Shown here piece by piece: positions 1 to 64,000 of a DNA stretch of 64,000 nt. The notes under the pieces are model-generated. The model was not told the DNA's origin. It saw nothing but the letters and a program-made list of their open reading frames with translations, and ran no database searches. The position numbers were made by a program, and so were the translations under genes. The stretch is from Planctomycetota bacterium (lineage in GTDB: Bacteria > Planctomycetota > JACOTG01), in contig JACOTG010000184.1 of assembly GCA_016178505.1 (NCBI GenBank), forward strand, positions 1 to 64,000, written 5' to 3'. Numbering within the stretch: position 1 is the stretch's first letter; every line of letters begins with the position of its first letter.

Positions 1-1133
1 CGTTTTCGAATCACGTCGATCGAGACGTCTTCGAAGCCCGTTTGCTCGAAGAGCGCCGCGTACAGCCGCTCGACGGGCACGAGCGTGTCGTAGAACTTCG
101 AGTTGCCGACGACGTAGTGGCAGCGCGCGCCCGGTCGAAGCACGCGACGCAGGCTCGCGAGATGCACGCGCACATCCTCGAAGTAGCGCCGCACGTAGCG
201 ACCGAGAATCGGTTGGCGCGCCGCTATCTTGTCGGCGATGCGATCCAGCTCCGGCAGGCCGCCCTCGCTCGACGGTTGCCACGAACCGAGGTTGCTCGTC
301 GCGCATCCCCACGTGCCGCCGATCGCGCGCCAGTCGAGCTCGCCCGCCTCGCGACCGCTCTCGAGGAATCCGAGCCAGTACATGTAGGGGCGAAGCTCGC
401 GGACGTAGCTCATGCGGTTCGGATACGGCGGGCTCGTGATCACGAGCGAGTACGTGCTCGGCAAGAGCACCGCGTCGAGCGCGCGCGAGTCCCCGACGAC
501 GACCCGCGCATCGGCTCGCGGCAGGTCGGCGGCGAGGCTGTCCGCAACGGCGTCGGCCGCGGCGACGAACTGAGAGGCCACGGACGACTCGAGCGCGGCG
601 CGCTGTCGAAACGACATCGACTGATGGCGGAAGCTCACGTTGGCCGTGTCGATCGCCGTGCGACAGAATGCGACCTTCGCAAGATCCGCGACGTCATCGT
701 CCGCGTTCGCGAGCATGGCCCGAATCGCCGCGAGATCGCGAAGGGTCGACGCGTCCCACCATTTCTCGATGTCGTGAATCGGCGGAATCCACGCCCTTCG
801 TGCGCGTCGGGCCGCGACGATCGCTCGCGCGTGCGTGCGCAATCGAGCCGCCGTGTCGTCGACGAATCGGCGGAGCTTCACGTTCCCGAGCCACGCGAGG
901 AACGGGTTGATCTCGACCGCGTCGCAGGGGATCCCGAGCGCCGCGCACGCGAGCGGGGTCGTCCCGCTGCCCGAGAACGGATCGAGCGCGCGAGTGCCGC
1001 GAGCCGAGTCTTCGAGGATCTCCTCAACGACGTGCAGCGAGTACGCGGGCGTGAGGCGCAGCCAACCGTGTCGCCCGCCCTTCACGTTGCCGCGAAAGGT
1101 GAGATGGTCGCGGCGTCCGAGATCTAGCCTCAT
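1..1133 (-). CDS. DNA methyltransferase (SPPY class), 3' end outside window
   Basis: The minus-strand frame from ATG 1133-1131 stays open to base 1, so at least 377 codons are present and the C-terminus lies outside the window. The AdoMet-binding motif DPFSGSGTT is at residues 51-59 and the catalytic motif TSPPYPNRMSYVRE contains SPPY at residues 234-237. Motif I before SPPY is the order of alpha/gamma amino-methyltransferases making N6-methyladenine or N4-methylcytosine. No restriction endonuclease is visible nearby, so it looks like a solitary methylase or the edge of a defence locus. Target sequence cannot be read from the protein. The divergent neighbour starts 124 bp away. The long plus-strand frame over the same bases is an antisense shadow. 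Confidence 0.88.
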   Translation of the reverse strand, partial: MRLDLGRRDHLTFRGNVKGGRHGWLRLTPAYSLHVVEEILEDSARGTRALDPFSGSGTTPLACAALGIPCDAVEINPFLAWLGNVKLRRFVDDTAARLRTHARAIVAARRARRAWIPPIHDIEKWWDASTLRDLAAIRAMLANADDDVADLAKVAFCRTAIDTANVSFRHQSMSFRQRAALESSVASQFVAAADAVADSLAADLPRADARVVVGDSRALDAVLLPSTYSLVITSPPYPNRMSYVRELRPYMYWLGFLESGREAGELDWRAIGGTWGCATSNLGSWQPSSEGGLPELDRIADKIAARQPILGRYVRRYFEDVRVHLASLRRVLRPGARCHYVVGNSKFYDTLVPVERLYAALFEQTGFEDVSIDVIRK

Positions 1134-1256
1134 GGGCGCGCGAGGATATCCGACGAAAGATCTCCGAAGGGGCTGGAATTTCGGTGCGGAGACGTCGTCG
1201 CACTACGCCATCGAATCGGCCAGCGAGTGGACGAACGCAGAATGGGAGGACTTGTC

Positions 1257-3410
1257 ATGAAGGCCGCAACTCGAATTCTCCCGTGGAGTGGCGTACTGCT
1301 CGGCGTGTCGCTCTTCGTCGTCTGGCTCGCACGCCCGCATTTGGACGGCAGGTCGTTGTCGATGCCGACGCGTGCGGCGACGACTCGCAGCGCTGTCACC
1401 GATGTCGACGGATCCGTGACGGCTCCGCTCGAGAGTCGGCGTTCCATTGCCACGCCAATCGACGAGCCGGGATTCTTCAAGCGAATCGTTGCGACGCTGA
1501 TCGGTCGAGTCGACGTCTTCGGCGTCGTCGTCGATCCGGCCGGCGCCGCGGTGCCGTCGGCGATCGTTCGCGCGAAGCCCGACCCGACCGCGGCGGCGCT
1601 CGACTTCGAAGGCGCAGTCGAAGTTCGCGCCGACCAGACGGGTCGATTCCGCCTTCGACTTCCCGCGGGCACCGAGCGCGTCGCGCTCCTTGCTCGCGCG
1701 GACGACGTCGCACGAGGCATCGTGACTCTTCGCCAGCTGGGTCCGCCGAGTTGGGGGCGCCTCGACGTGGGCACGGTCATCCTCGGACGCCGACCCGGGA
1801 TCACGGGACGCATCGTGGACGCGGAGGGACGCGCGGTGGCCGGTGCCCGCATCGTGCCGAGCGGCATCCGCAGTTTCGATGAGGCGCCGGCGGTCGAAAG
1901 CCGTTCGTTGCCCGACGGGACGTTCGAGCTTCCGTGCGTTGGCGAGGGCGCGCCGACGCCGCTCATCGTCTCGCACCCCGACTACGGGCTCGCGATCGGA
2001 GCCGTCGCGCGATGCGGCGGCGAGCCGGCGACGATCGTCCTCCTTCCGTCACCGCTCGTTCACGGTCACGTTCGCGACGAGAGCGGATCTCCCGTTGCCG
2101 GCGCGCGCGTCGAGGCCCTGGGCGTCGCGCTCTTCGAAATCCCGCGTGGATGGGTCGACGACATGAGGTCTGCCGCCACCAACGCCGACGGCGAGTATCG
2201 TCTGCGCTTGGTTCCGATGGACGATCTGACCTTGATGGTGACGGCTTTCGGCTGTTCGCGCGCGCTTCGAGAGTTCTCGCTTCGTGACGGGAGCGACGAG
2301 GAAGTCGACCTCGCGCTCCGCCACGTCGGAACGGTTTCCGGAGTGGTCATCGACGCGGTAACGGGTGAGCCGATCGAAGGCGCAATCGTCTCGGGCGCGG
2401 CGAGCGAGCCGACGCCGACGAATCGAGCCGGGCGCTTCGTTGCGACCCTGCCAGATCGCGAGAGCGATTGGTTCCGCGACGCCACCGAGGTCCGACTCGA
2501 CGCGTCGAAGCCGGGCTACGTCCGGAACGCGACGACTCTCTCCTTCGACGACGTGAGCCACGAGGCGCGAATCAAGCTGCGGCCCGCCGCAAGGGTCCGC
2601 GGTCTCGTGCTCGATCCCGAAGGGCATCCGCTCGATGATGCCATCATCACCGCAGCCGAGACGGAGGATTGGCATCACGCGAACACCGGAGTGGACGGCA
2701 CGTTCGTCTTCGACACGCTTCGGCCAGGTCGTTACACGGGCTTGTGGGTCTCTCACCCGACCTACCCTCGCTTGATGCTTCCCGGATTCGAGGTTCGCGA
2801 AGGCGAGACGCGCGAGGTCACGTGCATCGTCGGCCGGGGACGCGCGGTCTGCGGTCGGGTCGTCGCGCGAGCGACAGGCGCACCGATCGCCAACGCGAAC
2901 GTGGCGGCGTGGCGATGGGACAAGAAATGGTTCAGCGACGTCGGCGTCTACACGAACGCCCGCGGCGAGTTCTCGATCCGCGGCCTCTTCGACGCGCCGA
3001 CGTGGCTGGTCGTCAACGCGGACGGATTCGCGCCAGGCGCCATCCCGGTCGAGCTTCCCGCACCGCCGAGGATTCGCGCCGACGTCGAACTCACGCTCGG
3101 TCCCGAACTCGTGGTCGAAGGGGACGCCTTGGACGATACGGGCGCGCCTCTCACGGGGACTTGGGTTCACGTTTCTCTCGATCTGCCCGCGCCGTTCGAT
3201 CAGTTCTTTGCGAGACGCGGGGCCAAGGCGGACGCGTGCGGTCACTTCCGAATTGGCGAGCTGTCCGACGCGCCGATTCGACTCGGCGCGCGATTCTTCG
3301 ACATGCGGACGGACGATTACCGCGTCGCCGCCGACCGGCGCCTCGAACCGCCGTTCGATTCCGCTCGACTCGTGCTCGTCGCTACGCCATGGCCGCTTCC
3401 GCGCCGGTGA
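1257..3410 (+). CDS. Membrane-anchored carboxypeptidase-regulatory-like repeat protein
   Basis: This 717-residue protein has a short cytoplasmic N-terminus and one hydrophobic segment at about residues 6-23. The rest is a series of about seven CarboxypepD_reg (Ig-like beta-sandwich) repeats with the recurring pattern G-x-V-x-D-x-x-G-x-P-[VI]-x-x-A. Such domains are usually extracytoplasmic and mediate adhesion or ligand binding; no catalytic domain is visible. I chose ATG 1257 because a GGGAGGA ribosome-binding site (1244-1250) lies 6 nt upstream; ATG 1227 in the same frame lacks one. Its ectodomain resembles that of the sigma-factor fusion at 31310-34765. The 3' end overlaps rlmN on the opposite strand by 29 nt. 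Confidence 0.85.
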   Translation: MKAATRILPWSGVLLGVSLFVVWLARPHLDGRSLSMPTRAATTRSAVTDVDGSVTAPLESRRSIATPIDEPGFFKRIVATLIGRVDVFGVVVDPAGAAVPSAIVRAKPDPTAAALDFEGAVEVRADQTGRFRLRLPAGTERVALLARADDVARGIVTLRQLGPPSWGRLDVGTVILGRRPGITGRIVDAEGRAVAGARIVPSGIRSFDEAPAVESRSLPDGTFELPCVGEGAPTPLIVSHPDYGLAIGAVARCGGEPATIVLLPSPLVHGHVRDESGSPVAGARVEALGVALFEIPRGWVDDMRSAATNADGEYRLRLVPMDDLTLMVTAFGCSRALREFSLRDGSDEEVDLALRHVGTVSGVVIDAVTGEPIEGAIVSGAASEPTPTNRAGRFVATLPDRESDWFRDATEVRLDASKPGYVRNATTLSFDDVSHEARIKLRPAARVRGLVLDPEGHPLDDAIITAAETEDWHHANTGVDGTFVFDTLRPGRYTGLWVSHPTYPRLMLPGFEVREGETREVTCIVGRGRAVCGRVVARATGAPIANANVAAWRWDKKWFSDVGVYTNARGEFSIRGLFDAPTWLVVNADGFAPGAIPVELPAPPRIRADVELTLGPELVVEGDALDDTGAPLTGTWVHVSLDLPAPFDQFFARRGAKADACGHFRIGELSDAPIRLGARFFDMRTDDYRVAADRRLEPPFDSARLVLVATPWPLPRR

Positions 3411-4443
3411 TCGCGGCGAGCTGGCCGCACCCGGCCGCGATGTCCCAACCGCCCGAGTAGCGCGTCTCCATCGGAACGCTCAACCGCTTGAGCTTCGCCT
3501 GGAACGCCTTCACCTCGGCACGCGTCGGCGCGCGGAACTCGTTGCCGATCGGGTTGAACGGAATGATGTTCACGAGGAACTTGAAGCCGCGAGACTTCAC
3601 GATGCGCTCGAGGGCCTCGACGTCCTCGTCGCCCATGTTCACGCCCGGGATCGCCACGTACTCGAGGATCATCCAGCGCTTCTCGCGCATCTTGTCGTGG
3701 TAGTACGCGATCGCGTCGAGGAGCTCGTCCATCGGATACACGTCGTGCTGCGGCATCAGTGCGAGACGCTTCGCCGCGTCCGCGGAGTGCAAGCTGAAGA
3801 GCAGACGGAACTGCCAGCCTTCGTCGGCGAAGCGGCGGATCGCGTGCGGCACTCCACTCGTCGAAATCGAGATGTGCTTGCGCCCGATCGCCTGGCCGTA
3901 GGACGCGTTCATGAGGCGTGCCGCACGGACAACGTTGTCGTAGTTGAGGAACGGTTCGCCCATGCCCATGAAGACGACGTCGGTGATCTTCACGCACGAA
4001 TGGCTGCGCACCTGGTAGAGCTGCGCGACGATTTCGGCGGCGTCGAGGTTGCGCTTGTAGCCGATCGTCGCCGTCGCGCAGAAGCGGCAGCCGAGCGGGC
4101 AGCCGACCTGCGATGAGACGCAGAGCGTGTTGTGTTCGCGGTTCGGGATGAGCACGGTCTCGATGCGCCCGCCGTCGCCGGTCTCGAACAGGTACTTGCG
4201 CGTCCCGTCGACCTCGGACCGGCGGCACTCGGTCATCCTCAGTTGCTGCAGCTCGAAGCGATCGCGAAGCGCGGCCAGCCGATCGGGCGCGATGCGATTG
4301 AGCTCGGACCACTCGGTCTGTCGATCGCGATGGACTCGCGTCGCGACCATCTTCGAGAGGTTCGGGGCCCAGTCGTTCACGTCGCCGAGGCGATCGCGAA
4401 TCTCCTGCGGAAAGAGCCCCTTCAGGTCCGGCTTCGGGTTCAT
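3382..4443 (-). CDS. rlmN: RlmN, dual-specificity 23S rRNA A2503 / tRNA A37 C2-methyltransferase
   Basis: The 353-residue protein matches the radical-SAM methyltransferase RlmN over its full length. The 4Fe-4S-binding CxxxCxxC motif (C115, C119, C122 in CPLGCRFC) is present, as is the conserved C-terminal GCGQL segment carrying the cysteine that takes part in methyl transfer. RlmN methylates C2 of A2503 in 23S rRNA, and of A37 in tRNA in characterised relatives, improving decoding fidelity. The gene is monocistronic with a recognisable promoter 33 bp upstream of its ATG. Its last 29 nt run under the end of the convergent repeat-protein gene. Confidence 0.95.
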   Translation of the reverse strand: MNPKPDLKGLFPQEIRDRLGDVNDWAPNLSKMVATRVHRDRQTEWSELNRIAPDRLAALRDRFELQQLRMTECRRSEVDGTRKYLFETGDGGRIETVLIPNREHNTLCVSSQVGCPLGCRFCATATIGYKRNLDAAEIVAQLYQVRSHSCVKITDVVFMGMGEPFLNYDNVVRAARLMNASYGQAIGRKHISISTSGVPHAIRRFADEGWQFRLLFSLHSADAAKRLALMPQHDVYPMDELLDAIAYYHDKMREKRWMILEYVAIPGVNMGDEDVEALERIVKSRGFKFLVNIIPFNPIGNEFRAPTRAEVKAFQAKLKRLSVPMETRYSGGWDIAAGCGQLAAITGAEAAMA

Positions 4444-4475
4444 GCGTGCTCCGTCGCTTCGTCGAAAGGGGCGCG

Positions 4476-4506
4476 ATTATAGCCGAGTTGGGCGAAAGGA
4501 CCTCAA
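4476..4506 (-). promoter_or_regulatory. Predicted sigma-70-type promoter of rlmN
   Basis: Read on the minus strand, a perfect TATAAT -10 (4476-4481) is preceded after 19 bp by TTGAGG (4501-4506). Transcription would start about 25 nt before the rlmN ATG. The long spacer weakens the -35 assignment. Confidence 0.5.
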
Positions 4507-4558
4507 GCCGTGCGCCGCATCGTTCCGATACGCATTCGGTTCCCAAGGAGGACTCGAC

Positions 4559-7500
4559 ATGCGGCGACACATTCTCGGATTCGGCGTTGCGGCAGTTCTC
4601 GTCTGCGGATGTTCGGGTGGTGGTGGCGGCGGCTCGACTCGAAGCACCCCGCTCACCCTCGGCTCCGGTCGAGCCATCGCGAACCCGTCGGTTTCGGACG
4701 ACGAGATCATCATCGGGTTTTCCAAGCCCGTGAACGCGACCGAGGCGCACTCCATTGCTGCGTATGCGCTCGAGTGTCCGATCGGCGCGTCGCTGTCGCT
4801 CGCCGGTTCCTCCATCACGATCGACGTGTCCGGACGCGTTCACGTTCGCCTCTCGCAGACCGGGACGTCGGCCATCAATCTTCCGGTCGGCACGAGCTTT
4901 CGCCTCGTCGTCAGCGGTCTCCACGCCGCGGACGGGACGCCGCTCACGGGCGGAGGGGTTGCGGCCGGCGTCGTCGAAGGGACGAATGCCCCGCCGGCGC
5001 TCGCCGTCGTCTCGCCGGGACAGGGACCCGCGGGCGGCGGCACGACGATCACGCTCGTCGGAAGCGGATTCACTTCTGTCGCGACGACGCAAGTCTTCGT
5101 CGGCGGTCAGCTCGCGTCGGGGCTGAGTGCGCCGGACGGTCTCACGTTTATCGCGACGACGCCTGCCGGAACGCCCGGCGATGCGGACGTGCGCGTGCAC
5201 AATCCCAACGGCGATTCCTCCATCCCGGCGGCGTTCCACTACGGCCCCGCGATCACGGGAGTCGCTCCCAACGAAGGAGCCGTCGGCGGCGGAACCGTCG
5301 TCACGATCTCCGGAAATGGCTTCACGACGAACGCCGACACGGAGGTGCGATTCGGCGGCGTTCTCGCGACCCCGTTCAACGTCGTCGACGCTCGAACGAT
5401 CACTGCCGTCTCGCCGCCCGGCGCCGTCGGCCCCGTCGACATCACCGTTTCGAATCCAAGCGGTCTCGCCGCGCTCGCCGACGGCTTCGTGTATCGCATC
5501 GCGCCGGCGATCTCGTCGGTCGAGCCCCCGTATGGTCCAACGTCCGGCGGCACGCTCGTCACCGTTCGCGGCGCGGGATTCCTCGACGCCTCGCGGATGA
5601 CGCTTCGCTTCGGCGGCGCCGCGGCGACGTCACTCGTCGTGCTCGACCCGACCATGTTGCAGGCCATCACTCCGCGCGGCATTCAGGGCGCGGTCGACGT
5701 ATCGCTCGCCACGCCGCTCGGCACGCCGATTCTTCCGGGCGGCTGGATCTACGGGCTCGCGTTCCCGCTGTTCGACGCGGCGCTGGACCAATTCGTCACG
5801 CTCGGGCCTTCGGATATCCAAGTAGCGGACCTCGATCAGGACGGGCTGCTCGACGTCATCACGTGCAACGAGCTGAACGGCCCCGCCACGATCGCCTTCT
5901 ATCGGGGGCGAGGCAACGGCGACTTCGCGCCGCCGGAAAGCATCACGGTCCGAACCGGCAACACGAGTCCATCGTCGATCGCGCTCGGAGATCTCGACGA
6001 GGACGGCTACCTCGACGTCATCGTGACCGAGGCCGGGTCCTCGTCCGCGACGACGTTTCTTTGGGACGGCGCCGGCTTCTCGCAAACCACCACCGTGACG
6101 ACGGGCCTCGGTCCGCAGTCCGCCCGTCTTGCGAGGCTCGACGCCGATGCGCACCTCGATTTCCTCTGCGTGAATGCTCGAACAGGAAACCTCACGTTCC
6201 GGCGAGGCGACGGCCTCGGTGGCTTCGGCCCCCGCACGACCATCGATGTTCCAGCGGGAACTGCCGCCAGCCCCGTGGCCGTCGCCATCGCCGACTTAGA
6301 CGGAGATTCGAATCTCGATTTCGCAACGGCGAACAACGCGACGAACACGGTTTCGGTCGCATTCAACGACGGGACCGGCGTCTTCACGTTCGGCCCCGAC
6401 CTCGCGGTCGGAAATTCGCCGTCGGCAATCCTCGCGACCGACCTCACGGGAGACGGGCACGTCGACATCGCGGTTTGCAATCAAGCCGACGGGACCGTTT
6501 CGGTTCTGCTCGGCGTGGGCGGCGGCGCGTTCGCCGCGGCTCAGACGTTCTCCTGCTGGACGGGCAGCGGGTCCGCGCGTCCCGCGGCGATCGCCGGCGC
6601 CGACGTCGACGGCGACGGACGCATGGACCTCGTCGTCGCGAACTCCGGCACCGACTCGGCGGTCGTGCTGCTCGGTGACGGCGCCGGCAACTTCGGTGCG
6701 CCGCTGGTGCACCCGGTCGGGCAGAAGCCGGTCGCCATCGTCGCGGCGAACCTCGCCGGTCCCGACGCGCGACCGGATATCGTGACCGTCAACGAGGATT
6801 CGAGCACGTTCTCGCTGCTCTTGAATCATGGGGGCACGCCGACGAGCGCGCCGCGGACGAGTGCCGGCACGGACCCCATCGATTCCGTGACGGCCGACTT
6901 CGATCGCGACGGCGACGCCGACCTCGCGGTGCTCGACGCGGGGTCGGGACTCGTGCGGCTCTTCCTCGGGCAAGGCACGGGTACGTTTGCGATCGGCGCG
7001 ACGCTCACGGTAGGCAGCGGCGCCACGGCGATCGCGATGGGCGACCTCGATCAGGACGGAATCGTGGACCTTGCGGTCACGCGCGGTGCCGCCGATCAAG
7101 TCGTGGCGTTCATCGGCGACGGGTTCGGCGGATTCTCGCCGGGTCGCTCGTCGTCGGTCGGATTCCAGCCGGCCTCGATCGCGATCGGGCGGTTCGACGG
7201 CGACGCGTTCCCGGACGTCGCGCTCGGCAACCTCGGAGATGGAACCGTGTCGATCGTACGCAACGACGGGACGGGACGATTTGCCGGCGAGCTGCGCATC
7301 GACCCGGGCATCACGCCGGAATCGATCGTCGCGGGGGACTTCGACGAGGACTCTCGGCTCGACGTTGCGGCCGTCGGCGCGACGCCGTCGAACGCCGGCG
7401 CGCTCGTCATCGGGCGCGGCGACGGCTTCGGCGGGTTCTTCGACGCGCCGTTCTTCGGCGTGGCCGAGCACTTGCGCAGCGTCACCGTCGGCGATCTCGA

Positions 7501-7885
7501 TGGCGACGGTCACCTCGACGTGGTGGCGTCCGGCGTCGACGAGAACGGAACGCTCGATCCGTTCGCCGACGTGTTCCTCGGCGAGGGCACTGCGAATTTC
7601 GTCATCTCGGGCCTCCGCGTCGGCAACGACCCGCGCTCGGCGCGGCTCGCGGACGTCGACGCCGACGGCCGGCTCGATCTCGTGCTGGCGAATCGCGGCT
7701 CGGCCGGCGTTTCGGTGCTCCTCGGAGACGGCACGGGCGGGTTCACGCGAGGGATGTTCAACTTCGCCACCGGTTTCCGCCCGGTTTCGATCTCGATCGC
7801 GGACTTCGATCGCTCGGGGTCGCCCGACCTCGCGGTCGTGAACCGCGGCGGCCGATCGTTCTCCTTCGTACGCAGCCGGAGTTAG
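4559..7885 (+). CDS. Large lipoprotein: three IPT/TIG domains plus 14 FG-GAP repeats
   Basis: The 1108-residue protein begins with a signal peptide ending in VLVCGC and a glycine-rich linker, so it is probably a lipoprotein (acylated cysteine at residue 18). Three IPT/TIG Ig-like domains follow, each with the GGGTxVTIxGxGF signature. After them come 14 copies of an FG-GAP/VCBS motif of the type ADLDxDGxxDL, whose aspartate-rich loops bind calcium in integrin-type propellers; 14 copies would suit two seven-bladed propellers. Start ATG 4559 is chosen because AAGGAGGA (4545-4552) sits 6 nt upstream. It lacks the C-terminal domain shared by the Kelch and PD40 proteins in this window. A surface binding or adhesion role is inferred. 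Its stop codon overlaps that of the convergent XRE gene. Confidence 0.9.
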   Translation: MRRHILGFGVAAVLVCGCSGGGGGGSTRSTPLTLGSGRAIANPSVSDDEIIIGFSKPVNATEAHSIAAYALECPIGASLSLAGSSITIDVSGRVHVRLSQTGTSAINLPVGTSFRLVVSGLHAADGTPLTGGGVAAGVVEGTNAPPALAVVSPGQGPAGGGTTITLVGSGFTSVATTQVFVGGQLASGLSAPDGLTFIATTPAGTPGDADVRVHNPNGDSSIPAAFHYGPAITGVAPNEGAVGGGTVVTISGNGFTTNADTEVRFGGVLATPFNVVDARTITAVSPPGAVGPVDITVSNPSGLAALADGFVYRIAPAISSVEPPYGPTSGGTLVTVRGAGFLDASRMTLRFGGAAATSLVVLDPTMLQAITPRGIQGAVDVSLATPLGTPILPGGWIYGLAFPLFDAALDQFVTLGPSDIQVADLDQDGLLDVITCNELNGPATIAFYRGRGNGDFAPPESITVRTGNTSPSSIALGDLDEDGYLDVIVTEAGSSSATTFLWDGAGFSQTTTVTTGLGPQSARLARLDADAHLDFLCVNARTGNLTFRRGDGLGGFGPRTTIDVPAGTAASPVAVAIADLDGDSNLDFATANNATNTVSVAFNDGTGVFTFGPDLAVGNSPSAILATDLTGDGHVDIAVCNQADGTVSVLLGVGGGAFAAAQTFSCWTGSGSARPAAIAGADVDGDGRMDLVVANSGTDSAVVLLGDGAGNFGAPLVHPVGQKPVAIVAANLAGPDARPDIVTVNEDSSTFSLLLNHGGTPTSAPRTSAGTDPIDSVTADFDRDGDADLAVLDAGSGLVRLFLGQGTGTFAIGATLTVGSGATAIAMGDLDQDGIVDLAVTRGAADQVVAFIGDGFGGFSPGRSSSVGFQPASIAIGRFDGDAFPDVALGNLGDGTVSIVRNDGTGRFAGELRIDPGITPESIVAGDFDEDSRLDVAAVGATPSNAGALVIGRGDGFGGFFDAPFFGVAEHLRSVTVGDLDGDGHLDVVASGVDENGTLDPFADVFLGEGTANFVISGLRVGNDPRSARLADVDADGRLDLVLANRGSAGVSVLLGDGTGGFTRGMFNFATGFRPVSISIADFDRSGSPDLAVVNRGGRSFSFVRSRS

Positions 7886-8190
7886 CCCGAGACGCGTTCG
7901 CCGAGCGCCCGGAGGATCTTCTTCACCGTGGCGACGGTGGGGTTGCCGTGCCCGTTCTCGATCCTCGAGAGAGTCTCGACGCGCAGCCCGGCCTTGGCGG
8001 CAACCTTCGCCTGCGAGACGCCCGCCGTCCGACGTTTGCGCGCCAGGCTGCGACCGATCGACGCGTTGGCGAATTCGACGGCGTCGACGCCGTCCCGCGC
8101 CGCGAGCTTCGTCAGGCGATCGTATTCGCTCGCCGGCACGAGCACGAACTCCCGCCTCCCGATTCGCAGCTTCACGATTTCGATGTTCAT
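7882..8190 (-). CDS. XRE-family helix-turn-helix regulator (antitoxin-like)
   Basis: The 102-residue protein has a Cro/C1-type HTH in its C-terminal half (about residues 58-97), including GVSQAKVAAKAGLRVETLSR and RIENGHGNPTVATVKKIL. The N-terminal 35 residues, with FVLVPASEYDRL, resemble the short dimerisation segment of antitoxins fused to an HTH. No toxin gene (RelE, HigB, BrnT) is present on either side, so it may be an orphan antitoxin or a stand-alone regulator. The nearby palindrome at 8316-8348 is a candidate binding site. The stop overlaps that of the upstream-strand lipoprotein by 2 nt. Confidence 0.8.
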   Translation of the reverse strand: MNIEIVKLRIGRREFVLVPASEYDRLTKLAARDGVDAVEFANASIGRSLARKRRTAGVSQAKVAAKAGLRVETLSRIENGHGNPTVATVKKILRALGERVSG

Positions 8191-8528
8191 GCCGACGACC
8201 TCACCCTCAGCAAGAAACCGTCGCGATGTCCGACTCTTTCATGGCCAAGGCACTCGAACGTGCGATGAAATGCACGCGATGGTCATCTGTGCGCGTAGTG
8301 TAGGAACGGAATCAAGGTAGTGCGGCCATGACTTAGAAGTCAACTACCATCGCGGTCGCCACGTCCATCCGACAAGCGATCGGGATGGTTGGTGGACGCC
8401 ACTGAGATCTTCCGGCGAGTCGCGAATACCGCGCGGATGTCAGCCATTCCTTGCCGCTGAACGCGCGGGCTCCTCATCGCTGGGTTATCCTTCCTCGCCG
8501 GTGACGGCAACGTCAGGAAGGAAGAGCG
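8191..8528. other. 338-bp intergenic region between divergent genes
   Basis: No ORF longer than about 25 codons with coding character was found here. The only structure seen is the nested palindrome and possible promoter at 8314-8348. A toxin gene for the adjacent antitoxin-like regulator was looked for and not found. Confidence 0.6.
8314..8348 (-). promoter_or_regulatory. Palindromic operator candidate overlapping a -35 element
   Basis: A perfect 14-bp palindrome TGACTTAGAAGTCA (8329-8342) is flanked by a second pair of arms, GGTAGT (8316-8321) and ACTACC (8343-8348). On the minus strand TTGACT (8338-8343) with TACCTT (8314-8319) at 18-bp spacing could form a promoter for the XRE gene, with the palindrome covering its -35. 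Autoregulation by the XRE protein is an inference. Confidence 0.4.
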
Positions 8529-9086
8529 ATGCGCGACTTCATCTACGATCACTTCACCGCGTTCTTGTGTGCCGCGGTTCTCGTCTCCCGGCTCGGGGAT
8601 GTCCTCAGTACCTACTTCGCGACACCGAACTTGAAGCTCGAGGCGAATCCCATCGTGCGAAAGCTGGGTTGGCGCTTCGCCGTTCTCACGTTGCTCGCGG
8701 CGCTCGTGCCGCTCTGGAGCACGGAGGCTGGAATCGGGATCTTGGTGGCGTCGCTCTTCGTCTGGTCGTCGAACTGCGCGAAGATTTGGCTCATGCGCGC
8801 GCTCGGAGAGGACGAGTACCGGGCCATGCTCGTTCGGGCGGCAAGGCGGAGTAAGCTCTCTCATGCGCTTCTCGGCGTCTATGCCGCCGCGTTCTTCATC
8901 GCGTTCGCCGGCGCGGTCCTCTGTTTTTTCTATCCGGATCCGGAGATCGATTCGGGGTTCTGGTTTGGATTCTCGATCGTCGCTTACGCGGTCGTCGTCG
9001 CGTTGTACGGCACGCTGTGGTTCCGAAGGATTTTCCGAAGCGCGCGGGCGATGGATACTGAAGCCGGAGCCGCGCTCACGACGTAG
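8529..9086 (+). CDS. Polytopic membrane protein of unknown function
   Basis: The 185-residue protein has about four to five hydrophobic helices. Helices near residues 55-85, 112-136 and 142-168 are clear, with an amphipathic first helix at 8-27. The segment LGDVLSTYFATPNLKLEANPIVRKLGW resembles small integral membrane proteins of the DUF5658 type, but I cannot assign a function. A strong AGGAAGGAA ribosome-binding site precedes the ATG. The last 11 nt overlap the convergent pseudouridine synthase gene. Confidence 0.75.
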   Translation: MRDFIYDHFTAFLCAAVLVSRLGDVLSTYFATPNLKLEANPIVRKLGWRFAVLTLLAALVPLWSTEAGIGILVASLFVWSSNCAKIWLMRALGEDEYRAMLVRAARRSKLSHALLGVYAAAFFIAFAGAVLCFFYPDPEIDSGFWFGFSIVAYAVVVALYGTLWFRRIFRSARAMDTEAGAALTT

Positions 9087-9816
9087 CGCGTCCGTTTGGT
9101 TGTCCGGATCCGGAGAGCGCACGATGCTCGGCAGTGGTGAGGTCGCGCCAGTGGCCTTCGGGGAGGCGACCGAGCGTGACGGGGCCGATCGCTTCGCGGT
9201 GGAGCGCGACCACTCGGCGGCCGAACGCTTCGAGCATGCGGCGCACTTGGCGGTTGCGGCCTTCGACGATCTCGATCGCGAGACATCGCGCGTCGAGGCG
9301 TCGCACGCGCGCGGGGAGCGTTCGCTGGCCCGCGATAATCACCCCCTTCGCGAGTCGTTCGACGTCGGCGGGCGTGACGGGTGCATCGACGTCCACTCGA
9401 TAGCGCTTCCATACCTTCGATCTCGGGTTCGTGAGGCGATCGCCGAGTTGCACGTCGTTCGTCAAGAGAAGCATCCCCGACGTGTCGAGGTCGAGGCGGC
9501 CGACGGGGAAGAGGTAACCAAGATCACTTGGAATGAGGTCGTACACCGTCCGGCGCGAGCGCTCGTCGCGTCGCGTCGTGACGATCCCCGCGGGCTTGTG
9601 GAGCACGATCGTTCGCGGCGCCGCTCGGCGGACGATCGCGCCGTCGACTTCGATCCGGGCGCGATCGGGATCGACCCAGACGTCGGGATCGGACGCCGTT
9701 CGGCCGTTCACGCGGACGCGACCGGAGCGCACGAGGCTCGCGGCCTCGGCTCGCGACGACACCCCCAGCTTCGAGAGGGCTCGTGCGAGAGATACCGTTC
9801 GCGGCGGACGGATCAC
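9076..9816 (-). CDS. RsuA/RluB-family 23S/16S rRNA pseudouridine synthase
   Basis: The 246-residue protein has an N-terminal S4 RNA-binding domain (about residues 8-55, SRAEAASLVRSGRVRVNG). The catalytic domain carries GRLDLDTSG at 106-114, with catalytic Asp at 109, and the family signature EGRNRQVRRM near 185. The enzyme isomerises a specific uridine in rRNA. The motif set places it in the RsuA/RluB/E/F family; which uridine it modifies cannot be decided here. The SirB1-like gene upstream on the same strand ends 46 bp before this start, so co-transcription is possible. Confidence 0.9.
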   Translation of the reverse strand: MIRPPRTVSLARALSKLGVSSRAEAASLVRSGRVRVNGRTASDPDVWVDPDRARIEVDGAIVRRAAPRTIVLHKPAGIVTTRRDERSRRTVYDLIPSDLGYLFPVGRLDLDTSGMLLLTNDVQLGDRLTNPRSKVWKRYRVDVDAPVTPADVERLAKGVIIAGQRTLPARVRRLDARCLAIEIVEGRNRQVRRMLEAFGRRVVALHREAIGPVTLGRLPEGHWRDLTTAEHRALSGSGQPNGRATS

Positions 9817-9861
9817 GTCGAAGTCACGCCGCGGATCGACGGGCGCTTGCGATCATCGGGA

Positions 9862-10704
9862 TCAATTCAGCCCGGCGTTGAGCGATCGCAGCTTGCGCAC
9901 GATCTCGCTCACGTCCGCGGCATCCTCGGCCTTCGGATGGAAGCGCAGATACCACTCGAGATCGCCGAGCGCGCGGGGTTGGTTCTGCAGGTGAAGGAAG
10001 ATCATGCCGCGATCGCGCACTTGCTCGACGCAGCCCGGGTCGATCGCGAGGATGGCCTCGACGACCCACAGCGCGCTGGTGAAGTCGCGAGAGCGTAGAT
10101 AGACGCCCTTCAAGTTGCCGAGCATGCGCGCGAGGATCTGCTTCTTCGGGCACGGTTCGAGAAACGATGCCTTGAACTCGGCGTTCGATCCGAGGATCTC
10201 ACGCACCTTGTTCGCACAAGCCTCGCGGCTGAGGATGCGCCCGGCGTTGAACGGATCACGAAACAAGACGCGCCCGTTCGTCGAGTGGCGGACGATGAAG
10301 TGGCCCGGCAGCCCGACGCCCAGGACGTCGAGACCGACGCGGCGCGCGACCTCCATGTAGACGCACGAGAGCGTGATCGGAATGCCAGCCTTTCGGTCGA
10401 GGACTTCGTTGAGGAACGAGTTGCGCGGGTCGTAGAAGTTCTGGCACTCGCCGTGAAATCCTTCCTTGAGGAAGAGCGTCCGGTGCAGCGCGGAAATGCG
10501 GCTGTCGTCCGATGCGTCGCCCGCCGCCTCCTCGCGAACGGCGGCAGCCAGCGCGTCGAGCTTCGCGACGTAGGCGTCCACGTCGAGCTTTGGATATTCG
10601 TGGCGCGCGAAGGTGAGTGCGGAGCGCACGACGTCGACTTGCGCATCGTCGCGACAGACCATCTCCGCGAAACTCGTCGCAGGATCGTTCGCACTCGAAC
10701 TCAT
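9862..10704 (-). CDS. SirB1-family transglutaminase-like protein
   Basis: The 280-residue protein matches the SirB1 family: a degenerate transglutaminase-like core containing NFYDPRNSFLNEVLDRKAGI, IPITLSCVYMEVARRVGL and GVGLPGHFIVRH, followed by a TPR-like helical tail with DPGCVEQVRDRGMIFLHLQN. The family has an unclear role and is widespread beside rRNA and translation genes. The ATG at 10704 follows a predicted promoter at 10809-10837. It precedes the pseudouridine synthase gene on the same strand. Confidence 0.85.
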   Translation of the reverse strand: MSSSANDPATSFAEMVCRDDAQVDVVRSALTFARHEYPKLDVDAYVAKLDALAAAVREEAAGDASDDSRISALHRTLFLKEGFHGECQNFYDPRNSFLNEVLDRKAGIPITLSCVYMEVARRVGLDVLGVGLPGHFIVRHSTNGRVLFRDPFNAGRILSREACANKVREILGSNAEFKASFLEPCPKKQILARMLGNLKGVYLRSRDFTSALWVVEAILAIDPGCVEQVRDRGMIFLHLQNQPRALGDLEWYLRFHPKAEDAADVSEIVRKLRSLNAGLN

Positions 10705-10808
10705 GTGCGTTTGAATAGAAATGAACGCGCCCTCATCGAGGCCACTGCAAGAGCGCTCGCGTCCTCCTGGATTTCGATCTCTCGGGCAAGCGCCGACAAC
10801 TGCCGACC

Positions 10809-10837
10809 CTTATACATCGCGCGATTGCCGCGGACAA
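10809..10837 (-). promoter_or_regulatory. Predicted promoter of the SirB1-family gene
   Basis: On the minus strand TTGTCC (10832-10837) and TATAAG (10809-10814) are separated by 17 bp. Transcription would start about 98 nt before the ATG at 10704. It lies back to back with the candidate promoter of the eboB-like gene. Confidence 0.45.
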
Positions 10838-10843
10838 GCCGAG

Positions 10844-10873
10844 TTGACAAGCTCGTCGTGGCATCGGTAGCTT
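10844..10873 (+). promoter_or_regulatory. Predicted promoter of the eboB-like operon
   Basis: A consensus TTGACA (10844-10849) is followed after 18 bp by a weak TAGCTT (10868-10873). The expected start point lies about 32 nt before the ATG at 10912. Confidence 0.4.
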
Positions 10874-10911
10874 GTGGACCCATTCAACCGGGCGCACGTC
10901 CGAGGAGTCGC

Positions 10912-11700
10912 ATGAAGATCTTCGATCCCCACGTCCACATGATCTCTCGCACGACCGACGACTACGAGAAGATGGCGCTCGCCGGCATCGAGGTGATCGT
11001 GGAGCCGGCGTTCTGGCTCGGCGAGCCGCGCAAGCACGCGGGCTCGTTCTTCGATTACTTCGACCACATCTCGCATTTCGAAGTGGAGCGCGCCGCGCAA
11101 TACGGCATCAAGCACTACGCGACGATCGCCGTGAACCCGCGCGAGGCGAACGACCGCAAGCTTTCCGAGGAGGTTCTCGCCGCGATGCCGAGGTGGCTCT
11201 CGAACAAGTGGGTCGTCGCCGTCGGCGAGATCGGATTCGATCGCATCACCCCGGAAGAGGAAGAAGCATTCCGCCGCCAAGTCGAGATGGCGTTCGAGCA
11301 CAAACTGCCCGTGCTCATCCACACGCCGCATCGCGACAAGCCGCGCGGCACGCAGCGGACGATCGATGTGCTCAAAGAAATGAAGGTCGACATGTCGAAG
11401 ATCCTCATCGACCACAACACCGAAGAAACGATCGAGATGTCGCGGAAGAGCGGCGCGTGGAGCGGGCACACGGTGTACCCGGTGACGAAGTTGTCGCCGG
11501 AACGCATGGCGAACATCCTCGGGAAGCATGGCATCGACAAGATGCTCGTGAACAGTGCCGCCGACTGGGGGCCGTCGGATCCGCTCAGCGTTCCGCGCGT
11601 CGTCGTCGAGCTTCGCAAGCGCGCATTTCCAGAGTCAGCCATTCAGCGGCTCGTGTGGCAGAACCCGTTCGAATTCTTCGCGCAGTCGGGACGGTTGTAA
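10912..11700 (+). CDS. TatD-like metal-dependent hydrolase, EboB type
   Basis: The 262-residue protein is a TIM-barrel amidohydrolase relative of TatD. Visible metal-site segments are DPHVH (H7, H9), VGEIGFD, LIHTPHRD, LIDHN and NSAADWG. The pattern FDPHVHMISRTTDDYEKM with EPAFWLGEPRKH is what I recall from EboB, the hydrolase of the ebo (eustigmatophyte/bacterial) cluster linked to export or processing of specialised metabolites. The other ebo genes (UbiA prenyltransferase, dehydroquinate synthase-like) are absent here. The ATG has GAGGAG 6 nt upstream. A CxxC mini-protein and a TPR gene follow within 10 nt each, so they probably form an operon. Confidence 0.82.
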   Translation: MKIFDPHVHMISRTTDDYEKMALAGIEVIVEPAFWLGEPRKHAGSFFDYFDHISHFEVERAAQYGIKHYATIAVNPREANDRKLSEEVLAAMPRWLSNKWVVAVGEIGFDRITPEEEEAFRRQVEMAFEHKLPVLIHTPHRDKPRGTQRTIDVLKEMKVDMSKILIDHNTEETIEMSRKSGAWSGHTVYPVTKLSPERMANILGKHGIDKMLVNSAADWGPSDPLSVPRVVVELRKRAFPESAIQRLVWQNPFEFFAQSGRL

Positions 11701-11702
11701 CC

Positions 11703-11900
11703 ATGCACATGCGCATCGAGGTTCGCGACGCGAAAACTCCCGGCGAGTGTGCCATCGCATTCTGTCGCAATGCGGGAACGCTGGAGTTTCGATTCAGCGG
11801 CGACGGCTTCCCGAAAGAGCGGGTGATCCATTCGTGTCCGTCGTGCCGCTCGACGATCCTACTCCGAGCATTTCAGGAGCCGGTGACGGCGAATCGGTGA
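11703..11900 (+). CDS. Small CxxC protein, possible zinc ribbon half
   Basis: This 65-residue frame starts 2 nt after the eboB-like stop and ends 7 nt before the TPR gene, so it fills the operon gap exactly. It contains one HSCPSCRS motif that could bind half a zinc site, plus two further cysteines (AIAFCRN, PGECAI). It is compact and beta-rich in outlook. No family is recognised. Support is the tight operon spacing and its composition; there is no strong ribosome-binding site, so translation is probably coupled. Start could also be ATG 11709. Confidence 0.55.
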   Translation: MHMRIEVRDAKTPGECAIAFCRNAGTLEFRFSGDGFPKERVIHSCPSCRSTILLRAFQEPVTANR

Positions 11901-11907
11901 GGAGAGC

Positions 11908-12390
11908 ATGCCCGGCGAGAAAGAGTTGGAGGCCCGCGAGGTGTTTCGTCGTGCCTATCGCTGCCAAACGGAAGGCCGGTTGAAGGAAGCCGAAGACCTC
12001 TACCTCAAGTCGATCGCGATCCATCCGACCGCCGAGGCGTACACGTTCCTCGGCTGGACGTACTCGTTCATGCGTCGCCTCGACGACGCGATTGCGCAGT
12101 GCAAGAAGGCGATCGAGACGGACCCGGAGTTTGGCAACCCGTATAACGACATCGGCGCATACCTGATCGAGCAGGGGCGGCCCGATGAAGCGATTCCTTG
12201 GTTGAAGAAGGCGCTCCTCGCTCGTCGCTACGAGTGCTACTTCTACGCGCACTACAATCTCGGCCGCGTCTACGAGTGGCGGGGTCAGACCCGCGACGCG
12301 ATGCATCAGTACGCCGCGGCGCTCGAGAAGAACGAGAATTACGATCTCGCTCGAAAGGCGCTTCGCAAACTGCAGAACTCGCTGAATTAG
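11908..12390 (+). CDS. TPR-repeat protein
   Basis: The 160-residue protein consists of about four tetratricopeptide repeats, for example AEAYTFLGWTYSFMRRLDDA, NPYNDIGAYLIEQGRPDEAI and AHYNLGRVYEWRGQTRDAM. It has no signal peptide or membrane segment, so it should be a cytoplasmic protein-interaction scaffold. A GAGGAGAG ribosome-binding site precedes the ATG. It is the third gene of the likely operon headed by the EboB-like hydrolase, but its partner is unknown. Confidence 0.88.
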   Translation: MPGEKELEAREVFRRAYRCQTEGRLKEAEDLYLKSIAIHPTAEAYTFLGWTYSFMRRLDDAIAQCKKAIETDPEFGNPYNDIGAYLIEQGRPDEAIPWLKKALLARRYECYFYAHYNLGRVYEWRGQTRDAMHQYAAALEKNENYDLARKALRKLQNSLN

Positions 12391-12481
12391 ATTTTTCGTC
12401 GCGAGTTGTAGGGCGAATCGTCGCCGGCGGTCGAGCGCCGAGGATTCCGATCGAGGGTTCGAATTCGGAGGAGAAGGGAAA

Positions 12482-13255
12482 ATGCGAAACGGGTTTTGGC
12501 TCGTCGTTCCTCTGTTGGTGGGCGCCATCGGATGCACATCGGCCCGGTACCAAGAGTCCGGCGCTCCTCCGAAGTCGGGGCACGTCGATCTCCAGAAGGC
12601 CGAGAAGAAGCCGGGTCCGATCTCGGACCTCAGCTATCCGGAGTCGTTCGACCGCGGCATCGCGCGATTCGTTTCGATGGGCATGAACACGGTCGAGGGG
12701 ATGGGGCGCGACATGGACCACGACGGGCTCGTCTGCGGTGTGCTTCCGTCGGTTGCCAACCTTCTCACCGAGGGGATCGTCGGCGATCTCTTCATCGACG
12801 GTCTCGGCGGCGCGTTCCTCTATCTGTCCGGCAGCGACGAGGTGGCGCGACAGGCGCGGCTCAAGGCGGCTCATCAGGCCCTGCGCGCGCACCTGAGCTT
12901 CGTCCCCGGGCCCGAGGGAAGCGCGAACATCGTCGAGACCGAAAAGGGCTATGACCTCGCCGAGCAGAAGTTCGTCGGGCAGATCTATCCGGTGAACTTC
13001 GACCAGTCGCTGGGCTCACTGGTCGGCATGCCGTTCGGCATCGTTCGCCAGATCGGGCGCAACTTCGACGACAACGGCTTCGTCGTCGGCATCGTCGAGC
13101 TGATTCCCAACACGTTCGTCTCGATCGTCGGCGAGATCGGCGGCGGGCTCGGCAAGTTCGGTACGCTGATCGTCGGCCAAGGCGAGGCCGCCGAGTCGAT
13201 CGACCGCTGGCAGCGCAACCTCGAGTCGAACAACAAGCTGATCACGGGACACTGA
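12482..13255 (+). CDS. Lipoprotein of unknown function
   Basis: The 257-residue protein starts with a lipoprotein signal peptide ending in GAIGC (acylated Cys at about 18). The mature part has no family I recognise. It contains several glycine-rich hydrophobic stretches (GIVGDLFIDGLGGAFLYLSG, VGEIGGGLGKFGTLIVG) and two similar segments, NTVEGMGRDMDHDGLVCGVL and GIVRQIGRNFDDNGFVVGIV, that look like an internal duplication of a 'D-x-D-G-x-V-x-G' unit. The ATG has GGAGGAGAAGGG upstream. The DinB-family gene starts 1 nt after its stop. Confidence 0.8.
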   Translation: MRNGFWLVVPLLVGAIGCTSARYQESGAPPKSGHVDLQKAEKKPGPISDLSYPESFDRGIARFVSMGMNTVEGMGRDMDHDGLVCGVLPSVANLLTEGIVGDLFIDGLGGAFLYLSGSDEVARQARLKAAHQALRAHLSFVPGPEGSANIVETEKGYDLAEQKFVGQIYPVNFDQSLGSLVGMPFGIVRQIGRNFDDNGFVVGIVELIPNTFVSIVGEIGGGLGKFGTLIVGQGEAAESIDRWQRNLESNNKLITGH

Positions 13256-13256
13256 G

Positions 13257-13733
13257 ATGTCGAAGGACGAACGGAAGAAGCTGATCGCGCAGTACGCGGC
13301 GGGATTCGACGAGGTGCGATCGGCGCTCGAGGGGTTCCCACCGTCGAAGCTCGGCGCTCATCCGATCCCGGGGAAGTGGAGTGCGCAAGACATCGTGCAC
13401 CACCTTGCCGACAGCGAGATGACGAGTGCGATTCGTCTGCGGCGCCTGCTCGTCGAGGACAAGCCGGTGATTCACGGTTACGACCAGGACGCGTTCGCCG
13501 CGAAGCTCCACTACGGGGAACGCGAGATCGGGCCGTCGCTCGATGCGCTTCGAGCCGCGCGCGCGACGACGGTGCAGCTCCTCGAGCGGATGACCGAAGC
13601 GGACTGGTCGCGCGAGGGCACCCACAGCGAGTCCGGGCGCTATACCGCGGAGGACTGGCTTCGCATCTACGCGGCCCACGCGCACAACCACGCTGCGCAA
13701 ATCCGTCGCCTCCGCGACCACCTAGCCGACTGA
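13257..13733 (+). CDS. DinB-superfamily protein
   Basis: The 158-residue protein has the four-helix DinB/YfiT-like fold pattern. The three metal-site histidine positions are visible in IVHHLADSE (H48/H49) and HAHNHAAQI near the C-terminus. Members are metal-dependent enzymes or thiol transferases of mostly unknown substrate. It is separated from the upstream lipoprotein by one base, so translation is probably coupled. Its stop codon (13731-13733) lies 2 bp before the left arm of the inverted-repeat element. Confidence 0.85.
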   Translation: MSKDERKKLIAQYAAGFDEVRSALEGFPPSKLGAHPIPGKWSAQDIVHHLADSEMTSAIRLRRLLVEDKPVIHGYDQDAFAAKLHYGEREIGPSLDALRAARATTVQLLERMTEADWSREGTHSESGRYTAEDWLRIYAAHAHNHAAQIRRLRDHLAD

Positions 13734-13735
13734 TC

Positions 13736-13941
13736 TGACGCATACGGAGCCTGGAACATTTTTCCCAGTTACGGAATCGGTTCGGCGGCCGTGGCGCGTT
13801 CAAGACGAATTCCCCGATCGGGAGGATCGACGGGGGACGCGCCAATGCGGAGCGACAACGACCGTCTCCCGAACGCCCGCGGCCGGCGCGTACGGAGCTG
13901 GACGCTAAGTGAAAAAAATGATCCAGGCTCCGTATGCGTCA
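13736..13941. mobile_element. MITE-like element with 36-bp terminal inverted repeats
   Basis: The 206-bp segment is bounded by inverted arms at 13736-13771 and 13906-13941. The outer 20 bp are identical (TGACGCATACGGAGCCTGGA), and 32 of 36 positions match overall. The interior has no ORF of coding character. A further partial copy of the core, TACGGAGCTGGA, lies near 13891-13902. This looks like a non-autonomous inverted-repeat element or a REP-type doublet. No transposase is in the window. The final TCA of the right arm is the complement of the moaE stop codon. Confidence 0.65.
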
Positions 13942-14358
13942 GTTGTCGACCCAGGCGGAGCCGTCGGCGTAGCGCTCGTGTTTCCAAATGGGGACCGTGG
14001 TTTTCAATGTGTCGATTGCGAAGCGGCAGGCTTCGAAGGCGTCGGCGCGATGCGCGCTCGTCACGATTACGAGGACGCTGGCTTCGCCGATTTCGAGCGC
14101 GCCCACTCGATGGATGATCGCGAGACCGAGGAGCGGCCAGCTCTTCGCTGCCTCGTCGGCAATCTTCTTCATTTCGGTGAGCGCCATCTCGCGGTACGCC
14201 TCGTAGCGGATCGCGACGACCGACTTTCCGCGCGCGTGGTCGCGAACGACTCCGAGGAACGATGCGATCGCGCCGGCCGCGGGATCGGCGAGCTTGGCCG
14301 TCCACGCCGCGGCGTCGATCGGCGCGTCCACGATCTCGAGAATCGTTTTCGCGCTCAC
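13939..14358 (-). CDS. moaE: MoaE, molybdopterin synthase large subunit
   Basis: The 139-residue protein carries the MoaE signatures: GAIASFLGVVRDH, YEAYREMALTEM, HRVGALEIGEASVLV, SAHRADAF and the catalytic-lysine segment TTVPIWKHE. With MoaD it converts precursor Z (cPMP) to molybdopterin. It starts with GTG overlapping the moaD stop (GTGA, 14358-14355), so the two are translationally coupled. Its TGA stop lies inside the right arm of the inverted-repeat element. Confidence 0.94.
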   Translation of the reverse strand: MSAKTILEIVDAPIDAAAWTAKLADPAAGAIASFLGVVRDHARGKSVVAIRYEAYREMALTEMKKIADEAAKSWPLLGLAIIHRVGALEIGEASVLVIVTSAHRADAFEACRFAIDTLKTTVPIWKHERYADGSAWVDN

Positions 14359-14606
14359 GCGAGGCCTCCCGCGACGGGCGGAATGAACGCGACCTCGTCG
14401 CCGTCTCGGAGCATCGTCGCCGGCGGCTGGTACGTCTGGTTGATCGCGTAGAGCGTCGTCCGCCGCGGGAGCTTTTCGTACGCGGTGCCGGCGAAGAGTC
14501 GATCGAAGACTTGGGCTGCGGTCGTTCCGTCGGCGAGATCCAACTCGACCTCGCCGCGACCGAGCGCTTCCCGATACATCGCGAACAAGCGAACCCGAAT
14601 CTTCAT
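14355..14606 (-). CDS. moaD: MoaD, molybdopterin synthase sulfur carrier, atypical C-terminus
   Basis: The 83-residue beta-grasp protein matches MoaD (RVRLFAMYREALGRGE, ATMLRDGDEVAFIPPVAGG). In active MoaD the chain ends in Gly-Gly, which MoeB adenylates and which then becomes a thiocarboxylate. Here two more codons follow, giving GGLA before the TGA. The reading GGA GGC CTC GCG TGA is unambiguous at 14355-14369. Either the tail is trimmed, as for CysO and QbsE by JAMM proteases, or the protein is not active as encoded. It sits between moeB and moaE. Confidence 0.9.
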   Translation of the reverse strand: MKIRVRLFAMYREALGRGEVELDLADGTTAAQVFDRLFAGTAYEKLPRRTTLYAINQTYQPPATMLRDGDEVAFIPPVAGGLA

Positions 14607-14662
14607 GCTTTCTCTCGCGCCCGAAACAGCGGGCCTCGGACGTCTCGCCGGCTCCGATCAGC

Positions 14663-15796
14663 TCAGTATCTGGGCACCGAAGGATCGACTTCCCACGACC
14701 AGCGCTGGATGCCGCCGTTCAAGTTGCGCACGTTCGCGAAGCCAGCCTCGCGCAAGAAGCCGGCGGCTTCCGCGCTGCGCATTCCGCGGTGGCAGTAGAC
14801 CACGATCTCAGCCTGGCGCAGCGGCATGAGCTCGCGCATGCGCATCGGAAGCTCCCCGAGCGGCACGAGAATCGACCCTTCGATGCGGCAGATCTCCCAC
14901 TCCTCGGGCTCGCGAACGTCGATGAAGACCGCGCCGGCTTTCTTTCGGTCGGCAGCGGCCTTCGGCGACAGCTCCTCGATCGCCGTGCGCGCCGCATCGC
15001 CGGACGCGCACGCCTCGACGTAGTCCTCCTCGATCGGAATCGTGGGAGACTCGCCGCACGCGGGGCACGCCGGGTTCTTCGGGATCGTCACCTCGCGAAA
15101 GCGCATGCGAAGCGCATCGTAGAGGAGCATGCGCCCCGTGAGAAGATCGCCGGCACCGGTGACGAGCTTGATCGCCTCGGTCGCTTGCAGCGCGCCGACG
15201 ACGCCCGGCAGGACCCCGAGTACGCCCGCCTCGCCGCAGTCGGGCACGAGGCCGCGCTCGGGCGACTCGGTGAACAGGCAGCGGTAACACGGATCCGCCG
15301 GCGGTCGAAAGACCGCGACCTGTCCCTCGAACTTGAAGACGCTGCCGAACACGTTCGGTTTGCCGAGCATCACGCAGACGTCGTTCACGAGATAGCGCGT
15401 CGGGAAGTTGTCGGATCCGTCGACGACGACGTCGTAGCTCGAAAGGATCGGCACCGAGTTCGTCGGGCCGAGTCGCACGGGATGCTCGACGACGTCGAGG
15501 CTCCCGTCGATGGCTCGAAGGCGCGCGGCAGCGACGCTGACTTTCGATTTGCCTTCGTCCGCGGCGGTGAAGAGAACTTGCCGGTGGAGGTTCGAGACGT
15601 CGACGACGTCCGCGTCGATGAGGCCGAGCGTGCCGACGCCGGACGCCGCGAGGTACAGCGCCGCGGGCGAGCCGAGCCCGCCGAGCCCGACGATCGCGAT
15701 CCGCGCGGCGGCGAGCTTCTCCTGGCCGTCGACGCCGATCTCTGCAAGCTTGAGATGCCGTGCGAATCGGCGAATTTGATCATGCGACAGCGTCAT
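14663..15796 (-). CDS. moeB: MoeB/MoeZ-type adenylyltransferase with rhodanese domain
   Basis: The 377-residue enzyme has an N-terminal ThiF/MoeB E1-like domain with the nucleotide loop GLGGLG (37-42), the catalytic cysteine in CGEAGVLG (C187) and zinc cysteines CYRC (170, 173) and CPAC (244, 247). A C-terminal rhodanese domain (about 270-377) carries the active-site loop CHRGMRS (C335). This architecture activates MoaD by adenylation and then supplies sulfur to form the thiocarboxylate. Its first codons overlap the stop of the FAD oxidoreductase (4-nt ATGA), so the two are coupled. MoaD follows 57 bp downstream. Confidence 0.93.
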   Translation of the reverse strand: MTLSHDQIRRFARHLKLAEIGVDGQEKLAAARIAIVGLGGLGSPAALYLAASGVGTLGLIDADVVDVSNLHRQVLFTAADEGKSKVSVAAARLRAIDGSLDVVEHPVRLGPTNSVPILSSYDVVVDGSDNFPTRYLVNDVCVMLGKPNVFGSVFKFEGQVAVFRPPADPCYRCLFTESPERGLVPDCGEAGVLGVLPGVVGALQATEAIKLVTGAGDLLTGRMLLYDALRMRFREVTIPKNPACPACGESPTIPIEEDYVEACASGDAARTAIEELSPKAAADRKKAGAVFIDVREPEEWEICRIEGSILVPLGELPMRMRELMPLRQAEIVVYCHRGMRSAEAAGFLREAGFANVRNLNGGIQRWSWEVDPSVPRY

Positions 15797-16680
15797 GAAA
15801 CGACGAGCCTCCGCGGCGACAGATGTCCGAGAGTCGTCGGCCCGATTCCGAGGATCGCGCGCGCGACGTCGCGTCCCGCGGTCGCCCCCGCGTCGAGGTC
15901 GGACGCCGAGAATCCTACCGCGGCGACGACGCGAGGGTTACCGGGCATCGGGCCGACGAGCGGCAACCCGTCGCAGGTCGCGGCGACGATCGCGGGCCAC
16001 GTGCGCTCGACACGGGCCGTCGCGAGATCCGGACACGCCTCCGCGAACGCGCGTCGCAGCGCGCCTTCGCCGCGCGCGTCGAGGGGCGCGCGATCGATCG
16101 AGTCGAGTTCGAGCGGCGTCCACCGAATCGCACCGAAGACGAAGCGCCCGCCGGGACCCGGCCCGAAGAAGAGGCGCCCGTCGTCGCGCGAGCCCGCGCG
16201 CACCTCGCGATGCATCGGCTCGGTGGCGAGCATCGCCGCCGGAAACGCGGCGACGCTCTCGCGGAACCCATCGTGAACGAACGCTGCCCAGGCGTTCACG
16301 GCGACGATCACGATCTCCGCGGCGACGTCGCCCGCCGTCGTGACCACGCGCATCGGGCCCTCGGGTGTCGACTCGATTCGCCGCACGGTGGTTTCTTCGT
16401 GGATCTCGCAGCCGGCGGCCTCGGCGCGTGCGGCGATCCCCTCGACCGTTGCCATGGGATCGCGAGCGCCGATCGACGCGTCGCCTGTCGCGCCCGTCGC
16501 GAGGCGATCGCGCTCGAGGAGCAACGCCCGCGTGTTCCGAGCGGCGAGTTCATCGAGCGCGCTGACTCCCGTGATGCCGCCGCCGATGACGCAGACGTCG
16601 ACGCGCGTCGGCAGCGGAAGGCGACGATGTGACGGCGATGGCAGCCGACCGTCGAACCAGGGTGGTCGCGAGTGAGTCAT
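15793..16680 (-). CDS. Short DAO-family FAD-dependent oxidoreductase
   Basis: The 295-residue protein has an N-terminal FAD-binding Rossmann motif (VCVIGGGITGVSALDELA, about 28-46) followed by GATGDASIG, and a C-terminal FAD segment including GLPLVGPMPGNPRVVAAVGF. This matches the DAO family (glycine oxidase, ThiO and similar). It is clearly shorter than the usual 360-400 residues. Only about 12 residues separate the GATG motif from the 'DPMATVEGIAARAEAAG' helix, where relatives have roughly a hundred more. Either it is a compact variant or it carries an in-frame deletion. It heads the moeB-moaD-moaE operon, so a link to sulfur-carrier or cofactor synthesis is inferred. Confidence 0.8.
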   Translation of the reverse strand: MTHSRPPWFDGRLPSPSHRRLPLPTRVDVCVIGGGITGVSALDELAARNTRALLLERDRLATGATGDASIGARDPMATVEGIAARAEAAGCEIHEETTVRRIESTPEGPMRVVTTAGDVAAEIVIVAVNAWAAFVHDGFRESVAAFPAAMLATEPMHREVRAGSRDDGRLFFGPGPGGRFVFGAIRWTPLELDSIDRAPLDARGEGALRRAFAEACPDLATARVERTWPAIVAATCDGLPLVGPMPGNPRVVAAVGFSASDLDAGATAGRDVARAILGIGPTTLGHLSPRRLVVS

Positions 16681-16703
16681 CGTCGAGTTCCCGGAGCAGC
16701 GCA

Positions 16704-16731
16704 GCGGAACGCCTCGAAGGAAGCGTTCCGC
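16704..16731. repeat. Perfect 9-bp inverted repeat (hairpin) between iscA and the oxidoreductase
   Basis: GCGGAACGC (16704-16712) and GCGTTCCGC (16723-16731) are exact inverted copies around a 10-nt loop. There is no T-tract on either side, so it is not a canonical terminator. It may separate iscA transcription from the downstream operon or act as a processing site. Confidence 0.45.
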
Positions 16732-16752
16732 CGCAGGTGATCGAACGGTTTG

Positions 16753-17073
16753 TTAGACGTTGAAGGAGCTGCCGCAGCCGCACGAACCCTTCGCGTTGGG
16801 ATTCTCGATCTTGAACCCGGCGCCGTGCAGGCCGTCGACGTAGTCGACCTTTGCGCCGTCCAGATAGGAAAGGCTGTTGGGATCGACGACGAGCTCGAAA
16901 CCGTCGTACGTCACGACCTGATCATCCGCGCTCTTGTCGTCGAACGTGAAGCCGTACGAGAAGCCCGAACAGCCGCCCGCTTCGACGAAGACGCGCAAAG
17001 CCTTGCCTTCCGCCTTCTCGCTCTTGATCAGCTCGTTGACCTTCTCGACCGCTAGATCCGTCAGCGTGAGCAT
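16753..17073 (-). CDS. IscA/ErpA-type iron-sulfur cluster carrier
   Basis: The 106-residue A-type carrier has the three invariant cysteines: C35 in GGCSGFSYGF and C98/C100 in SCGCGSSF. It receives Fe-S clusters and delivers them to apoproteins; the SdhB subunit encoded nearby is a plausible client. I chose ATG 17073 (MLTLTDLAVEK) because AAGGAG lies upstream in the leader and family members start here; a 13-residue longer frame begins at 17112. A strong promoter with a palindrome in its spacer lies about 85 bp upstream. No isc or suf operon is present. Confidence 0.92.
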   Translation of the reverse strand: MLTLTDLAVEKVNELIKSEKAEGKALRVFVEAGGCSGFSYGFTFDDKSADDQVVTYDGFELVVDPNSLSYLDGAKVDYVDGLHGAGFKIENPNAKGSCGCGSSFNV

Positions 17074-17159
17074 CGTCGTGTCACTCCTTGTCAGGTTCGC
17101 TGAATACCACACTTCGGCTGTACGACGTCGCAGAACGAAAGCTGAAGTAGTGCACGGGA

Positions 17160-17187
17160 ATTATACGGATTCGCGAATCGCAGTCAA
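17160..17187 (-). promoter_or_regulatory. Strong promoter of iscA-type gene with palindromic spacer
   Basis: On the minus strand TTGACT (17182-17187) and a perfect TATAAT (17160-17165) are separated by 16 bp. The spacer contains a perfect 12-bp palindrome GATTCGCGAATC (17168-17179). A repressor bound there would block RNA polymerase directly. Transcription would start about 80 nt before the iscA ATG. Confidence 0.7.
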
Positions 17188-17206
17188 AAGGCGGCTGTAG
17201 TTTGCG

Positions 17207-17542
17207 TCACGTGCCATGCGGGGGCGGCGCCATGAAAACGACGACCACGAGGCGCGTCCTGCCGACGTTTTCGAGCGCATGTGGCTCGCCAGCGGGTGCG
17301 ATGGCGACGTCACCCGCCGTGAGTTCGACGCTGTTGGGCCCCAGCGTGAACCGGGCCGTGCCCTCGGAGACGACGTAGACCTTGTCCGAGCCCGCGTGCG
17401 TGTGCATCGCGTGTTTCTGGCCCGGCTCGAAACAGTTGAGCCCCACGAGAATGGAATGGGACTGAAACAGTCCCACTTTTTCCATCTTCGCGGAATCGAA
17501 CCGCGCGACCTCTCGCGGCACGAACGTTCGCTTGTCCTCCAT
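17207..17542 (-). CDS. Small cupin-domain protein
   Basis: The 111-residue protein is a single cupin barrel. Motif 1 is visible as HAMHTHAGSDKVYVV (metal-binding His, His and no Glu at the usual spot), and motif 2 as GDVAIAPAGEPHALEN with the final His. Such proteins bind a metal and act as small oxygenases, isomerases or sensors. It is transcribed away from the sdh operon, whose first gene starts 73 bp away. No substrate can be inferred. Confidence 0.85.
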   Translation of the reverse strand: MEDKRTFVPREVARFDSAKMEKVGLFQSHSILVGLNCFEPGQKHAMHTHAGSDKVYVVSEGTARFTLGPNSVELTAGDVAIAPAGEPHALENVGRTRLVVVVFMAPPPHGT

Positions 17543-17614
17543 GTCGCGTCGCAGGATATCACGCGGCGATTGAACGGTTGCGCGTCACCGCATGCGTTGG
17601 TATGAAGGCCGCCC

Positions 17615-18400
17615 ATGAGCGAATCCGGCACGCTTCGAGAAGCGCCGCCCGCCTCGACGTCACTCCCGCCGAAGAAGCTCCTTTCGACCGAACGACGCGA
17701 CTCGTGGTGGGGACTTCCTCTTGCGACGTTTCTCGGTCTCTCGACCTTCGGCATCTACTCGACGTGGGCCGCGCTTCAGGGCGATCACTATGAGTGGGGC
17801 TCGTATCTCTCGCCGTTCTATGCGCCGAACTTGAAAGAGTGGTTCGGTTGGGATTGGTGGAAGTGGTCGCCGGCGATCTTGATCCTGTGGGCGCCGCTCG
17901 GTTTTCGCGCGACCTGCTACTACTACCGGAAGGCGTACTACCGATCGTTCTTCGCGACGCCGCCGGCGTGCGCGGTGAGCGGCGCGCCTCGCGCGTACGT
18001 CGGCGAAGCGAAGTGGCCGCTGCGCATCCAGAACATCCATCGCTATTTCATGTACGTCGCACTCGTGTTCATCGTGATCCTGTGGATCGACGCGCTGAAG
18101 GCGTTCACGACGTCGGGGCCGAAGGACTATCACGTCGGCCTCGGAAACCTCATCCTCGTCGCGAACTCGTACTTGCTCTCCGGATACACGCTCGGCTGCC
18201 ACTCGCTTCGCCATCTGGTCGGCGGTCGGCACGATTCGTTCGAGGGTTGCGGGATGTCCTACAAGTGTTGGCGCGGCGTCACGAAGCTCAACGAGCGGCA
18301 CCAAATGTGGGCGTGGCTGAGCCTCTTCATGGTCGGCTTCTCCGACCTTTACATCCGGCTCTTGTCGATGGGCGTCATCAAGGACATCAAGTTCTTCTGA
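17615..18400 (+). CDS. Succinate dehydrogenase/fumarate reductase membrane anchor (cytochrome b-like)
   Basis: The 261-residue protein has about five transmembrane helices (near 35-52, 85-102, 144-166, 180-200, 227-250). Several histidines in or beside helices (NIHRYFMYVAL, GCHSLRHLVGG, NERHQMW) could bind haem b. It is the first gene of an operon with sdhA (18 bp downstream) and sdhB, in the same order as the actinobacterial Sdh1-type complexes, where a single larger anchor replaces SdhC plus SdhD. It would attach the complex to the membrane and pass electrons to quinone. A TTGCGC-17-TATGAA promoter-like pair lies just upstream (17578-17606). Confidence 0.85.
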   Translation: MSESGTLREAPPASTSLPPKKLLSTERRDSWWGLPLATFLGLSTFGIYSTWAALQGDHYEWGSYLSPFYAPNLKEWFGWDWWKWSPAILILWAPLGFRATCYYYRKAYYRSFFATPPACAVSGAPRAYVGEAKWPLRIQNIHRYFMYVALVFIVILWIDALKAFTTSGPKDYHVGLGNLILVANSYLLSGYTLGCHSLRHLVGGRHDSFEGCGMSYKCWRGVTKLNERHQMWAWLSLFMVGFSDLYIRLLSMGVIKDIKFF

Positions 18401-18418
18401 CCTACTAGCAGGCGGCGA

Positions 18419-20227
18419 ATGGCCGACTACGAGCTTCACGAATACGACGTGATCGTCATCGGCGCAGGCGGAGCGGGCCTGCGCGCGGCGATCGAATCAT
18501 CGGCACTCGGCGCCAAGACCGCGATCGTGTGCAAGTCGCTCCTCGGCAAAGCGCACACGGTGATGGCCGAAGGTGGCGTCGCGGCCGCGCTCGCCAACGT
18601 CGACCCCCAGGACAATTGGCAAACGCACTTCGTCGACACGATGAAGGGCGGCAAGATGCTCAACAACTGGCGCATGGCGCAGCTCCACGCGCAGCAGGCG
18701 CCGGATCGCGTTCGCGAGCTGGAGCAGTGGGGCGCTCTCTTCGATCGCACTCCCGATGGCCGCATCCTCCAGCGAGCGTTCGGCGGACACAAATGGAAGC
18801 GGCTCGCGCACGTGGGCGACCGCACCGGGCTCGAGATGATTCGCACGCTCCAGGATCGCGGCGTGCACCAAGGCATCGACGTCTACATGGAGTGCACGAT
18901 CACGCACCTCCTGAAAGACGGTGACCGCATCGCGGGCGGCTTCGGCTATTGGCGTGACACCGGGAAGTTCATCGTGTTTCGCGCGAAAGCCATCGTGCTC
19001 GCGACCGGCGGCATCGGCAAGTCCTACAAGATCACGTCGAACTCCTGGGAGTACACGGGCGACGGTGATGCGATGGCGTTTCGTGCGGGCGCGGATCTCA
19101 TCGACATGGAGTTCGTGCAATTCCATCCGACGGGAATGGTGTGGCCGCCGGGCGTCGCGGGGCTTCTCGTGACCGAAGGCGTGCGCGGCGAGGGCGGACT
19201 CCTTCGAAACTCGAAGGGCGAGCGCTTCATGTGGAAGTATCTGCCCGAAGCAGCGCGCAAAGACTTTGCCGCCGACGAGAAGGAATCGACCGAGTGGGTG
19301 AACGCGACACTTGAAGGTCGGAAGAGCGACGCGCGCCGTCCGCCCGAATTGTCGACGCGCGACAACGTCGCACGCGCCATCTACACCGAGGTCAAGGAGG
19401 GACGCGGCACACCGCACGGCGGCGCCTTCCTCGACATCAGCTATCAAGATCCGGAGCGCGTCAAGAAGAAGCTCCCGAGCATGTACCACCAGTTCAAGGA
19501 TCTCGCGGACGTCGACATCACCGCGGGTCCGATGGAGGTGGGGCCGACCACGCACTACATGATGGGAGGAGTTCGCGTCGACGCCGATTCGCAAATGAGC
19601 ACCGTGCCCGGTCTATTTGCGGCGGGCGAGGTCGCGGGCGGAATGCACGGCGCGAACCGCCTCGGCGGGAACTCGCTGTCGGATCTGCTCGTGTTCGGCC
19701 GGCTCGCGGGCGTAGGTGCGGTCGAGTACGCGAAGGCGATGAAATCTTCGCCGCACGTCGATGACGGCCAGATCGACACGGCAAAGAAAGCACTGCTTGC
19801 ACCGTTCGAGGCCAAGACCGGCGAGAGCCCCTATGCGATCCAGCGCGACCTGCAGGAGATGATGGGCAACCTCGTCGGCATCTTCCGAACCGAGAGCGAG
19901 CTGAAAGCGGCGATCGGTCGATTTCCCGAGTTCAAGGCGCGCGCGGCGAAAGCCAAGATCGAAGGATCGCGCACGTACAACCCAGGCTGGCATCTCGCGT
20001 GGGACCTCAACAACCTCCTCTGCATCTCCGAGGCGATTGCGCGAGCGGCATTCGAACGAAAAGAGAGTCGAGGCGCCCACAGCCGTCTCGACTTCGAAAA
20101 GACCGAGCCGGCATGCGCCAAGTTCAACGTCGCGGTGCGCCAGAAGGACGGCGCGATGACCGTCGTGCAGACGCCCCTTCCCGAGATGCCGGCCGACCTG
20201 AAAGCGCTGTTCGAGGAAAAGAAATGA
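18419..20227 (+). CDS. sdhA: SdhA, succinate dehydrogenase flavoprotein subunit
   Basis: The 602-residue protein has the FAD motif VIVIGAGGAGLRAAIESS (about 12-29). The flavin-attachment segment KAHTVMAEGGVAAAL carries the histidine that binds FAD covalently in this family. Substrate-site segments EFVQFHPTGM and the arginine in VTEGVRGEGG are present, as is GEVAGGMHGANRLGGNSL. It oxidises succinate to fumarate, or the reverse, in the TCA cycle or respiration. It overlaps sdhB by 4 nt (ATGA), so the two are translationally coupled. Confidence 0.96.
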   Translation: MADYELHEYDVIVIGAGGAGLRAAIESSALGAKTAIVCKSLLGKAHTVMAEGGVAAALANVDPQDNWQTHFVDTMKGGKMLNNWRMAQLHAQQAPDRVRELEQWGALFDRTPDGRILQRAFGGHKWKRLAHVGDRTGLEMIRTLQDRGVHQGIDVYMECTITHLLKDGDRIAGGFGYWRDTGKFIVFRAKAIVLATGGIGKSYKITSNSWEYTGDGDAMAFRAGADLIDMEFVQFHPTGMVWPPGVAGLLVTEGVRGEGGLLRNSKGERFMWKYLPEAARKDFAADEKESTEWVNATLEGRKSDARRPPELSTRDNVARAIYTEVKEGRGTPHGGAFLDISYQDPERVKKKLPSMYHQFKDLADVDITAGPMEVGPTTHYMMGGVRVDADSQMSTVPGLFAAGEVAGGMHGANRLGGNSLSDLLVFGRLAGVGAVEYAKAMKSSPHVDDGQIDTAKKALLAPFEAKTGESPYAIQRDLQEMMGNLVGIFRTESELKAAIGRFPEFKARAAKAKIEGSRTYNPGWHLAWDLNNLLCISEAIARAAFERKESRGAHSRLDFEKTEPACAKFNVAVRQKDGAMTVVQTPLPEMPADLKALFEEKK

Positions 20228-20982
20228 GCGCGACCACGGAGGCAACTCGCGAGATGACGTTCCGCGTCTATCGCGGGGACCCGAGCGGCGGAATGCACAA
20301 GGACTACCGCGTTCCGATCTCGCCGGGAATGGTCGTCCTCGACGCAATGCACTACGTGCAAGGCTACCAGGCCCCGGATCTCGCCGTTCGCTGGAACTGC
20401 AAGGCCGCGAAGTGCGGATCGTGCAGCGCCGAAGTGAACGGCAAGCCGAGCCTCATGTGCAAGACGCGGTGCGACGCGCTCCCTTGGGATCAGCCGGTCG
20501 TCGTGAGCCCGATTCGCAGCTTTCCGCTGATCCGAGATCTCGTCACGGACGTCAAGTGGAACTACGAGGTCAACAAGAAGATCCCGGCGTTCAAGCCGAA
20601 GGCCGGCACCGACTGGCGATACTCGCAGGAAGAAGCCGATCGCGCGCAGGAGTTTCGAAAGTGCATCGAGTGCTTCCTCTGCCAGAACGTTTGCCACGTG
20701 CTCCGAGACCACGACCGCAAGGCTCAATTCGGTGGGCCGCGCTTCATGGTGCGCGTCGCCGGCCTCGAAATGCACCCGCTCGACGACGCGGATCGCGTGC
20801 CGCTCCTGCGCGGCGAACTGGGCATCGGGTACTGCAACATCACGAAGTGCTGCACCGAGGTCTGCCCCGAGGACATTCACATCACCGACAACGCGATCAT
20901 TCCGCTGAAGGAGCGCGTCGTCACGCGCTACTACGATCCGGTCGCGCGCCTTCTCCGCGCCATCGGAGTCATCAAGGGCTGA
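20224..20982 (+). CDS. sdhB: SdhB, succinate dehydrogenase iron-sulfur subunit
   Basis: The 252-residue protein has an N-terminal 2Fe-2S ferredoxin domain (NCKAAKCGSCSAE, then a later MCKTRC) and a C-terminal helical domain with two cysteine clusters, KCIECFLCQNVC and CNITKCCTEVCP, for the 4Fe-4S and 3Fe-4S centres. It carries electrons from SdhA to the membrane anchor. The ATG at 20224 overlaps the sdhA stop. The convergent Kelch gene ends 7 bp downstream, with no terminator seen between them. Confidence 0.96.
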   Translation: MSATTEATREMTFRVYRGDPSGGMHKDYRVPISPGMVVLDAMHYVQGYQAPDLAVRWNCKAAKCGSCSAEVNGKPSLMCKTRCDALPWDQPVVVSPIRSFPLIRDLVTDVKWNYEVNKKIPAFKPKAGTDWRYSQEEADRAQEFRKCIECFLCQNVCHVLRDHDRKAQFGGPRFMVRVAGLEMHPLDDADRVPLLRGELGIGYCNITKCCTEVCPEDIHITDNAIIPLKERVVTRYYDPVARLLRAIGVIKG

Positions 20983-20989
20983 CCACCGA

Positions 20990-22729
20990 TCACGGCCTCA
21001 CCTTCAGGATCACCGCGTTCGTCACGCTGAAGTGCTCCGGGACGATCGACGCGTCGTCCTCGATGATCCCCTGGAACGACACGTTGAGTGCTCCGTGGAA
21101 GCCGGCCGGGCGGCGGAACACCTCTCCGGGAGCCGGCATCGACGGGAACGTCGGCGCGCCGAGGAGTGCCGTGTGTCCGATGTTGTTGAAGATCGCGCGC
21201 GGCTGCGGCGTCGACCCCGCGAACGGCGTCGGGAAGATCATGTACCCGAGGTGGCGAGGAAGCAGCGTGAGCGTTGCCGGGGTCGGAAGGCCGAGCCACG
21301 CGTACAGCACGTACCGTGCATCGGTGCGGCTCGATGGGACGTTCATGTAAAGGGTGATCGCGGTGTCGATCGGGATGGTGAGGACGCGATCGACGTCTCC
21401 GGTGTTGCCATTCACGAGAAGTACGTCCTCGAGCGGACCGCCGCGCCGATTCACCGAACCGAACCGCGCCGAGATGAACGGCGAAACGAACTCGAAGGCG
21501 CCCGGAAGCGTCGCCGAGCCGAACGACGACGTCACCTGCACGTCCACCGTTCCCATCCCGGGCGGCGTTCGAACGGAGATGTGATCGGGCGCGACCTCGG
21601 TGATCGCCGCGAGGCCACCGCCGAAGAATGCGCGCATGTCCGAATCGTCGGTGAATCCCGAGCCGCCGATCTGGATCCAGTCGCCGCCCCCCTCACCGCC
21701 GCGGGTCGGACCGACCGACGACAGGCGCGGCGGCGGTCCCGCCGTCCACGTGTCCCCGAGCGCGAGCGTGCCGGCGTCGGTCCCACCGAACATCAGCGGC
21801 ATGTTGAGCACCGAATCGAATGCCGCGGCGTGGTCGTTGCGAGCGCTCGGAGCGTTCGCCGGCGTCGACTCCGTCCAATTGTTGCCGTCCCACGACCACG
21901 TGTCGCCTTGGAGGATCGTCTGGATCACGGGGCCGGCCTGGTATCGGAAGCCGCCGAAGAGGAGCAGGCTGCCGATGTTCGAATCGAAGACCATGACGTG
22001 CCCGGAGTGGAACGGCGGAGTCGTTGCCGGCGACTGTAGCGCCCAATTCGAACCGTCCCACGTCCACGTATCGCTGAAGTTGGTGCACGTCGAGCGCGTG
22101 CAGCCGGCGTTTCCGCCGAAGAGCACGGTCACGCCGTTCGACTCGTCGAACGCCATCGCGTGTTGCGTTCGTGCATTCGGGGGCGAACCCGGGAACCGTT
22201 GAATCCAATTCGTTCCGTCCCACTCCCACGTGTCCGAGAGGTACCCGCTCGCGTCCCGGCCGCCGAAGAGGACCGTCTTCCCGCGCACGGAGTCGAACGC
22301 CATCGCGTGTCCATGGCGGGGTGAGGGGCTCGAGCCGGGGCTCGACGGGAACCAGAACGTGCCGTCCCATTCCCATGTGTCCCCGAGGTCGCCGCTGTCG
22401 TCGCCGCCGCCGAACAGGACGACGCGACCGCGGGCCGAGTCGAAGGCCATCGCGAACGATTGCCGCGCAGACGGTGCCGTCGCGGTGAAGAGGTTCGTCC
22501 ACCCCGAGCCGTCCCATTCCCACGTCTCCGGGAGAAGCGTTCCGCCGCCGTCGCGTCCGCCGAACAACACCACGCGGCCGCGGATGGAATCGCCGGCGAG
22601 CGCGTGACCGTAACGCCCGGTCGGGCTGTTGCCCGGGCCGAGCAAGCGCCAGCCCGTCTGCGCGAAGCCGATGTTCGGACAAAGCGTGAGCGAAACGAGG
22701 AATCCAAGTGAGCCGAATCGCGCGTGCAT
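20990..22729 (-). CDS. Secreted Kelch-repeat protein with IPT and shared C-terminal domain
   Basis: The 579-residue protein starts with a signal peptide (MHARFGSLGFLVSLTLCPNI, cleavage near GFAQ-TG). Six Kelch repeats follow, each with the pattern HAMAFDSxRGxxVLFGG and DTWEWDGxxW, which should form a beta-propeller. An IPT-like domain (GPTRGGEGGGDWIQIGGSGF) comes next. The last 160 residues (about 420-579, from ARFGSVN to SVTNAVILKV) are a domain also found on the proteins at 27619-29646 and 42526-44589. ATG 22729 is chosen for its signal peptide and AAGGAG 8 nt upstream. Palindromic repeats lie just upstream at 22818-22977. Confidence 0.88.
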   Translation of the reverse strand: MHARFGSLGFLVSLTLCPNIGFAQTGWRLLGPGNSPTGRYGHALAGDSIRGRVVLFGGRDGGGTLLPETWEWDGSGWTNLFTATAPSARQSFAMAFDSARGRVVLFGGGDDSGDLGDTWEWDGTFWFPSSPGSSPSPRHGHAMAFDSVRGKTVLFGGRDASGYLSDTWEWDGTNWIQRFPGSPPNARTQHAMAFDESNGVTVLFGGNAGCTRSTCTNFSDTWTWDGSNWALQSPATTPPFHSGHVMVFDSNIGSLLLFGGFRYQAGPVIQTILQGDTWSWDGNNWTESTPANAPSARNDHAAAFDSVLNMPLMFGGTDAGTLALGDTWTAGPPPRLSSVGPTRGGEGGGDWIQIGGSGFTDDSDMRAFFGGGLAAITEVAPDHISVRTPPGMGTVDVQVTSSFGSATLPGAFEFVSPFISARFGSVNRRGGPLEDVLLVNGNTGDVDRVLTIPIDTAITLYMNVPSSRTDARYVLYAWLGLPTPATLTLLPRHLGYMIFPTPFAGSTPQPRAIFNNIGHTALLGAPTFPSMPAPGEVFRRPAGFHGALNVSFQGIIEDDASIVPEHFSVTNAVILKVRP

Positions 22730-22817
22730 GGGGAGCACTCCTTCTCTTCCGAGGGACGCCGACATTCCGGGACGAGAAAGATAGTCCGCGCCCCCCCAAC
22801 CGAACTCACGCACTCCG

Positions 22818-22977
22818 CCGGCTATTGGGGTCAGACCCCGGACGACGGGACGTGTGACCGACCCCGTCTACCGGCTATCGGTGCCAGGCACGCGCTGCCG
22901 GAATGGCTTCGTCACATGCCCCGGCACTCTTGGAGCATCGTCGTCGCCGTCGTTCTGTGCCTGGCACGATTAGCCGG
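22818..22977. repeat. REP/BIME-like palindrome cluster 1
   Basis: Three units occupy the gap between the Kelch gene and the end of tricorn 1. One is GGGGTCAGACCCC (22827-22839). A second, with GGCTATCGGTGCCAGGCAC inside 22871-22891, is repeated in inverted orientation with two differences at 22957-22977, making a 107-nt hairpin with 21-bp arms. The last unit ends 5 bp before the tricorn stop codon. The same modules recur at 26302-26349 and 34804-34980. Confidence 0.7.
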
Positions 22978-22981
22978 CGGG

Positions 22982-25900
22982 TTATTTGTCTTCGTCGCGA
23001 ATGCCCATGCCGGAACGGTTGGGGTAGGGCGGCTTCTTCGGTGCGACGAACGGGTGCGTGCGAAGCTCGTCCAGGATCTCGGCGATCGCCGCATCGAGTT
23101 GCGGGTCCGAACCGTCGAGCATTTTCGCGGGGTCGGCGATGACCTCGATGTCGGGGTCGATGCCGTGGCCTTCGACGCCCCACGTGCCGTTCGTCCGGTA
23201 GTAACCGAACGTCGGCGCGGTGATGCGTCCGCCGTCGATGAAGTCGGGGTTTCCGGAGATGCCGACGAACCCGCCCCACGTTCGCGTCCCGATCACTTTG
23301 CCGAGTTTGTTCTGTCGGAAGTAGAGCGGGAACGCGTCGCCGCCGGAGCCGGAGTGCTGGTTGATCAGCATGCACTTCGGTCCTTGATGGCTGTCGGGCG
23401 GCCATTGCCAATCGAGCCCGTCGCGCCGCGCGAAGTAGTTGAGAACCGGGCGATTCAAGAGCTCGATGAACCGCGACGGGATCTGCCCGCCGCCGTTCCA
23501 ACGCTCGTCGATGATCAGCGCGTCTTTTCCCGTTTGGCCGTAAAACTGGCGCGCGAGATCGTTCTGGCCGTTGAATCCCGTGTCGGGAACGTAGATGTAG
23601 CCCGCTCGTCCGCCCGTCTGCGCGTCGACGAGCTTGCGGTTGGCTTCGATCCACGCGCGATAGCGCAGCGTCGATTCGCTTGCAAGCGGCTCGACGACGA
23701 CGTCGCGCGCTTCCGCGTCGAGCGTCGACTTCCGGCTCACGGTGAGCGACGTCGCGCGTCCCGCCGTTTCCTGAAACGCGGCCCACGGATCCTTCGAGAC
23801 GTCGACCGGCACGCCGTTCACCGCGAGCACGAAGTCGCCCTCGTTCACGTCGACTCCCGGCTGGCGAAGCGGGCTGCGTGCGTCCGCGTCCCAGTCCGCG
23901 CCGTCGTAGATCTTCGCGATTCGGTAGGCGCCGTCCGTCAGCGTGAAGTCCACGCCGAGCATGCCGACCGCGACCTTCGCCCCCTCCTCGACGTCGCCGA
24001 CGCTCCAGACGTACGCGTGCCCCACGTTGAGTTCGGCGATCATCTCGCCGATGACGAACGAGACGTCCTCGCGTGAGGCGCAGTCCTCGAGCATCGCCGC
24101 GTATTGCTTGCGCACCGAGCCCCAATCGACGCCGTGCATGCCGGGGTCGTAGAAGAAGTCGCGCTCGATGCGCCAGGCGTCGGTGAAGATCTGCCGCCAC
24201 TCCTCGCGCGGATCGATCGTGACCGCCATGTCGGCCGTCACGATGTTCTCGGCGGTCGAACCCGCAGCGGCGTCCTGCATCGATGCCGTCTTGTCGCGAA
24301 CGACCAGCACCTTCTTTCCGTCAGCGCTGATCTCGAAATTCGCTGCGTTCGCGGCAACCGTCTTCTCCTCATTCTTCTCGTCGCCGAGATCGAAGAGCTG
24401 GACCACCGGCGAATCGGAGGATCCGCGCACGGGAACTCGTGCGTAGATCAGCTGGCCTTTGTCGTTCACGGCGAGCTTGGCGAAGCGGCCGTTCTTCACG
24501 GGAAGGAGGATCGCTCGGTGCTCGAAGCCGTCGAGGTCGATGCGGACTTCGGCGGGCTTGTCGCTCTTTTTTTCGGCCGTCTTGTCGTCCTTTTTCTCGC
24601 CGAACGTCTCCTCGTCGATCTTCGGCGCCCACGGCGACTTCACATCGGCGCGGAGCGGAGCGCCGAGAATGACTTGCGTGCCGGCGTAGACGAACGACTT
24701 GTCCAGCTCGCCGTAGGTCGGCGTGAACGATCGCTTGCTCACGAAAAAGAGCCAGTCGCCCGTGCGGTCGAAGACCGGCGACGAGTCGTCGAACATGCCG
24801 CTCGTGACTTCGTGCGTCTCGCCCGACTTCGTGTCGTAGAGCCAGATCGTCGAGTTGACGTTGCGCGCGCTGCCGCGGTCGTAGGCGATCCATCGACTGT
24901 CGCTCGACCACGCGACGCCGGGGCTCGATTCTCTGTAGGTGAAGCGCGGGTCGACGTCGAACGTCTTCGTTTCGCCGCCATCGATCGTGTGGATCCAGTA
25001 CGCGCCAGTCTTGTCGCGGAATGCGATGCGCTTCGAATCGGGCGACCACGAAGGGCCAAAGCGGAAACACGTGGAACCCGACGTGAGCTTCCGTGCCTCG
25101 CCGTCGCCATCGGACGGCGTGATCCACAGCTCGTACTCTCCGGTCGCATCGGAGACGTACGCAATCCAGTGGCCGTCGGGACTCCACGTTGCGTCGCGCT
25201 CCGCGACCCCGCTCGTGTGGGTGAGGTTTCGTGGTGCGCCCTTCTTCGCCGGCGCGGTCCAGACGTCGCCGCGCGCTTCGCAGACCGCGCGTTTGCCGGT
25301 CGGCGAAAGGCTCCAGCGCGCGACGAACCGGCTCGCGTCGACGGAGTGCAGTCGCAGCGTTGGGCGGTCCCCCGGAATGGCGACGTCGACCGCGTGCGAT
25401 TTCTCGCTTGCAAGGTCGAGGAGCCACAGGCTCGCACCGCACTGGAAGACGATTTCGCCGCGCCCGCTCGACCCGGGGCCCATCGACGGCCACTTCACGT
25501 CGTAATCGCGGAACGTCGTCACTTGGCGGCGAGCGCTGCGCTTCGTGTCGCACATCCAGACGTTGAGTCGGTGTTCGGGTCCTTGGTCGGACAGGTAGTA
25601 GACGTCATCGCCGTGCCACATCGGCAACGTGTCCGTTCCTTCCCAATCGGTGAGGCGCTTCGAGGTGTGATCCACGAGATCGAAAAGCCAGACGTCGGTC
25701 GCGAGACCGCCGCAGTATCGCTTCCACGTTTCGTCGTCTGCGGAGTGAGGCGTGAACGCAACGCGCCGGCCGTCCGCGCTGATGGCACCGTTCGCGCCGA
25801 TCGGGAAGGGAAGCGGCACGGGCAGCCCGCCCTTCGGAGACACGGTGAAGAGTCGCGACTGTGCTCGGATTCCCGCGAACGCGTTCGTGTAGAAGAGGAG

Positions 25901-26284
25901 CTGGCCGTCCGGCGTCCAGTCACAAAGCACTTCGTCATCGGGATGGTGCGTAACGCGGGTCGGCACGCCACCCGCGACGGGGATGAGGTAAAGATCGCGA
26001 TTGCCGTCGTAGTTGCCGACGAACGCGATCGTGGCGCCGTCCGGGCTGAATCGCGGCAGCAGCTCCTGCCCGCGGGGGCTCGAGAGCGGCGCCGCGACGC
26101 CGCCGTCGCGCGGCACGAGCCACAAGTCGTTCGCGTACTCGAACACGATCTCGGTCGCGCTGACGTCCGGATACCGGAGCATCCCCGCGTGCGGCCTCAC
26201 GTCCGCCGCCGGCACCGCCCCCCGCGGCATCAAGCAAGACGACGGCACGAACCACACGACGCCAGCGAGAATCAATCGATTCAT
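22982..26284 (-). CDS. Tricorn-type protease homologue 1 (PD40 propeller, PDZ, S41 protease)
   Basis: The 1100-residue protein has a signal peptide, then a PD40/WD40-like beta-propeller (for example ATEIVFEYANDLWLVPRDGG, PRFSPDGATIAFVGNYDGNRD) and a lysine-rich linker (EKKDDKTAEKKSDKPAE). After the linker come a tricorn C1-like region, a PDZ domain (GDFVLAVNGVPVDVSKDPW) and an S41-type protease domain with ALIIDERWNGGGQIPSRF and the serine loop LINQHSGSGGDAFPLYF. Tricorn proteases degrade peptides; this form is probably periplasmic. ATG 26284 gives the signal peptide; the longer frame upstream runs through a palindromic repeat. A paralogue lies at 34988-38656. Confidence 0.92.
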   Translation of the reverse strand: MNRLILAGVVWFVPSSCLMPRGAVPAADVRPHAGMLRYPDVSATEIVFEYANDLWLVPRDGGVAAPLSSPRGQELLPRFSPDGATIAFVGNYDGNRDLYLIPVAGGVPTRVTHHPDDEVLCDWTPDGQLLFYTNAFAGIRAQSRLFTVSPKGGLPVPLPFPIGANGAISADGRRVAFTPHSADDETWKRYCGGLATDVWLFDLVDHTSKRLTDWEGTDTLPMWHGDDVYYLSDQGPEHRLNVWMCDTKRSARRQVTTFRDYDVKWPSMGPGSSGRGEIVFQCGASLWLLDLASEKSHAVDVAIPGDRPTLRLHSVDASRFVARWSLSPTGKRAVCEARGDVWTAPAKKGAPRNLTHTSGVAERDATWSPDGHWIAYVSDATGEYELWITPSDGDGEARKLTSGSTCFRFGPSWSPDSKRIAFRDKTGAYWIHTIDGGETKTFDVDPRFTYRESSPGVAWSSDSRWIAYDRGSARNVNSTIWLYDTKSGETHEVTSGMFDDSSPVFDRTGDWLFFVSKRSFTPTYGELDKSFVYAGTQVILGAPLRADVKSPWAPKIDEETFGEKKDDKTAEKKSDKPAEVRIDLDGFEHRAILLPVKNGRFAKLAVNDKGQLIYARVPVRGSSDSPVVQLFDLGDEKNEEKTVAANAANFEISADGKKVLVVRDKTASMQDAAAGSTAENIVTADMAVTIDPREEWRQIFTDAWRIERDFFYDPGMHGVDWGSVRKQYAAMLEDCASREDVSFVIGEMIAELNVGHAYVWSVGDVEEGAKVAVGMLGVDFTLTDGAYRIAKIYDGADWDADARSPLRQPGVDVNEGDFVLAVNGVPVDVSKDPWAAFQETAGRATSLTVSRKSTLDAEARDVVVEPLASESTLRYRAWIEANRKLVDAQTGGRAGYIYVPDTGFNGQNDLARQFYGQTGKDALIIDERWNGGGQIPSRFIELLNRPVLNYFARRDGLDWQWPPDSHQGPKCMLINQHSGSGGDAFPLYFRQNKLGKVIGTRTWGGFVGISGNPDFIDGGRITAPTFGYYRTNGTWGVEGHGIDPDIEVIADPAKMLDGSDPQLDAAIAEILDELRTHPFVAPKKPPYPNRSGMGIRDEDK

Positions 26285-26301
26285 GAATCCCTCGTCCAAA
26301 A

Positions 26302-26349
26302 GGGTCAGACCCCAGACGACGGCGTTCCGGCTAACGGTGCCAGGCACGC
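26302..26349. repeat. REP/BIME-like palindrome cluster 2
   Basis: Just upstream of the tricorn 1 start lie GGGTCAGACCCC (26302-26313) and, after 13 bp, a unit with the core GGTGCCAGGCACGCGCTGCC (within 26327-26356). Module order and spacing match cluster 1. Confidence 0.68.
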
Positions 26350-26436
26350 GCTGCCGCCGCCCGTTCGAGCGGTCCTCATACGACGAATGACAACGCATGT
26401 TGTTTCGTCTTCGACACGTTATGCGATCATTCGCGC

Positions 26437-27615
26437 GTGTCCACTTCTTTGGAGATCGTTCGGGCGGCGTGCGCGGGGGAGGGCCTCGAATTGCTCGGCG
26501 TCGCGCGGGCCCATGCGTTGCCCGATCGTGCACGACGCGGGTTCGAGTCGTGGCTGGAGCGCGGCATGCACGGCGAGATGGCGTACGTCTCGCGCGGTGC
26601 GGCCGCGCGGTTCGAGCCCACGCGAGTCGTCGCCGGAGCCCAGTCGATCATCGTCGTCGGCGAGCGCTACGACTCGGGCGATCGACATCCCGTGCCCGAC
26701 GACCCCACGCGCGGCAAGCTCAGCCGCTACGCATGGGGCGACGACTACCACCGCGTTCTCGGGCGAAAGCTCGAGCGCACGCTCGAAAGGCTGCGCGCCT
26801 CGTGGCCGGGCGCGGGCGGACGATGGTACGTCGACACGGGCCCCGTGCTCGAGCGCGCGTGGGCGGAGGCGAGCGGCGTCGGCTTCATCGGCAAGAACGG
26901 CAACGTGATCTCGACGCGACTCGGCTCGTGGCTCTTCCTCGGCGTGATCCTCCTCGCCGTCGACGTGACGCCGACGCCATCCGCCGTGCCGCGCTGCGGG
27001 ACGTGCACGCGCTGCATCCCGGCGTGCCCCACGGGCGCGATCGTCGCGGACGGAGTCGTCGATTCGCGGCTGTGCATCTCGTACCTCACGATCGAGCTTC
27101 GCGGCGCGATCCCGCGCGAGCTGCGCCCGAAGATCGGATCGTGGGTCTTCGGCTGCGACGTCTGCCAGGACGTGTGCCCGTGGAACGCGCGGCTCGAGCG
27201 CACGCGGGCGGAACCGCGGCCCGACGTCGATCCCGCGTATCGCCCGCGCGGCGGCGAGACGGCGCCACGCCTCGCGGAGCTGGCAAAGCTCGACGAGGCG
27301 GCGTTTCGAGCGCGCTTCCGCGGCACGCCCGTTCTGCGCACGAAACGTCGCGGCCTCCTGCGCAACGTCGCGGTCGCGCTCGGCAACTCGCGCTCGCCGT
27401 CGGCGATGGCGCCGCTTCGACATCTTCTCGCCGACCCGGAGCCGATCGTCCGGGCGCACGCGGCCTGGGGCCTCGGCGAGATCGGCGGCGACGCCGCGCG
27501 CCGCGCGCTCGCGGAGCGTCGTGACATCGAGACCGACGCCACGGTTCTCGAGGAGATCGACCTTGCGCTCGTGCAAGCCCGCGGGCAAGATCGTGACCGT
27601 TTCGTCGGGAGATGA
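26437..27615 (+). CDS. queG: QueG, epoxyqueuosine reductase
   Basis: The 392-residue protein matches QueG throughout. It has an N-terminal cobalamin-binding region, GFIGKNGNVIST, and two ferredoxin-type 4Fe-4S motifs, CGTCTRCIPACPTGAI and CDVCQDVCPWN. A C-terminal HEAT-like segment follows (PSAMAPLRHLLADPEPIVRAHAAW). It reduces epoxyqueuosine to queuosine in the wobble position of GUN tRNAs. The start is GTG 26437. The PD40 gene begins 3 nt after the stop. No other queuosine genes are in the window. Confidence 0.94.
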   Translation: MSTSLEIVRAACAGEGLELLGVARAHALPDRARRGFESWLERGMHGEMAYVSRGAAARFEPTRVVAGAQSIIVVGERYDSGDRHPVPDDPTRGKLSRYAWGDDYHRVLGRKLERTLERLRASWPGAGGRWYVDTGPVLERAWAEASGVGFIGKNGNVISTRLGSWLFLGVILLAVDVTPTPSAVPRCGTCTRCIPACPTGAIVADGVVDSRLCISYLTIELRGAIPRELRPKIGSWVFGCDVCQDVCPWNARLERTRAEPRPDVDPAYRPRGGETAPRLAELAKLDEAAFRARFRGTPVLRTKRRGLLRNVAVALGNSRSPSAMAPLRHLLADPEPIVRAHAAWGLGEIGGDAARRALAERRDIETDATVLEEIDLALVQARGQDRDRFVGR

Positions 27616-27618
27616 ACG

Positions 27619-29646
27619 ATGGGGATTCGTGCTCGTTGTTTCGTCACGTGGACCCTTCCCGCTCTTGTCGCGTCGACGTCGTCAGCGCCTGCGCAAACAA
27701 CGGCGCGTGTCAGTGTCAACTCTGCGAGCGAAGCCGCGAACGGCTTCAGCGAACTTCCAATCATGACCCCCGATGGACGATTCGTGGCTTTCTTGAGCCT
27801 CTCAACGAATCTCGTGGCCGGCGATACCAACCAACTCATGGATCTGTTTCTTCGCGACCGAATGGCTGGATCGACGGTTCGTGTGAATGTCGATTCCAGT
27901 GGTCAACAGTCGGTGCACGCGATCAATGAAGAACCGCCCACAATTTCCGATGACGGACGTTTCGTCGCGTTTTCATCGACGGCGAACGACTTGGTCCCCG
28001 GCGACACGAACAATCGTTCCGACGTGTTCCTTCGCGACGTCATCGCCGCCAGGACGACGCGGGTGAGCGTCGATTCCTCGGGCGGTGAGACCGGTGATGA
28101 CAACCTCGGAAGCTGCTCACCGGCGATTTCCGGCGACGGCCGGTTCGTGGTTTTCGCCAGCAACTCCAGCCAACTAGTCCCCGACGACACGAATTCGAGC
28201 TTCGACGTGTTTCGACACGACAGCCTCACCGGTGTCACGATTCGGGTGAGCGTAGACGCGACTGGCAACGAGGGACACGGCGATAGCGGATACTGCGCGC
28301 AACCGCCCGATGGTTCCAATCGACTGGGCATATCCGAGAACGGACGGTTCGTCGCGTTTCAAAGCTTCGCCCAAGAGTTCGCGGGCCTCATCGTGAAGGA
28401 CGTCGAGTACGGCTCCACGGAACTGGTTAATCAGCGTGCGTTTCGTCCGTCGATCTCGAGTGACGGGCGCTTCGTCGCGTTCGAATCGAATTCCGATTCG
28501 ATCGTGCCCGCCGATACGAACGGTGTCCGCGACGTCTTCGTCCGCGATCGTGAAACTGGATACATCGAGCGCGTCAGCGTCAGCTCGAGCGGTGGGCAGT
28601 CCAACGATTTCAGTGGCTCACCCTCAGTGTCCGGGACGGGGCGGTTCGTCTCGTATACGAGCAACGCCACCAATCTCGTCGAAGGCGACATGAACGGTTC
28701 ACTTGACGTATTCGTCCACGACCGTCTCACTCACACGACGACGCTTGTCGGTCTGACTTCGACCGGCGTGCCGATCAGTTTGGGTTCGTCGGCGTCGACC
28801 GTCTCGGACGACGGTCAGGACATCGCATTCGCGAGCTATGGCAGAGACGTCGTCCCGGACCCGGCGGCGGGATATCCGGCGATTTTCGCTCGGCATCGAC
28901 CCCTCGTTTCGATCTCATCCGTGCAACCTTCCGTCGGCTCCGAAGCAGGAGGAGATGTCGTTCACGTGTTCGCGACCGGAATGACGACTGCAACGGACAC
29001 GCACGTCGAGATCGGATCCGTTGCGGTGAACATCGTCCGCGTCGCGCCAGACTCCGTGACGGTTCGAGCGCCCGCCGGCATGGGTCGAGCCGACGTCTCC
29101 ATTTCGAATTCGGTCGGGATCTCCACGCGCCGGTCGGCCTATGCGTACGTGGCTCCTCTGCTGGCCGCCCGTTACGGAAACGTCAATCAAGACGCGGGGG
29201 ATCGCGAGGACGTCTTGCTCTTGAACGCAACGGCGGGCGATCCTGTTGAACGTCGAATCGTCCTTCGACGTGACGCAGGTATGACCGCGGTCCTCCTGTC
29301 TCCGTCGAGTCGCATGAGATCCCGCTTTGCGATTTACGTGTGGCCTGGAATTCCAAACGAAACGACGCGCCGAGCGCAGCCTCGAGGTGTCGGGCTCACC
29401 GTTTTCCCAACGCCGCTCGACGTCGGCGCAGAGCCTCAGCCGGTGCGCATCCTGAATAATCTCGACACGCGACTCGGTCCATCGGCGACGACGGCTTCTC
29501 TGACACCGGCGATTCTCGGCAACCGTCCGGCAGGGATCGCGAGAATTGGAACCGTGACGCTCCAGGGCTTCATCGAAGACGACGCGTCCGCAATTCCACG
29601 TCACGTGAGCGTCACGAACGCAGTCGTGCTTCACGTGGTGCCGTAG
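27619..29646 (+). CDS. Secreted seven-bladed PD40-like propeller with IPT and shared C-terminal domain
   Basis: The 675-residue protein has a signal peptide ending near SAPAQ-TTA. Seven blades of about 55 residues follow, with the pattern SxDGRFVAFxSxxxxLVPxDTNxxxDVFVRDR; the fourth is degenerate. The acidic D-T-N loop repeats in five blades and could bind calcium. An IPT domain (VQPSVGSEAGGDVVHVFATGM) precedes the ~160-residue C-terminal domain (ARYGNVN to SVTNAVVLHV) shared with the Kelch protein and the PD40 protein at 42526. It starts 3 nt after queG with a weak GGGAG, so it may be read through from that gene. A surface or extracellular role is inferred. Confidence 0.87.
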   Translation: MGIRARCFVTWTLPALVASTSSAPAQTTARVSVNSASEAANGFSELPIMTPDGRFVAFLSLSTNLVAGDTNQLMDLFLRDRMAGSTVRVNVDSSGQQSVHAINEEPPTISDDGRFVAFSSTANDLVPGDTNNRSDVFLRDVIAARTTRVSVDSSGGETGDDNLGSCSPAISGDGRFVVFASNSSQLVPDDTNSSFDVFRHDSLTGVTIRVSVDATGNEGHGDSGYCAQPPDGSNRLGISENGRFVAFQSFAQEFAGLIVKDVEYGSTELVNQRAFRPSISSDGRFVAFESNSDSIVPADTNGVRDVFVRDRETGYIERVSVSSSGGQSNDFSGSPSVSGTGRFVSYTSNATNLVEGDMNGSLDVFVHDRLTHTTTLVGLTSTGVPISLGSSASTVSDDGQDIAFASYGRDVVPDPAAGYPAIFARHRPLVSISSVQPSVGSEAGGDVVHVFATGMTTATDTHVEIGSVAVNIVRVAPDSVTVRAPAGMGRADVSISNSVGISTRRSAYAYVAPLLAARYGNVNQDAGDREDVLLLNATAGDPVERRIVLRRDAGMTAVLLSPSSRMRSRFAIYVWPGIPNETTRRAQPRGVGLTVFPTPLDVGAEPQPVRILNNLDTRLGPSATTASLTPAILGNRPAGIARIGTVTLQGFIEDDASAIPRHVSVTNAVVLHVVP

Positions 29647-29835
29647 GTTTTTGCGTTCGCCGACTTGCCGCACGGCCTTCACGCGGTTGGACGCCATGCG
29701 AATCGACGTCGCCCTCGCTTCGCTATCGCTCTATTCGAGATATTGCGTTCGCCCGGGTTCACTCCTGCCTTCATCGTTTGGGGACTCGAGCACGTCGACT
29801 CGCGCCCTCGTCGCGGATCGAACGAAAGGCACGTG

Positions 29836-30608
29836 ATGCGTGGAGCCCGGCTTGTAGTCGCTGTGGCGATGGCCGCATCGCCAGCGGCAGCGCAAGTTCA
29901 ATTCGATGCGCCGCGGTTCTTCGAGACGGGGCGGAAGCCGATCGCTGTCGTCGCCACCGACGTCGACGAGGACGGTCACCTCGATCTCGTGACTGCGGAC
30001 TTCGGTAGCTCACGTCTGTCGATCTTTCGCAGCGACGGCAACGGAAACGTGTCGCTCTTCGGATTCGTCGGCGGGCTCCCGCGACCCGACGGCCTCGTCG
30101 CTTTCGACGTGAATGGCGATGGGCACGTCGATCTCGCGACCACGAGCACGAGCACCGTATTCTGCGTGCTCGGCGACGGGACGGGTGCGTTCACTCCTGG
30201 CGCCTCCGCAACCCTCGTCGGAGATGCCGTGTCTCTTCTCGGCGGCGACGTGGCCTGCTCGCCCCGTCGAGCCGCGCGCACGCGCGGTTTGCGCTGTACG
30301 CCTGGCCTGGCATTCCAACGCCGAGCACGCTTCGCGCACAGCCCGCGGGCGTCGGCACGATGACGTTCCCGACGCCGCTCGATGCCGGCGCGCGGCCGCA
30401 GCCGTTCGCCATCGGCAACAACCTCGCCCCGGGACTCGGCATCGCCACCTTCGAGACGATGCCCGCGCCGACCCGCGTCGGTCGCCTGCCGCGTGGTGTG
30501 CGCCGCCCGCTCGTCGTCACGTTGCAGGGCTTCGTCGAGGACTCCGCGTCGCAGAGCCCGCAGCACGTGAGCGTCACGAACGCCGTCGTGCTAACGGTGG
30601 CCCCGTAG
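29836..30608 (+). pseudogene. Decayed FG-GAP secreted protein with partial shared C-terminal domain
   Basis: ATG 29836 opens a signal peptide (MRGARLVVAVAMAASPAAAQ) and two to three FG-GAP repeats (ATDVDEDGHLDLVTADF, AFDVNGDGHVDLATTST) that run to about 30260 in one frame. From about 30263 the adjacent frame encodes the second half of the shared C-terminal domain, HARFALYAWPGIPTP onward, ending SVTNAVVLTVAP at 30608. Restoring one base in the CCCC run near 30260 would join the frames. Even so, most of the propeller, the IPT domain and the first third of the C-terminal domain are missing. This indicates an internal deletion plus a frameshift; a base-calling error could explain only the frameshift. 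Confidence 0.75.
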
Positions 30609-30906
30609 TCGAACGTCCGCCGGCCGACGCGACGCGCGTCGAATTTCGCTGACCCGGCTTCACCGAAGATGTTGTATAGTGCTCGGCCATCGGTGACCCG
30701 GATGGGCGCCGACAGGATCACTGGAGAGTGGACAGCCGTTCTCGCTTTCGAGTGGTGATGGTTTTCTCGTTCTTTTCCGACGAGGCGGCGGCAGTCTGGA
30801 GCGTCGCCGCCTGCGGTCGAGTTGTACCGGACCTGCGGCTGGGCGCGTCGTCTGGCCACGTTCTCGGTTCGGTGCGTCGTTCTCTATCTTGCGAGGAGTC
30901 GTTGTT
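30609..30906 (+). other. Leader region upstream of the RRM gene
   Basis: No convincing ORF lies in these 298 bases. A TATAGT hexamer at 30675-30680 is the best -10 candidate, with only a poor -35 (CTGACC near 30649). If used, the RRM mRNA would have a leader of about 220 nt. Long leaders are known for cold-induced RNA-binding protein genes in cyanobacteria; that parallel is an inference. Confidence 0.35.
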
Positions 30907-31224
30907 TTGAAGATCTATGCAGGCAATCTGTCGTACGACACGACTGACGAATCCCTCCGCCAGGCCTTCTCGGCTTTCGGCGAGGTCACGTCGGCAAACG
31001 TCATCAAGGACAAGTTCAGCGGGCAGTCCAAGGGCTTCGGCTTCGTCGAGATGCCGAGTGCATCCGAGGCGCAGTCCGCCATCGATGGCCTCAACGGCCG
31101 AGACCTCCAAGGTCGCAAAGTTGCGGTGAACGAAGCCCGTCCGCGGGCCGAGGGCACGGGCGGCGGCGGCGGCGGCGGATACGGCGGCGGTGGTGGTCGC
31201 GCAGGCGGCCGCCGCGGCTTCTAG
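30907..31224 (+). CDS. Single-RRM glycine-rich RNA-binding protein
   Basis: The 105-residue protein is one RNA recognition motif with RNP2 KIYAGNLSY (2-10) and RNP1 KGFGFVEM (42-49). A glycine-rich tail with arginines follows (88-105, GGGGGGYGGGGGRAGGRRGF). Bacterial homologues bind single-stranded RNA and are often cold-induced. I chose the TTG at 30907, giving MKIYAGNLSY as in homologues, with GAGGAG 8 nt upstream; a longer frame starts at TTG 30889. The gene is monocistronic and ends in a clear terminator. Confidence 0.9.
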   Translation: MKIYAGNLSYDTTDESLRQAFSAFGEVTSANVIKDKFSGQSKGFGFVEMPSASEAQSAIDGLNGRDLQGRKVAVNEARPRAEGTGGGGGGGYGGGGGRAGGRRGF

Positions 31225-31256
31225 ATAGCCGCCGCTCCACAGCACAAAACAAAAGG

Positions 31257-31293
31257 GAGGCGATCCCACTCCAGGGGGTCGCCTCTTTTTTTT
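31257..31293 (+). terminator. Rho-independent terminator of the RRM gene
   Basis: The arms GAGGCGA (31257-31263) and TCGCCTC (31279-31285) form a 7-bp stem, which can extend inward through TCCC/GGGG pairing. Eight T residues follow (31286-31293). Confidence 0.88.
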
Positions 31294-31309
31294 CGTGGCG
31301 TGAGCGCGA

Positions 31310-34300
31310 TCAGGGAACGTCGAACTCGACTTTCGCGGTCGTGGACGGAGTCACGGTCACGCGCTTCTCGATCGGTTCGATCCCAGGAACGGTGAGTCGC
31401 ACGACGTAGTCGTCGGGGGGAATCGCCATTCCCCAGTTGTCGAACGTCACGTGCTTCCACTCCCATGCGAGCGCACCCTCGCGCGTGCGGATCTCGAGCG
31501 TCGTTTCCGCCGCCAACTTCGCTTGCGATTCGGTCTTCGTCGGGTTCCCGCGACCGCGTCCGAAGAGGCGCTCGCCGCGCAGCTCGAGCTGGATGGTGCC
31601 GGCGGCGACGAACGGCAGCTCGAGGTCGAGATCGCTGACGCCTTCGGGGATCGAGAGGCGGCGATCGATGGGTGACGCGAACGTGACCGTGCGTCCGCCT
31701 TCGCCGCCCGAGTAAATCGTGCCCGCGTACTCCCAGCCCGGTTTCAATCCGGGCGTCGCGAACGATCCATCGCTCGCAACCGGCGCATACTCGCTTCCGC
31801 CGCCGTGGACTCCAAGAAAGACGATCTTCGCGTCGTTCAAGCACGCGCCGTCGGGCAGCCGCGCCACGCCGTGAAGCGTCACGCCGCGCTCGAGACGTAA
31901 GTCGAGCGGCGGGCTTGCGCCGCCTTGTCCGACGACGACGTCGCGTTGCACGAGAGGCGCGTAGCCGGGTGCCCGTGCGTACACGTTCCAGGTTCCGAAC
32001 GGCACCGACTCGAGGCTGAAACGCCCGGGTGAGCCCGAGAGCGTCGTCGTGCGGTTCGTACGATCGTTGTAGAGAGCGACCTCGAAGCGAAGAATCGGCG
32101 TGCCGCTTTGCCCGTCGTGAATCGAGCCTTCGACGCGAGCCGTCGGCTCCGACTCCGGATCGCGAGGGATCTCGAGGGTGAGACCGGTCGCATCGCTCGG
32201 GACGTTCGAGATGAAGGCGTGCGGATGCATCACGGTCCAGTAGTGCGCGGCGATGATGTGATACGGGCCCGGCGGAAGCCCGTGCGCTTCGAAGCGGCCG
32301 TCCGCGTCCGCGGTGATCTGTGCATAGCAGGCGAGTGGCGGCAGCGGAGTCGTTCGCGGTGATGACGAGGTGGAGGGGAGTAGGCTATCGATCGGAATGT
32401 CGCCGCGGTCGACGATGACCGTCGCGCCGTCAACGGCCGCGCCATCTCGGTAGAAGACGCGCCCCGACACGCGATGCTCGGGCTCGAGCATCACACGTAC
32501 CTCCGGCGGGTCGGTCGCCGAGGGCGCGAATTCCGGCGAGATCGCGATCGCGTGACCGACGGCCTCGACGAAGACACGCGCCGATTGAATCGATTCGAAC
32601 ACCATGAGCGCCGTGCCGTCCTCGTCCGTTCGTCCGGTCGGGTTTCCGAACCCATCTCTGCGAAGGAGCGCACCCCAGATGGGCTGCCCGTGCTCGTCCG
32701 CTACGTGGAAGACGGCGGCCGGAACCGTCGAGATTACGACATCCGGAGCGTTCGCTACGCGATCCGCGAGGACGTTCACTTCGACGGGCGCCGAGCTTCG
32801 GTTGTACGGCTGTTGCAAAACGGAGGCTCCAATCGCCACGACGCTTGCTGTAGTCCGCCATGCTGGAACGTCGGCAAGCTCGTATGCCCCCGATGCGTCC
32901 GTTAACGTTCTTCGTGCATGTGGAGTCAGCAGCACAGGGACAAAACCAACGTCGGGAATCGGCGGAAATCGTCGGATGTCTATCCTTGCGCCGGAGACTG
33001 GGGTCCCGAACGTGTCGACGACCCGTCCGCGAACGGTGGCCGTGCGACAGCACCGGAGCTCGACGTCGATCGTCGCGTCGTTGTCAGGGAGATCGAGGTC
33101 TTTTTTCGAAACGGCGTACCCATCCGCGAGCGTGCACAGACCGCCGAGATGGCGGGCCGTCATCGTGAGCGAGTGATCGCCCGCGGGATTCACGCCCCAC
33201 GCGGGCATGTGGGCGAATGCGAATGATCCGTCGGTCGCGGTCGTCGCCTCGCCGAGCACGCGCGGCGAGATCGGATTGCGAAGCCATGCGCCCGATCGAG
33301 TCGTGTGGGAGTACTCGTCGTCGTTCGACCACGCGATGACTCGGGCATTGGCCAGCGGCTCGCCGGTCTCTGCGTCGACGACGCGGCCGCGCAGGGTCGC
33401 GCCGCGAAGCAAGTACAGCGAACGCTCAGCGCCGTCTCGCCACGCGATGAACGACGGGCCGGCGAGGCACAGCGACGCCCACCCGTCCGCGGTCGCGAGG
33501 AGCGATTGGTCATACGGGCCGGTCGGGCTCTTCCACGTTGCCGACGGCAAGCCCTCGATGTGAAACGCTCCGTTCTTGCCGCTGACGGCCGAGCGCTCGA
33601 GCGCCGCGCCGAGGAAGAGTCCGCGCCACGCGACGCGCGCTCCCGCGACCGGCTCGCCGTCGAGGTTCTTCGCGACGCCGTCGATCGACGATGCGGGATC
33701 GAGCGTGATCGTTCGATCGTCCGCCGGGCGCACCGACTCGACGCCCGCCGGCGCGAAGCCTGTCGCATCGACGACGAGCGTGTGGAACGGCGCGTGCCCG
33801 CCGAGCGCGATCGTGAATCGCCCGCGATCGTCGGTGGTCGCGACGCGAAGGGGACCGGAGTCGGCGCGAGCTTGCGCGAGGTCGACGGCCTCTTCGACGT
33901 CGTCGGGAAAGCTGAAGACGCGCGCGCCCGCGATGTCGCGTTCGTCCCGGTCGACGACGTGCCCGTTGACGCCGTCGTTCGTGGCGACCGAAGCCACCGA
34001 TGCGCGTTCGCGATCGGACGGTTCGCTCGCGGTTGAGGCCGTCGTCGCCGCGCGCCGCCTTGCTCCGGAGTTCGCCGCGACGTTGACCGGTGTCGCGCGA
34101 TCTGACTGATCTCGCGTCACCCACCACGCGACGCCGAGCAGCACGACGACCGTCGCGGCGACGGCGGCAACATTCACTTTCGAGAACGCCGTGATCGGCG
34201 CGACGGGTGGGATGTCCTTCGGAAGCGCGATCGGAATCAGCGCGAGCGACCACGCGCGGCGATCGCCGTCGTGCGCATCGTCGAGCCTCCGCCGAAGCTG

Positions 34301-34765
34301 GTCGAGCGCGCGCATGAGGCGCACGCGCACGGTCGCCGCCGGGACGCCGGTGCGGCGCGCGATCTCTTCGGACGTCAGCTCCTCGAAGAAGTGGAGGAGG
34401 ACCGTCGAGCGGTACGGCTCGCCGAGCGTCACGACCTCTTCGACCACGCGGCGCTGGAGCGACACGCGCTCGACGAGCTCGGCGGCGGAAGGCACGGCCT
34501 CGGGTCGAGCGGCCGCGCGCTCGCGCCGCGGGCGGTGCGCTTCTTCGCGACCCGCGCGACGGGCCGCGTGTGCGACGACCGTCCGCAGCCACGACCGCAG
34601 CGCGCCCGCATGCCTCGGCGGATGCTGAATCGCCGCGAGCCACGTCTCCTGCACGACGTCGTCCGCGCGCGCTTCGTCGGCAACGAGCTGCCGCGCGAGC
34701 CCGCGCACCCACGCGGCATTCGCGAGCAACGTTTCCGGATCGATCGGTCCCCGACGGTCACTCAT
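31310..34765 (-). CDS. ECF sigma factor fused to a membrane segment and carboxypeptidase-regulatory-like repeats
   Basis: The 1151-residue protein begins with an ECF sigma factor: region 2 at about 10-75 (DEARADDVVQETWLAAIQHP) and region 4 at about 97-160 (SEEIARRTGVPAATVRVRLM). One transmembrane helix follows at about 198-216 (AAVAATVVVLLGVAWWV). The remaining 930 residues are at least eight CarboxypepD_reg repeats with the pattern G-x-V-x-D-x-x-G-x-P-V-x-G-A-x-V. The topology puts the sigma domain in the cytoplasm and the repeats outside, so it may sense an external ligand directly. No separate anti-sigma gene adjoins it. ATG 34765 is chosen; a GTG at 34804 lies inside a palindromic repeat. 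No good ribosome-binding site is visible. Confidence 0.87.
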   Translation of the reverse strand: MSDRRGPIDPETLLANAAWVRGLARQLVADEARADDVVQETWLAAIQHPPRHAGALRSWLRTVVAHAARRAGREEAHRPRRERAAARPEAVPSAAELVERVSLQRRVVEEVVTLGEPYRSTVLLHFFEELTSEEIARRTGVPAATVRVRLMRALDQLRRRLDDAHDGDRRAWSLALIPIALPKDIPPVAPITAFSKVNVAAVAATVVVLLGVAWWVTRDQSDRATPVNVAANSGARRRAATTASTASEPSDRERASVASVATNDGVNGHVVDRDERDIAGARVFSFPDDVEEAVDLAQARADSGPLRVATTDDRGRFTIALGGHAPFHTLVVDATGFAPAGVESVRPADDRTITLDPASSIDGVAKNLDGEPVAGARVAWRGLFLGAALERSAVSGKNGAFHIEGLPSATWKSPTGPYDQSLLATADGWASLCLAGPSFIAWRDGAERSLYLLRGATLRGRVVDAETGEPLANARVIAWSNDDEYSHTTRSGAWLRNPISPRVLGEATTATDGSFAFAHMPAWGVNPAGDHSLTMTARHLGGLCTLADGYAVSKKDLDLPDNDATIDVELRCCRTATVRGRVVDTFGTPVSGARIDIRRFPPIPDVGFVPVLLTPHARRTLTDASGAYELADVPAWRTTASVVAIGASVLQQPYNRSSAPVEVNVLADRVANAPDVVISTVPAAVFHVADEHGQPIWGALLRRDGFGNPTGRTDEDGTALMVFESIQSARVFVEAVGHAIAISPEFAPSATDPPEVRVMLEPEHRVSGRVFYRDGAAVDGATVIVDRGDIPIDSLLPSTSSSPRTTPLPPLACYAQITADADGRFEAHGLPPGPYHIIAAHYWTVMHPHAFISNVPSDATGLTLEIPRDPESEPTARVEGSIHDGQSGTPILRFEVALYNDRTNRTTTLSGSPGRFSLESVPFGTWNVYARAPGYAPLVQRDVVVGQGGASPPLDLRLERGVTLHGVARLPDGACLNDAKIVFLGVHGGGSEYAPVASDGSFATPGLKPGWEYAGTIYSGGEGGRTVTFASPIDRRLSIPEGVSDLDLELPFVAAGTIQLELRGERLFGRGRGNPTKTESQAKLAAETTLEIRTREGALAWEWKHVTFDNWGMAIPPDDYVVRLTVPGIEPIEKRVTVTPSTTAKVEFDVP

Positions 34766-34803
34766 CGAAGAAGGAAGAGCCACGCCCCGCCGAATCCGTT
34801 TCA

Positions 34804-34980
34804 CCGGCTATCGGTGCCAGGCACGCGCCGCCGAGCGAAGCCCCTCCGGCTATCGGTGCCAGGCACGAGCTGCCAAGCGGAGCCCTTCAATGTTCGCGTT
34901 GCGACGATGGCACCTCCCGATCAGCGAGCGAACACAGTACGAATGATCATTCCGTCGTCCGGGGTCTGACCCCATTAGCC
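34804..34980. repeat. REP/BIME-like palindrome cluster 3
   Basis: Two direct copies of a unit with the core CTATCGGTGCCAGGCAC lie at 34804-34824 and 34846-34866. GGGGTCTGACCCC (34961-34973), the reverse complement of the unit seen in clusters 1 and 2, is followed by ATTAGCCGGCGG. The last unit ends 7 bp before the tricorn 2 stop codon. Confidence 0.7.
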
Positions 34981-34987
34981 GGCGGGG

Positions 34988-37900
34988 TCATTTGTCGGCT
35001 TCGGGGATGCCCATGCCGGCGCGGTTGGGGTAGGCCGGGCGTGGGGGCGCGACGTAGGGGTGGTCCTTGATCTCCTGGAGCATGAGCGCGATTGCGGCGT
35101 CGAGCTGCGGGTCGCCGCCGTCCTGCATCTTCGAGGGGTCGTCGACGACCTCGATGTCGGGCGCGACGCCGTTGCCTTCGATGCCCCACGTGCCGTTCGT
35201 CTTGTAAAAGCCGAACGTCGGGACCGTGACTCCGCCGCCGTCGATCAGACCGGGGTTGCCGGAGATGCCGACGAGCCCGCCCCACGTCCGCATGCCGATG
35301 AGCTTGCCGAGCCCGGCCTGCCGGAAGTACGCGGGGAAGGCGTCGCCGCCCGAACCGGCCGATCCGTTGATGAGCATGCACTTCGGGCCTTGGTGCGAGT
35401 CGGGCGGCCAGCGCCAATCCTCGCCGTCGCGTCGCGCCCAGTAGTTCGTCACCGGGCGGCGCAAGAGCTCGATGAACCGCGTGGGAATCTGACCGCCGGC
35501 GTTCCACCGCTCGTCGATGATCAACGCGGCCTTGCCGATCTGACCGTAGAACTGGCGCACGAGCTCGTTCTGCCCATCGATGCCCGTGTTCGGAACGTGG
35601 ATGTAGCCGACTTTGCCGCCGGTGCGCGCGTCGACCGCGGCGCGGTTCTTCGCGACCCACGCGCGGTAGCGCAAGCTCGTCTCGTCGCCCGCCGGCTCCA
35701 CGAGAACCTCGCGCGCCGTGTCGTCGCGCGTCGGCTTCGCGCTCACGGTGAGCTTCACGACCTTGCCCGCGAGCCCTTGAAACGCGGCCCACGGATCCTT
35801 CTTCACGTCGACGTCGACGCCGTTCACCGCAAGCAAGTAGTCCCCCTCTTTCACGCCGAGCCCCGGTTGAGCGAGCGGCCCGTGCGCGTCGGCGTCATAG
35901 CCGGCGCCGCCGAGGATGTGCGCGATGCGGTACGCGCCATCGCGAAGCTCGAAGTCGGCGCCGAGCATGCCCACTGTTACCGTCGGCTCGACTTCGCCCG
36001 GGCCCGGCCGCACGTAGGCGTGCCCGACGTTCAGCTCGGAAATCATCTCGCCGATCACGAAGTCGACGTCCTCGCGCGACGCGCAGTCGGCGAGCATCGC
36101 GGCGTATCGCTCCCGCATACCCGGCCAGTCGACGCCGTGCATGTTCGGATCGTAGAAGAAGTCGCGCTGCAGCCGCCACGCATCGTCGAAGACCTGCTTC
36201 CATTCCTCGCGCGGGTCGATCGTCACGGTCATGCCCGAGGTGACGACGCTCTTTCCGGTCGCCCCAGCGGACGCGTCTTGAATCGTCGCGCCCTCGCCGC
36301 GGACGACGAGGATCTTCTTGCCGTCCGCGCTGACGTCGAAGTTCGAGGCGCCGCTCGCGACCGTCTTCTCCTCCTTCTTCTCGTCGCTCGGATCGAAGAT
36401 CTGGATCGACGGCGGATCCTGGGAGCCGCGCACCGGCTGCCGCGCGTAGAGGAGCGCGCCCTTGTCGTTGACGGCGAGCTTTCCGAACACGCCGCTCTTG
36501 ACGGGGAGAATGAGTGCGCGCGCTTCGAACTCGTCGAGGTCCACGGTGACTTTCTCGCGCGGCTTCTCGGCCGGCTTCGCGTCGGAGGACTTACCTGCGC
36601 CTTTCTCGGTTCGCGTCGCCGTGAACGTCAGCGTGAGGCCGAGCTTCGCGGCGGTTGCCGAGCCCGACGCGGACTCGCCGTCGACCTTTGCCGTCAGCGT
36701 CCATTCGCCGCCGGAGTCGTCGCGCAAGTCGCACGAGAGCGTCTTCGCCGCGGGGTCCCACTTGCCGCCCGTGATCGTTGCGGTCCCGGTGATCGACGAC
36801 GTGCTGCCGGTCACGGAGTGATCCGCCGTGACCGCGAGCGTCATCGTGAAATCGATGCCGCCCGAAGGGAACAGAGGCCCGCTCACCTTGCCCTTCCACG
36901 TGCCGGAGATTCCGTCGTCGGCCGGGGCGGTCGCGTCGTCGGGCTTCTTCTCGTCTTTCTTGTCGTCCTTTTTTTCGTCCTTCTTCTTGTCGTCGCCCCA
37001 GGTCTCCTCGTCGCTCTGCGGCGCCCACGGCGACTTCTGGTCGGCGCGCAGCGGCACCGCGAGAAGCACCTGCGTTCCCTCGTAGACGAACGACGTGTCG
37101 AGTTCGCCGTAGGTCGGATTGAACGAACGGCTCGACGCGAAGTAGAGCCAATCGCCCTTGCGGTCGAAGACCGGCGACGAGTCGGTGAAAAAGCCGCTCG
37201 TCACCTCGTGCGTCTCGCCCTTCGCGACGTCGTAGAGCCAGACCGATCGCGTGACCCGGCCCGCGACGTCGCGTGCGTACGCGAGCCAGCCGGAATCGTG
37301 CGACCAGCTCGGCGTGATCGGGTTCGCGCGCGCGTCGACGTCGATCTCCTTCGTTTCGCCGCCGTCGATCGTGTGGAGGAAGAGCGCGCCCGTCTTGTCC
37401 GAGAAAGCGATCTTCTTCGAGTCGGGCGACCATGTCGGCGAGTAGCGGAAGACGCGGCCGTCCTTCGTCAGTCGCTTGGTCTCGCCCTTGCCGTCGGACT
37501 GCGTCACGTAGAGTTCGTACTCGCGCGTCGCGTCGGAGAAGTAAGCGATCCATTTGCCGTCCGGGCTCCACTTCGGATCTCGCTCGGCGGTGCCCGGCGT
37601 GCGGGTGAGGTTGCGCGGCACGCCCTTGTCGGCGGGCGCGGTCCACAGGTCGCCGCGCGCTTCGATCACCGCGCGCTTGCCGGTCGGCGAGATCGCCCAC
37701 GCGGTGAGGTTCTTGCTCGCGTCGAACGAACGCGCACGCACCGTCGGACGATCGCCGGGAACCGTGACCTCGACCGCGTGGGACTTCCGCGTCGGCAAGT
37801 CGAGGAGCCACAGGCTCGAACCGTTTTGGAAGACGATCTCGCCGCCGTTGTCCGGACCGGGTCCGATCGACGGCCACTTCACGTCGTAGTCCTTGAACGT

Positions 37901-38656
37901 CGTGACTTGCTCGCGCCGCTGCGACTTCGTGTCGAACGACCAGATGTTGAGGCGATGCTCGGGCCCTGCGTCGGACAGGTAGTACACGACGTCGCCTTGC
38001 CACATCGGCAACGTGTCCGTGCCTTCCCAATCGGTGATCTTCTTTGCCGTCTTGCCCTCGAGATCGAAGAGCCAGATGTCGGTCGCCATGCCGCCTCGGT
38101 AGCGCTTCCACGTGCGTTGGTCCGCGGTGAGCAGCGTGTACGCGAGCCAGCGGCCGCTGCGATCGATGGCGCCGCTCGCGCCGTACGGAACGGGAAGCGG
38201 CTGCGGGAGGCCGCCCTCGGGCGACACCGTGAACAGCTGCCACTGTCGGGCGAGCCCGGCGAGCCCGGTCATGTAGAAGACGAGTCGGCCGTCCGGCGCC
38301 CAATCGCACAACGTCTCGGCGGACGGATGGTGCGTGATGCGCGTTGCCGTGCCACCCTCGACGGGGATCACGTAGAGGTCGCGGTTGCCGTCGTAGTTGC
38401 CCACGAACGCGATCTTCGAGCCGTCTGGGCTGAACTTCGGAAACGTCTCTTGGCCCGGCGGGCTCGACAACGGCGCGGCGACGCCGCCCGATCGCGGCAC
38501 CAGCCAGAGGTCGTTCGCGTAGCCGAAGACGATCTGCGAGCGGCTCACGTCGGGATAGCGCAACATTCCGGCGTGCGGCTTCACGTCGGTTTCGGCCAGG
38601 GCGACGGAAGAGAGGAGGGAGACGGACGCAAGCAGGACGGCAGGGACGATCTTCAT
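34988..38656 (-). CDS. Tricorn-type protease homologue 2 with an inserted beta-rich domain
   Basis: The 1222-residue protein has a signal peptide (ending LSSVALA-ET) and the same order as its paralogue at 22982-26284: PD40 propeller, tricorn C1-like region, PDZ (GDYLLAVNGVDVDVKKDPW) and S41 protease with ALIIDERWNAGGQIPTRF and LINGSAGSGGDAFPAYF. It differs by an insertion at about residues 582-680 (GISGTWKGKVSG to LTFTATRTEKG). The insertion is a small beta-rich domain bounded by lysine-rich linkers, at the point where the paralogue has only a linker. A periplasmic peptidase role is inferred from the signal peptide. A palindromic repeat cluster abuts its 3' end. Confidence 0.92.
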   Translation of the reverse strand: MKIVPAVLLASVSLLSSVALAETDVKPHAGMLRYPDVSRSQIVFGYANDLWLVPRSGGVAAPLSSPPGQETFPKFSPDGSKIAFVGNYDGNRDLYVIPVEGGTATRITHHPSAETLCDWAPDGRLVFYMTGLAGLARQWQLFTVSPEGGLPQPLPVPYGASGAIDRSGRWLAYTLLTADQRTWKRYRGGMATDIWLFDLEGKTAKKITDWEGTDTLPMWQGDVVYYLSDAGPEHRLNIWSFDTKSQRREQVTTFKDYDVKWPSIGPGPDNGGEIVFQNGSSLWLLDLPTRKSHAVEVTVPGDRPTVRARSFDASKNLTAWAISPTGKRAVIEARGDLWTAPADKGVPRNLTRTPGTAERDPKWSPDGKWIAYFSDATREYELYVTQSDGKGETKRLTKDGRVFRYSPTWSPDSKKIAFSDKTGALFLHTIDGGETKEIDVDARANPITPSWSHDSGWLAYARDVAGRVTRSVWLYDVAKGETHEVTSGFFTDSSPVFDRKGDWLYFASSRSFNPTYGELDTSFVYEGTQVLLAVPLRADQKSPWAPQSDEETWGDDKKKDEKKDDKKDEKKPDDATAPADDGISGTWKGKVSGPLFPSGGIDFTMTLAVTADHSVTGSTSSITGTATITGGKWDPAAKTLSCDLRDDSGGEWTLTAKVDGESASGSATAAKLGLTLTFTATRTEKGAGKSSDAKPAEKPREKVTVDLDEFEARALILPVKSGVFGKLAVNDKGALLYARQPVRGSQDPPSIQIFDPSDEKKEEKTVASGASNFDVSADGKKILVVRGEGATIQDASAGATGKSVVTSGMTVTIDPREEWKQVFDDAWRLQRDFFYDPNMHGVDWPGMRERYAAMLADCASREDVDFVIGEMISELNVGHAYVRPGPGEVEPTVTVGMLGADFELRDGAYRIAHILGGAGYDADAHGPLAQPGLGVKEGDYLLAVNGVDVDVKKDPWAAFQGLAGKVVKLTVSAKPTRDDTAREVLVEPAGDETSLRYRAWVAKNRAAVDARTGGKVGYIHVPNTGIDGQNELVRQFYGQIGKAALIIDERWNAGGQIPTRFIELLRRPVTNYWARRDGEDWRWPPDSHQGPKCMLINGSAGSGGDAFPAYFRQAGLGKLIGMRTWGGLVGISGNPGLIDGGGVTVPTFGFYKTNGTWGIEGNGVAPDIEVVDDPSKMQDGGDPQLDAAIALMLQEIKDHPYVAPPRPAYPNRAGMGIPEADK

Positions 38657-38853
38657 GTCAGCAGCTCTCCTGAAACGCGTTTCGAATTTGGGGCGATTCT
38701 ATACGCGCGAACCAGGAAAACGGCGGCACTCCCGTTCGTCGTGGGACAAACTCTCGTGGTCGAGCACCGGTGGGCCGCGGGGCCGGATCGCGTTCGACGG
38801 CACGCCAGACAGCAGGTCGACCTCGCAACGGGTGGCTGAGCGGACGTCCTTCG

Positions 38854-41307
38854 CTACGGCGAGAGCTGCAGGCCGTCTATGTCCGCAAGCGACGGAATGC
38901 CGAGCGCGGCGCCTCGCCGATAAATGCTGAACGTTCCTGCGGTGTCGGCGCCGATCGCCGTCGGGCGAAAGCGCAGGATGTCCTCGTCGGTGCCGGATGC
39001 TGCCGCAACGGCGAACCCGCCGATCGTCGAGAGAAACACATCACCGTTCGGCGCCACGAACGCCGCGTCGACGTCCTCGCTCGCGTTCGTTGCGAGTCCG
39101 ACGTCGCCGCCGTCGAACCAAAGCGAAAACGTGCCGGCGGTGTCGGCGCCGAAGCTCGTCGCGTCGAAGACGATGAGATCCTCGTCCTCGAATCGCGCGA
39201 TGCCGTTCACGGATCCCGTTCCTCGAACGGAAAGGAGGAGCCGCCCGTCGGGCGCGAACGCGATCGCGTCGACGTCTTCTTGCTCGTTGGTGAGCCCGAC
39301 GTCGCTGCCGTCGAACCAGAACGTGAAGGTCCCCGCCGTCGTCGAGCCGAGAGACGTCGGATGGAAGCGCACGATGTCGGAGTCGTCGACGAGCGTCGTG
39401 CCGGCAGGCCCGCCGGCGAGGCCCGGAATGGTCACCGACGAATCGAACGACATCAGGATGTCGCCGTCCGCGAGCACGGAAAACGCATCGACGTCCACCG
39501 CGGAGAGCCCGACGTCGCTTCCATCGAAGACGGGGATCCACGTCGCGCCGTCCCAGCGCACGATGTCCTCGTCGGCGACGGCGCCGAGTCCGGGCAGCAC
39601 CGTCGTCGCGTCGAACGAGACGTAGATGCCGGACCCGAGGGCGGGCGGCTCGATCGTCACCCGAGCCGTGTCCTGGGACTCTGCGATGCCGTCGCTCACT
39701 GCAAGCGTGACGACGAACGTCCCCGGCGTCGCGAACGCATGACTCACCACGTCTTCCGTGGCCGTCGTGCCGTCGCCGAAGTCCCACGCGAACGAGAGCG
39801 CGTCGAGGTCCGGATCGCTCGACGATCGTCCGTCGAACGTGAGCTCGACGCCGAGCGCGCCCGTTCGATCCGGTCCGGCGTGCGCGAGGGGCAGGCGATT
39901 GCCGCCCGGCCCGGAGACGGCTGCGATCGCGGCGCGGAAGCTCACGCGCCCGGCGCCGTCCCACGTCGCGCCGCCGTCGGGCGAATCGCCGGGGTCGTCC
40001 GGAAGATCGACGGCGGTCGAGATGATCAGCGCCGCGACGTCGTCGTTCGTGAGCGACGCGCCGACGTCCTTCGCTCGCGCGATCACGAGTGCGGCGAGCC
40101 CAGCCACGAGCGGTGAAGAGAACGACGTCCCCGAACCGATCGACCACGCCGCCGCGCCGGCGCTGCCGCTCGCGACCGATCGCACGCTCGCGCCGACGAG
40201 CTTCGACCCGGGTGCGACGACGTCGACCGCCGCCGGCCCGAACTGCGAGAACGATGCGCGCCCGTCGATGTCGCCCGATCCGCCCGCGTACGCCGATCCG
40301 CTGTCGGATGCCCCGACCGAGATCACGTGTGCGTTCGCAGCCGGGTACTGCGGCGTCGACGTGTTGCCGTTGCCCGCGGACGCGACCACGACGACGTTCG
40401 CGGCCCAGGCGTAGTTCACAGCCGCTTGAATCGACGACGAGAACGAGCCACCGAGCGACAGGTTGATGACGGCGACGCCGTTGTCCGCGGCGTAGACGAT
40501 CGCTTCGGCGATGTCGGACCAGGTCGCGCCGCCGTCGTCGGTAAACACCTTGCACGCCATCAGCGACGAACTCCACGTCGCACCGGCCAATCCGATTCCG
40601 TCGTTGGCGCTTGCCGCGACGAGACTGGAAACGAACGTGCCGTGAAAGACGTTCGAGTCCGCGCCTCCGTACCCGTCGTCGTCGACGCCGTTGCCGAGGT
40701 CGGGGTTCGGATCGGAGTCGCGCTTTCGGAAGTCCCAGCCGTGGACGTCGTCGACGTAGCCGTTGCCGTCGTCGTCGATGCCGTTGCCGGCGATCTCGCC
40801 GGAGTTAATCCACAGATTGACAGCGAGGTCGGGATGATCGAGGTCGATCCCCGTGTCGACGATGGCGACGACGACGTCGGCGCGGCCGGTCGTGAGATCC
40901 CACGCCGCTTCGGCGTCGAGGTTCCGATCCGCGCCGATTCCGTCGAACGCCCATTTCTCGAGGTCGGTCGCTGTGCCGTTGTATCCGGCGTAGTAGGGGT
41001 CGGTCGGCGCGACGTCGAGCTGCCACGCGTCGTTCCGTTCGGCGAACTCGACGCGCCGATCCTGACGCAGCTCCCGCAAGACGGCGTCGCGCATCTCCGG
41101 AGAGGCGACGCGGCACACGGTCACGCCGATCTTTGGGATGCAGCGGACGCAGGTAAGACCGTGCTCGGCGAGGACTCGGGACTCATCCTCGCGGATCTTC
41201 ACGAGGAGATCGTTCGTCGATGCGTCGACCCGCGAAACGGCGGTCTCCGCGGCAAGCGCAGGGAATGCCAGGAACAGGAGGAGGGGGAAGATTCGCAGCA
41301 ACGGCAT
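38854..41307 (-). CDS. Secreted subtilisin-like (S8) serine protease with PKD and C-terminal repeats
   Basis: The 817-residue protein starts with a signal peptide (MPLLRIFPLLLFLAFPALAA). A short prodomain leads into a peptidase S8 domain with the triad segments VVAIVDTGIDLDHPDL (Asp), VFHGTFVSSLV (His) and IGSGTSFSSPLVAGLAAL (Ser). Between Asp and His lies a DDDGNGYVDD calcium-type loop. A PKD domain follows (SFAWDFGDGTTATEDVVSHA), then about four repeats of 60-75 residues built around DEDIVRWDGATWxxxFDGSDVGL and DVDAxxxxxDGDxLxS. The repeats are probably a beta-propeller-like or adhesion module. The longer upstream frame is discarded because it precedes the signal peptide. Confidence 0.92.
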   Translation of the reverse strand: MPLLRIFPLLLFLAFPALAAETAVSRVDASTNDLLVKIREDESRVLAEHGLTCVRCIPKIGVTVCRVASPEMRDAVLRELRQDRRVEFAERNDAWQLDVAPTDPYYAGYNGTATDLEKWAFDGIGADRNLDAEAAWDLTTGRADVVVAIVDTGIDLDHPDLAVNLWINSGEIAGNGIDDDGNGYVDDVHGWDFRKRDSDPNPDLGNGVDDDGYGGADSNVFHGTFVSSLVAASANDGIGLAGATWSSSLMACKVFTDDGGATWSDIAEAIVYAADNGVAVINLSLGGSFSSSIQAAVNYAWAANVVVVASAGNGNTSTPQYPAANAHVISVGASDSGSAYAGGSGDIDGRASFSQFGPAAVDVVAPGSKLVGASVRSVASGSAGAAAWSIGSGTSFSSPLVAGLAALVIARAKDVGASLTNDDVAALIISTAVDLPDDPGDSPDGGATWDGAGRVSFRAAIAAVSGPGGNRLPLAHAGPDRTGALGVELTFDGRSSSDPDLDALSFAWDFGDGTTATEDVVSHAFATPGTFVVTLAVSDGIAESQDTARVTIEPPALGSGIYVSFDATTVLPGLGAVADEDIVRWDGATWIPVFDGSDVGLSAVDVDAFSVLADGDILMSFDSSVTIPGLAGGPAGTTLVDDSDIVRFHPTSLGSTTAGTFTFWFDGSDVGLTNEQEDVDAIAFAPDGRLLLSVRGTGSVNGIARFEDEDLIVFDATSFGADTAGTFSLWFDGGDVGLATNASEDVDAAFVAPNGDVFLSTIGGFAVAAASGTDEDILRFRPTAIGADTAGTFSIYRRGAALGIPSLADIDGLQLSP

Positions 41308-41459
41308 GAAACAACTCGCAGTTTGAAGCCGGGCGAGTCTACCCCATCTTTTCGACGCGTGCGGCGCCGCCAGGGGCAAGATTCAGCCGATCCACGTGAA
41401 GTGATAAGCCGCGATATCCCGGACCGGCACGCTCGACGGTTCGTCGAGCGTGACTCCTT

Positions 41460-42413
41460 CTATTTCCCGTGTCGCACGGCGGCGCCGTCCCAGGCCTTCA
41501 GGCACTCGTGGATCTCGCGGTGGATCGGGGTTTGGATGCCGACCTCCGCGCCGAGTCGAACCACTGCGCCGGAGAGTGCGTCGATCTCGATGCGGCGGCC
41601 GGCGACGAGATCGACGAGAAGAGACGGCTTCGCCTCGTGCGGAAACGACGCGGCGATCCCGAGGTTCTTCTCGAGCAACCCGGACGGTAGGGCGACGCCG
41701 CGCGCGTGCGCCACGGCGATCGTTTCTCGCATCGCGTCGGTGACGAGCGCGCGCAGCGGTGCGCTGGCGATCACCTCGCCGAGCGGCAGCCGCTCGACGC
41801 CGCACACCCCCGCAATCGCCGAGATCAGGACGAGCTTCGACCAAAGCGCGACGTCGATGTCGTCGGCGAGCTCGCACGGAATGGTGGCTTCTGAGAGCAC
41901 CGAGTGAATGCGCCGTGCCTCCGCGCCGGGCCGTCGACCGCTCTCGCCGAAAACGATGCGGCACGGCCCACCCGACTGCTCGATGCGCCCCGGAGCCGTG
42001 CGGGTCGCCTGCACGTACGCGCACCCCGCGAGCACCGCGTCGGAACCGATGCCGCGCACGGCGCCGAGCATCGCTGCGCTCTCGACGCCGTTCTGGAGCG
42101 TGAGCACGCGACCGCCGGGGGCGAGGAGCGTTGGAACGGCGAGGGCCGCTGCGTCGGTGTCGTACGTCTTCACGGCGAAGAGGACGAGGGCGCAGCGTCC
42201 GATTTCGTCTGGGCTCTCGTACGCCCGCGAGGCGACGTCGAATTCGCCTGCCGTTCCCTTCACGTGAACGCCGTGCTCGCGGATCGCTCGAAGGTTGTCG
42301 CCGCGCGCCAGGAAGGAAACGTCGTGACCCGCCCGCGCCAGGAGCGCGCCGAAGAATCCGCCGACGCCGCCCGCGCCGACCACGGCAACTCGAAGTCCTT
42401 CGCTGCTCTCCAT
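41460..42413 (-). CDS. Ketopantoate reductase-like (ApbA/PanE family) dehydrogenase
   Basis: The 317-residue protein has an N-terminal NADP-binding Rossmann motif (VAVVGAGGVGGFFGALLARAGH, about 8-29). ApbA/PanE signatures follow: VLFAVKTYDTDAAA with the conserved lysine, TLQNGVESAAML, and the C-terminal helical domain with WSKLVLISAIAGVCGV and PSLLVDLVAGRRIEIDALSG. PanE reduces 2-dehydropantoate to pantoate in CoA synthesis; many paralogues act on other 2-oxo acids, so the substrate is provisional. ATG 42413 is the first start giving the Rossmann motif at its usual place. It is divergent from the PD40 gene. Confidence 0.88.
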   Translation of the reverse strand: MESSEGLRVAVVGAGGVGGFFGALLARAGHDVSFLARGDNLRAIREHGVHVKGTAGEFDVASRAYESPDEIGRCALVLFAVKTYDTDAAALAVPTLLAPGGRVLTLQNGVESAAMLGAVRGIGSDAVLAGCAYVQATRTAPGRIEQSGGPCRIVFGESGRRPGAEARRIHSVLSEATIPCELADDIDVALWSKLVLISAIAGVCGVERLPLGEVIASAPLRALVTDAMRETIAVAHARGVALPSGLLEKNLGIAASFPHEAKPSLLVDLVAGRRIEIDALSGAVVRLGAEVGIQTPIHREIHECLKAWDGAAVRHGK

Positions 42414-42525
42414 GCGTCGCGACAGAGTATCCGATCGCCCGTTGGGGGAGTAGTGGCCGATCTCGGGTCGAGTTCCGGCGGTCGCGGGCCGATATACAGA
42501 GAAAGCGCTCGTTGCGGAGAGTTCG

Positions 42526-44589
42526 ATGTACCTCTCACGACGGTTTTTTTCGCTGTTGCCGCTCCTCGCTGCCATTGCCGCCGTCACCGCGTGCCCAGCG
42601 CGCGGACAAACGGTCGAGCGCGTGAGCCTCGGGATCGATGGTCGCGAGAGCGACGGTGCGAGCGGCTTCGACGCGCTGTCGATCTCGCTCGACGGGCGGT
42701 TCGTCGCCTTTCGCAGCAACGCCACCAATCTGATTCCCGACGACACGAACGCCGTCTACGACGTCTTCGTTCGCGATCGCGCGACCGGCGAGATCGTTCG
42801 CGCGAGCGTCGATTCGGCGGGGCGCCAGGCCAACGGAAACAGCGGTGCGTACGGCGTGTCCATGTCGGCGGACGGCCGCACCGTCGCATTCGTGAGCAGC
42901 GCATCCAACCTCGTCACCGACGACGTCAACGGCATGGTCGACGTGTTCGTGCACGACGTTGTTACGGGCGAGACCTCGAGGATGAGCGGGAGCGCAACCG
43001 GCGAGCCGGCAAATGGCACCTCGGAAAGCGTGGCCGTATCCGCGAGCGGTCGCTGGGTCGTGTTCAACTCGTCCGCGACGAACCTCGTTGCCTCCGATGC
43101 GAACGGGCAAGGACTCGACGTGTTCGTTCGGGACCGGCTGACGAACGAAACGTCGCTCGTCAGCGTGTCGTCGACGGGCGAGCAGGGGAACGGCGATAGC
43201 CGCACGGCCACGATCTCTGCGGATGGCCGCTGGGTCGTGTTCGTGAGTGCCGCGTCGAACCTCGTGTCCGACGACCGCAACGGCGTCTGGGACGTCTTCG
43301 TCCGCGATCGAGCGGCGGGCACGACGTCGCGCGTCAGTGAGGGATCCGACGGCGTCGAAGGAAACGGGCACAGCTACTACGCGATGGCATCGGCCGACGC
43401 GCGCTACGTCGTGTTCGTGAGCTACGCGTCGAACCTCGTTCCCTCCGACACGAACGGGTGCGCCGACGTGTTCGAGAACGATCGCGAGACCGGAGAAACC
43501 GTTCGTGTGAGCGTCGACTCCTACGGCACGCAAGCGGACGGCAGCAGCAGCTATCCGTCGATTTCCGCCGATGGCCGGGTTACGGCGTACCGGAGCGACG
43601 CGACGGATCTCGTCGGCGACGACACCAACGAACGAACGGACGTGTTCGTCCACGATCGCGAGAACGGCACGACGACGAGGCTGAGCACGAGCGCCGACGG
43701 CCAAGAAGGGAATGGGAACAGCGGCTTGCAATCGCGCGTGTCGATCTCACCCGATGGGCACCACATCGCGTTCGGCAGCGACGCGACGAACCTGGTGGCG
43801 AACGACACGAACGGTTGGAGCGACGTTTTCGTGTCCGATCATTTCACCGTGCGTCTCACCGCGATCGTGCCGAGTGTGGGCTCCGAGGACGGCGGCGACA
43901 TCGTGCACGTCTACGGAACCGACTTCACGACGGCGAGCGACACGTCGCTTTGGTTCGGAAACGCCGCGGCGACGATTCTCGACGTGTCGGCAACGAGGAT
44001 CGATGCGCGAACTCCGGCAGGCGACGGACGAGCCGACGTGGTTCTGTCGAACTTCAACGGGACGTTCATGCTCGACGGCGGCTACGACTACGTCGATCCA
44101 TCGCTGGCCGCGCGATACGGGAACGTGAACGTGGCGCGTGGCGACCGCGAGAACGTTCTCTTGGTGAACGCACTAGCGGGTGACGACGTCCTACGCGACG
44201 TTCTCGTCTCGACGGGGCAACCCCTGAGCGTCGTGGTGGCGAACCCGTCGAACCGGATGAGTGCACGATTCGTGCTCTACGCGTGGAGCGGCGAAGGGGA
44301 TCCGACAACGGTTGCAATCCTTCCGCGCGGGCTCGGGACGATGGCGCTGCCGCCGCCGTTCGTGCCGAGCGTGAACCCGCCACGCATCACGTGGAACAAC
44401 CTCGGCAGGCCTCGAATCCTCGGGGCCGCGACTCGGGTATCGCGACCGGCGCCGTCGATCGTCTTCAGTCGCGCGACCGGCGTGCGCCACGCTGCGACGC
44501 TGACGCTTCAGGGCCTCATCGAAGACGATGCCGCTGGATCTGCCGAAGGGCTCAGCGTCACGAACGCCATCGTCCTCAGGGTCCACTGA
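42526..44589 (+). CDS. Secreted seven-bladed PD40-like propeller with IPT and shared C-terminal domain
   Basis: The 687-residue protein has a signal peptide (cleavage near ARGQ-TVE). Seven regular blades follow, such as ISADGRWVVFVSAASNLVSDD and DVFVRDRATGEIVRASVDS, each with an acidic D-x-N loop. An IPT domain (VPSVGSEDGGDIVHVYGTDF) precedes the C-terminal domain from ARYGNVN to SVTNAIVLRV, shared with the Kelch protein and the PD40 protein at 27619. All seven blades are intact, unlike that relative. The end overlaps the convergent ribokinase gene by 14 nt. Role unknown, probably extracellular. Confidence 0.9.
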   Translation: MYLSRRFFSLLPLLAAIAAVTACPARGQTVERVSLGIDGRESDGASGFDALSISLDGRFVAFRSNATNLIPDDTNAVYDVFVRDRATGEIVRASVDSAGRQANGNSGAYGVSMSADGRTVAFVSSASNLVTDDVNGMVDVFVHDVVTGETSRMSGSATGEPANGTSESVAVSASGRWVVFNSSATNLVASDANGQGLDVFVRDRLTNETSLVSVSSTGEQGNGDSRTATISADGRWVVFVSAASNLVSDDRNGVWDVFVRDRAAGTTSRVSEGSDGVEGNGHSYYAMASADARYVVFVSYASNLVPSDTNGCADVFENDRETGETVRVSVDSYGTQADGSSSYPSISADGRVTAYRSDATDLVGDDTNERTDVFVHDRENGTTTRLSTSADGQEGNGNSGLQSRVSISPDGHHIAFGSDATNLVANDTNGWSDVFVSDHFTVRLTAIVPSVGSEDGGDIVHVYGTDFTTASDTSLWFGNAAATILDVSATRIDARTPAGDGRADVVLSNFNGTFMLDGGYDYVDPSLAARYGNVNVARGDRENVLLVNALAGDDVLRDVLVSTGQPLSVVVANPSNRMSARFVLYAWSGEGDPTTVAILPRGLGTMALPPPFVPSVNPPRITWNNLGRPRILGAATRVSRPAPSIVFSRATGVRHAATLTLQGLIEDDAAGSAEGLSVTNAIVLRVH

Positions 44590-45589
44590 CCGTCCTCGCG
44601 AACGCTTCGACATCCGCGCGTGACGGAAGCGACGATTGCGCGCCCGCTCGCGTGACTGCGAGGGAGCCAGTGGCAACGGCAAAGCGGAGCGACGCACTGG
44701 CGTCGGATCCGCTCAGGGTCGCGACCGCGAGGGCCGCAACGAACGCGTCGCCGGCGGCGGTCGTGTCGACGACGTCGACTCGCGGAGCGGGCGCGTGAGA
44801 TTCGCCGTGCGAGTCGACGAGCACGGCGCCGCGCTCGCCGAGCGTCACGCACGCCCGCTTCGCCCCGCGATCTCGAAGGCGACGCGCGGCCGCGAAGGCC
44901 GAGGCGACGTCGCCGACCGCCACGCCCGCGAGCGCGGACGCTTCGCCCTCGTTGACCACGACCGTGTCGAGCCGCGCGAAGAGCGCGTCGGGCAGCGCCT
45001 CGGGTGCCGGCGCCGCGTTCAGCCAAACGGCGACGCCGGCGCGGGCGGCGACGTCCGCGGCGACCGCGACCGTGGCCAGCGGGATCTCGAGCTGGAGGAG
45101 CAGCACCCTCGACGAAGCCAACATCTTCTCGGCGGAAAGCACGTCGTCCGCGGCGACGGCGCCGTTGGCACCGGGCGCGATGACGATCGAGTTCTCGCCC
45201 GAGTCCATGACGAAGACCATCGCCGTTCCGGTGGCGCGATGGGCGTCCATCCGCACGTGCTCGACGTCGACGCCGAGCGCGCGTAGCCCCTTCACGAGTC
45301 GCGCCGCAAAGACGTCGGTGCCGACGCGGCCGATCATCGCGGTTCGGGCGCCGAGCTTCGCCGCCGCCGCCGCTTGGTTCGCCCCCTTGCCGCCCGGGAC
45401 CATCTTGAGTTCGCCGCCGGCGATCGTCTCGCCGGCACGAGGCAGACGTGGAACGCGCACGACGAGGTCGAGGTTGAGGCTGCCGACGACGACGATATCC
45501 GGCGTCGCGACCTCGGAGGAGTTCAGATGACCGCCACCAGCGGCTCGACGAACGCGCGAACGGCCGCCATTGTCGCGGGCTCCGTGCAC
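44576..45589 (-). CDS. rbsK: Ribokinase-family (PfkB) sugar kinase
   Basis: The protein matches ribokinase: VVVGSLNLDLVVRVPRLPRAGET near the start, VPGGKGANQAAAAAKLGA (sugar site), NEGEASALAG, and the C-terminal DTTAAGDAFVAALA carrying the catalytic aspartate and anion hole. It phosphorylates ribose or a related sugar at O5. The only in-frame canonical start is GTG 45589, inside the upstream isomerase gene, giving 337 residues with an unusual arginine-rich 30-residue lead. A CTG at 45526 overlapping the upstream stop (CTGA) would give a normal length. Either way it is coupled to the isomerase gene. Confidence 0.9.
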   Translation of the reverse strand: MHGARDNGGRSRVRRAAGGGHLNSSEVATPDIVVVGSLNLDLVVRVPRLPRAGETIAGGELKMVPGGKGANQAAAAAKLGARTAMIGRVGTDVFAARLVKGLRALGVDVEHVRMDAHRATGTAMVFVMDSGENSIVIAPGANGAVAADDVLSAEKMLASSRVLLLQLEIPLATVAVAADVAARAGVAVWLNAAPAPEALPDALFARLDTVVVNEGEASALAGVAVGDVASAFAAARRLRDRGAKRACVTLGERGAVLVDSHGESHAPAPRVDVVDTTAAGDAFVAALAVATLSGSDASASLRFAVATGSLAVTRAGAQSSLPSRADVEAFARTVSGP

Positions 45590-46338
45590 TCGACGATTCC
45601 CGGGCCGGCATAACCCGAGCGAATGATGGCGGTCACGAGGCGCTTGTAGTCGAGGACGCCGCTGCCGGCCGGCAGATACTCGATCGTTCCGTCGGGCCGC
45701 TGACGATAGTCCTTGAAGTGGATGAGGCCGCTGCGACGCGCGAGCTTCTTCAGCACGTCGTCGATGATCGCATCACGTTTGTCGAACAGCGCAGGCGCGA
45801 CCAGGTTCGGCGGATCCAGGACGAGCTTCACGCGGTCACCGCCCATTTCCCCGAGGAATCGCTCACACGCTTCGACGCTCGAGAGAACGTGTGCGAAGTG
45901 CGGCTCGACGAGCAGTTCGGATCCCCCGCCTGCGCAGATCTGCTCGAGCGCGCGCACGTGGCCGACCGCGGCTTGCCAAGCGTCGGCCTCGCCGTTTCGT
46001 GGATCGGGGTCGTGCAGGGTCGCGCCGAACGTGCCGCTGCGAACGACGAGCTTGCTCACGCGGAGCCGCCGCAAAGCGCGGGCGAGCTGAAGCTCCTTGC
46101 CGACGGTGAATCCCGTCGACGAGTCGCTTGGCCGAAGCGGGTTCGCATATCCGGCCGCCGAGACGATCTCGAGGCCCGCGGTCGCACAGGCGGTCTGAAT
46201 GGCCGCGACCGTGTGGTCGTTGATCTCGAGGCCGGTCGGCGAGAATTGAATGGCCGTGAAGCCGGCCTCGCGAGCGGCCGCGGTCAGGCGCTGAACGTCG
46301 TCGGGAACGCGAAAGTCGAGGTGAACTCCAAGCTGCAA
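45523..46338 (-). CDS. Sugar phosphate isomerase/epimerase (xylose isomerase-like TIM barrel)
   Basis: The 271-residue protein is an AP-endonuclease-2/xylose-isomerase-like TIM barrel. Metal-ligand segments are visible in ELLVEPHFAHVLSS (Glu), VKLVLDPPNLV (Asp), LIHFKDYRQRPDG (His) and GPGIVECTEPAT (Glu). The family interconverts or epimerises sugars and their phosphates. It overlaps the ribokinase gene at its 3' end, so the two form a small sugar-use operon whose sugar is not known. The region upstream holds no clear promoter. Confidence 0.86.
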   Translation of the reverse strand: MQLGVHLDFRVPDDVQRLTAAAREAGFTAIQFSPTGLEINDHTVAAIQTACATAGLEIVSAAGYANPLRPSDSSTGFTVGKELQLARALRRLRVSKLVVRSGTFGATLHDPDPRNGEADAWQAAVGHVRALEQICAGGGSELLVEPHFAHVLSSVEACERFLGEMGGDRVKLVLDPPNLVAPALFDKRDAIIDDVLKKLARRSGLIHFKDYRQRPDGTIEYLPAGSGVLDYKRLVTAIIRSGYAGPGIVECTEPATMAAVRAFVEPLVAVI

Positions 46339-46638
46339 TCGGCCGTCCGATCTGTGTCACACGTTGAAGGTTCCATCACGGTGGGCGCCGCCCCGCCCGG
46401 CGGCGGTGAGGACTCGGCACCGAACCCGTGCCTCTCCGTCGAGAGAGCGCGCCATCATAGCGATGCGCGGCGACGACGGGAAGTCGGCGGAGTCGTTGTC
46501 CGGTGACTCGGTCGTCCGCGATCCCGGGAAGTCGGTGACGCCGGGCATGCTTGACGATGGAGCGAACGACGGTTAGCTTCGCCCGGCGTAACTGGAGAAG
46601 GGTTCGAAATCATTCACCGCCTTCTTGGGAGGATCACC
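46339..46638. other. 300-bp region between the isomerase and the small protein
   Basis: No frame here has coding character and no inverted repeat or strong promoter was seen. Both adjacent genes point away from it, so promoters for both must lie in it. Confidence 0.4.
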
Positions 46639-46956
46639 ATGCCGGGCATGAACTACGTCGCACCTACGTCCGCACCGCGCAATTCGAATTTCATTCCGAG
46701 CGTGACGGCTACAGGAACGGTCGCTGGCGCGACATACTTGCTTCGCGTGAAAGAAGACAGTGCCAGCGCGCGGCTACAGAACTTCACCGACAAACAGTTC
46801 ACCGGTACAGGCGGAGACGTCACGATCTCGGACTGGGTGGGGGCGACCGTGAAGTCCAGTGCGCCGCTCGGCACGTGCCAGACTCGAATCGAGTGGTTCG
46901 AGGACGGCGAGCCGCTCGGCCCGTCGTACTGGAAGGACACGGACATCACCCTCTGA
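46639..46956 (+). CDS. Small beta-rich protein of unknown function
   Basis: The 105-residue protein has a good GGGAGG ribosome-binding site 6 nt before its ATG. It has no signal peptide, membrane segment or known motif. Alternating hydrophobic and polar residues (TATGTVAGATYLLRVKED, GDVTISDWVGATVKSS) suggest an all-beta fold, and there is a single cysteine. It stands alone on the plus strand with its end 10 bp from the convergent kinase gene. I do not recognise the family. Confidence 0.65.
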   Translation: MPGMNYVAPTSAPRNSNFIPSVTATGTVAGATYLLRVKEDSASARLQNFTDKQFTGTGGDVTISDWVGATVKSSAPLGTCQTRIEWFEDGEPLGPSYWKDTDITL

Positions 46957-46966
46957 GACGCCGTGC

Positions 46967-49684
46967 TCAGCGTCCTTTCTTCGCCGCCTCGATGACCTCG
47001 CGGATGCCGTCCCGGAGTTCGGCGGGTGCTTTGTCTGGGTCGTCGAGGTGGGCTTGCCGGAGGAGTCGGAGAGCCTCCGTCGCAGCGTGCGGCTCGCCGG
47101 ATTTACAGAGACCGATTGCGAGGTTGACGACACAGTTCGGGTCGGTGTTCTTGTCCGCGGAGACGTTCAGCGCGGCCTCCAACAATGCGTTCATCCGCCC
47201 GACCGTCGCTCCCGACGCACGATGCTCGGAGTAGAGGTAGAGGAGCGCGGAGAGCACGCTCAGGCTCCGATCACCACGATCCCACGCCTCGGCGAAAAGG
47301 CCGGCCGCTCGATCGCGATCTTCGTGCGAGGCATTGCCGCCGTCGCTGAAGCGATTGAAGACGCATGTGGCCAGCTCTTGACAGACGTCTTGGGTCGGCA
47401 CGTAACGGTGCGCGAGTTCGAGGAGACGAAACGCGTCGTCGTGCATTCCGTCGTAGTGGAGCCGGCGCACGATATCGACGATGAGCGCGGCGAAATGCGC
47501 GTTGCGAGCCAGGAGTGAGTCGTCGGCGAGAGGCAACGTGTCGAGGAGTTTCTCGCTCGCCCGCTCCGCATGAAGCAACTCGCGACGACACGCCACTTCA
47601 TCTTGCTTATCCGCCAGTGCCAATGCCCACTGCCGATGCGCGAGCGCCAGGCAGTACTGGATGCTGGTGTCCATCGGAAGGCTGTTACTTGCCCGTTCGA
47701 GATCGCGTACGGCGGACTCGAACTCGTCCGTGCCGAGCGCGATCACTCCTCTGACTCCGAGCGCGATCGCGTCGTCGGGGAATCGTTGGATGATGCCGCT
47801 GACCAACGCCTCGGCTTCGGGCAACGGCGTCGGATCTTCCAAGAGGGCCGACTGCACCATCAGTGCGTTCGCGAGGGCCACCTGGAATTTTGCATTCGCG
47901 GGGTCGAAGCTGCACGCCATCCGATAGTCGCGAACCGCCTTCAATGCCTCTTCGGGCGCGCCCAGCCGCCGCATGCACATCTGAGTGCGGGATTGACCTC
48001 GTTGAAACGCCACTTCCGGAGTCAGGTCGGATTCCGAGACGAGGTCGTACTCCTGCACGGCGCGAGTCCACTCGCCCTTCAGATGGAACGATAGGCCCCT
48101 GCCGATGTGCCACTCCTCGCTCTCCTGCGGAACGTGATCGCAGTAGCGTTCGATCGCTTCGAGCGCGATTCTCGGCTCGCCGAGAAGGTCGAGCACCGTC
48201 GCGTCCTCTCGATAGACGCCGATGAGATCCGGGTCGAAGCGCAGGCTCTTTTCGAATCGATCGTGCGCGCTCCGATAGTCGAGGCGTCGCTCGCAGCCGA
48301 GCCCGCACAGGAACTCGATCAACGCCTTCTCGGTATCCGGTCGTCCGGTCGGCTCGACGCCTTCGAACGGATCGGCGCCGATCTGAATCGCACCGACGAT
48401 TTTCGAATCGAGCCCGCGAGCCACGGCTTCGGCGAGGTTCTTCTTCGAATCGGACTCCCGGCGCTCCGCGATGGCGGTGAGCGCGCGAAACACGTAGTTG
48501 ATCGGGTTGTCGGGGTCGCTGTCGATCGCTCGGTCGAACTGCTCCCTGGCGTCGTCGATTCGACCGAGACCATAGAGCGCGACGCCGGATTGTCGTAGGC
48601 GGTCACCTCGGCGGCGTCGCGTTTCCGTGTCGCTTTGGCGGGTCCATCCGACGACGATCGCGCAGACGATCACGAGCGCAATCGCGCCGCCGATCGCCGC
48701 CAGCGGCTCGCCGCGTTCGCGAACGTGGCGCCAGGCGCGCGTCGCCGATGGAACGGACTTCGCTCGCACCGGCTGCCCGGCGACGAATCTCGCGAGATCG
48801 TCCGCGAGCTCCGCGGACGTCGCGTAACGGCGATCGGGCGCCTTTTCGAGACAGCGCAGCGCAATCCGGGCCAGCGGCTCGGGGATCGCCGAGTCGATCG
48901 CGCGCGGGTTCGGCGGCTGCGTCTCTCGAATGCGCTGAATCACGACCTCCGGCGCGCCGCTGCCGAACGGCGGGCGTCCCGTCAGGCACTCGAACAGCGT
49001 GGCTCCGAGGGAGAAGACGTCCGTCGCGAGAGCCACACCGTCATCACTCGGGGCGACCTGCTCGGGCGACATGTAGTCGGCGGTTCCGAGCATTTCGCCC
49101 GGGCTCGTCAGCGCCTTGCCGTCGTCGATGCGGGCGATGCCGAAGTCGGTCAAATGCGGATTGCCGTCGCGATCGACGAGCACGTTCGATGGCTTGATGT
49201 CCCGATGGACGATGCCGTGCTGGTGCGCGAGGTGGACGACGCTCGCAATCGGCTCGAGCGTTCGCGCGACGTCGCGGAAGAACGCGGCTTTCGCCTCGGA
49301 CGCGCGCTCGGCCGGGATCGGCGCCGGTGGCTCGGCGGAGATGAGCTCTACGAATGGACGGGAGCCGCGCACGGCGGCGCGGCGAACGATTTCGGCGAGC
49401 GACGCGCCCTCCACGGGCTCCATGGCGATGTAATGCACGCCGTCGCTCGACCCGGAGTCGAGTACTCGCACGATCGCAGGATGGTCCAGCGATGCGACCG
49501 TTCGCGCTTCACGTTGAAAGCGCTCGATGCGATCGGGTCGAAACGAGAGCTCGCGCGGAAGCACTTTCAGCGCGACGGTCGCAGACGTCCGCTCGTCCTC
49601 GGCGAGATAGACGTCACCCATGCCGCCACGTCCCAAAACGGCGCGAACGCGATACGGGCCAATTCGAGCGCTGCTGTCGGTCAT
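46967..49684 (-). CDS. Membrane Ser/Thr protein kinase 1 with TPR-like C-terminal region
   Basis: The 905-residue protein has a Hanks-type kinase domain (about 8-300): glycine loop LGRGGMGDVYLAED, catalytic lysine K40, HRDIKPSN at 160-167 and DFG at 180-182. An insertion of about 45 residues (about 100-140, ending AKAAFFRDVARTLE) lies before the HRD helix. A transmembrane helix at about 328-346 is followed by roughly 550 residues of TPR-like helical repeats (SGVALYGLGRIDDAREQFDR and others), presumably outside the membrane. ATG 49684 is chosen; an in-frame extension upstream has no kinase features. It is paralogous to the next two kinases and follows kinase 2 on the same strand. Confidence 0.92.
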   Translation of the reverse strand: MTDSSARIGPYRVRAVLGRGGMGDVYLAEDERTSATVALKVLPRELSFRPDRIERFQREARTVASLDHPAIVRVLDSGSSDGVHYIAMEPVEGASLAEIVRRAAVRGSRPFVELISAEPPAPIPAERASEAKAAFFRDVARTLEPIASVVHLAHQHGIVHRDIKPSNVLVDRDGNPHLTDFGIARIDDGKALTSPGEMLGTADYMSPEQVAPSDDGVALATDVFSLGATLFECLTGRPPFGSGAPEVVIQRIRETQPPNPRAIDSAIPEPLARIALRCLEKAPDRRYATSAELADDLARFVAGQPVRAKSVPSATRAWRHVRERGEPLAAIGGAIALVIVCAIVVGWTRQSDTETRRRRGDRLRQSGVALYGLGRIDDAREQFDRAIDSDPDNPINYVFRALTAIAERRESDSKKNLAEAVARGLDSKIVGAIQIGADPFEGVEPTGRPDTEKALIEFLCGLGCERRLDYRSAHDRFEKSLRFDPDLIGVYREDATVLDLLGEPRIALEAIERYCDHVPQESEEWHIGRGLSFHLKGEWTRAVQEYDLVSESDLTPEVAFQRGQSRTQMCMRRLGAPEEALKAVRDYRMACSFDPANAKFQVALANALMVQSALLEDPTPLPEAEALVSGIIQRFPDDAIALGVRGVIALGTDEFESAVRDLERASNSLPMDTSIQYCLALAHRQWALALADKQDEVACRRELLHAERASEKLLDTLPLADDSLLARNAHFAALIVDIVRRLHYDGMHDDAFRLLELAHRYVPTQDVCQELATCVFNRFSDGGNASHEDRDRAAGLFAEAWDRGDRSLSVLSALLYLYSEHRASGATVGRMNALLEAALNVSADKNTDPNCVVNLAIGLCKSGEPHAATEALRLLRQAHLDDPDKAPAELRDGIREVIEAAKKGR

Positions 49685-49775
49685 CTGGCCTTCCCTCGCG
49701 ACGGCGACGACTCCTGGACGCCCGGTCAGAACTCCTTCGTCGGCGAGTAGCCTAACCGCGCGCGACGCGATTCGT

Positions 49776-52493
49776 CTATCGCCGCCATTCGGCGAGGAAT
49801 CTCTCGACGTCGGTGCGCAATCCCACGGGCACGCTCGCGGGGTCGTCGAGGTGGGCACGACGAAGCGCCGCGAATGCCGCTGCTCTCGCGTCGACGACGC
49901 CCGAGCGAAGCAGGCCGCACGCGAGGTCGAGCGACTCCCCGGCAGCGAGGTCGGGCGGGCCGAGATCGCGAGTTCGACCGACCAACGTCGCGATGGTGAC
50001 GCCGCCCGACTTCGCTCCCGCGGCACCGCGCACCGTGAGGAGATGGAGAAGGGCGACGGACGCGCGGGCATCGTCGTCGCCGCGACGCCGCGCGGCGATC
50101 AGATGAGCGGCCGCTGCATCGACGTCCGCGCGGTCCGAGGCCGGCGCGGTCTTCGCCCGCGCAGCGAGCAATAGGCCGAGCTGGCGTTCCACGCGCGGAG
50201 TCGGAATCCGCGCTGCGGCGGCTTCGAGGAGGACGATGGCGGCGCCACGATCCGCATCGGCCTCGGCACTCGCCGCCGCCGCGTCGGCAACGACGCAGCC
50301 GAAGGGGGCGAGGCGCTTCGCGACGTCGTCGCTGGGGCTTCCTACTGTGGCAACGAGTTGTGCGCACGCTTGCGCCGCGTCGGACGCGGCTCCGCTCCGC
50401 AGGAGAGCGCTCGCATGGGCCAAGGCCCAGCGCGGATCGGATGGCTCGAGTTCGCGTGCGCGTGCGAACTCGGAGATCGCGCGGTTGCGGTTGCGGCTCT
50501 CGGCGAGGATTCCGGAGACCGCATGCGCATCGCCGTTCGCTGGCTCGCGCAAAAGGATCGAATCGACGAGCGACGAGGCTTCGCGTTCGGCCTCGGCGTC
50601 TCCCGTCGCGCCGGCGAGCCTCGCGAGCGCGCCAGCGAGATCGAGCTGTAGGATCGGGTCGTGCGAGCTGGCGCTTCGTGCGCGGCGCAGGTCGTCGATC
50701 GCGCGTGGCAACATCGACGCATCCCCGACCGCGCAGCGGCATTCACGGAGTGCGTCGAAGCTCTCGATCGCGCATTCGGCGCGAAGCCGAAGCGCGAACG
50801 GAGTGCTCAAGGTTTCGGTCAACGCGTCGAGCGACCGAATCGCAGCGTCGAATTCCCCCCGCGACTGCGCGACGAGGGCCGTTGCGATGGCGTACTCGGG
50901 CGCAACCGGTCGCAAGGCGCCACGGTACTTCGCAGCGGCCGCCGCTGCGTCGGCGAAGCGCCCGAGCCGGGCAAGCGCCACCGCGGCCCACGCGTGGGCA
51001 TCGGGCAGCGAATGCTCCCTGGAGACGCTGCGGCGAAACCAGACGACCGCGTCCTCGAAGCGACGCTCGCGCATGCATCGCCGGCCGATCAGGAACTGCA
51101 GTGCGACGGTCGCGTCGGGAGGCGTGACGGTTTCGTCGAGGAACTCTGGAATCGGCCCCTCGAGGGCGAGCATGAAACGCGCATCGAGGCCCGCACCGAG
51201 CGCAGCGCGAAGGTCGCGCTCGCCGTCGTCGCACCGATCCTGCGTGAACAACGCGACGCTGCGAAGCGCGAGGCCGAGTGCATCGCCTCGATCGCCTTCC
51301 ACCGCCGCGTCGAGATCCTTCAGCGCTTCGGTGACCTCGCCTGCGTCGAGCATGTGCCGAGCATTGACGCGCTTTGCTTCCGCGTCGAACCTTGCTTCGG
51401 ACGCGCGGCTTCGAACTTCGCTGATCGCGAGGGCGCCGATGGCCACTGCCGCGGCCGTCGCCGTCGAAGCGAGGAGCAGCCGCCAAGCGTTGGCGCGGGC
51501 GCGACGCCAGACGCGGAGCGACTGCGGAACCGCGCGCGCGAGGACCGGTTCACCTCGGCAGAATCGGCCGAGGTCATCGCCGAGTTCAGCCGCGGAGGCG
51601 TAGCGTTGCGCGACGGGCTTCTCCAAGCAGCGAAGCACGATTCGCGACAGAGGCTCAGGGACCTCCGGATCGATGGACCGAGGATCGGTGACGGGCGTCG
51701 TACGGATGCGACGCAGCACCTCGAACTGGAGGCCGGTACCGAACGGCGGTCGCCCGGTCACGCACTCGAAGAGCGTCGCGCCCAGGGAAAAGATGTCCGA
51801 GAACGGTCCCATCGTCGAATGGACCGGATCCGCCTGCTCGGGCGACGCGTAGTCGGCCGTCCCTACGAACTCGCCGGTGAGCGTGACCGGGACGCCGCCC
51901 TCGATGCGCGCCAGACCGAAGTCCGCGAGTCGTGGGCGACCGTCGAGGTGCAAGAGGATGTTGCTCGGCTTGACGTCGCGGTGGAGGATTCCGAGCTCGT
52001 GTGCGCGATGGAGGCCGCGCGCGATTTGCTCGATCACGCGCGCGACGTCGCGAAAGTACGCGACCTTCGCCGCCGAGCGTGCTTCCGGAGGCAGCGGATC
52101 CGGGAAGAGCGGCGGAAGGAGCTCCGCGAGCGGCCGCGCGCCGCGCATCGTTCGTCGCTGCAGGATCTCGGCGAGCGACGCGCCCTCGACGTACTCGAGC
52201 GCGATGAAGTGCACGCCGTCGACCTCGCCGCTGTCGTGCACCCGCGCGATCGCGGGATGATCGACCGAGCTGCACGCGCGCGCCTCCGCGAGGAATCGTT
52301 TGACCCGCCGCGGCCGAAACGCAAGCATCCGCGGCAGGATCTTCAAGGCGACCGCCGCTCCCGTGCGCGTGTCTTCCGCGAGGAAGACGTCTCCCATCCC
52401 GCCGCGGCCGATCATTCGCACGATGCGGTACGGCCCGATGCGCTCGGGGTCACGCGGAGGTGAGCTGCCGAAACCGACGGATGGCTCAGACAT
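49776..52493 (-). CDS. Membrane Ser/Thr protein kinase 2 with TPR-like C-terminal region
   Basis: The 905-residue protein has the same plan as kinase 1. The glycine loop is IGRGGMGDVFLAED, catalytic lysine K51, HRDVKPSN begins at 171 and DFG at 191-193. The same pre-HRD insertion ends AAKVAYFRDVARVIEQ. The transmembrane helix is at about 338-357 and a long alanine-rich TPR-like region follows (for example MLDAGEVTEALKDLDAAVEG). ATG 52493 gives a short tail before the kinase domain. Kinase 1 begins 91 bp downstream, so the two are probably co-transcribed. The divergent lipoprotein gene begins 121 bp upstream. Confidence 0.92.
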   Translation of the reverse strand: MSEPSVGFGSSPPRDPERIGPYRIVRMIGRGGMGDVFLAEDTRTGAAVALKILPRMLAFRPRRVKRFLAEARACSSVDHPAIARVHDSGEVDGVHFIALEYVEGASLAEILQRRTMRGARPLAELLPPLFPDPLPPEARSAAKVAYFRDVARVIEQIARGLHRAHELGILHRDVKPSNILLHLDGRPRLADFGLARIEGGVPVTLTGEFVGTADYASPEQADPVHSTMGPFSDIFSLGATLFECVTGRPPFGTGLQFEVLRRIRTTPVTDPRSIDPEVPEPLSRIVLRCLEKPVAQRYASAAELGDDLGRFCRGEPVLARAVPQSLRVWRRARANAWRLLLASTATAAAVAIGALAISEVRSRASEARFDAEAKRVNARHMLDAGEVTEALKDLDAAVEGDRGDALGLALRSVALFTQDRCDDGERDLRAALGAGLDARFMLALEGPIPEFLDETVTPPDATVALQFLIGRRCMRERRFEDAVVWFRRSVSREHSLPDAHAWAAVALARLGRFADAAAAAAKYRGALRPVAPEYAIATALVAQSRGEFDAAIRSLDALTETLSTPFALRLRAECAIESFDALRECRCAVGDASMLPRAIDDLRRARSASSHDPILQLDLAGALARLAGATGDAEAEREASSLVDSILLREPANGDAHAVSGILAESRNRNRAISEFARARELEPSDPRWALAHASALLRSGAASDAAQACAQLVATVGSPSDDVAKRLAPFGCVVADAAAASAEADADRGAAIVLLEAAAARIPTPRVERQLGLLLAARAKTAPASDRADVDAAAAHLIAARRRGDDDARASVALLHLLTVRGAAGAKSGGVTIATLVGRTRDLGPPDLAAGESLDLACGLLRSGVVDARAAAFAALRRAHLDDPASVPVGLRTDVERFLAEWRR

Positions 52494-52614
52494 GAAGCCC
52501 CATTCACAGCAGACGAGTTGAATGCGGAAGCTGCAACGACTAGCATGATCGCCGTCTAATGGAGACGAGACAAGCAGGCAGCGCACTCGGACATCGACAA
52601 GGAGAGATTGGCAC

Positions 52615-53286
52615 ATGAGAACCACTGCATTGGCTCTGACCGCTCTACTGATATCGACGGGTTGTGCGCACCATCGTCACGACCGCTACCCCGACTGTTG
52701 CCCGAAGAACGAGACGGTTCAATCGCGAGGCCACGAGGAAAAGGCGACAACGAACTGCTGCGACGACACAGCCGCTCCATCGACCCAGCACTCGGCAACA
52801 GGCCGACAGGCCAAGCCGGCGATGAAGAAGCGCCGCGAGGAGGCGGCGGTGTATTCGAGAAAGTCGGGACACGACGCCCAGCCGAGCCAGAGAGTCATTC
52901 GGCGCTCAGGCCGGGCCGCCGACGAGGGTTATCCCGACGCAGGAGTCAGATACTCACTCAGTGCGAACAACTACACTGACCCCAAAGACGAGCTCGTTGC
53001 TTACCTCGACATCGTCCGCCTGGACACGGACAAGAATCGACGGATGGGCGACGCCGCACAACACAAAGTCAGAGTCACCTGTATTCCGTCTAACGTGAAT
53101 CAGTTTCTCGCATACGATTACTTCGACCTCACCTACAGTGAAGATTCTCTGCCGATGCACATCGAGTTCAGGGCCGGCAAGCTACTGGGCAAAGACCCTG
53201 CCGACGTCGCCTTGAAGTGGATCGAGGGAGGGATGAGCGCCAGCTTGAACCTGACGGTCCAGCCGCACGCATTCCTCGTTCATTAG
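52615..53286 (+). CDS. Cys/His-rich lipoprotein of unknown function
   Basis: The 223-residue protein begins with a lipoprotein signal peptide (LLISTGC, acylated Cys at about 17). The mature N-terminus is rich in histidine and cysteine (AHHRHDRYPDCCPKNE, then TTNCCDDT), as in metal-binding proteins. A linker rich in Arg, Lys and Gln precedes a C-terminal domain of about 110 residues (YSLSANNYTDPKDELVAYLD to LTVQPHAFLVH) that I do not recognise. Third-position GC is visibly lower than in neighbouring genes, hinting at transfer. It sits between two kinase genes; its stop overlaps the kinase 3 stop by 4 nt. Confidence 0.78.
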   Translation: MRTTALALTALLISTGCAHHRHDRYPDCCPKNETVQSRGHEEKATTNCCDDTAAPSTQHSATGRQAKPAMKKRREEAAVYSRKSGHDAQPSQRVIRRSGRAADEGYPDAGVRYSLSANNYTDPKDELVAYLDIVRLDTDKNRRMGDAAQHKVRVTCIPSNVNQFLAYDYFDLTYSEDSLPMHIEFRAGKLLGKDPADVALKWIEGGMSASLNLTVQPHAFLVH

Positions 53287-56120
53287 CGACCGCATTTTTC
53301 GAGGACGTGACATACGTCGGCCCGAAGATCGGGGTCGATGCGCTCGACGTCGGAGAGTCCATGGGAGTCCAGTAGCCGACAGGCCTCTTCGATCGTTCCG
53401 ACTTCACCAGAGAAGGAAAGTCCAACGGCGAAGTTGACGATCTCGGATTGCGGCCAGGCCGCGACGTCGTCGAATTCTCGGCAATGGGCGATCAGGCGAT
53501 CGATCTTCTCCGGGCTCGACGAGGGCGGACGGAATCGCGCGTAAACATAGAGCAAGCTCACGTTGACGTGCGGGGTGTCGACGCCCAACGTCAGACAGTC
53601 CTCGAACGCGACCGCAGCGGCATCGAAATCGGTGGCCACCACCCGCGGTTCCTGAGCGCGATTGAAAAACTGCTCGGCCATCGCCAATCGAACGTGGGCG
53701 GTTCGAACTTTCGTCCACACTCGGTCGAGAAACCGCACTGCGGCGTCGAGATGTTGACGTGCCGGAGTGACCTGGGTGTCTCCGCTCACGACTCCTTGGA
53801 TGGGTGAGCGCGGAACTCCTGTTTCGACTGGTGAGATCGCGGGCGCATCACGGATCGTGCTTGCCACGAGGCCGGCGAGGATTCCGAATGGCTCGAGGCG
53901 AGCGCGCCATGCCGGATCGAACGATGGGAGGAGGTCGAAGAGTTCTTCCCAATGACTCTGTACAGCGAGCGTTTCCTGATCCGATCGCATGGAGTCGTGG
54001 GCTTTCATTGCCTCGTCACGAAGTTTTAGGTGCGAGCTGATCAGGAGCTGGAGGGCAGTAAGGCTGTGTGGTGCCGCCGAATGGGCGTTCCCGAACTCTT
54101 TCGTCGCGGCATCTTGGTCACCGCGGATCGAGCGAAGACGTCCGAGGAGGATCAGGGCTTGGTAATCCCGTCGATCCCCATCGATGAGTGACTGAATTTG
54201 ATCTTCGGCTGCCGAAAGCAACGAATCGTCGTGCCGGGCCTGACCGAGAAGCAGGTACGCGGTTGCCCGAGCGGTACGAATGTCGCGATTGTCGGCGTCG
54301 CTCTCGAGCCCGCGTTCGCTTTCGTCGATAGCGAGGCGCAACCAGTGCGGATCGGACGGTCTCGAGAACTGGAAGCGATCGATGAAGAGAACGCTGCGAA
54401 GCTCGCGAACGTACGGGCTCACGTCGCTCGCCGGGACGCGATCGAGCACACTCATGGCTTTCTCGAAGTCGTTGGTCAATCGGAACTGAAGCGCATCACC
54501 GATGAGCGAGGGAGCGGCGCGGGACGCAACGCTGCGACCATACTCTTCGAGATCCGCGGCGGCGTTGGCCCATCGGCCGAGGCGGTCGTATACGATGGCC
54601 CGTTGGAGGAGCGGGGCGGCGAAGCTGGGATTCAATTCGATGCTCCGGTCCAGATAGAACAACGCCTCGTCGTGACGGTGTCTCATGACGAGGACTTCGG
54701 CGAGGAACAGGTCCAATAGTGCTGCCGCTTCTTTGTCTCCAAACTCCGGCTGGACATTCGGAACGGGGTCGGATTGGAGATTCTTGAACGCATCGAGCTG
54801 CTTGCTGAGCCCAAGGTGCTCGGCGAGCTCGATCTCGTTTCGAGTGTCCATGCCCTCGCCAGCCAATGCAATCGCTTTGAAGACGTGGTTCATCGGTTCG
54901 GACGACCAGGTGTTCATCGCTTGGTTCAGAAGCGCGATCGCTTTTCGGTAGTCGAGGTAAGTGATCTCCGTGATGGCGCGCTCGCGCAAAGCAGCTGCCG
55001 CCTGGCGAAGTCGCTCCCGGTGATTCATCGAAACGATGACGACGATCGTGGTGGCTAGTGCCGCCGCGACGACGAGGCCGATGGTCGCGGCCACGCGCCA
55101 CCGCCGCGGCCAGAGTCGGCGACCCGCCTTCAGGACGGCCGGGACCGATCGCGCCCGAACGACATTGCCCGCGACGAAGTTCGCGAGATCGTCGGCGAGA
55201 TCCGCCGCCGATGAAAAACGCCTCGCAGGTTGCTTCTCGAGACAGCGAAGCGCAATTCGCTCGAGGGGCTCCGGGACTTCGGGGTCGATGGCTCGCGGGT
55301 CGCGCGGCTGCGCCTCTCGGATCTGCGTCAAGAGTTCCGGGGTGTCTGCGCCGTCGAACGGGGGCCGTCCGGTCAGACATTCGTAGAGCGTCGCGCCGAG
55401 CGAATAGACGTCCGAAGCAGGGACGACGTCGTCGCGGCGTCCGAAGGCCTGCTCGGGCGAGGCGTACGCGGGAGTGCAGGGGTTCACGTTGCTCGACGTG
55501 AGCGGCTGGCCGCCCTCGATTCGCGCGAGCCCGAAGTCGCACAGCCGGGCGCGGCCGTCGCGATCGAACAGGATGTTGCTCGGCTTGATGTCGCGGTGAA
55601 GGATGCCGTGCTCGTGAGCCTGGGCCAGCGCCCGCGCGACGTCCGCAAGCACGACCCCGACGTCGCGAAAGTAGGCCGCTTTCGAAGTCTTGCGCGCGCC
55701 GTCCACCAGCGGCTTCGGGGCGGGATCGGCGAGCAGCTCGGCGAACGAGCGATGTCGATCGGGCCGCGCGCGGTGAATGACGTCGGAGAGCGAGCCGCCG
55801 TCAAGGACCTCCATCGCGAAGTAGTGATAGCCTTCGCTCACGCCGCTGTCGTAAACGCGAGCGATCGCGGGGTGGTCGAGCATGCCGGCGGCCTTGGCCT
55901 CGGTCACGAATCGCTCGATGCGGTGTGGCTTCAGTGCCAGGTCGCGCGGGAGGATCTTCAACGCCACGGGGATCTGCGAGCGCTCGTCCGTTGCGAGGTA
56001 GACGATGCCCATCGCGCCGCGACCGAGTGGTTTCGAAATGCGATAGGGCCCGACTCGCTCTGGCTCGGCCGAGCCGCCGGCACGCGTGACCGTCGTGGGG
56101 ATGCGGTCGTCTGCGCACAT
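53283..56120 (-). CDS. Membrane Ser/Thr protein kinase 3 with TPR-like C-terminal region
   Basis: The 945-residue protein repeats the plan of kinases 1 and 2. The glycine loop is LGRGAMGIVYLATD, catalytic lysine K55, HRDIKPSN begins at 175 and DFG at 195-197. The pre-HRD insertion ends TSKAAYFRDVGVVLAD. The transmembrane helix is at about 342-364. The C-terminal region carries clear TPR units (ALFYLDRSIELNPSFAAPLL, AIVYDRLGRWANAAADLEEY). All three kinases end in a related short helix, here DPDLRADVCHVLEKCGR. ATG 56120 has AGGAG 12 nt upstream; an alternative start is 56177. Confidence 0.91.
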   Translation of the reverse strand: MCADDRIPTTVTRAGGSAEPERVGPYRISKPLGRGAMGIVYLATDERSQIPVALKILPRDLALKPHRIERFVTEAKAAGMLDHPAIARVYDSGVSEGYHYFAMEVLDGGSLSDVIHRARPDRHRSFAELLADPAPKPLVDGARKTSKAAYFRDVGVVLADVARALAQAHEHGILHRDIKPSNILFDRDGRARLCDFGLARIEGGQPLTSSNVNPCTPAYASPEQAFGRRDDVVPASDVYSLGATLYECLTGRPPFDGADTPELLTQIREAQPRDPRAIDPEVPEPLERIALRCLEKQPARRFSSAADLADDLANFVAGNVVRARSVPAVLKAGRRLWPRRWRVAATIGLVVAAALATTIVVIVSMNHRERLRQAAAALRERAITEITYLDYRKAIALLNQAMNTWSSEPMNHVFKAIALAGEGMDTRNEIELAEHLGLSKQLDAFKNLQSDPVPNVQPEFGDKEAAALLDLFLAEVLVMRHRHDEALFYLDRSIELNPSFAAPLLQRAIVYDRLGRWANAAADLEEYGRSVASRAAPSLIGDALQFRLTNDFEKAMSVLDRVPASDVSPYVRELRSVLFIDRFQFSRPSDPHWLRLAIDESERGLESDADNRDIRTARATAYLLLGQARHDDSLLSAAEDQIQSLIDGDRRDYQALILLGRLRSIRGDQDAATKEFGNAHSAAPHSLTALQLLISSHLKLRDEAMKAHDSMRSDQETLAVQSHWEELFDLLPSFDPAWRARLEPFGILAGLVASTIRDAPAISPVETGVPRSPIQGVVSGDTQVTPARQHLDAAVRFLDRVWTKVRTAHVRLAMAEQFFNRAQEPRVVATDFDAAAVAFEDCLTLGVDTPHVNVSLLYVYARFRPPSSSPEKIDRLIAHCREFDDVAAWPQSEIVNFAVGLSFSGEVGTIEEACRLLDSHGLSDVERIDPDLRADVCHVLEKCGR

Positions 56121-56287
56121 GAGATTCCATTCTCCTGGCGCGAGAATCCGAGTCGCGCACTTCGCGAGCGTCGCCATTCGTCGCTTCGCCGACTCTAATC
56201 GATCCGCATGCGCGTGCGCAACGGACGAGGGCTTCACCCTCGGTCGCCGGCCCGGTATCCTGCCGCCCCCATCAAGGAGGTGCCCGG

Positions 56288-56752
56288 ATGAGGAGTCCGA
56301 TCGTTTTATTGACCGTCGCCGTCCTCGGGGGCTGCGTGACGCTTCACCCGGACCCGAGCGACGAGATCACCCTTCCCGTGCGCGACCTGATCACCCGGCA
56401 GGAGAACGCGTGGAACCGCGGCGACCTCGAAGGCTACATGCAGGGATACTGGAACTCGCCGGATCTCGTCTTCTTCTCGGGCGGCGATCGGACGGAGGGT
56501 TGGAAGCCCGTGCTCGAACGCTATCAAAAGCGATACAAATCCGAGGGGAAAGAGATGGGCCACCTGACGTTCAGCCACCTCGAGGTCGGGGTCCTCGGGT
56601 CGGACGCCGCCTACGCGCGCGGGGCGTGGCGGCTCGACTTCGCCGCTGCCGGGTCGCGCCCGTTGGAAGGGCTCTTCACGCTGGTCCTCAAGAAGAAACC
56701 AGAGGGCTGGCGAATCGTCCACGACCACTCGTCCATTGCAGATATCCATTGA
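56288..56752 (+). CDS. Lipoprotein with DUF4440/SnoaL-like (NTF2-fold) domain
   Basis: The 154-residue protein has a lipoprotein signal peptide ending VLGGC and a single NTF2-like domain. The pattern NAWNRGDLEGYMQGYWNSPDLVFFSGG and WRIVHDHSS is typical of the DUF4440 group, which includes calcium/calmodulin kinase II association-like folds and small-molecule-binding proteins. No catalytic set is evident. AAGGAGGTG lies just before the ATG. It is divergent from kinase 3. No canonical terminator follows closely. Confidence 0.87.
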   Translation: MRSPIVLLTVAVLGGCVTLHPDPSDEITLPVRDLITRQENAWNRGDLEGYMQGYWNSPDLVFFSGGDRTEGWKPVLERYQKRYKSEGKEMGHLTFSHLEVGVLGSDAAYARGAWRLDFAAAGSRPLEGLFTLVLKKKPEGWRIVHDHSSIADIH

Positions 56753-56961
56753 CCGGTCCTCGGGCCGCCCGTTATAGGTAGGGCCATTCCCGGACGAGCC
56801 GGGCGCAGTGGGGACGTCTCTGACCGGAAGACTAGGGTGCGATCGTTCGAGTCACGCTTCGACTTCATCCGCACACCAGAACCGGGATCCTCGTCGGGTC
56901 CGGTTGTTTTCAGATTCGCGACGTCTTCGTGCTTTCACAACAGAGTGAGAGGAGTGTCCCC

Positions 56962-58050
56962 ATGAAGAAGCTCGTGGCCATCGGGTTTTGCGCAACCGCG
57001 CTCGTTGCCTTGGGAACAGCGCTCTACGCGGACAACGGCCCGAACCATCAGGTAAGGCAGGCGCGTCCCATTTCGCTGGGAACTTCGGGCGGAAACATCA
57101 CCGACATCACGACGTTTTTCTGCTGCAGTGGAACGCTCGGGTCGGAGGTGAAGAACTCCGCCGGGACGAAGTTCATCCTGAGCAACAACCACGTCCTCGC
57201 GAAGGGCAACAACGGGCACGTGGGCGACGCGATCACGCAGCCGGGGATGGTCGATACGGGATGCGCTCAGATCACCGCTGACACGGTTGCCAACCTGTCG
57301 AGCTGGGTCACGATCACCAAGTCGCGAAGCGCGAACAATCGAGTCGACGGGGCCGTGGCGCAAGTCGTCGCGGGGGCCGTGACCTCGACGGACAACATCC
57401 TCGACATCGGGTGCGTGACCGGGTCGGCAAGCGTCGGCGTTGGAGCGGCCGTCCGGAAAAGCGGTCGAACGACCGGCTTCACGTCCGGATCGGTCGCGGC
57501 GGTGAACGTGACGATCCTCGTCGGTTATCCGAACTCGTGCGGAAGCAACTCGACGAAAGCGGCGCGCTTCATCGGCCAGATCCAGGTCACGCCGGGTTCG
57601 TTCCTCGGCGGCGGTGACTCGGGATCGCTGATGGTCGATTCGTCCACCCGAGCCGTCGGCCTCCTCTTCGCGGGGGGCAGCAGCGCGGCGTTCGCGAATC
57701 CGATCGGCGACGTGCTGTCGCAGATGCCGGGTGGACCGTACACGATGGTCACTTGCACTGGATTCGCCGATGCATCGCCGAACCCGAACGAGGACTGGGA
57801 CCCGATGCTGATGGACGCGATGGCGATCCAGTCGAGCCTCGAGGACTACCTGCACTCGATTCGCCGTGAGATTCCAACCGTGATCGGGATCGGCATCGGC
57901 GCGTCGACGAGCGCATCGAACCCGTACGCGCTCGAGATCTACGTCGACGTCAACGACCCGCGCTTCTCGGACGACGCGAGCCGGCTGCCCGGCGAGTGGG
58001 GCCGCATGGACGTGAACGTGGTTCCGATCGATCGACCGATCGCGAACTGA
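56962..58050 (+). CDS. Secreted trypsin-like serine protease, Nal1-like
   Basis: The 362-residue protein has a signal peptide (MKKLVAIGFCATALVALGTA, cleavage near LYA-DN). A chymotrypsin-fold protease follows with the triad segments LSNNHVLAKG (His), NNRVDGAVAQV (Asp) and GGGDSGSLMVD (Ser). It resembles the bacterial relatives of the plant NAL1 peptidase. A C-terminal region of about 110 residues (SSLEDYLHSIRREIPTVIGI) includes a ferredoxin-like segment ending IEIYVDVND-type. GAGAGGAG lies before ATG 56962. A strong terminator follows the stop. Substrate unknown. Confidence 0.87.
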   Translation: MKKLVAIGFCATALVALGTALYADNGPNHQVRQARPISLGTSGGNITDITTFFCCSGTLGSEVKNSAGTKFILSNNHVLAKGNNGHVGDAITQPGMVDTGCAQITADTVANLSSWVTITKSRSANNRVDGAVAQVVAGAVTSTDNILDIGCVTGSASVGVGAAVRKSGRTTGFTSGSVAAVNVTILVGYPNSCGSNSTKAARFIGQIQVTPGSFLGGGDSGSLMVDSSTRAVGLLFAGGSSAAFANPIGDVLSQMPGGPYTMVTCTGFADASPNPNEDWDPMLMDAMAIQSSLEDYLHSIRREIPTVIGIGIGASTSASNPYALEIYVDVNDPRFSDDASRLPGEWGRMDVNVVPIDRPIAN

Positions 58051-58066
58051 TCGAATCGCTGACATC

Positions 58067-58100
58067 GAAGGGCCTCGCCGCGCGCGGGGCCCTTCTTTTT
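58067..58100 (+). terminator. Rho-independent terminator of the protease gene
   Basis: The arms GAAGGGCC (58067-58074) and GGCCCTTC (58088-58095) form a perfect 8-bp stem, followed by five T residues. It also faces the end of the convergent BMC-like gene. Confidence 0.85.
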
Positions 58101-58729
58101 CACCCCTTGTTCTCGCGCCCGTCGATGGAAGCGAGCGCGGCCAGCACGCCTCGCGACGCTTCCTGGATCGACGCTTCGCTTCCTCCCAGGTACAGCCGTC
58201 CGAACGCGCCGAACGACACCATCTCGAGAAGGTTGATCGACGCGGCTTTCTCGGCTTCGTTGGCGGCGAACGCCGCATAGCCGGCGGGATGGACCTCGAG
58301 GATGTACAAGGTTTCGCCCTGCAGGATCATCTGTCCGTGCCGCATGCGGTTGATCAGCATGCACTGGTGGCCGTCGAGCCCCGTGATGATCTGCGTGGAG
58401 ACGACGCGCGGTTTCAGTCGGCTTTTCTCCCCCTCGGCGACACCCAGGAACTCGAGAATGGCGCGGCCCGCGGCTCTCACTTCGCCTTGATCGAACGAGT
58501 GGATCTCGAGCATGCCGTACGCGCGCTCGACGATCTGCATGCCCGGCCGGACGTCGGTCTGCTTCAACGCGACGTCGGTCACTTGGTTGATCGAGATTCC
58601 GGGGGCGACCTCGACGAAGAGCGATGCCTGGCCTTCGAGCGGAAGAAAGCCCTGCGCGACGGTCGCGACGAACGATGCCAGCTGCGGTTGCAGCACGTCG
58701 AGATACACGAACGTTCGGAGGTCGATCAT
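58100..58729 (-). CDS. Solitary bacterial microcompartment (BMC) shell-like protein
   Basis: The 209-residue protein resembles tandem or permuted BMC-domain proteins. The first half has PGISINQVTDVALKQTDVRP and YGMLEIHSFDQGEVRAAGRA. The second half has AAFAANEAEKAASINLLEMV and GAFGRLYLGGSEASIQEASR, which fits the BMC helix and beta-strand pattern. ATG 58729 is used; upstream sequence in the frame is arginine-rich and non-coding in look. No other shell gene, aldehyde dehydrogenase or signature enzyme is nearby, so it is not part of a visible microcompartment operon. A HAD phosphatase gene lies 31 bp away on the same strand. The family assignment is from memory of the pattern. Confidence 0.68.
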   Translation of the reverse strand: MIDLRTFVYLDVLQPQLASFVATVAQGFLPLEGQASLFVEVAPGISINQVTDVALKQTDVRPGMQIVERAYGMLEIHSFDQGEVRAAGRAILEFLGVAEGEKSRLKPRVVSTQIITGLDGHQCMLINRMRHGQMILQGETLYILEVHPAGYAAFAANEAEKAASINLLEMVSFGAFGRLYLGGSEASIQEASRGVLAALASIDGRENKG

Positions 58730-58760
58730 GCGGGCGAGGAGTCTACGGAAACCCGACGCC

Positions 58761-59390
58761 TCACGCCAGCGGCGAGGGAATCCATCGCGAGACGTCGCGC
58801 AAGTGCTCGACGCGCGCGTCCGCAGCGATGCCGAGCCCGATCGTGAACACGGGCGCTCGGCGTCCCGCTTCGACGTCGAACGCGGAGTCCCCGACGAGTG
58901 CACACGCGGCGAGCGGCGTCCCGACGGCGTCGGCCGCGGCGCGAACGAGGTCGGGCTCGGGCTTCGGTCGACGCGGCGGCCCGGCTCCGACCGCGATGTC
59001 GAGGAGCGGTCGAAGGCGCGTTACCGCGAGAATCTCCTCGGCGAGGGGTTGCACGGTGTTCGTGACGCACGCGGTGCGCAGGCCGGCGCGACGCGCGTGC
59101 TCGAGAAGAGGCGGGCCTTCGGGGTTGATCGTGACGGCTTCGAGATGATCGCGAAAGTGAGTCGCGAAGAAGGCGTCGAGCTCGGCGACCGTGCGGTCCG
59201 GAAAGAACTCGTCGACGTCAGCAGCGCTGGATTGGCCGAACGAGCGCCGAAACGCCGCCTCGCCGATCGCCGCATGTCCGAACTCGCGCGCGGCCTGATT
59301 CACGAGGCGGAGCCACGCGTGAAAGCTGTCGATGAGCACGCCGTCGAGATCGAAAAGGAGCGCGCGGACGACATCGGGTTGATTCGCCAT
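58761..59390 (-). CDS. HAD-superfamily phosphatase (phosphoglycolate phosphatase-like)
   Basis: The 209-residue protein has the HAD motifs in order: I LLFDLDGVLIDS (about 12-23), II ACVTNT, III KPEPDLVRAA and IV ALVGDSAFDVEAG. A helical cap sits between motifs I and II, as in class C1 phosphatases such as Gph. It hydrolyses a small phosphorylated metabolite; the exact substrate is not evident. ATG 59390 sits directly before motif I. It precedes the BMC-like gene on the same strand. Confidence 0.88.
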   Translation of the reverse strand: MANQPDVVRALLFDLDGVLIDSFHAWLRLVNQAAREFGHAAIGEAAFRRSFGQSSAADVDEFFPDRTVAELDAFFATHFRDHLEAVTINPEGPPLLEHARRAGLRTACVTNTVQPLAEEILAVTRLRPLLDIAVGAGPPRRPKPEPDLVRAAADAVGTPLAACALVGDSAFDVEAGRRAPVFTIGLGIAADARVEHLRDVSRWIPSPLA

Positions 59391-59465
59391 GAGGGGCGCA
59401 GAGGCTACCCGTCGCGACGCCTCACGGCAACTTCGATCGCATGTGTCTGGTATAGAGTTCACCTC

Positions 59466-60734
59466 ATGCGACTCGCGGCGATTTTCGTCCCGCTCATCCT
59501 GACGTCGGGGTGCAGCCTCGACGGACGCCTGGCCCGCGCGTACCTGCGGCCGAGCCGGGATTGCCATTACGCGCCCATCGACTACGGCCTCGCGGCCGAC
59601 GACGTGCGATTTGCTGCAGCCGACGGGACTTCGCTTCACGGTTGGCTCGTGCACGGCGACGGATCGGGCCGCACGGTGATCCTGTTCCACGACGGCGAAC
59701 TCGGCGCCGGTGCCTGGCTCGACTGGGCGACGCCGCTCGCCGCCGCGGGGATGGACGTGCTCGCATTCGACTACCGCGGGTTCGGCACGAGCGGCGGCGA
59801 ACCGTCGGTGGCATCGCTCACGACCGACGGGCGCGCTGCGTTCGCGTTCGTCACCGACGAGCGGCACGTTGTCCCGGGGCACGTGGCGCTCGTCGGCTTC
59901 GGCATCGGCGCCATCCCGGCGATTTCGATCGCATCGTCGGATCCCGCGGGCGCTCTCGTCGTCGTCGGCGCCTTCGCGCTCGATCAGCGAGTGCGGTTCG
60001 ACGCCGGAGACTTCACCGAATGGCTCTCGGAGAAGTGGGCGTTCCCCGACGGCTGGGACGCCGGTTCGGTCGCGCGGCACGTCCAATGCCCGGTGCTCGT
60101 CGTGCACGGCGAGGCGGACGCGGCGCCCGCTCCGATCGATTTCCTGCTGCGCATTCCGCACGAGGAGAAACAGCTCCGCCAACTCGAAGCGACGGGTCCG
60201 GCGCCAGAGGCACTGTTCACGAATCGTCGCGAGACGACCGAAGCGCTCGTCCGATTCCTCTCGAGAGCATTTGCGAGCGAGGAGACGCAGCCGCTGCGGA
60301 CGAGCTGGACGTACGAGCGAGGCGACGTGGTCGTCACGATCCTCGGGCCGCTCACGCACTCGCACGCGCCGGTCGAGGCGATCGTGGTCTATCCGCGCAG
60401 CGGGTTGCTCCGCGTGCGCGGATTCCTCGATCAGGGCTCGTTCGAGTTTCGGCGTCCGGCACGCGAGGGAGTCGTCACCGTGCGACCCTGCGTCTACGCG
60501 CACGCGATCCCGAGAGGCGACGAATGGGACGAAGAACGGGACGACGCGTCGCGCGCGTACCTCGAGTGGCGTGACGCCCGGACCGCGATCGTGTCGCTCC
60601 TTCGCGACGGCAACGCGACGGAGGCACACCATCGCTACGAGTCGCTGGCGCCGGATGCGCCTCCGTGCGCGGCGGCGTGGTGGGGGATCATTGCCTTCGA
60701 CGTCGCGCGAGCGCTCGAGGCCCGCGGCGATTAA
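59466..60734 (+). CDS. Alpha/beta-hydrolase-fold lipoprotein, nucleophile missing, cut by an in-frame stop
   Basis: The 422-residue product has a lipoprotein signal peptide (VPLILTSGC). An alpha/beta-hydrolase domain follows (GWLVHGDGSGRTVILFHDGE, DVLAFDYRGFGTSGGEP, CPVLVVHGEADA). At the nucleophile elbow the usual G-x-S-x-G reads GFGIG, so the serine is glycine and no catalytic histidine is evident; it may be a binding protein. The frame ends at TAA 60732-60734 within a TPR-like segment (VARALEARGD then PEALALYGRC), and coding character continues in the same frame for 87 more codons. It may be a nonsense mutant. Confidence 0.82.
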   Translation: MRLAAIFVPLILTSGCSLDGRLARAYLRPSRDCHYAPIDYGLAADDVRFAAADGTSLHGWLVHGDGSGRTVILFHDGELGAGAWLDWATPLAAAGMDVLAFDYRGFGTSGGEPSVASLTTDGRAAFAFVTDERHVVPGHVALVGFGIGAIPAISIASSDPAGALVVVGAFALDQRVRFDAGDFTEWLSEKWAFPDGWDAGSVARHVQCPVLVVHGEADAAPAPIDFLLRIPHEEKQLRQLEATGPAPEALFTNRRETTEALVRFLSRAFASEETQPLRTSWTYERGDVVVTILGPLTHSHAPVEAIVVYPRSGLLRVRGFLDQGSFEFRRPAREGVVTVRPCVYAHAIPRGDEWDEERDDASRAYLEWRDARTAIVSLLRDGNATEAHHRYESLAPDAPPCAAAWWGIIAFDVARALEARGD

Positions 60735-60998
60735 CCGGAGGCGCTCGCGCTGTACGGTCGCTGTGTTGCAAGTGCCCCGGATCCCGCGAAACCGTTCGTG
60801 AGATTCGACGGGGACGCTCGCGCGCTCGAAGCGGGCATGCCCGCCTGTTTCGCGGACGCCGCGATTCGAGGAGGCGACCTCGCGCGAACTCTCGGGGACA
60901 CCGCTCGCGCCGAAGTACTGTATCGAAGCGGAACGCCGCTGTGCTCCAACCCCAAGCAACGGGCTTCGATCGACGCGCGTCTTCGGTCCAGCCGGTAG
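60735..60998 (+). pseudogene. Same-frame remainder of the hydrolase-fold lipoprotein gene
   Basis: Directly after the TAA the frame runs on as PEALALYGRCVASAPDPAKP to IDARLRSSR and ends in TAG at 60996-60998. The text reads as a TPR-like helical continuation: GD[stop]PEAL is one base change from the common GDYPEAL of TPRs. No start with a good ribosome-binding site exists except GTG 60798, which would skip half of it. This piece is probably the lost C-terminus of the preceding gene. Confidence 0.7.
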
Positions 60999-61060
60999 CC
61001 AGCCGCAACGCAGCGTGCTAAAAAAGCGCCTTCCACGTCCGCGACAGGAGGGCATTGGCA

Positions 61061-61582
61061 ATGGAAGGTCCAACACGACAGGAGGGCGCCGTGATGCCCC
61101 TCGACCGGCTCCGTGAGTGGTGCGTCGCACAGGGTCGCGGCGATCTCTTCGAATCGAAGACCGCGCGCGAGTTGGCCGTCGTCGACAAGGTCGCGCAGAT
61201 CGCCTTCGCGCTCGAGGCGGCATCGCCCGCACTTCCGGCGCAGAGCAGCATCAAGACCGCGAGCTTCGACGTCGGGTTCACGATGCCGATCGAAGGCAAG
61301 AAGAAGCCCGTTCACTTCTGTCAGATCGCGTTTCAGAGCACGTTTTCGCGATGGGCGCGAAAGGCCGGGCGGATTCCACCGGAGACGGTTCGCGTCTACT
61401 TGCAACTCAGCAAGAAGCGAACGGACGCGAGCCCCATCAAGGAGATCTTCGAATTCGACGATACCGGCCGCTGGCGCGAAGAGTGGCACTTCGTCGAGGT
61501 CACGCCGGCGTTCGACCTAGAGAGCCAAGGGTTCGCCGCGGCGATCGAAGACGCCTACGACACGCTTCGCTATCAGATGTAA
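61061..61582 (+). CDS. Unknown conserved-looking protein with duplicated ribosome-binding sites
   Basis: The 173-residue protein has no signal peptide or membrane segment. It is a mixed alpha/beta protein with notable segments PVHFCQIAFQSTFSRWARKA, RVYLQLSKKRTDASPIKEIF and WREEWHFVEVTPAF. I do not recognise the family. Two identical 12-nt direct repeats CGACAGGAGGGC lie at 61042-61053 and 61076-61087. Each forms a ribosome-binding site, one for ATG 61061 and one for ATG 61094, so both starts may be used; the second gives 162 residues. The convergent aldo/keto reductase ends 4 bp downstream. Confidence 0.75.
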   Translation: MEGPTRQEGAVMPLDRLREWCVAQGRGDLFESKTARELAVVDKVAQIAFALEAASPALPAQSSIKTASFDVGFTMPIEGKKKPVHFCQIAFQSTFSRWARKAGRIPPETVRVYLQLSKKRTDASPIKEIFEFDDTGRWREEWHFVEVTPAFDLESQGFAAAIEDAYDTLRYQM

Positions 61583-61585
61583 TCG

Positions 61586-62548
61586 TCATAAGTTCACGTC
61601 GCGGAAGCGAAGGCTGATTTCCGCGACGACTTTGGGCGGGAGCGGCGCAAACGTCGCCGACACGTTCTCCTCGACTTGGATCGCCGTTTTCGCCCCGGGG
61701 ATCACCACCGCCACGCGCGGATCGGCGAGCACGAAACGCAGAGCGGCCTGGGCGGGCCGGTCGGAGACGCCGTGCACGATCGTCCTGAAGTCCTCGACGT
61801 GCTTCGAGATCTCCGCCATGCGGTCCGGGGGGAAGAGATGCGAGCGGTGGTCGTCCGCCGCGAAAACGTGGCGCGCCGCGTACCGTCCCGCAAGCAGTCC
61901 CCACGCGAGGGGCACGCGCGCGATGATCGCGACGCCCGCGCGCTCGGCTGCGGGGAAGAGTTCCCTCGCGGCGCGCTGGCTCAGCGCGTTGTAGACGACT
62001 TGGATCGCGTCGATGTGCGCGCGAGCGAGCACCGCGAGGCCGTCTTCGGGCTTCGACAGCGAGATTCCGACGAAGCGCGTCTTGCCGGAGGTCTTCAAGC
62101 GATCGAGCACGCCGAAGATTTCGCCGCGCTCGATGTCCTCCGGAGTCGGATTGTGGAGCTGATAGAGGTCGACGTGATCGGTGCGCAGGCGCCGAAGGCT
62201 TCCGTCGAGCGCGGACTCGAGGTGCGCGAGGGAGAAGTCCTTCGCGTGGCTCCCGTCCGGTCGCCGCACGTTTCCGCCCTTGGTCGCGAAAAAGACGCCG
62301 TCCCTCTCCCTGTGAAGCTCCGCGCCGAGTAACTCCTCGCTGTGCCCGAGACCGTACACGTCGGCCGTGTCGAAGAACGTGACGCCAAGTCGAAACGCGC
62401 GACGAATGGCGCGCAGAGAGTCTTCGTCGCTGACCTCGCCCCAACCGACTTGCCGGCCGCCGATTTCTGCGGGCCCGCCGATCGCCCACGCCCCGAATCC
62501 GATCTCACCGACCGAAACGCCGGTTCCTCCGAATGCGCGTTGTTGCAT
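61586..62548 (-). CDS. Aldo/keto reductase
   Basis: The 320-residue TIM-barrel protein carries the full catalytic tetrad: Asp and Tyr in FFDTADVYGLGHSEELLG, Lys in VFFATKGGNV and His in LYQLHNPTPED. The C-terminal NADPH-binding segment (AVVIPGAKTAIQVEENVSA) is typical of the AKR family that includes YajO/Tas-type oxidoreductases. It reduces a carbonyl substrate with NADPH. ATG 62548 begins at MQQRAFGGTGVSV as in homologues; an upstream in-frame start adds 13 residues without support. Confidence 0.93.
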   Translation of the reverse strand: MQQRAFGGTGVSVGEIGFGAWAIGGPAEIGGRQVGWGEVSDEDSLRAIRRAFRLGVTFFDTADVYGLGHSEELLGAELHRERDGVFFATKGGNVRRPDGSHAKDFSLAHLESALDGSLRRLRTDHVDLYQLHNPTPEDIERGEIFGVLDRLKTSGKTRFVGISLSKPEDGLAVLARAHIDAIQVVYNALSQRAARELFPAAERAGVAIIARVPLAWGLLAGRYAARHVFAADDHRSHLFPPDRMAEISKHVEDFRTIVHGVSDRPAQAALRFVLADPRVAVVIPGAKTAIQVEENVSATFAPLPPKVVAEISLRFRDVNL

Positions 62549-63244
62549 GAGAGTCGGTTTACCAGGCGATCGATCGCGCGACGACACCTTCCCCGGTGCG
62601 CCGACGTCGTCGACGGGGGCATCGCTCGGTCAGAGTCGGCGCACTTGCCGCCCCGAGCCGTGCCCTTTCGAGGTCGAGAAAATGCGGCGCGGGCCGGGCG
62701 CCCATTGATTCGGCACGCCCGGTCCACACCGACTTGCGTGACGTGTGTGGCATCTACGGCACGTGAAAGGCTGTTACCGCCGCATTCGGCGCCTACAGTA
62801 GATGGACGAGTTCTGAGGCCTCGGCGAGTTGGAGAAAGTTGCGGCGACGGCATGGGAGTAGATGGTGGCACCGTCGCATCGCAATAGGAGTGTGTCGAGG
62901 ACATCAGGTAAGCGCCAAACGTCCCGCCCGCTGCCACGCGACTCCGACCGACCGAGCGGAGCCGAGGTCCGATTGGGGGGATGGACCCCGACGGTTCCGC
63001 AATTGGCGTCGATCGGGCCGAACGTCATGCCGTAATCTCCTCGAAAACGGGGACGCCTCAACGTCACGTGTTCTTCATACCGCCCACATCATCAGGTTTG
63101 AGGTGAAGCCACGGCGGAACCGCTCGACACACCGGGCTTCGCAAGTAAGAGACTCGGGTCGTCGCGGATCTGGCCCACGAAAATCCGGAAGTCGTTCGCG
63201 GGGGGACGGTGGCGTCCGATCCTTTCGTTGCGAGAGCGCGGTCG
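62549..63244. other. 696-bp region without a confident gene
   Basis: Between the aldo/keto reductase and the anti-sigma gene no frame has convincing coding character. Short frames exist on both strands (for example 62774-63067 minus) but lack starts with ribosome-binding sites or recognisable motifs. Base composition is less GC-rich near 62780-62890 and 63050-63110. A degraded gene or an old insertion remnant is possible. Confidence 0.4.
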
Positions 63245-63985
63245 CTATCGGCGCTTGGCGCGAAGGATCGACGGCGCGGTGCCGGAGTAAGGGCCCTGAG
63301 CCGTGTCGGGGCTCACGACGAATGCGGTTGCGTGAGAGCGCGCGATCACCGAGCCGTTGACGTCGATGGCATCGACCGTCCAAGCGTAGCGCGTCGCCGC
63401 GGTGAAGCGGATCGGCTCCACCGGCACCGCCGAGGCCGTCGCCGGACACGACACGTCCTGGACCTCGTCCGAATCGACGTCGCGGATTTGAACGCGATAC
63501 TCCGCGGCGCCCGGAACGGGATTCCAGCGCAGCTCGTCCGGAGCACTCGTGACTTCGCCGAGGGGCGCGACCACGCCGATGGGGCGGTCGAGTCTACCGA
63601 TCAGCGCCGGGCCGAACACGATCCCGCAATAGGCGATCGTCACTGCCGCGGCCATGGCGGCGAGGGCCCCTGGAGCGACCGAAAGCCATCGTGGACGTCC
63701 GTGGCGTCGCACGATGTGGGGAATGGCACGCTCGCCTTGCGCCAAGACGAACTCGAGATCGTCGGGACGCCCATCGACGGGCGCGGGCGGGGCCATGAGC
63801 TCGCGGGCCAGTTGTGCTTTGCGCGCACACGTTCGGCAGCGCCGGACGTGGCCGTCGATCGTGGCGGCGCTGGACTCGCCGGCGGAGCCGTCGACGAACG
63901 CGAAGATCTCGCGTTCCGTGTGGCAACGCGACGGGCGTTCGTCGCCGCCTTCGTCCGCCAATGGGTCTCGGTCATCGGATTGCAT
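63245..63985 (-). CDS. Zinc-finger anti-sigma factor
   Basis: The 246-residue protein has an N-terminal anti-sigma zinc finger: CH at 21-22 and the H-x3-C-x2-C core HVRRCRTC (H46, C50, C53). A transmembrane helix lies at about 104-126. The extracytoplasmic part contains an Ig or FN3-like domain (ELRWNPVPGAAEYRVQIRDV, RYAWTVDAIDVNG). It would hold an ECF sigma factor at the membrane until released. The ATG is at 63985 and an in-frame TGA of an upstream gene seems to lie within the last 15 bp of the window, so the partner sigma gene is probably just outside. Confidence 0.87.
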   Translation of the reverse strand: MQSDDRDPLADEGGDERPSRCHTEREIFAFVDGSAGESSAATIDGHVRRCRTCARKAQLARELMAPPAPVDGRPDDLEFVLAQGERAIPHIVRRHGRPRWLSVAPGALAAMAAAVTIAYCGIVFGPALIGRLDRPIGVVAPLGEVTSAPDELRWNPVPGAAEYRVQIRDVDSDEVQDVSCPATASAVPVEPIRFTAATRYAWTVDAIDVNGSVIARSHATAFVVSPDTAQGPYSGTAPSILRAKRR

Positions 63986-64000
63986 GGCTCACTCCAGCCC

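Follow-up and report, generated by a model that had tools for sequence, protein, structure and literature searches.

The question raised by this locus is how a sigma factor that forms one polypeptide with a membrane helix and a large ectodomain could be controlled, and whether such a chain is a genuine gene product. ECF-dependent envelope sensing in bacteria mostly relies on separate sigma, anti-sigma and protease parts; in the family described here, the sensor and the sigma factor share one chain, in tens of copies per genome. The first-pass annotation of the analysed stretch (64,000 nucleotides of a Planctomycetota contig, referred to below as the window) had read the gene as a sigma domain followed by one transmembrane (TM) helix and more than 900 residues of CarboxypepD_reg repeats, and had proposed a one-component transmembrane switch. 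The parts of the gene are as follows.

31310-34765, reverse strand: coding sequence of the tethered ECF sigma factor; 1151 aa when read from the first ATG
34541-34723, reverse strand: sigma region 2 with the DDVVQETW motif (Pfam PF04542)
34295-34432, reverse strand: sigma region 4 (Pfam PF08281)
34226-34267, reverse strand: conserved juxtamembrane motif GDRRAWxxALxPL, a predicted helix (residues 182-193) in the interval between sigma region 4 and the membrane
34172-34207, reverse strand: site of the internal Shine-Dalgarno (SD) sequence and ATG/GTG of most relatives; the window copy is without the SD
34115-34171, reverse strand: single TM helix, residues 212-230
33980-34114, reverse strand: extracytoplasmic low-confidence linker (AF2 pLDDT ~30), putatively the site-1 cleavage region
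31313-33979, reverse strand: all-beta ectodomain of CarboxypepD_reg repeats

Residue numbers refer to the 1164-aa frame that begins at an upstream GTG (31310-34804, reverse strand). In this protein, Sigma70_r2 (28-88) and Sigma70_r4_2 (125-170) exceeded the Pfam cut-offs, as did CarboxypepD_reg, with 181.6 bits in six stretches, and the TM prediction gave one peak at 212-230 followed by an ectodomain of 934 aa, so that the layout and topology initially proposed were borne out. The DDVVQETW motif is intact, its D and Q being invariant columns among 57 relatives, and the Pfam scan found no match to sigma region 3 in the window protein. TIGR02937 was likewise over cut-off, with an NCBIfam placement at the level of the ECF superfamily only. 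With regions 2 and 4 and no region 3, the protein is an ECF (group 4) sigma70 factor. The charge flanking the TM helix, positive inside, fits a cytosolic sigma domain. An AlphaFold2 model of the sigma and TM part (57 relatives) reached a pLDDT of 90.5 and places the parts in the order sigma region 2, sigma region 4, short helix (182-193), loop, TM helix. ECF sigma factors head its matches in the PDB, several of them in complex with anti-sigma or polymerase; the low global TM-scores are expected for two mobile domains. The structural model, in which the sigma reading might have failed, thus upheld it. In the full-length model the part outside the membrane is all-beta, with the low-confidence linker directly after the TM helix. 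The ectodomain folds match pilin, adhesin and S-layer beta modules and alpha-2-macroglobulins, all with low TM-score, and the ectodomains of the window protein and its paralogues contain only beta-sandwich repeat families by Pfam. An enzymatic or ligand-specific ectodomain was rejected on these grounds, and we therefore name no ligand.

The genome (7.16 Mb) holds 94 sigma region-2 matches, about 28 of which belong to proteins with a sigma domain, a juxtamembrane stretch, a TM helix and a long ectodomain; CarboxypepD_reg was present in 19 of the 25 own-genome members that were scanned. A search of 244 Planctomycetota genomes gave strong matches to the family in many, scores in most of the remainder staying at a generic ECF level, and 133 members from the phylum were taken into the family analysis (a discovery set of 57 and an independent set of 76). 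A frameshift or chance join of two genes, the former having been named as something that would refute the reading, is excluded because ~28 paralogues, and members throughout the phylum, are built in this way. The juxtamembrane motif is conserved as well (W in 39/57, P in 40/57). No clear split version of sigma domain and ectodomain was found among the 133 members or the matches listed from the phylum search, where the short open frames reaching the juxtamembrane region sit at contig ends and a single match (G194:C225) ends directly past the sigma domain; the fusion is therefore the stable state. Among the papers searched, none mentions a carboxypeptidase regulatory-like domain together with a sigma factor, although the 2021 ECF reclassification or the 2012 planctomycete ECF papers might mention one, and this is apparently a large family of Planctomycetota that has so far been undescribed.

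The idea of a tethered ECF factor in one chain already has precedent, and the family is a variant of it. IutY of Pseudomonas putida (ECF243) combines, like the window protein, an ECF sigma factor and a membrane sensor in one chain, and is freed by Prc and RseP (PMC8999054). It includes a FecR-type anti-sigma part and works in iron cell-surface signalling, whereas the window protein carries CarboxypepD_reg beads, and Pfam found no FecR-like region in it or in the scanned paralogues. The actinobacterial ECF52 (SCO4117 of Streptomyces coelicolor), ECF48 and ECF53 share with it the order of sigma domain, TM helix and a long outer part that includes a binding-type domain, and release by cleavage has been proposed for them (PMC5826349). 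ECF52, however, combines a zinc finger ahead of its TM helix with a carbohydrate-binding module and a stretch rich in proline. The zinc-finger anti-sigma domain that these three groups have between sigma domain and TM helix was not found in the window protein by Pfam or listed for 24 paralogues, and the window ectodomain contains CarboxypepD_reg and no carbohydrate-binding module by Pfam. ECF52 has moreover been described from Actinobacteria only and is single-copy in S. coelicolor, in contrast to the ~28 copies per genome and the nested start found here. The planctomycete ECF57 factors resemble the family in phylum, in large C-terminal extensions and in many paralogues, but their extensions are WD40 repeats, proposed for protein interaction (PMC8999054, PMC8567305), rather than a TM helix and an external beta-sandwich array; Pfam found no WD40 repeats in the window protein or in scanned paralogues. 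The one-component switch first proposed, with a putatively ligand-binding ectodomain, is thus supported in part: the intact sigma domain, the one TM helix with positive charge inside, and the lack of an adjoining anti-sigma gene or conserved partner all agree with it, but its kind was already known from IutY and from ECF48, ECF52 and ECF53 (PMC8999054, PMC5826349).

We consider it fairly probable that these proteins are cleavable one-piece transmembrane sigma switches and that in most members the gene also makes a sigma-less receptor. The juxtamembrane helix and the one TM helix would keep the sigma domain at the cytosolic surface of the membrane, with the CarboxypepD_reg ectodomain outside. 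A change in the state of the ectodomain (through ligand, partner or damage) would open the disordered linker beyond the membrane to cutting by a site-1 protease, after which an S2P-type intramembrane protease would cut within the TM helix and set the sigma part free. The freed factor would then recognise TGAACC-type promoters, including its own, resulting in an autoregulated switch. Of this picture, the sequences establish the layout, the family, the internal start signal and the promoter enrichment; cleavage, the ligand, the use of the two starts and the part played by the short form are inferred.

An analysis of the 25 own-genome copies revealed that the family genes mostly stand alone as single-gene units, and neither a conserved operon partner nor an anti-sigma gene or dedicated protease was found among 38 neighbours, so that all three were dismissed as candidates. 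Because no neighbour is shared, the switch is probably self-contained as judged from gene context. A Tricorn-type protease (PD40 repeats, PDZ, S41; 34988-38656, reverse strand) does lie directly upstream of the window gene on the same strand, and S41 proteases are the site-1 enzymes of the IutY system, but this neighbour is not repeated at other family loci.

Tethered one-component regulators such as ToxR and CadC are well known, and the sigma domain could similarly act while bound to the membrane, with no proteolytic release. This would agree with the missing dedicated protease or anti-sigma gene nearby, as well as with the interval between sigma and TM helix, where no inhibitory domain was recognised and Pfam gave no anti-sigma domain for the window protein. 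Nonetheless, IutY and ECF52, one-chain factors that have been experimentally studied or modelled, are thought to act by release (PMC8999054, PMC5826349), the genome contains genes for S2P and rhomboid proteases, and a long disordered linker lies directly outside the TM helix. We thus regard membrane-bound action as distinctly unlikely and retain release by cleavage as the working model.

The promoter region bears on how such a switch might be wired. The first-pass annotation had suggested a conserved promoter motif upstream of the gene itself as something to look for, and the window contains the following candidate.

34780-34803, reverse strand: candidate ECF-type promoter TGAAAC-N13-CGTGG, approximate, with one mismatch to the family's TGAACC

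The -35-like TGAAAC begins 38 nt before the ATG, a distance that suits the family motif. A gapped-motif search confined to own-genome upstream regions gave raw counts at noise level, and the signal became clear only once the upstream regions of relatives were joined to these. TGAACC then occurred upstream of 30 of the 133 members against 4.75 expected (largest count 12 in 200 shuffles), and TGAAC-N15-CGG upstream of 10 members against 0.49 expected. Where a TGAACC site could be related to a start codon, 14/25 lay 37-43 nt before it. In the genome the extended motif occurs 21 times compared to 2 for the reversed control, with 4 of the 21 directly before family genes. The motif is found in only part of the family; its presence before the sigma ATG of many members implies autoregulation, that is, that TGAACC-type promoters may be recognised by the family's own sigma factors, those of their own genes included. 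With the well-established spacing of ECF promoters, the transcript would begin within ~10 bases of the sigma ATG, in keeping with the lack of a good SD before this ATG. Translation of the sigma-bearing form therefore probably starts at a near-leaderless end, and that of the short form described below at a true SD.

The family size, the juxtamembrane motif and an internal start in most relatives had not been mentioned in the initial reading, and the last of these, a conserved nested start signal, is the surprising and new part of the sequence analysis. In 86/133 family members, an in-frame ATG or GTG stands at the TM helix behind an SD sequence. Own-genome members have GGA-GGA or GGA-Gxx codons, then after a few codons an in-frame ATG/GTG, M-x-x-K and the TM helix, and the same pattern was seen in other genomes. 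In the discovery set, a GGAGG/AGGAG-type SD preceded the internal start in 25/57 members, compared to 4.1 expected from synonymous codon shuffling (largest 9). The independent set, fetched once the internal-start hypothesis existed, had an SD of at least 4 bases in 50/76 members against 12.5 expected. The GGAG lies at -12 to -9 relative to the start. Among Gly codons 3-5 codons upstream of the internal-start Met, 74/99 are GGA, compared to only 23/168 upstream of other internal Mets (p 5e-24). Met makes up ~6-7% of the ten residues before the TM helix and ~1% elsewhere, a ~7-fold enrichment present in both sets. The fourth codon after the GGA-G codon (n=88) was ATG in 44 cases, GTG in 14, TTG in 3 and GTC in 3, GTG being favoured although GTC is the commoner Val codon, and 14/17 Val codons at the start position are GTG against a 36% background. 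In the same genes, an SD precedes 58-62% of ATGs beside the TM helix but 10-11% of ATGs elsewhere. Finally, folding computed in 44-nt windows gave ~-15.5 kcal/mol upstream and -9.1 at the internal start, dropping again downstream, whereas at this site members without the signal reach -13.3 and synonymous shuffles -11.4 (sd 0.31).

The signal directly precedes the TM helix in every member having it, and for E. coli it has been proposed that SD-like sequences close to TM segments cause pauses, so that it might serve as a translation pause aiding membrane insertion with no start site. However, a pause needs no start codon, yet Met is enriched and GTG favoured among Val codons at the right spacing, and initiation sites typically show the kind of mRNA opening seen here. 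Moreover, none of 23 same-genome Ser/Thr kinases with a cytosol-TM-ectodomain layout had a strong SD before the TM helix, and these had 3 Met in the 230 residues before it; an SD-like sequence as a general trait of proteins with this topology was thereby rejected. A pause is in our estimate highly improbable, and we take the signal to be a candidate site of translation initiation. The genome has ~90 kinase-domain matches in all, many with a TM helix, and three Ser/Thr kinase domains lie in the window (48815-49654, 51597-52430 and 55206-56045, all reverse strand) in open frames of ~1000 codons each.

In a tree built from the sigma domain only, members with the internal start occur on every branch and the signal has changed many times, and about a third of the members are without it. 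A separate deep sigma clade (L063, L093 and L094, at C226:29151, C264:2379 and C42:6109) has its own juxtamembrane motif, PNVESxxRS...VP, yet the same GGAGGA and ATG/GTG internal start. In the window copy, an SD-led start before the TM helix was looked for and is absent, the site reading ACG GCG TTC TCG AAA GTG AAT. The window gene groups in the tree with its two nearest paralogues, C71 and C313, at up to 65% identity, and both of these carry the internal start; the signal has most likely been lost in the window copy. The internal start, being absent here and in roughly a third of members, is therefore not essential for every member.

The window also encodes an ectodomain protein that has no sigma domain, noted by the first-pass annotation and found to be real.

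1257-3410, forward strand: sigma-less ectodomain paralogue that begins M-K-...-TM followed by CarboxypepD_reg, its start resembling the internal start of fused genes
1245-1250, forward strand: Shine-Dalgarno GGAGGA of this paralogue, 6 nt before its ATG

The start at 1257 reads GGAGGACTTGTC-ATG. Elsewhere in this genome, many CarboxypepD_reg genes without a sigma domain likewise have an M-x-x-(K/R)-TM N-terminus behind a similarly spaced SD, one ribosome-binding site reading GGAGGATCGTCG-ATG. No sigma remnant was found in the own frame of these genes, so that broken fused genes were rejected as their origin, with the exception that separate sigma genes lie close to three of them. One further locus (L295, G000:C70) has a split arrangement, a separate ECF sigma gene and then a TM and CarboxypepD_reg gene with a short cytosolic N-terminus, and this pair resembles a canonical sigma/anti-sigma pair.

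These genes raise the possibility that the internal GGAG...ATG is an unused relic of an in-frame fusion of a sigma gene with a gene for a secreted protein, only the tethered sigma factor being made. That one genome holds both fused genes and sigma-less genes that start in this manner fits such an origin, as do the fused members, the window copy included, that have lost the signal. On the other hand, in each of two independent sets the GGA codons, the ATG/GTG choice, the spacing and the open mRNA are retained to a degree that synonymous shuffles do not reach. The signal is also kept despite wide divergence, the sigma regions of relatives being 24-57% identical to that of the window copy, and this persistence counts against a relic because a relic should decay. 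We consider this origin quite improbable, and use of the internal start remains our preferred interpretation.

In-frame internal starts that yield a short isoform occur in bacterial genes, for example the CheA short form, which resembles the present case in that one ORF gives two products through nested initiation. To our knowledge, nested initiation is not known for tethered sigma factors, and unlike that of CheA the nested start found here is conserved across a large paralogous family. In most members, one mRNA would thus carry two starts. The tethered sigma factor would come from the sigma ATG, which has hardly any leader, and an ectodomain anchored in the membrane but lacking sigma would come from the SD-led ATG inside the gene. 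Through the short form, the cell would control what share of its receptors bears a sigma domain; this form might enter mixed assemblies, compete for ligand or protease, or be a building block of the surface layer that is sensed. The window copy retains the long form only, and the sigma-less paralogue at 1257-3410 is a separate gene. We see a little better than an even chance that, throughout this phylum-wide family, a single autoregulated mRNA carries a near-leaderless sigma-receptor start and a nested SD-led sigma-less start, with the ratio of signalling to silent receptors set by translation alone.

In a different function, the sigma factor would report the export or assembly of its own ectodomain, an uninserted or unassembled ectodomain leaving sigma free to turn on genes, its own among them. 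The autoregulatory-type promoter, the resemblance to pilin, adhesin and S-layer beta modules and the ectodomain-only form would all suit such a reporter, but the structural role is only putative and the fold matches are of low TM-score, and we regard this function as unlikely. For the cleavable switch with a nested start, the prediction is that one message also yields a receptor acting as a decoy or in a structural role, and the family allows a clear test of the silencing of tethered sigma factors and of the control of receptor stoichiometry. It also bears on annotation, since automatic gene calls give one protein where two are likely.

Two minor observations concern the surroundings of the window gene. 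Directly before it lie two tandem 42-bp copies of the repeat GTGCCTGGCACCGATAGCCGG (34804-34885, reverse strand), a dispersed intergenic repeat that is also present at 22871-22891 and 26327-26347 (both reverse strand) and whose 17-base core has 24 copies in the genome when one mismatch is allowed. The gene is also adjoined by one for a small RNA-binding protein of the RRM type whose tail is rich in glycine (30889-31224, forward strand).
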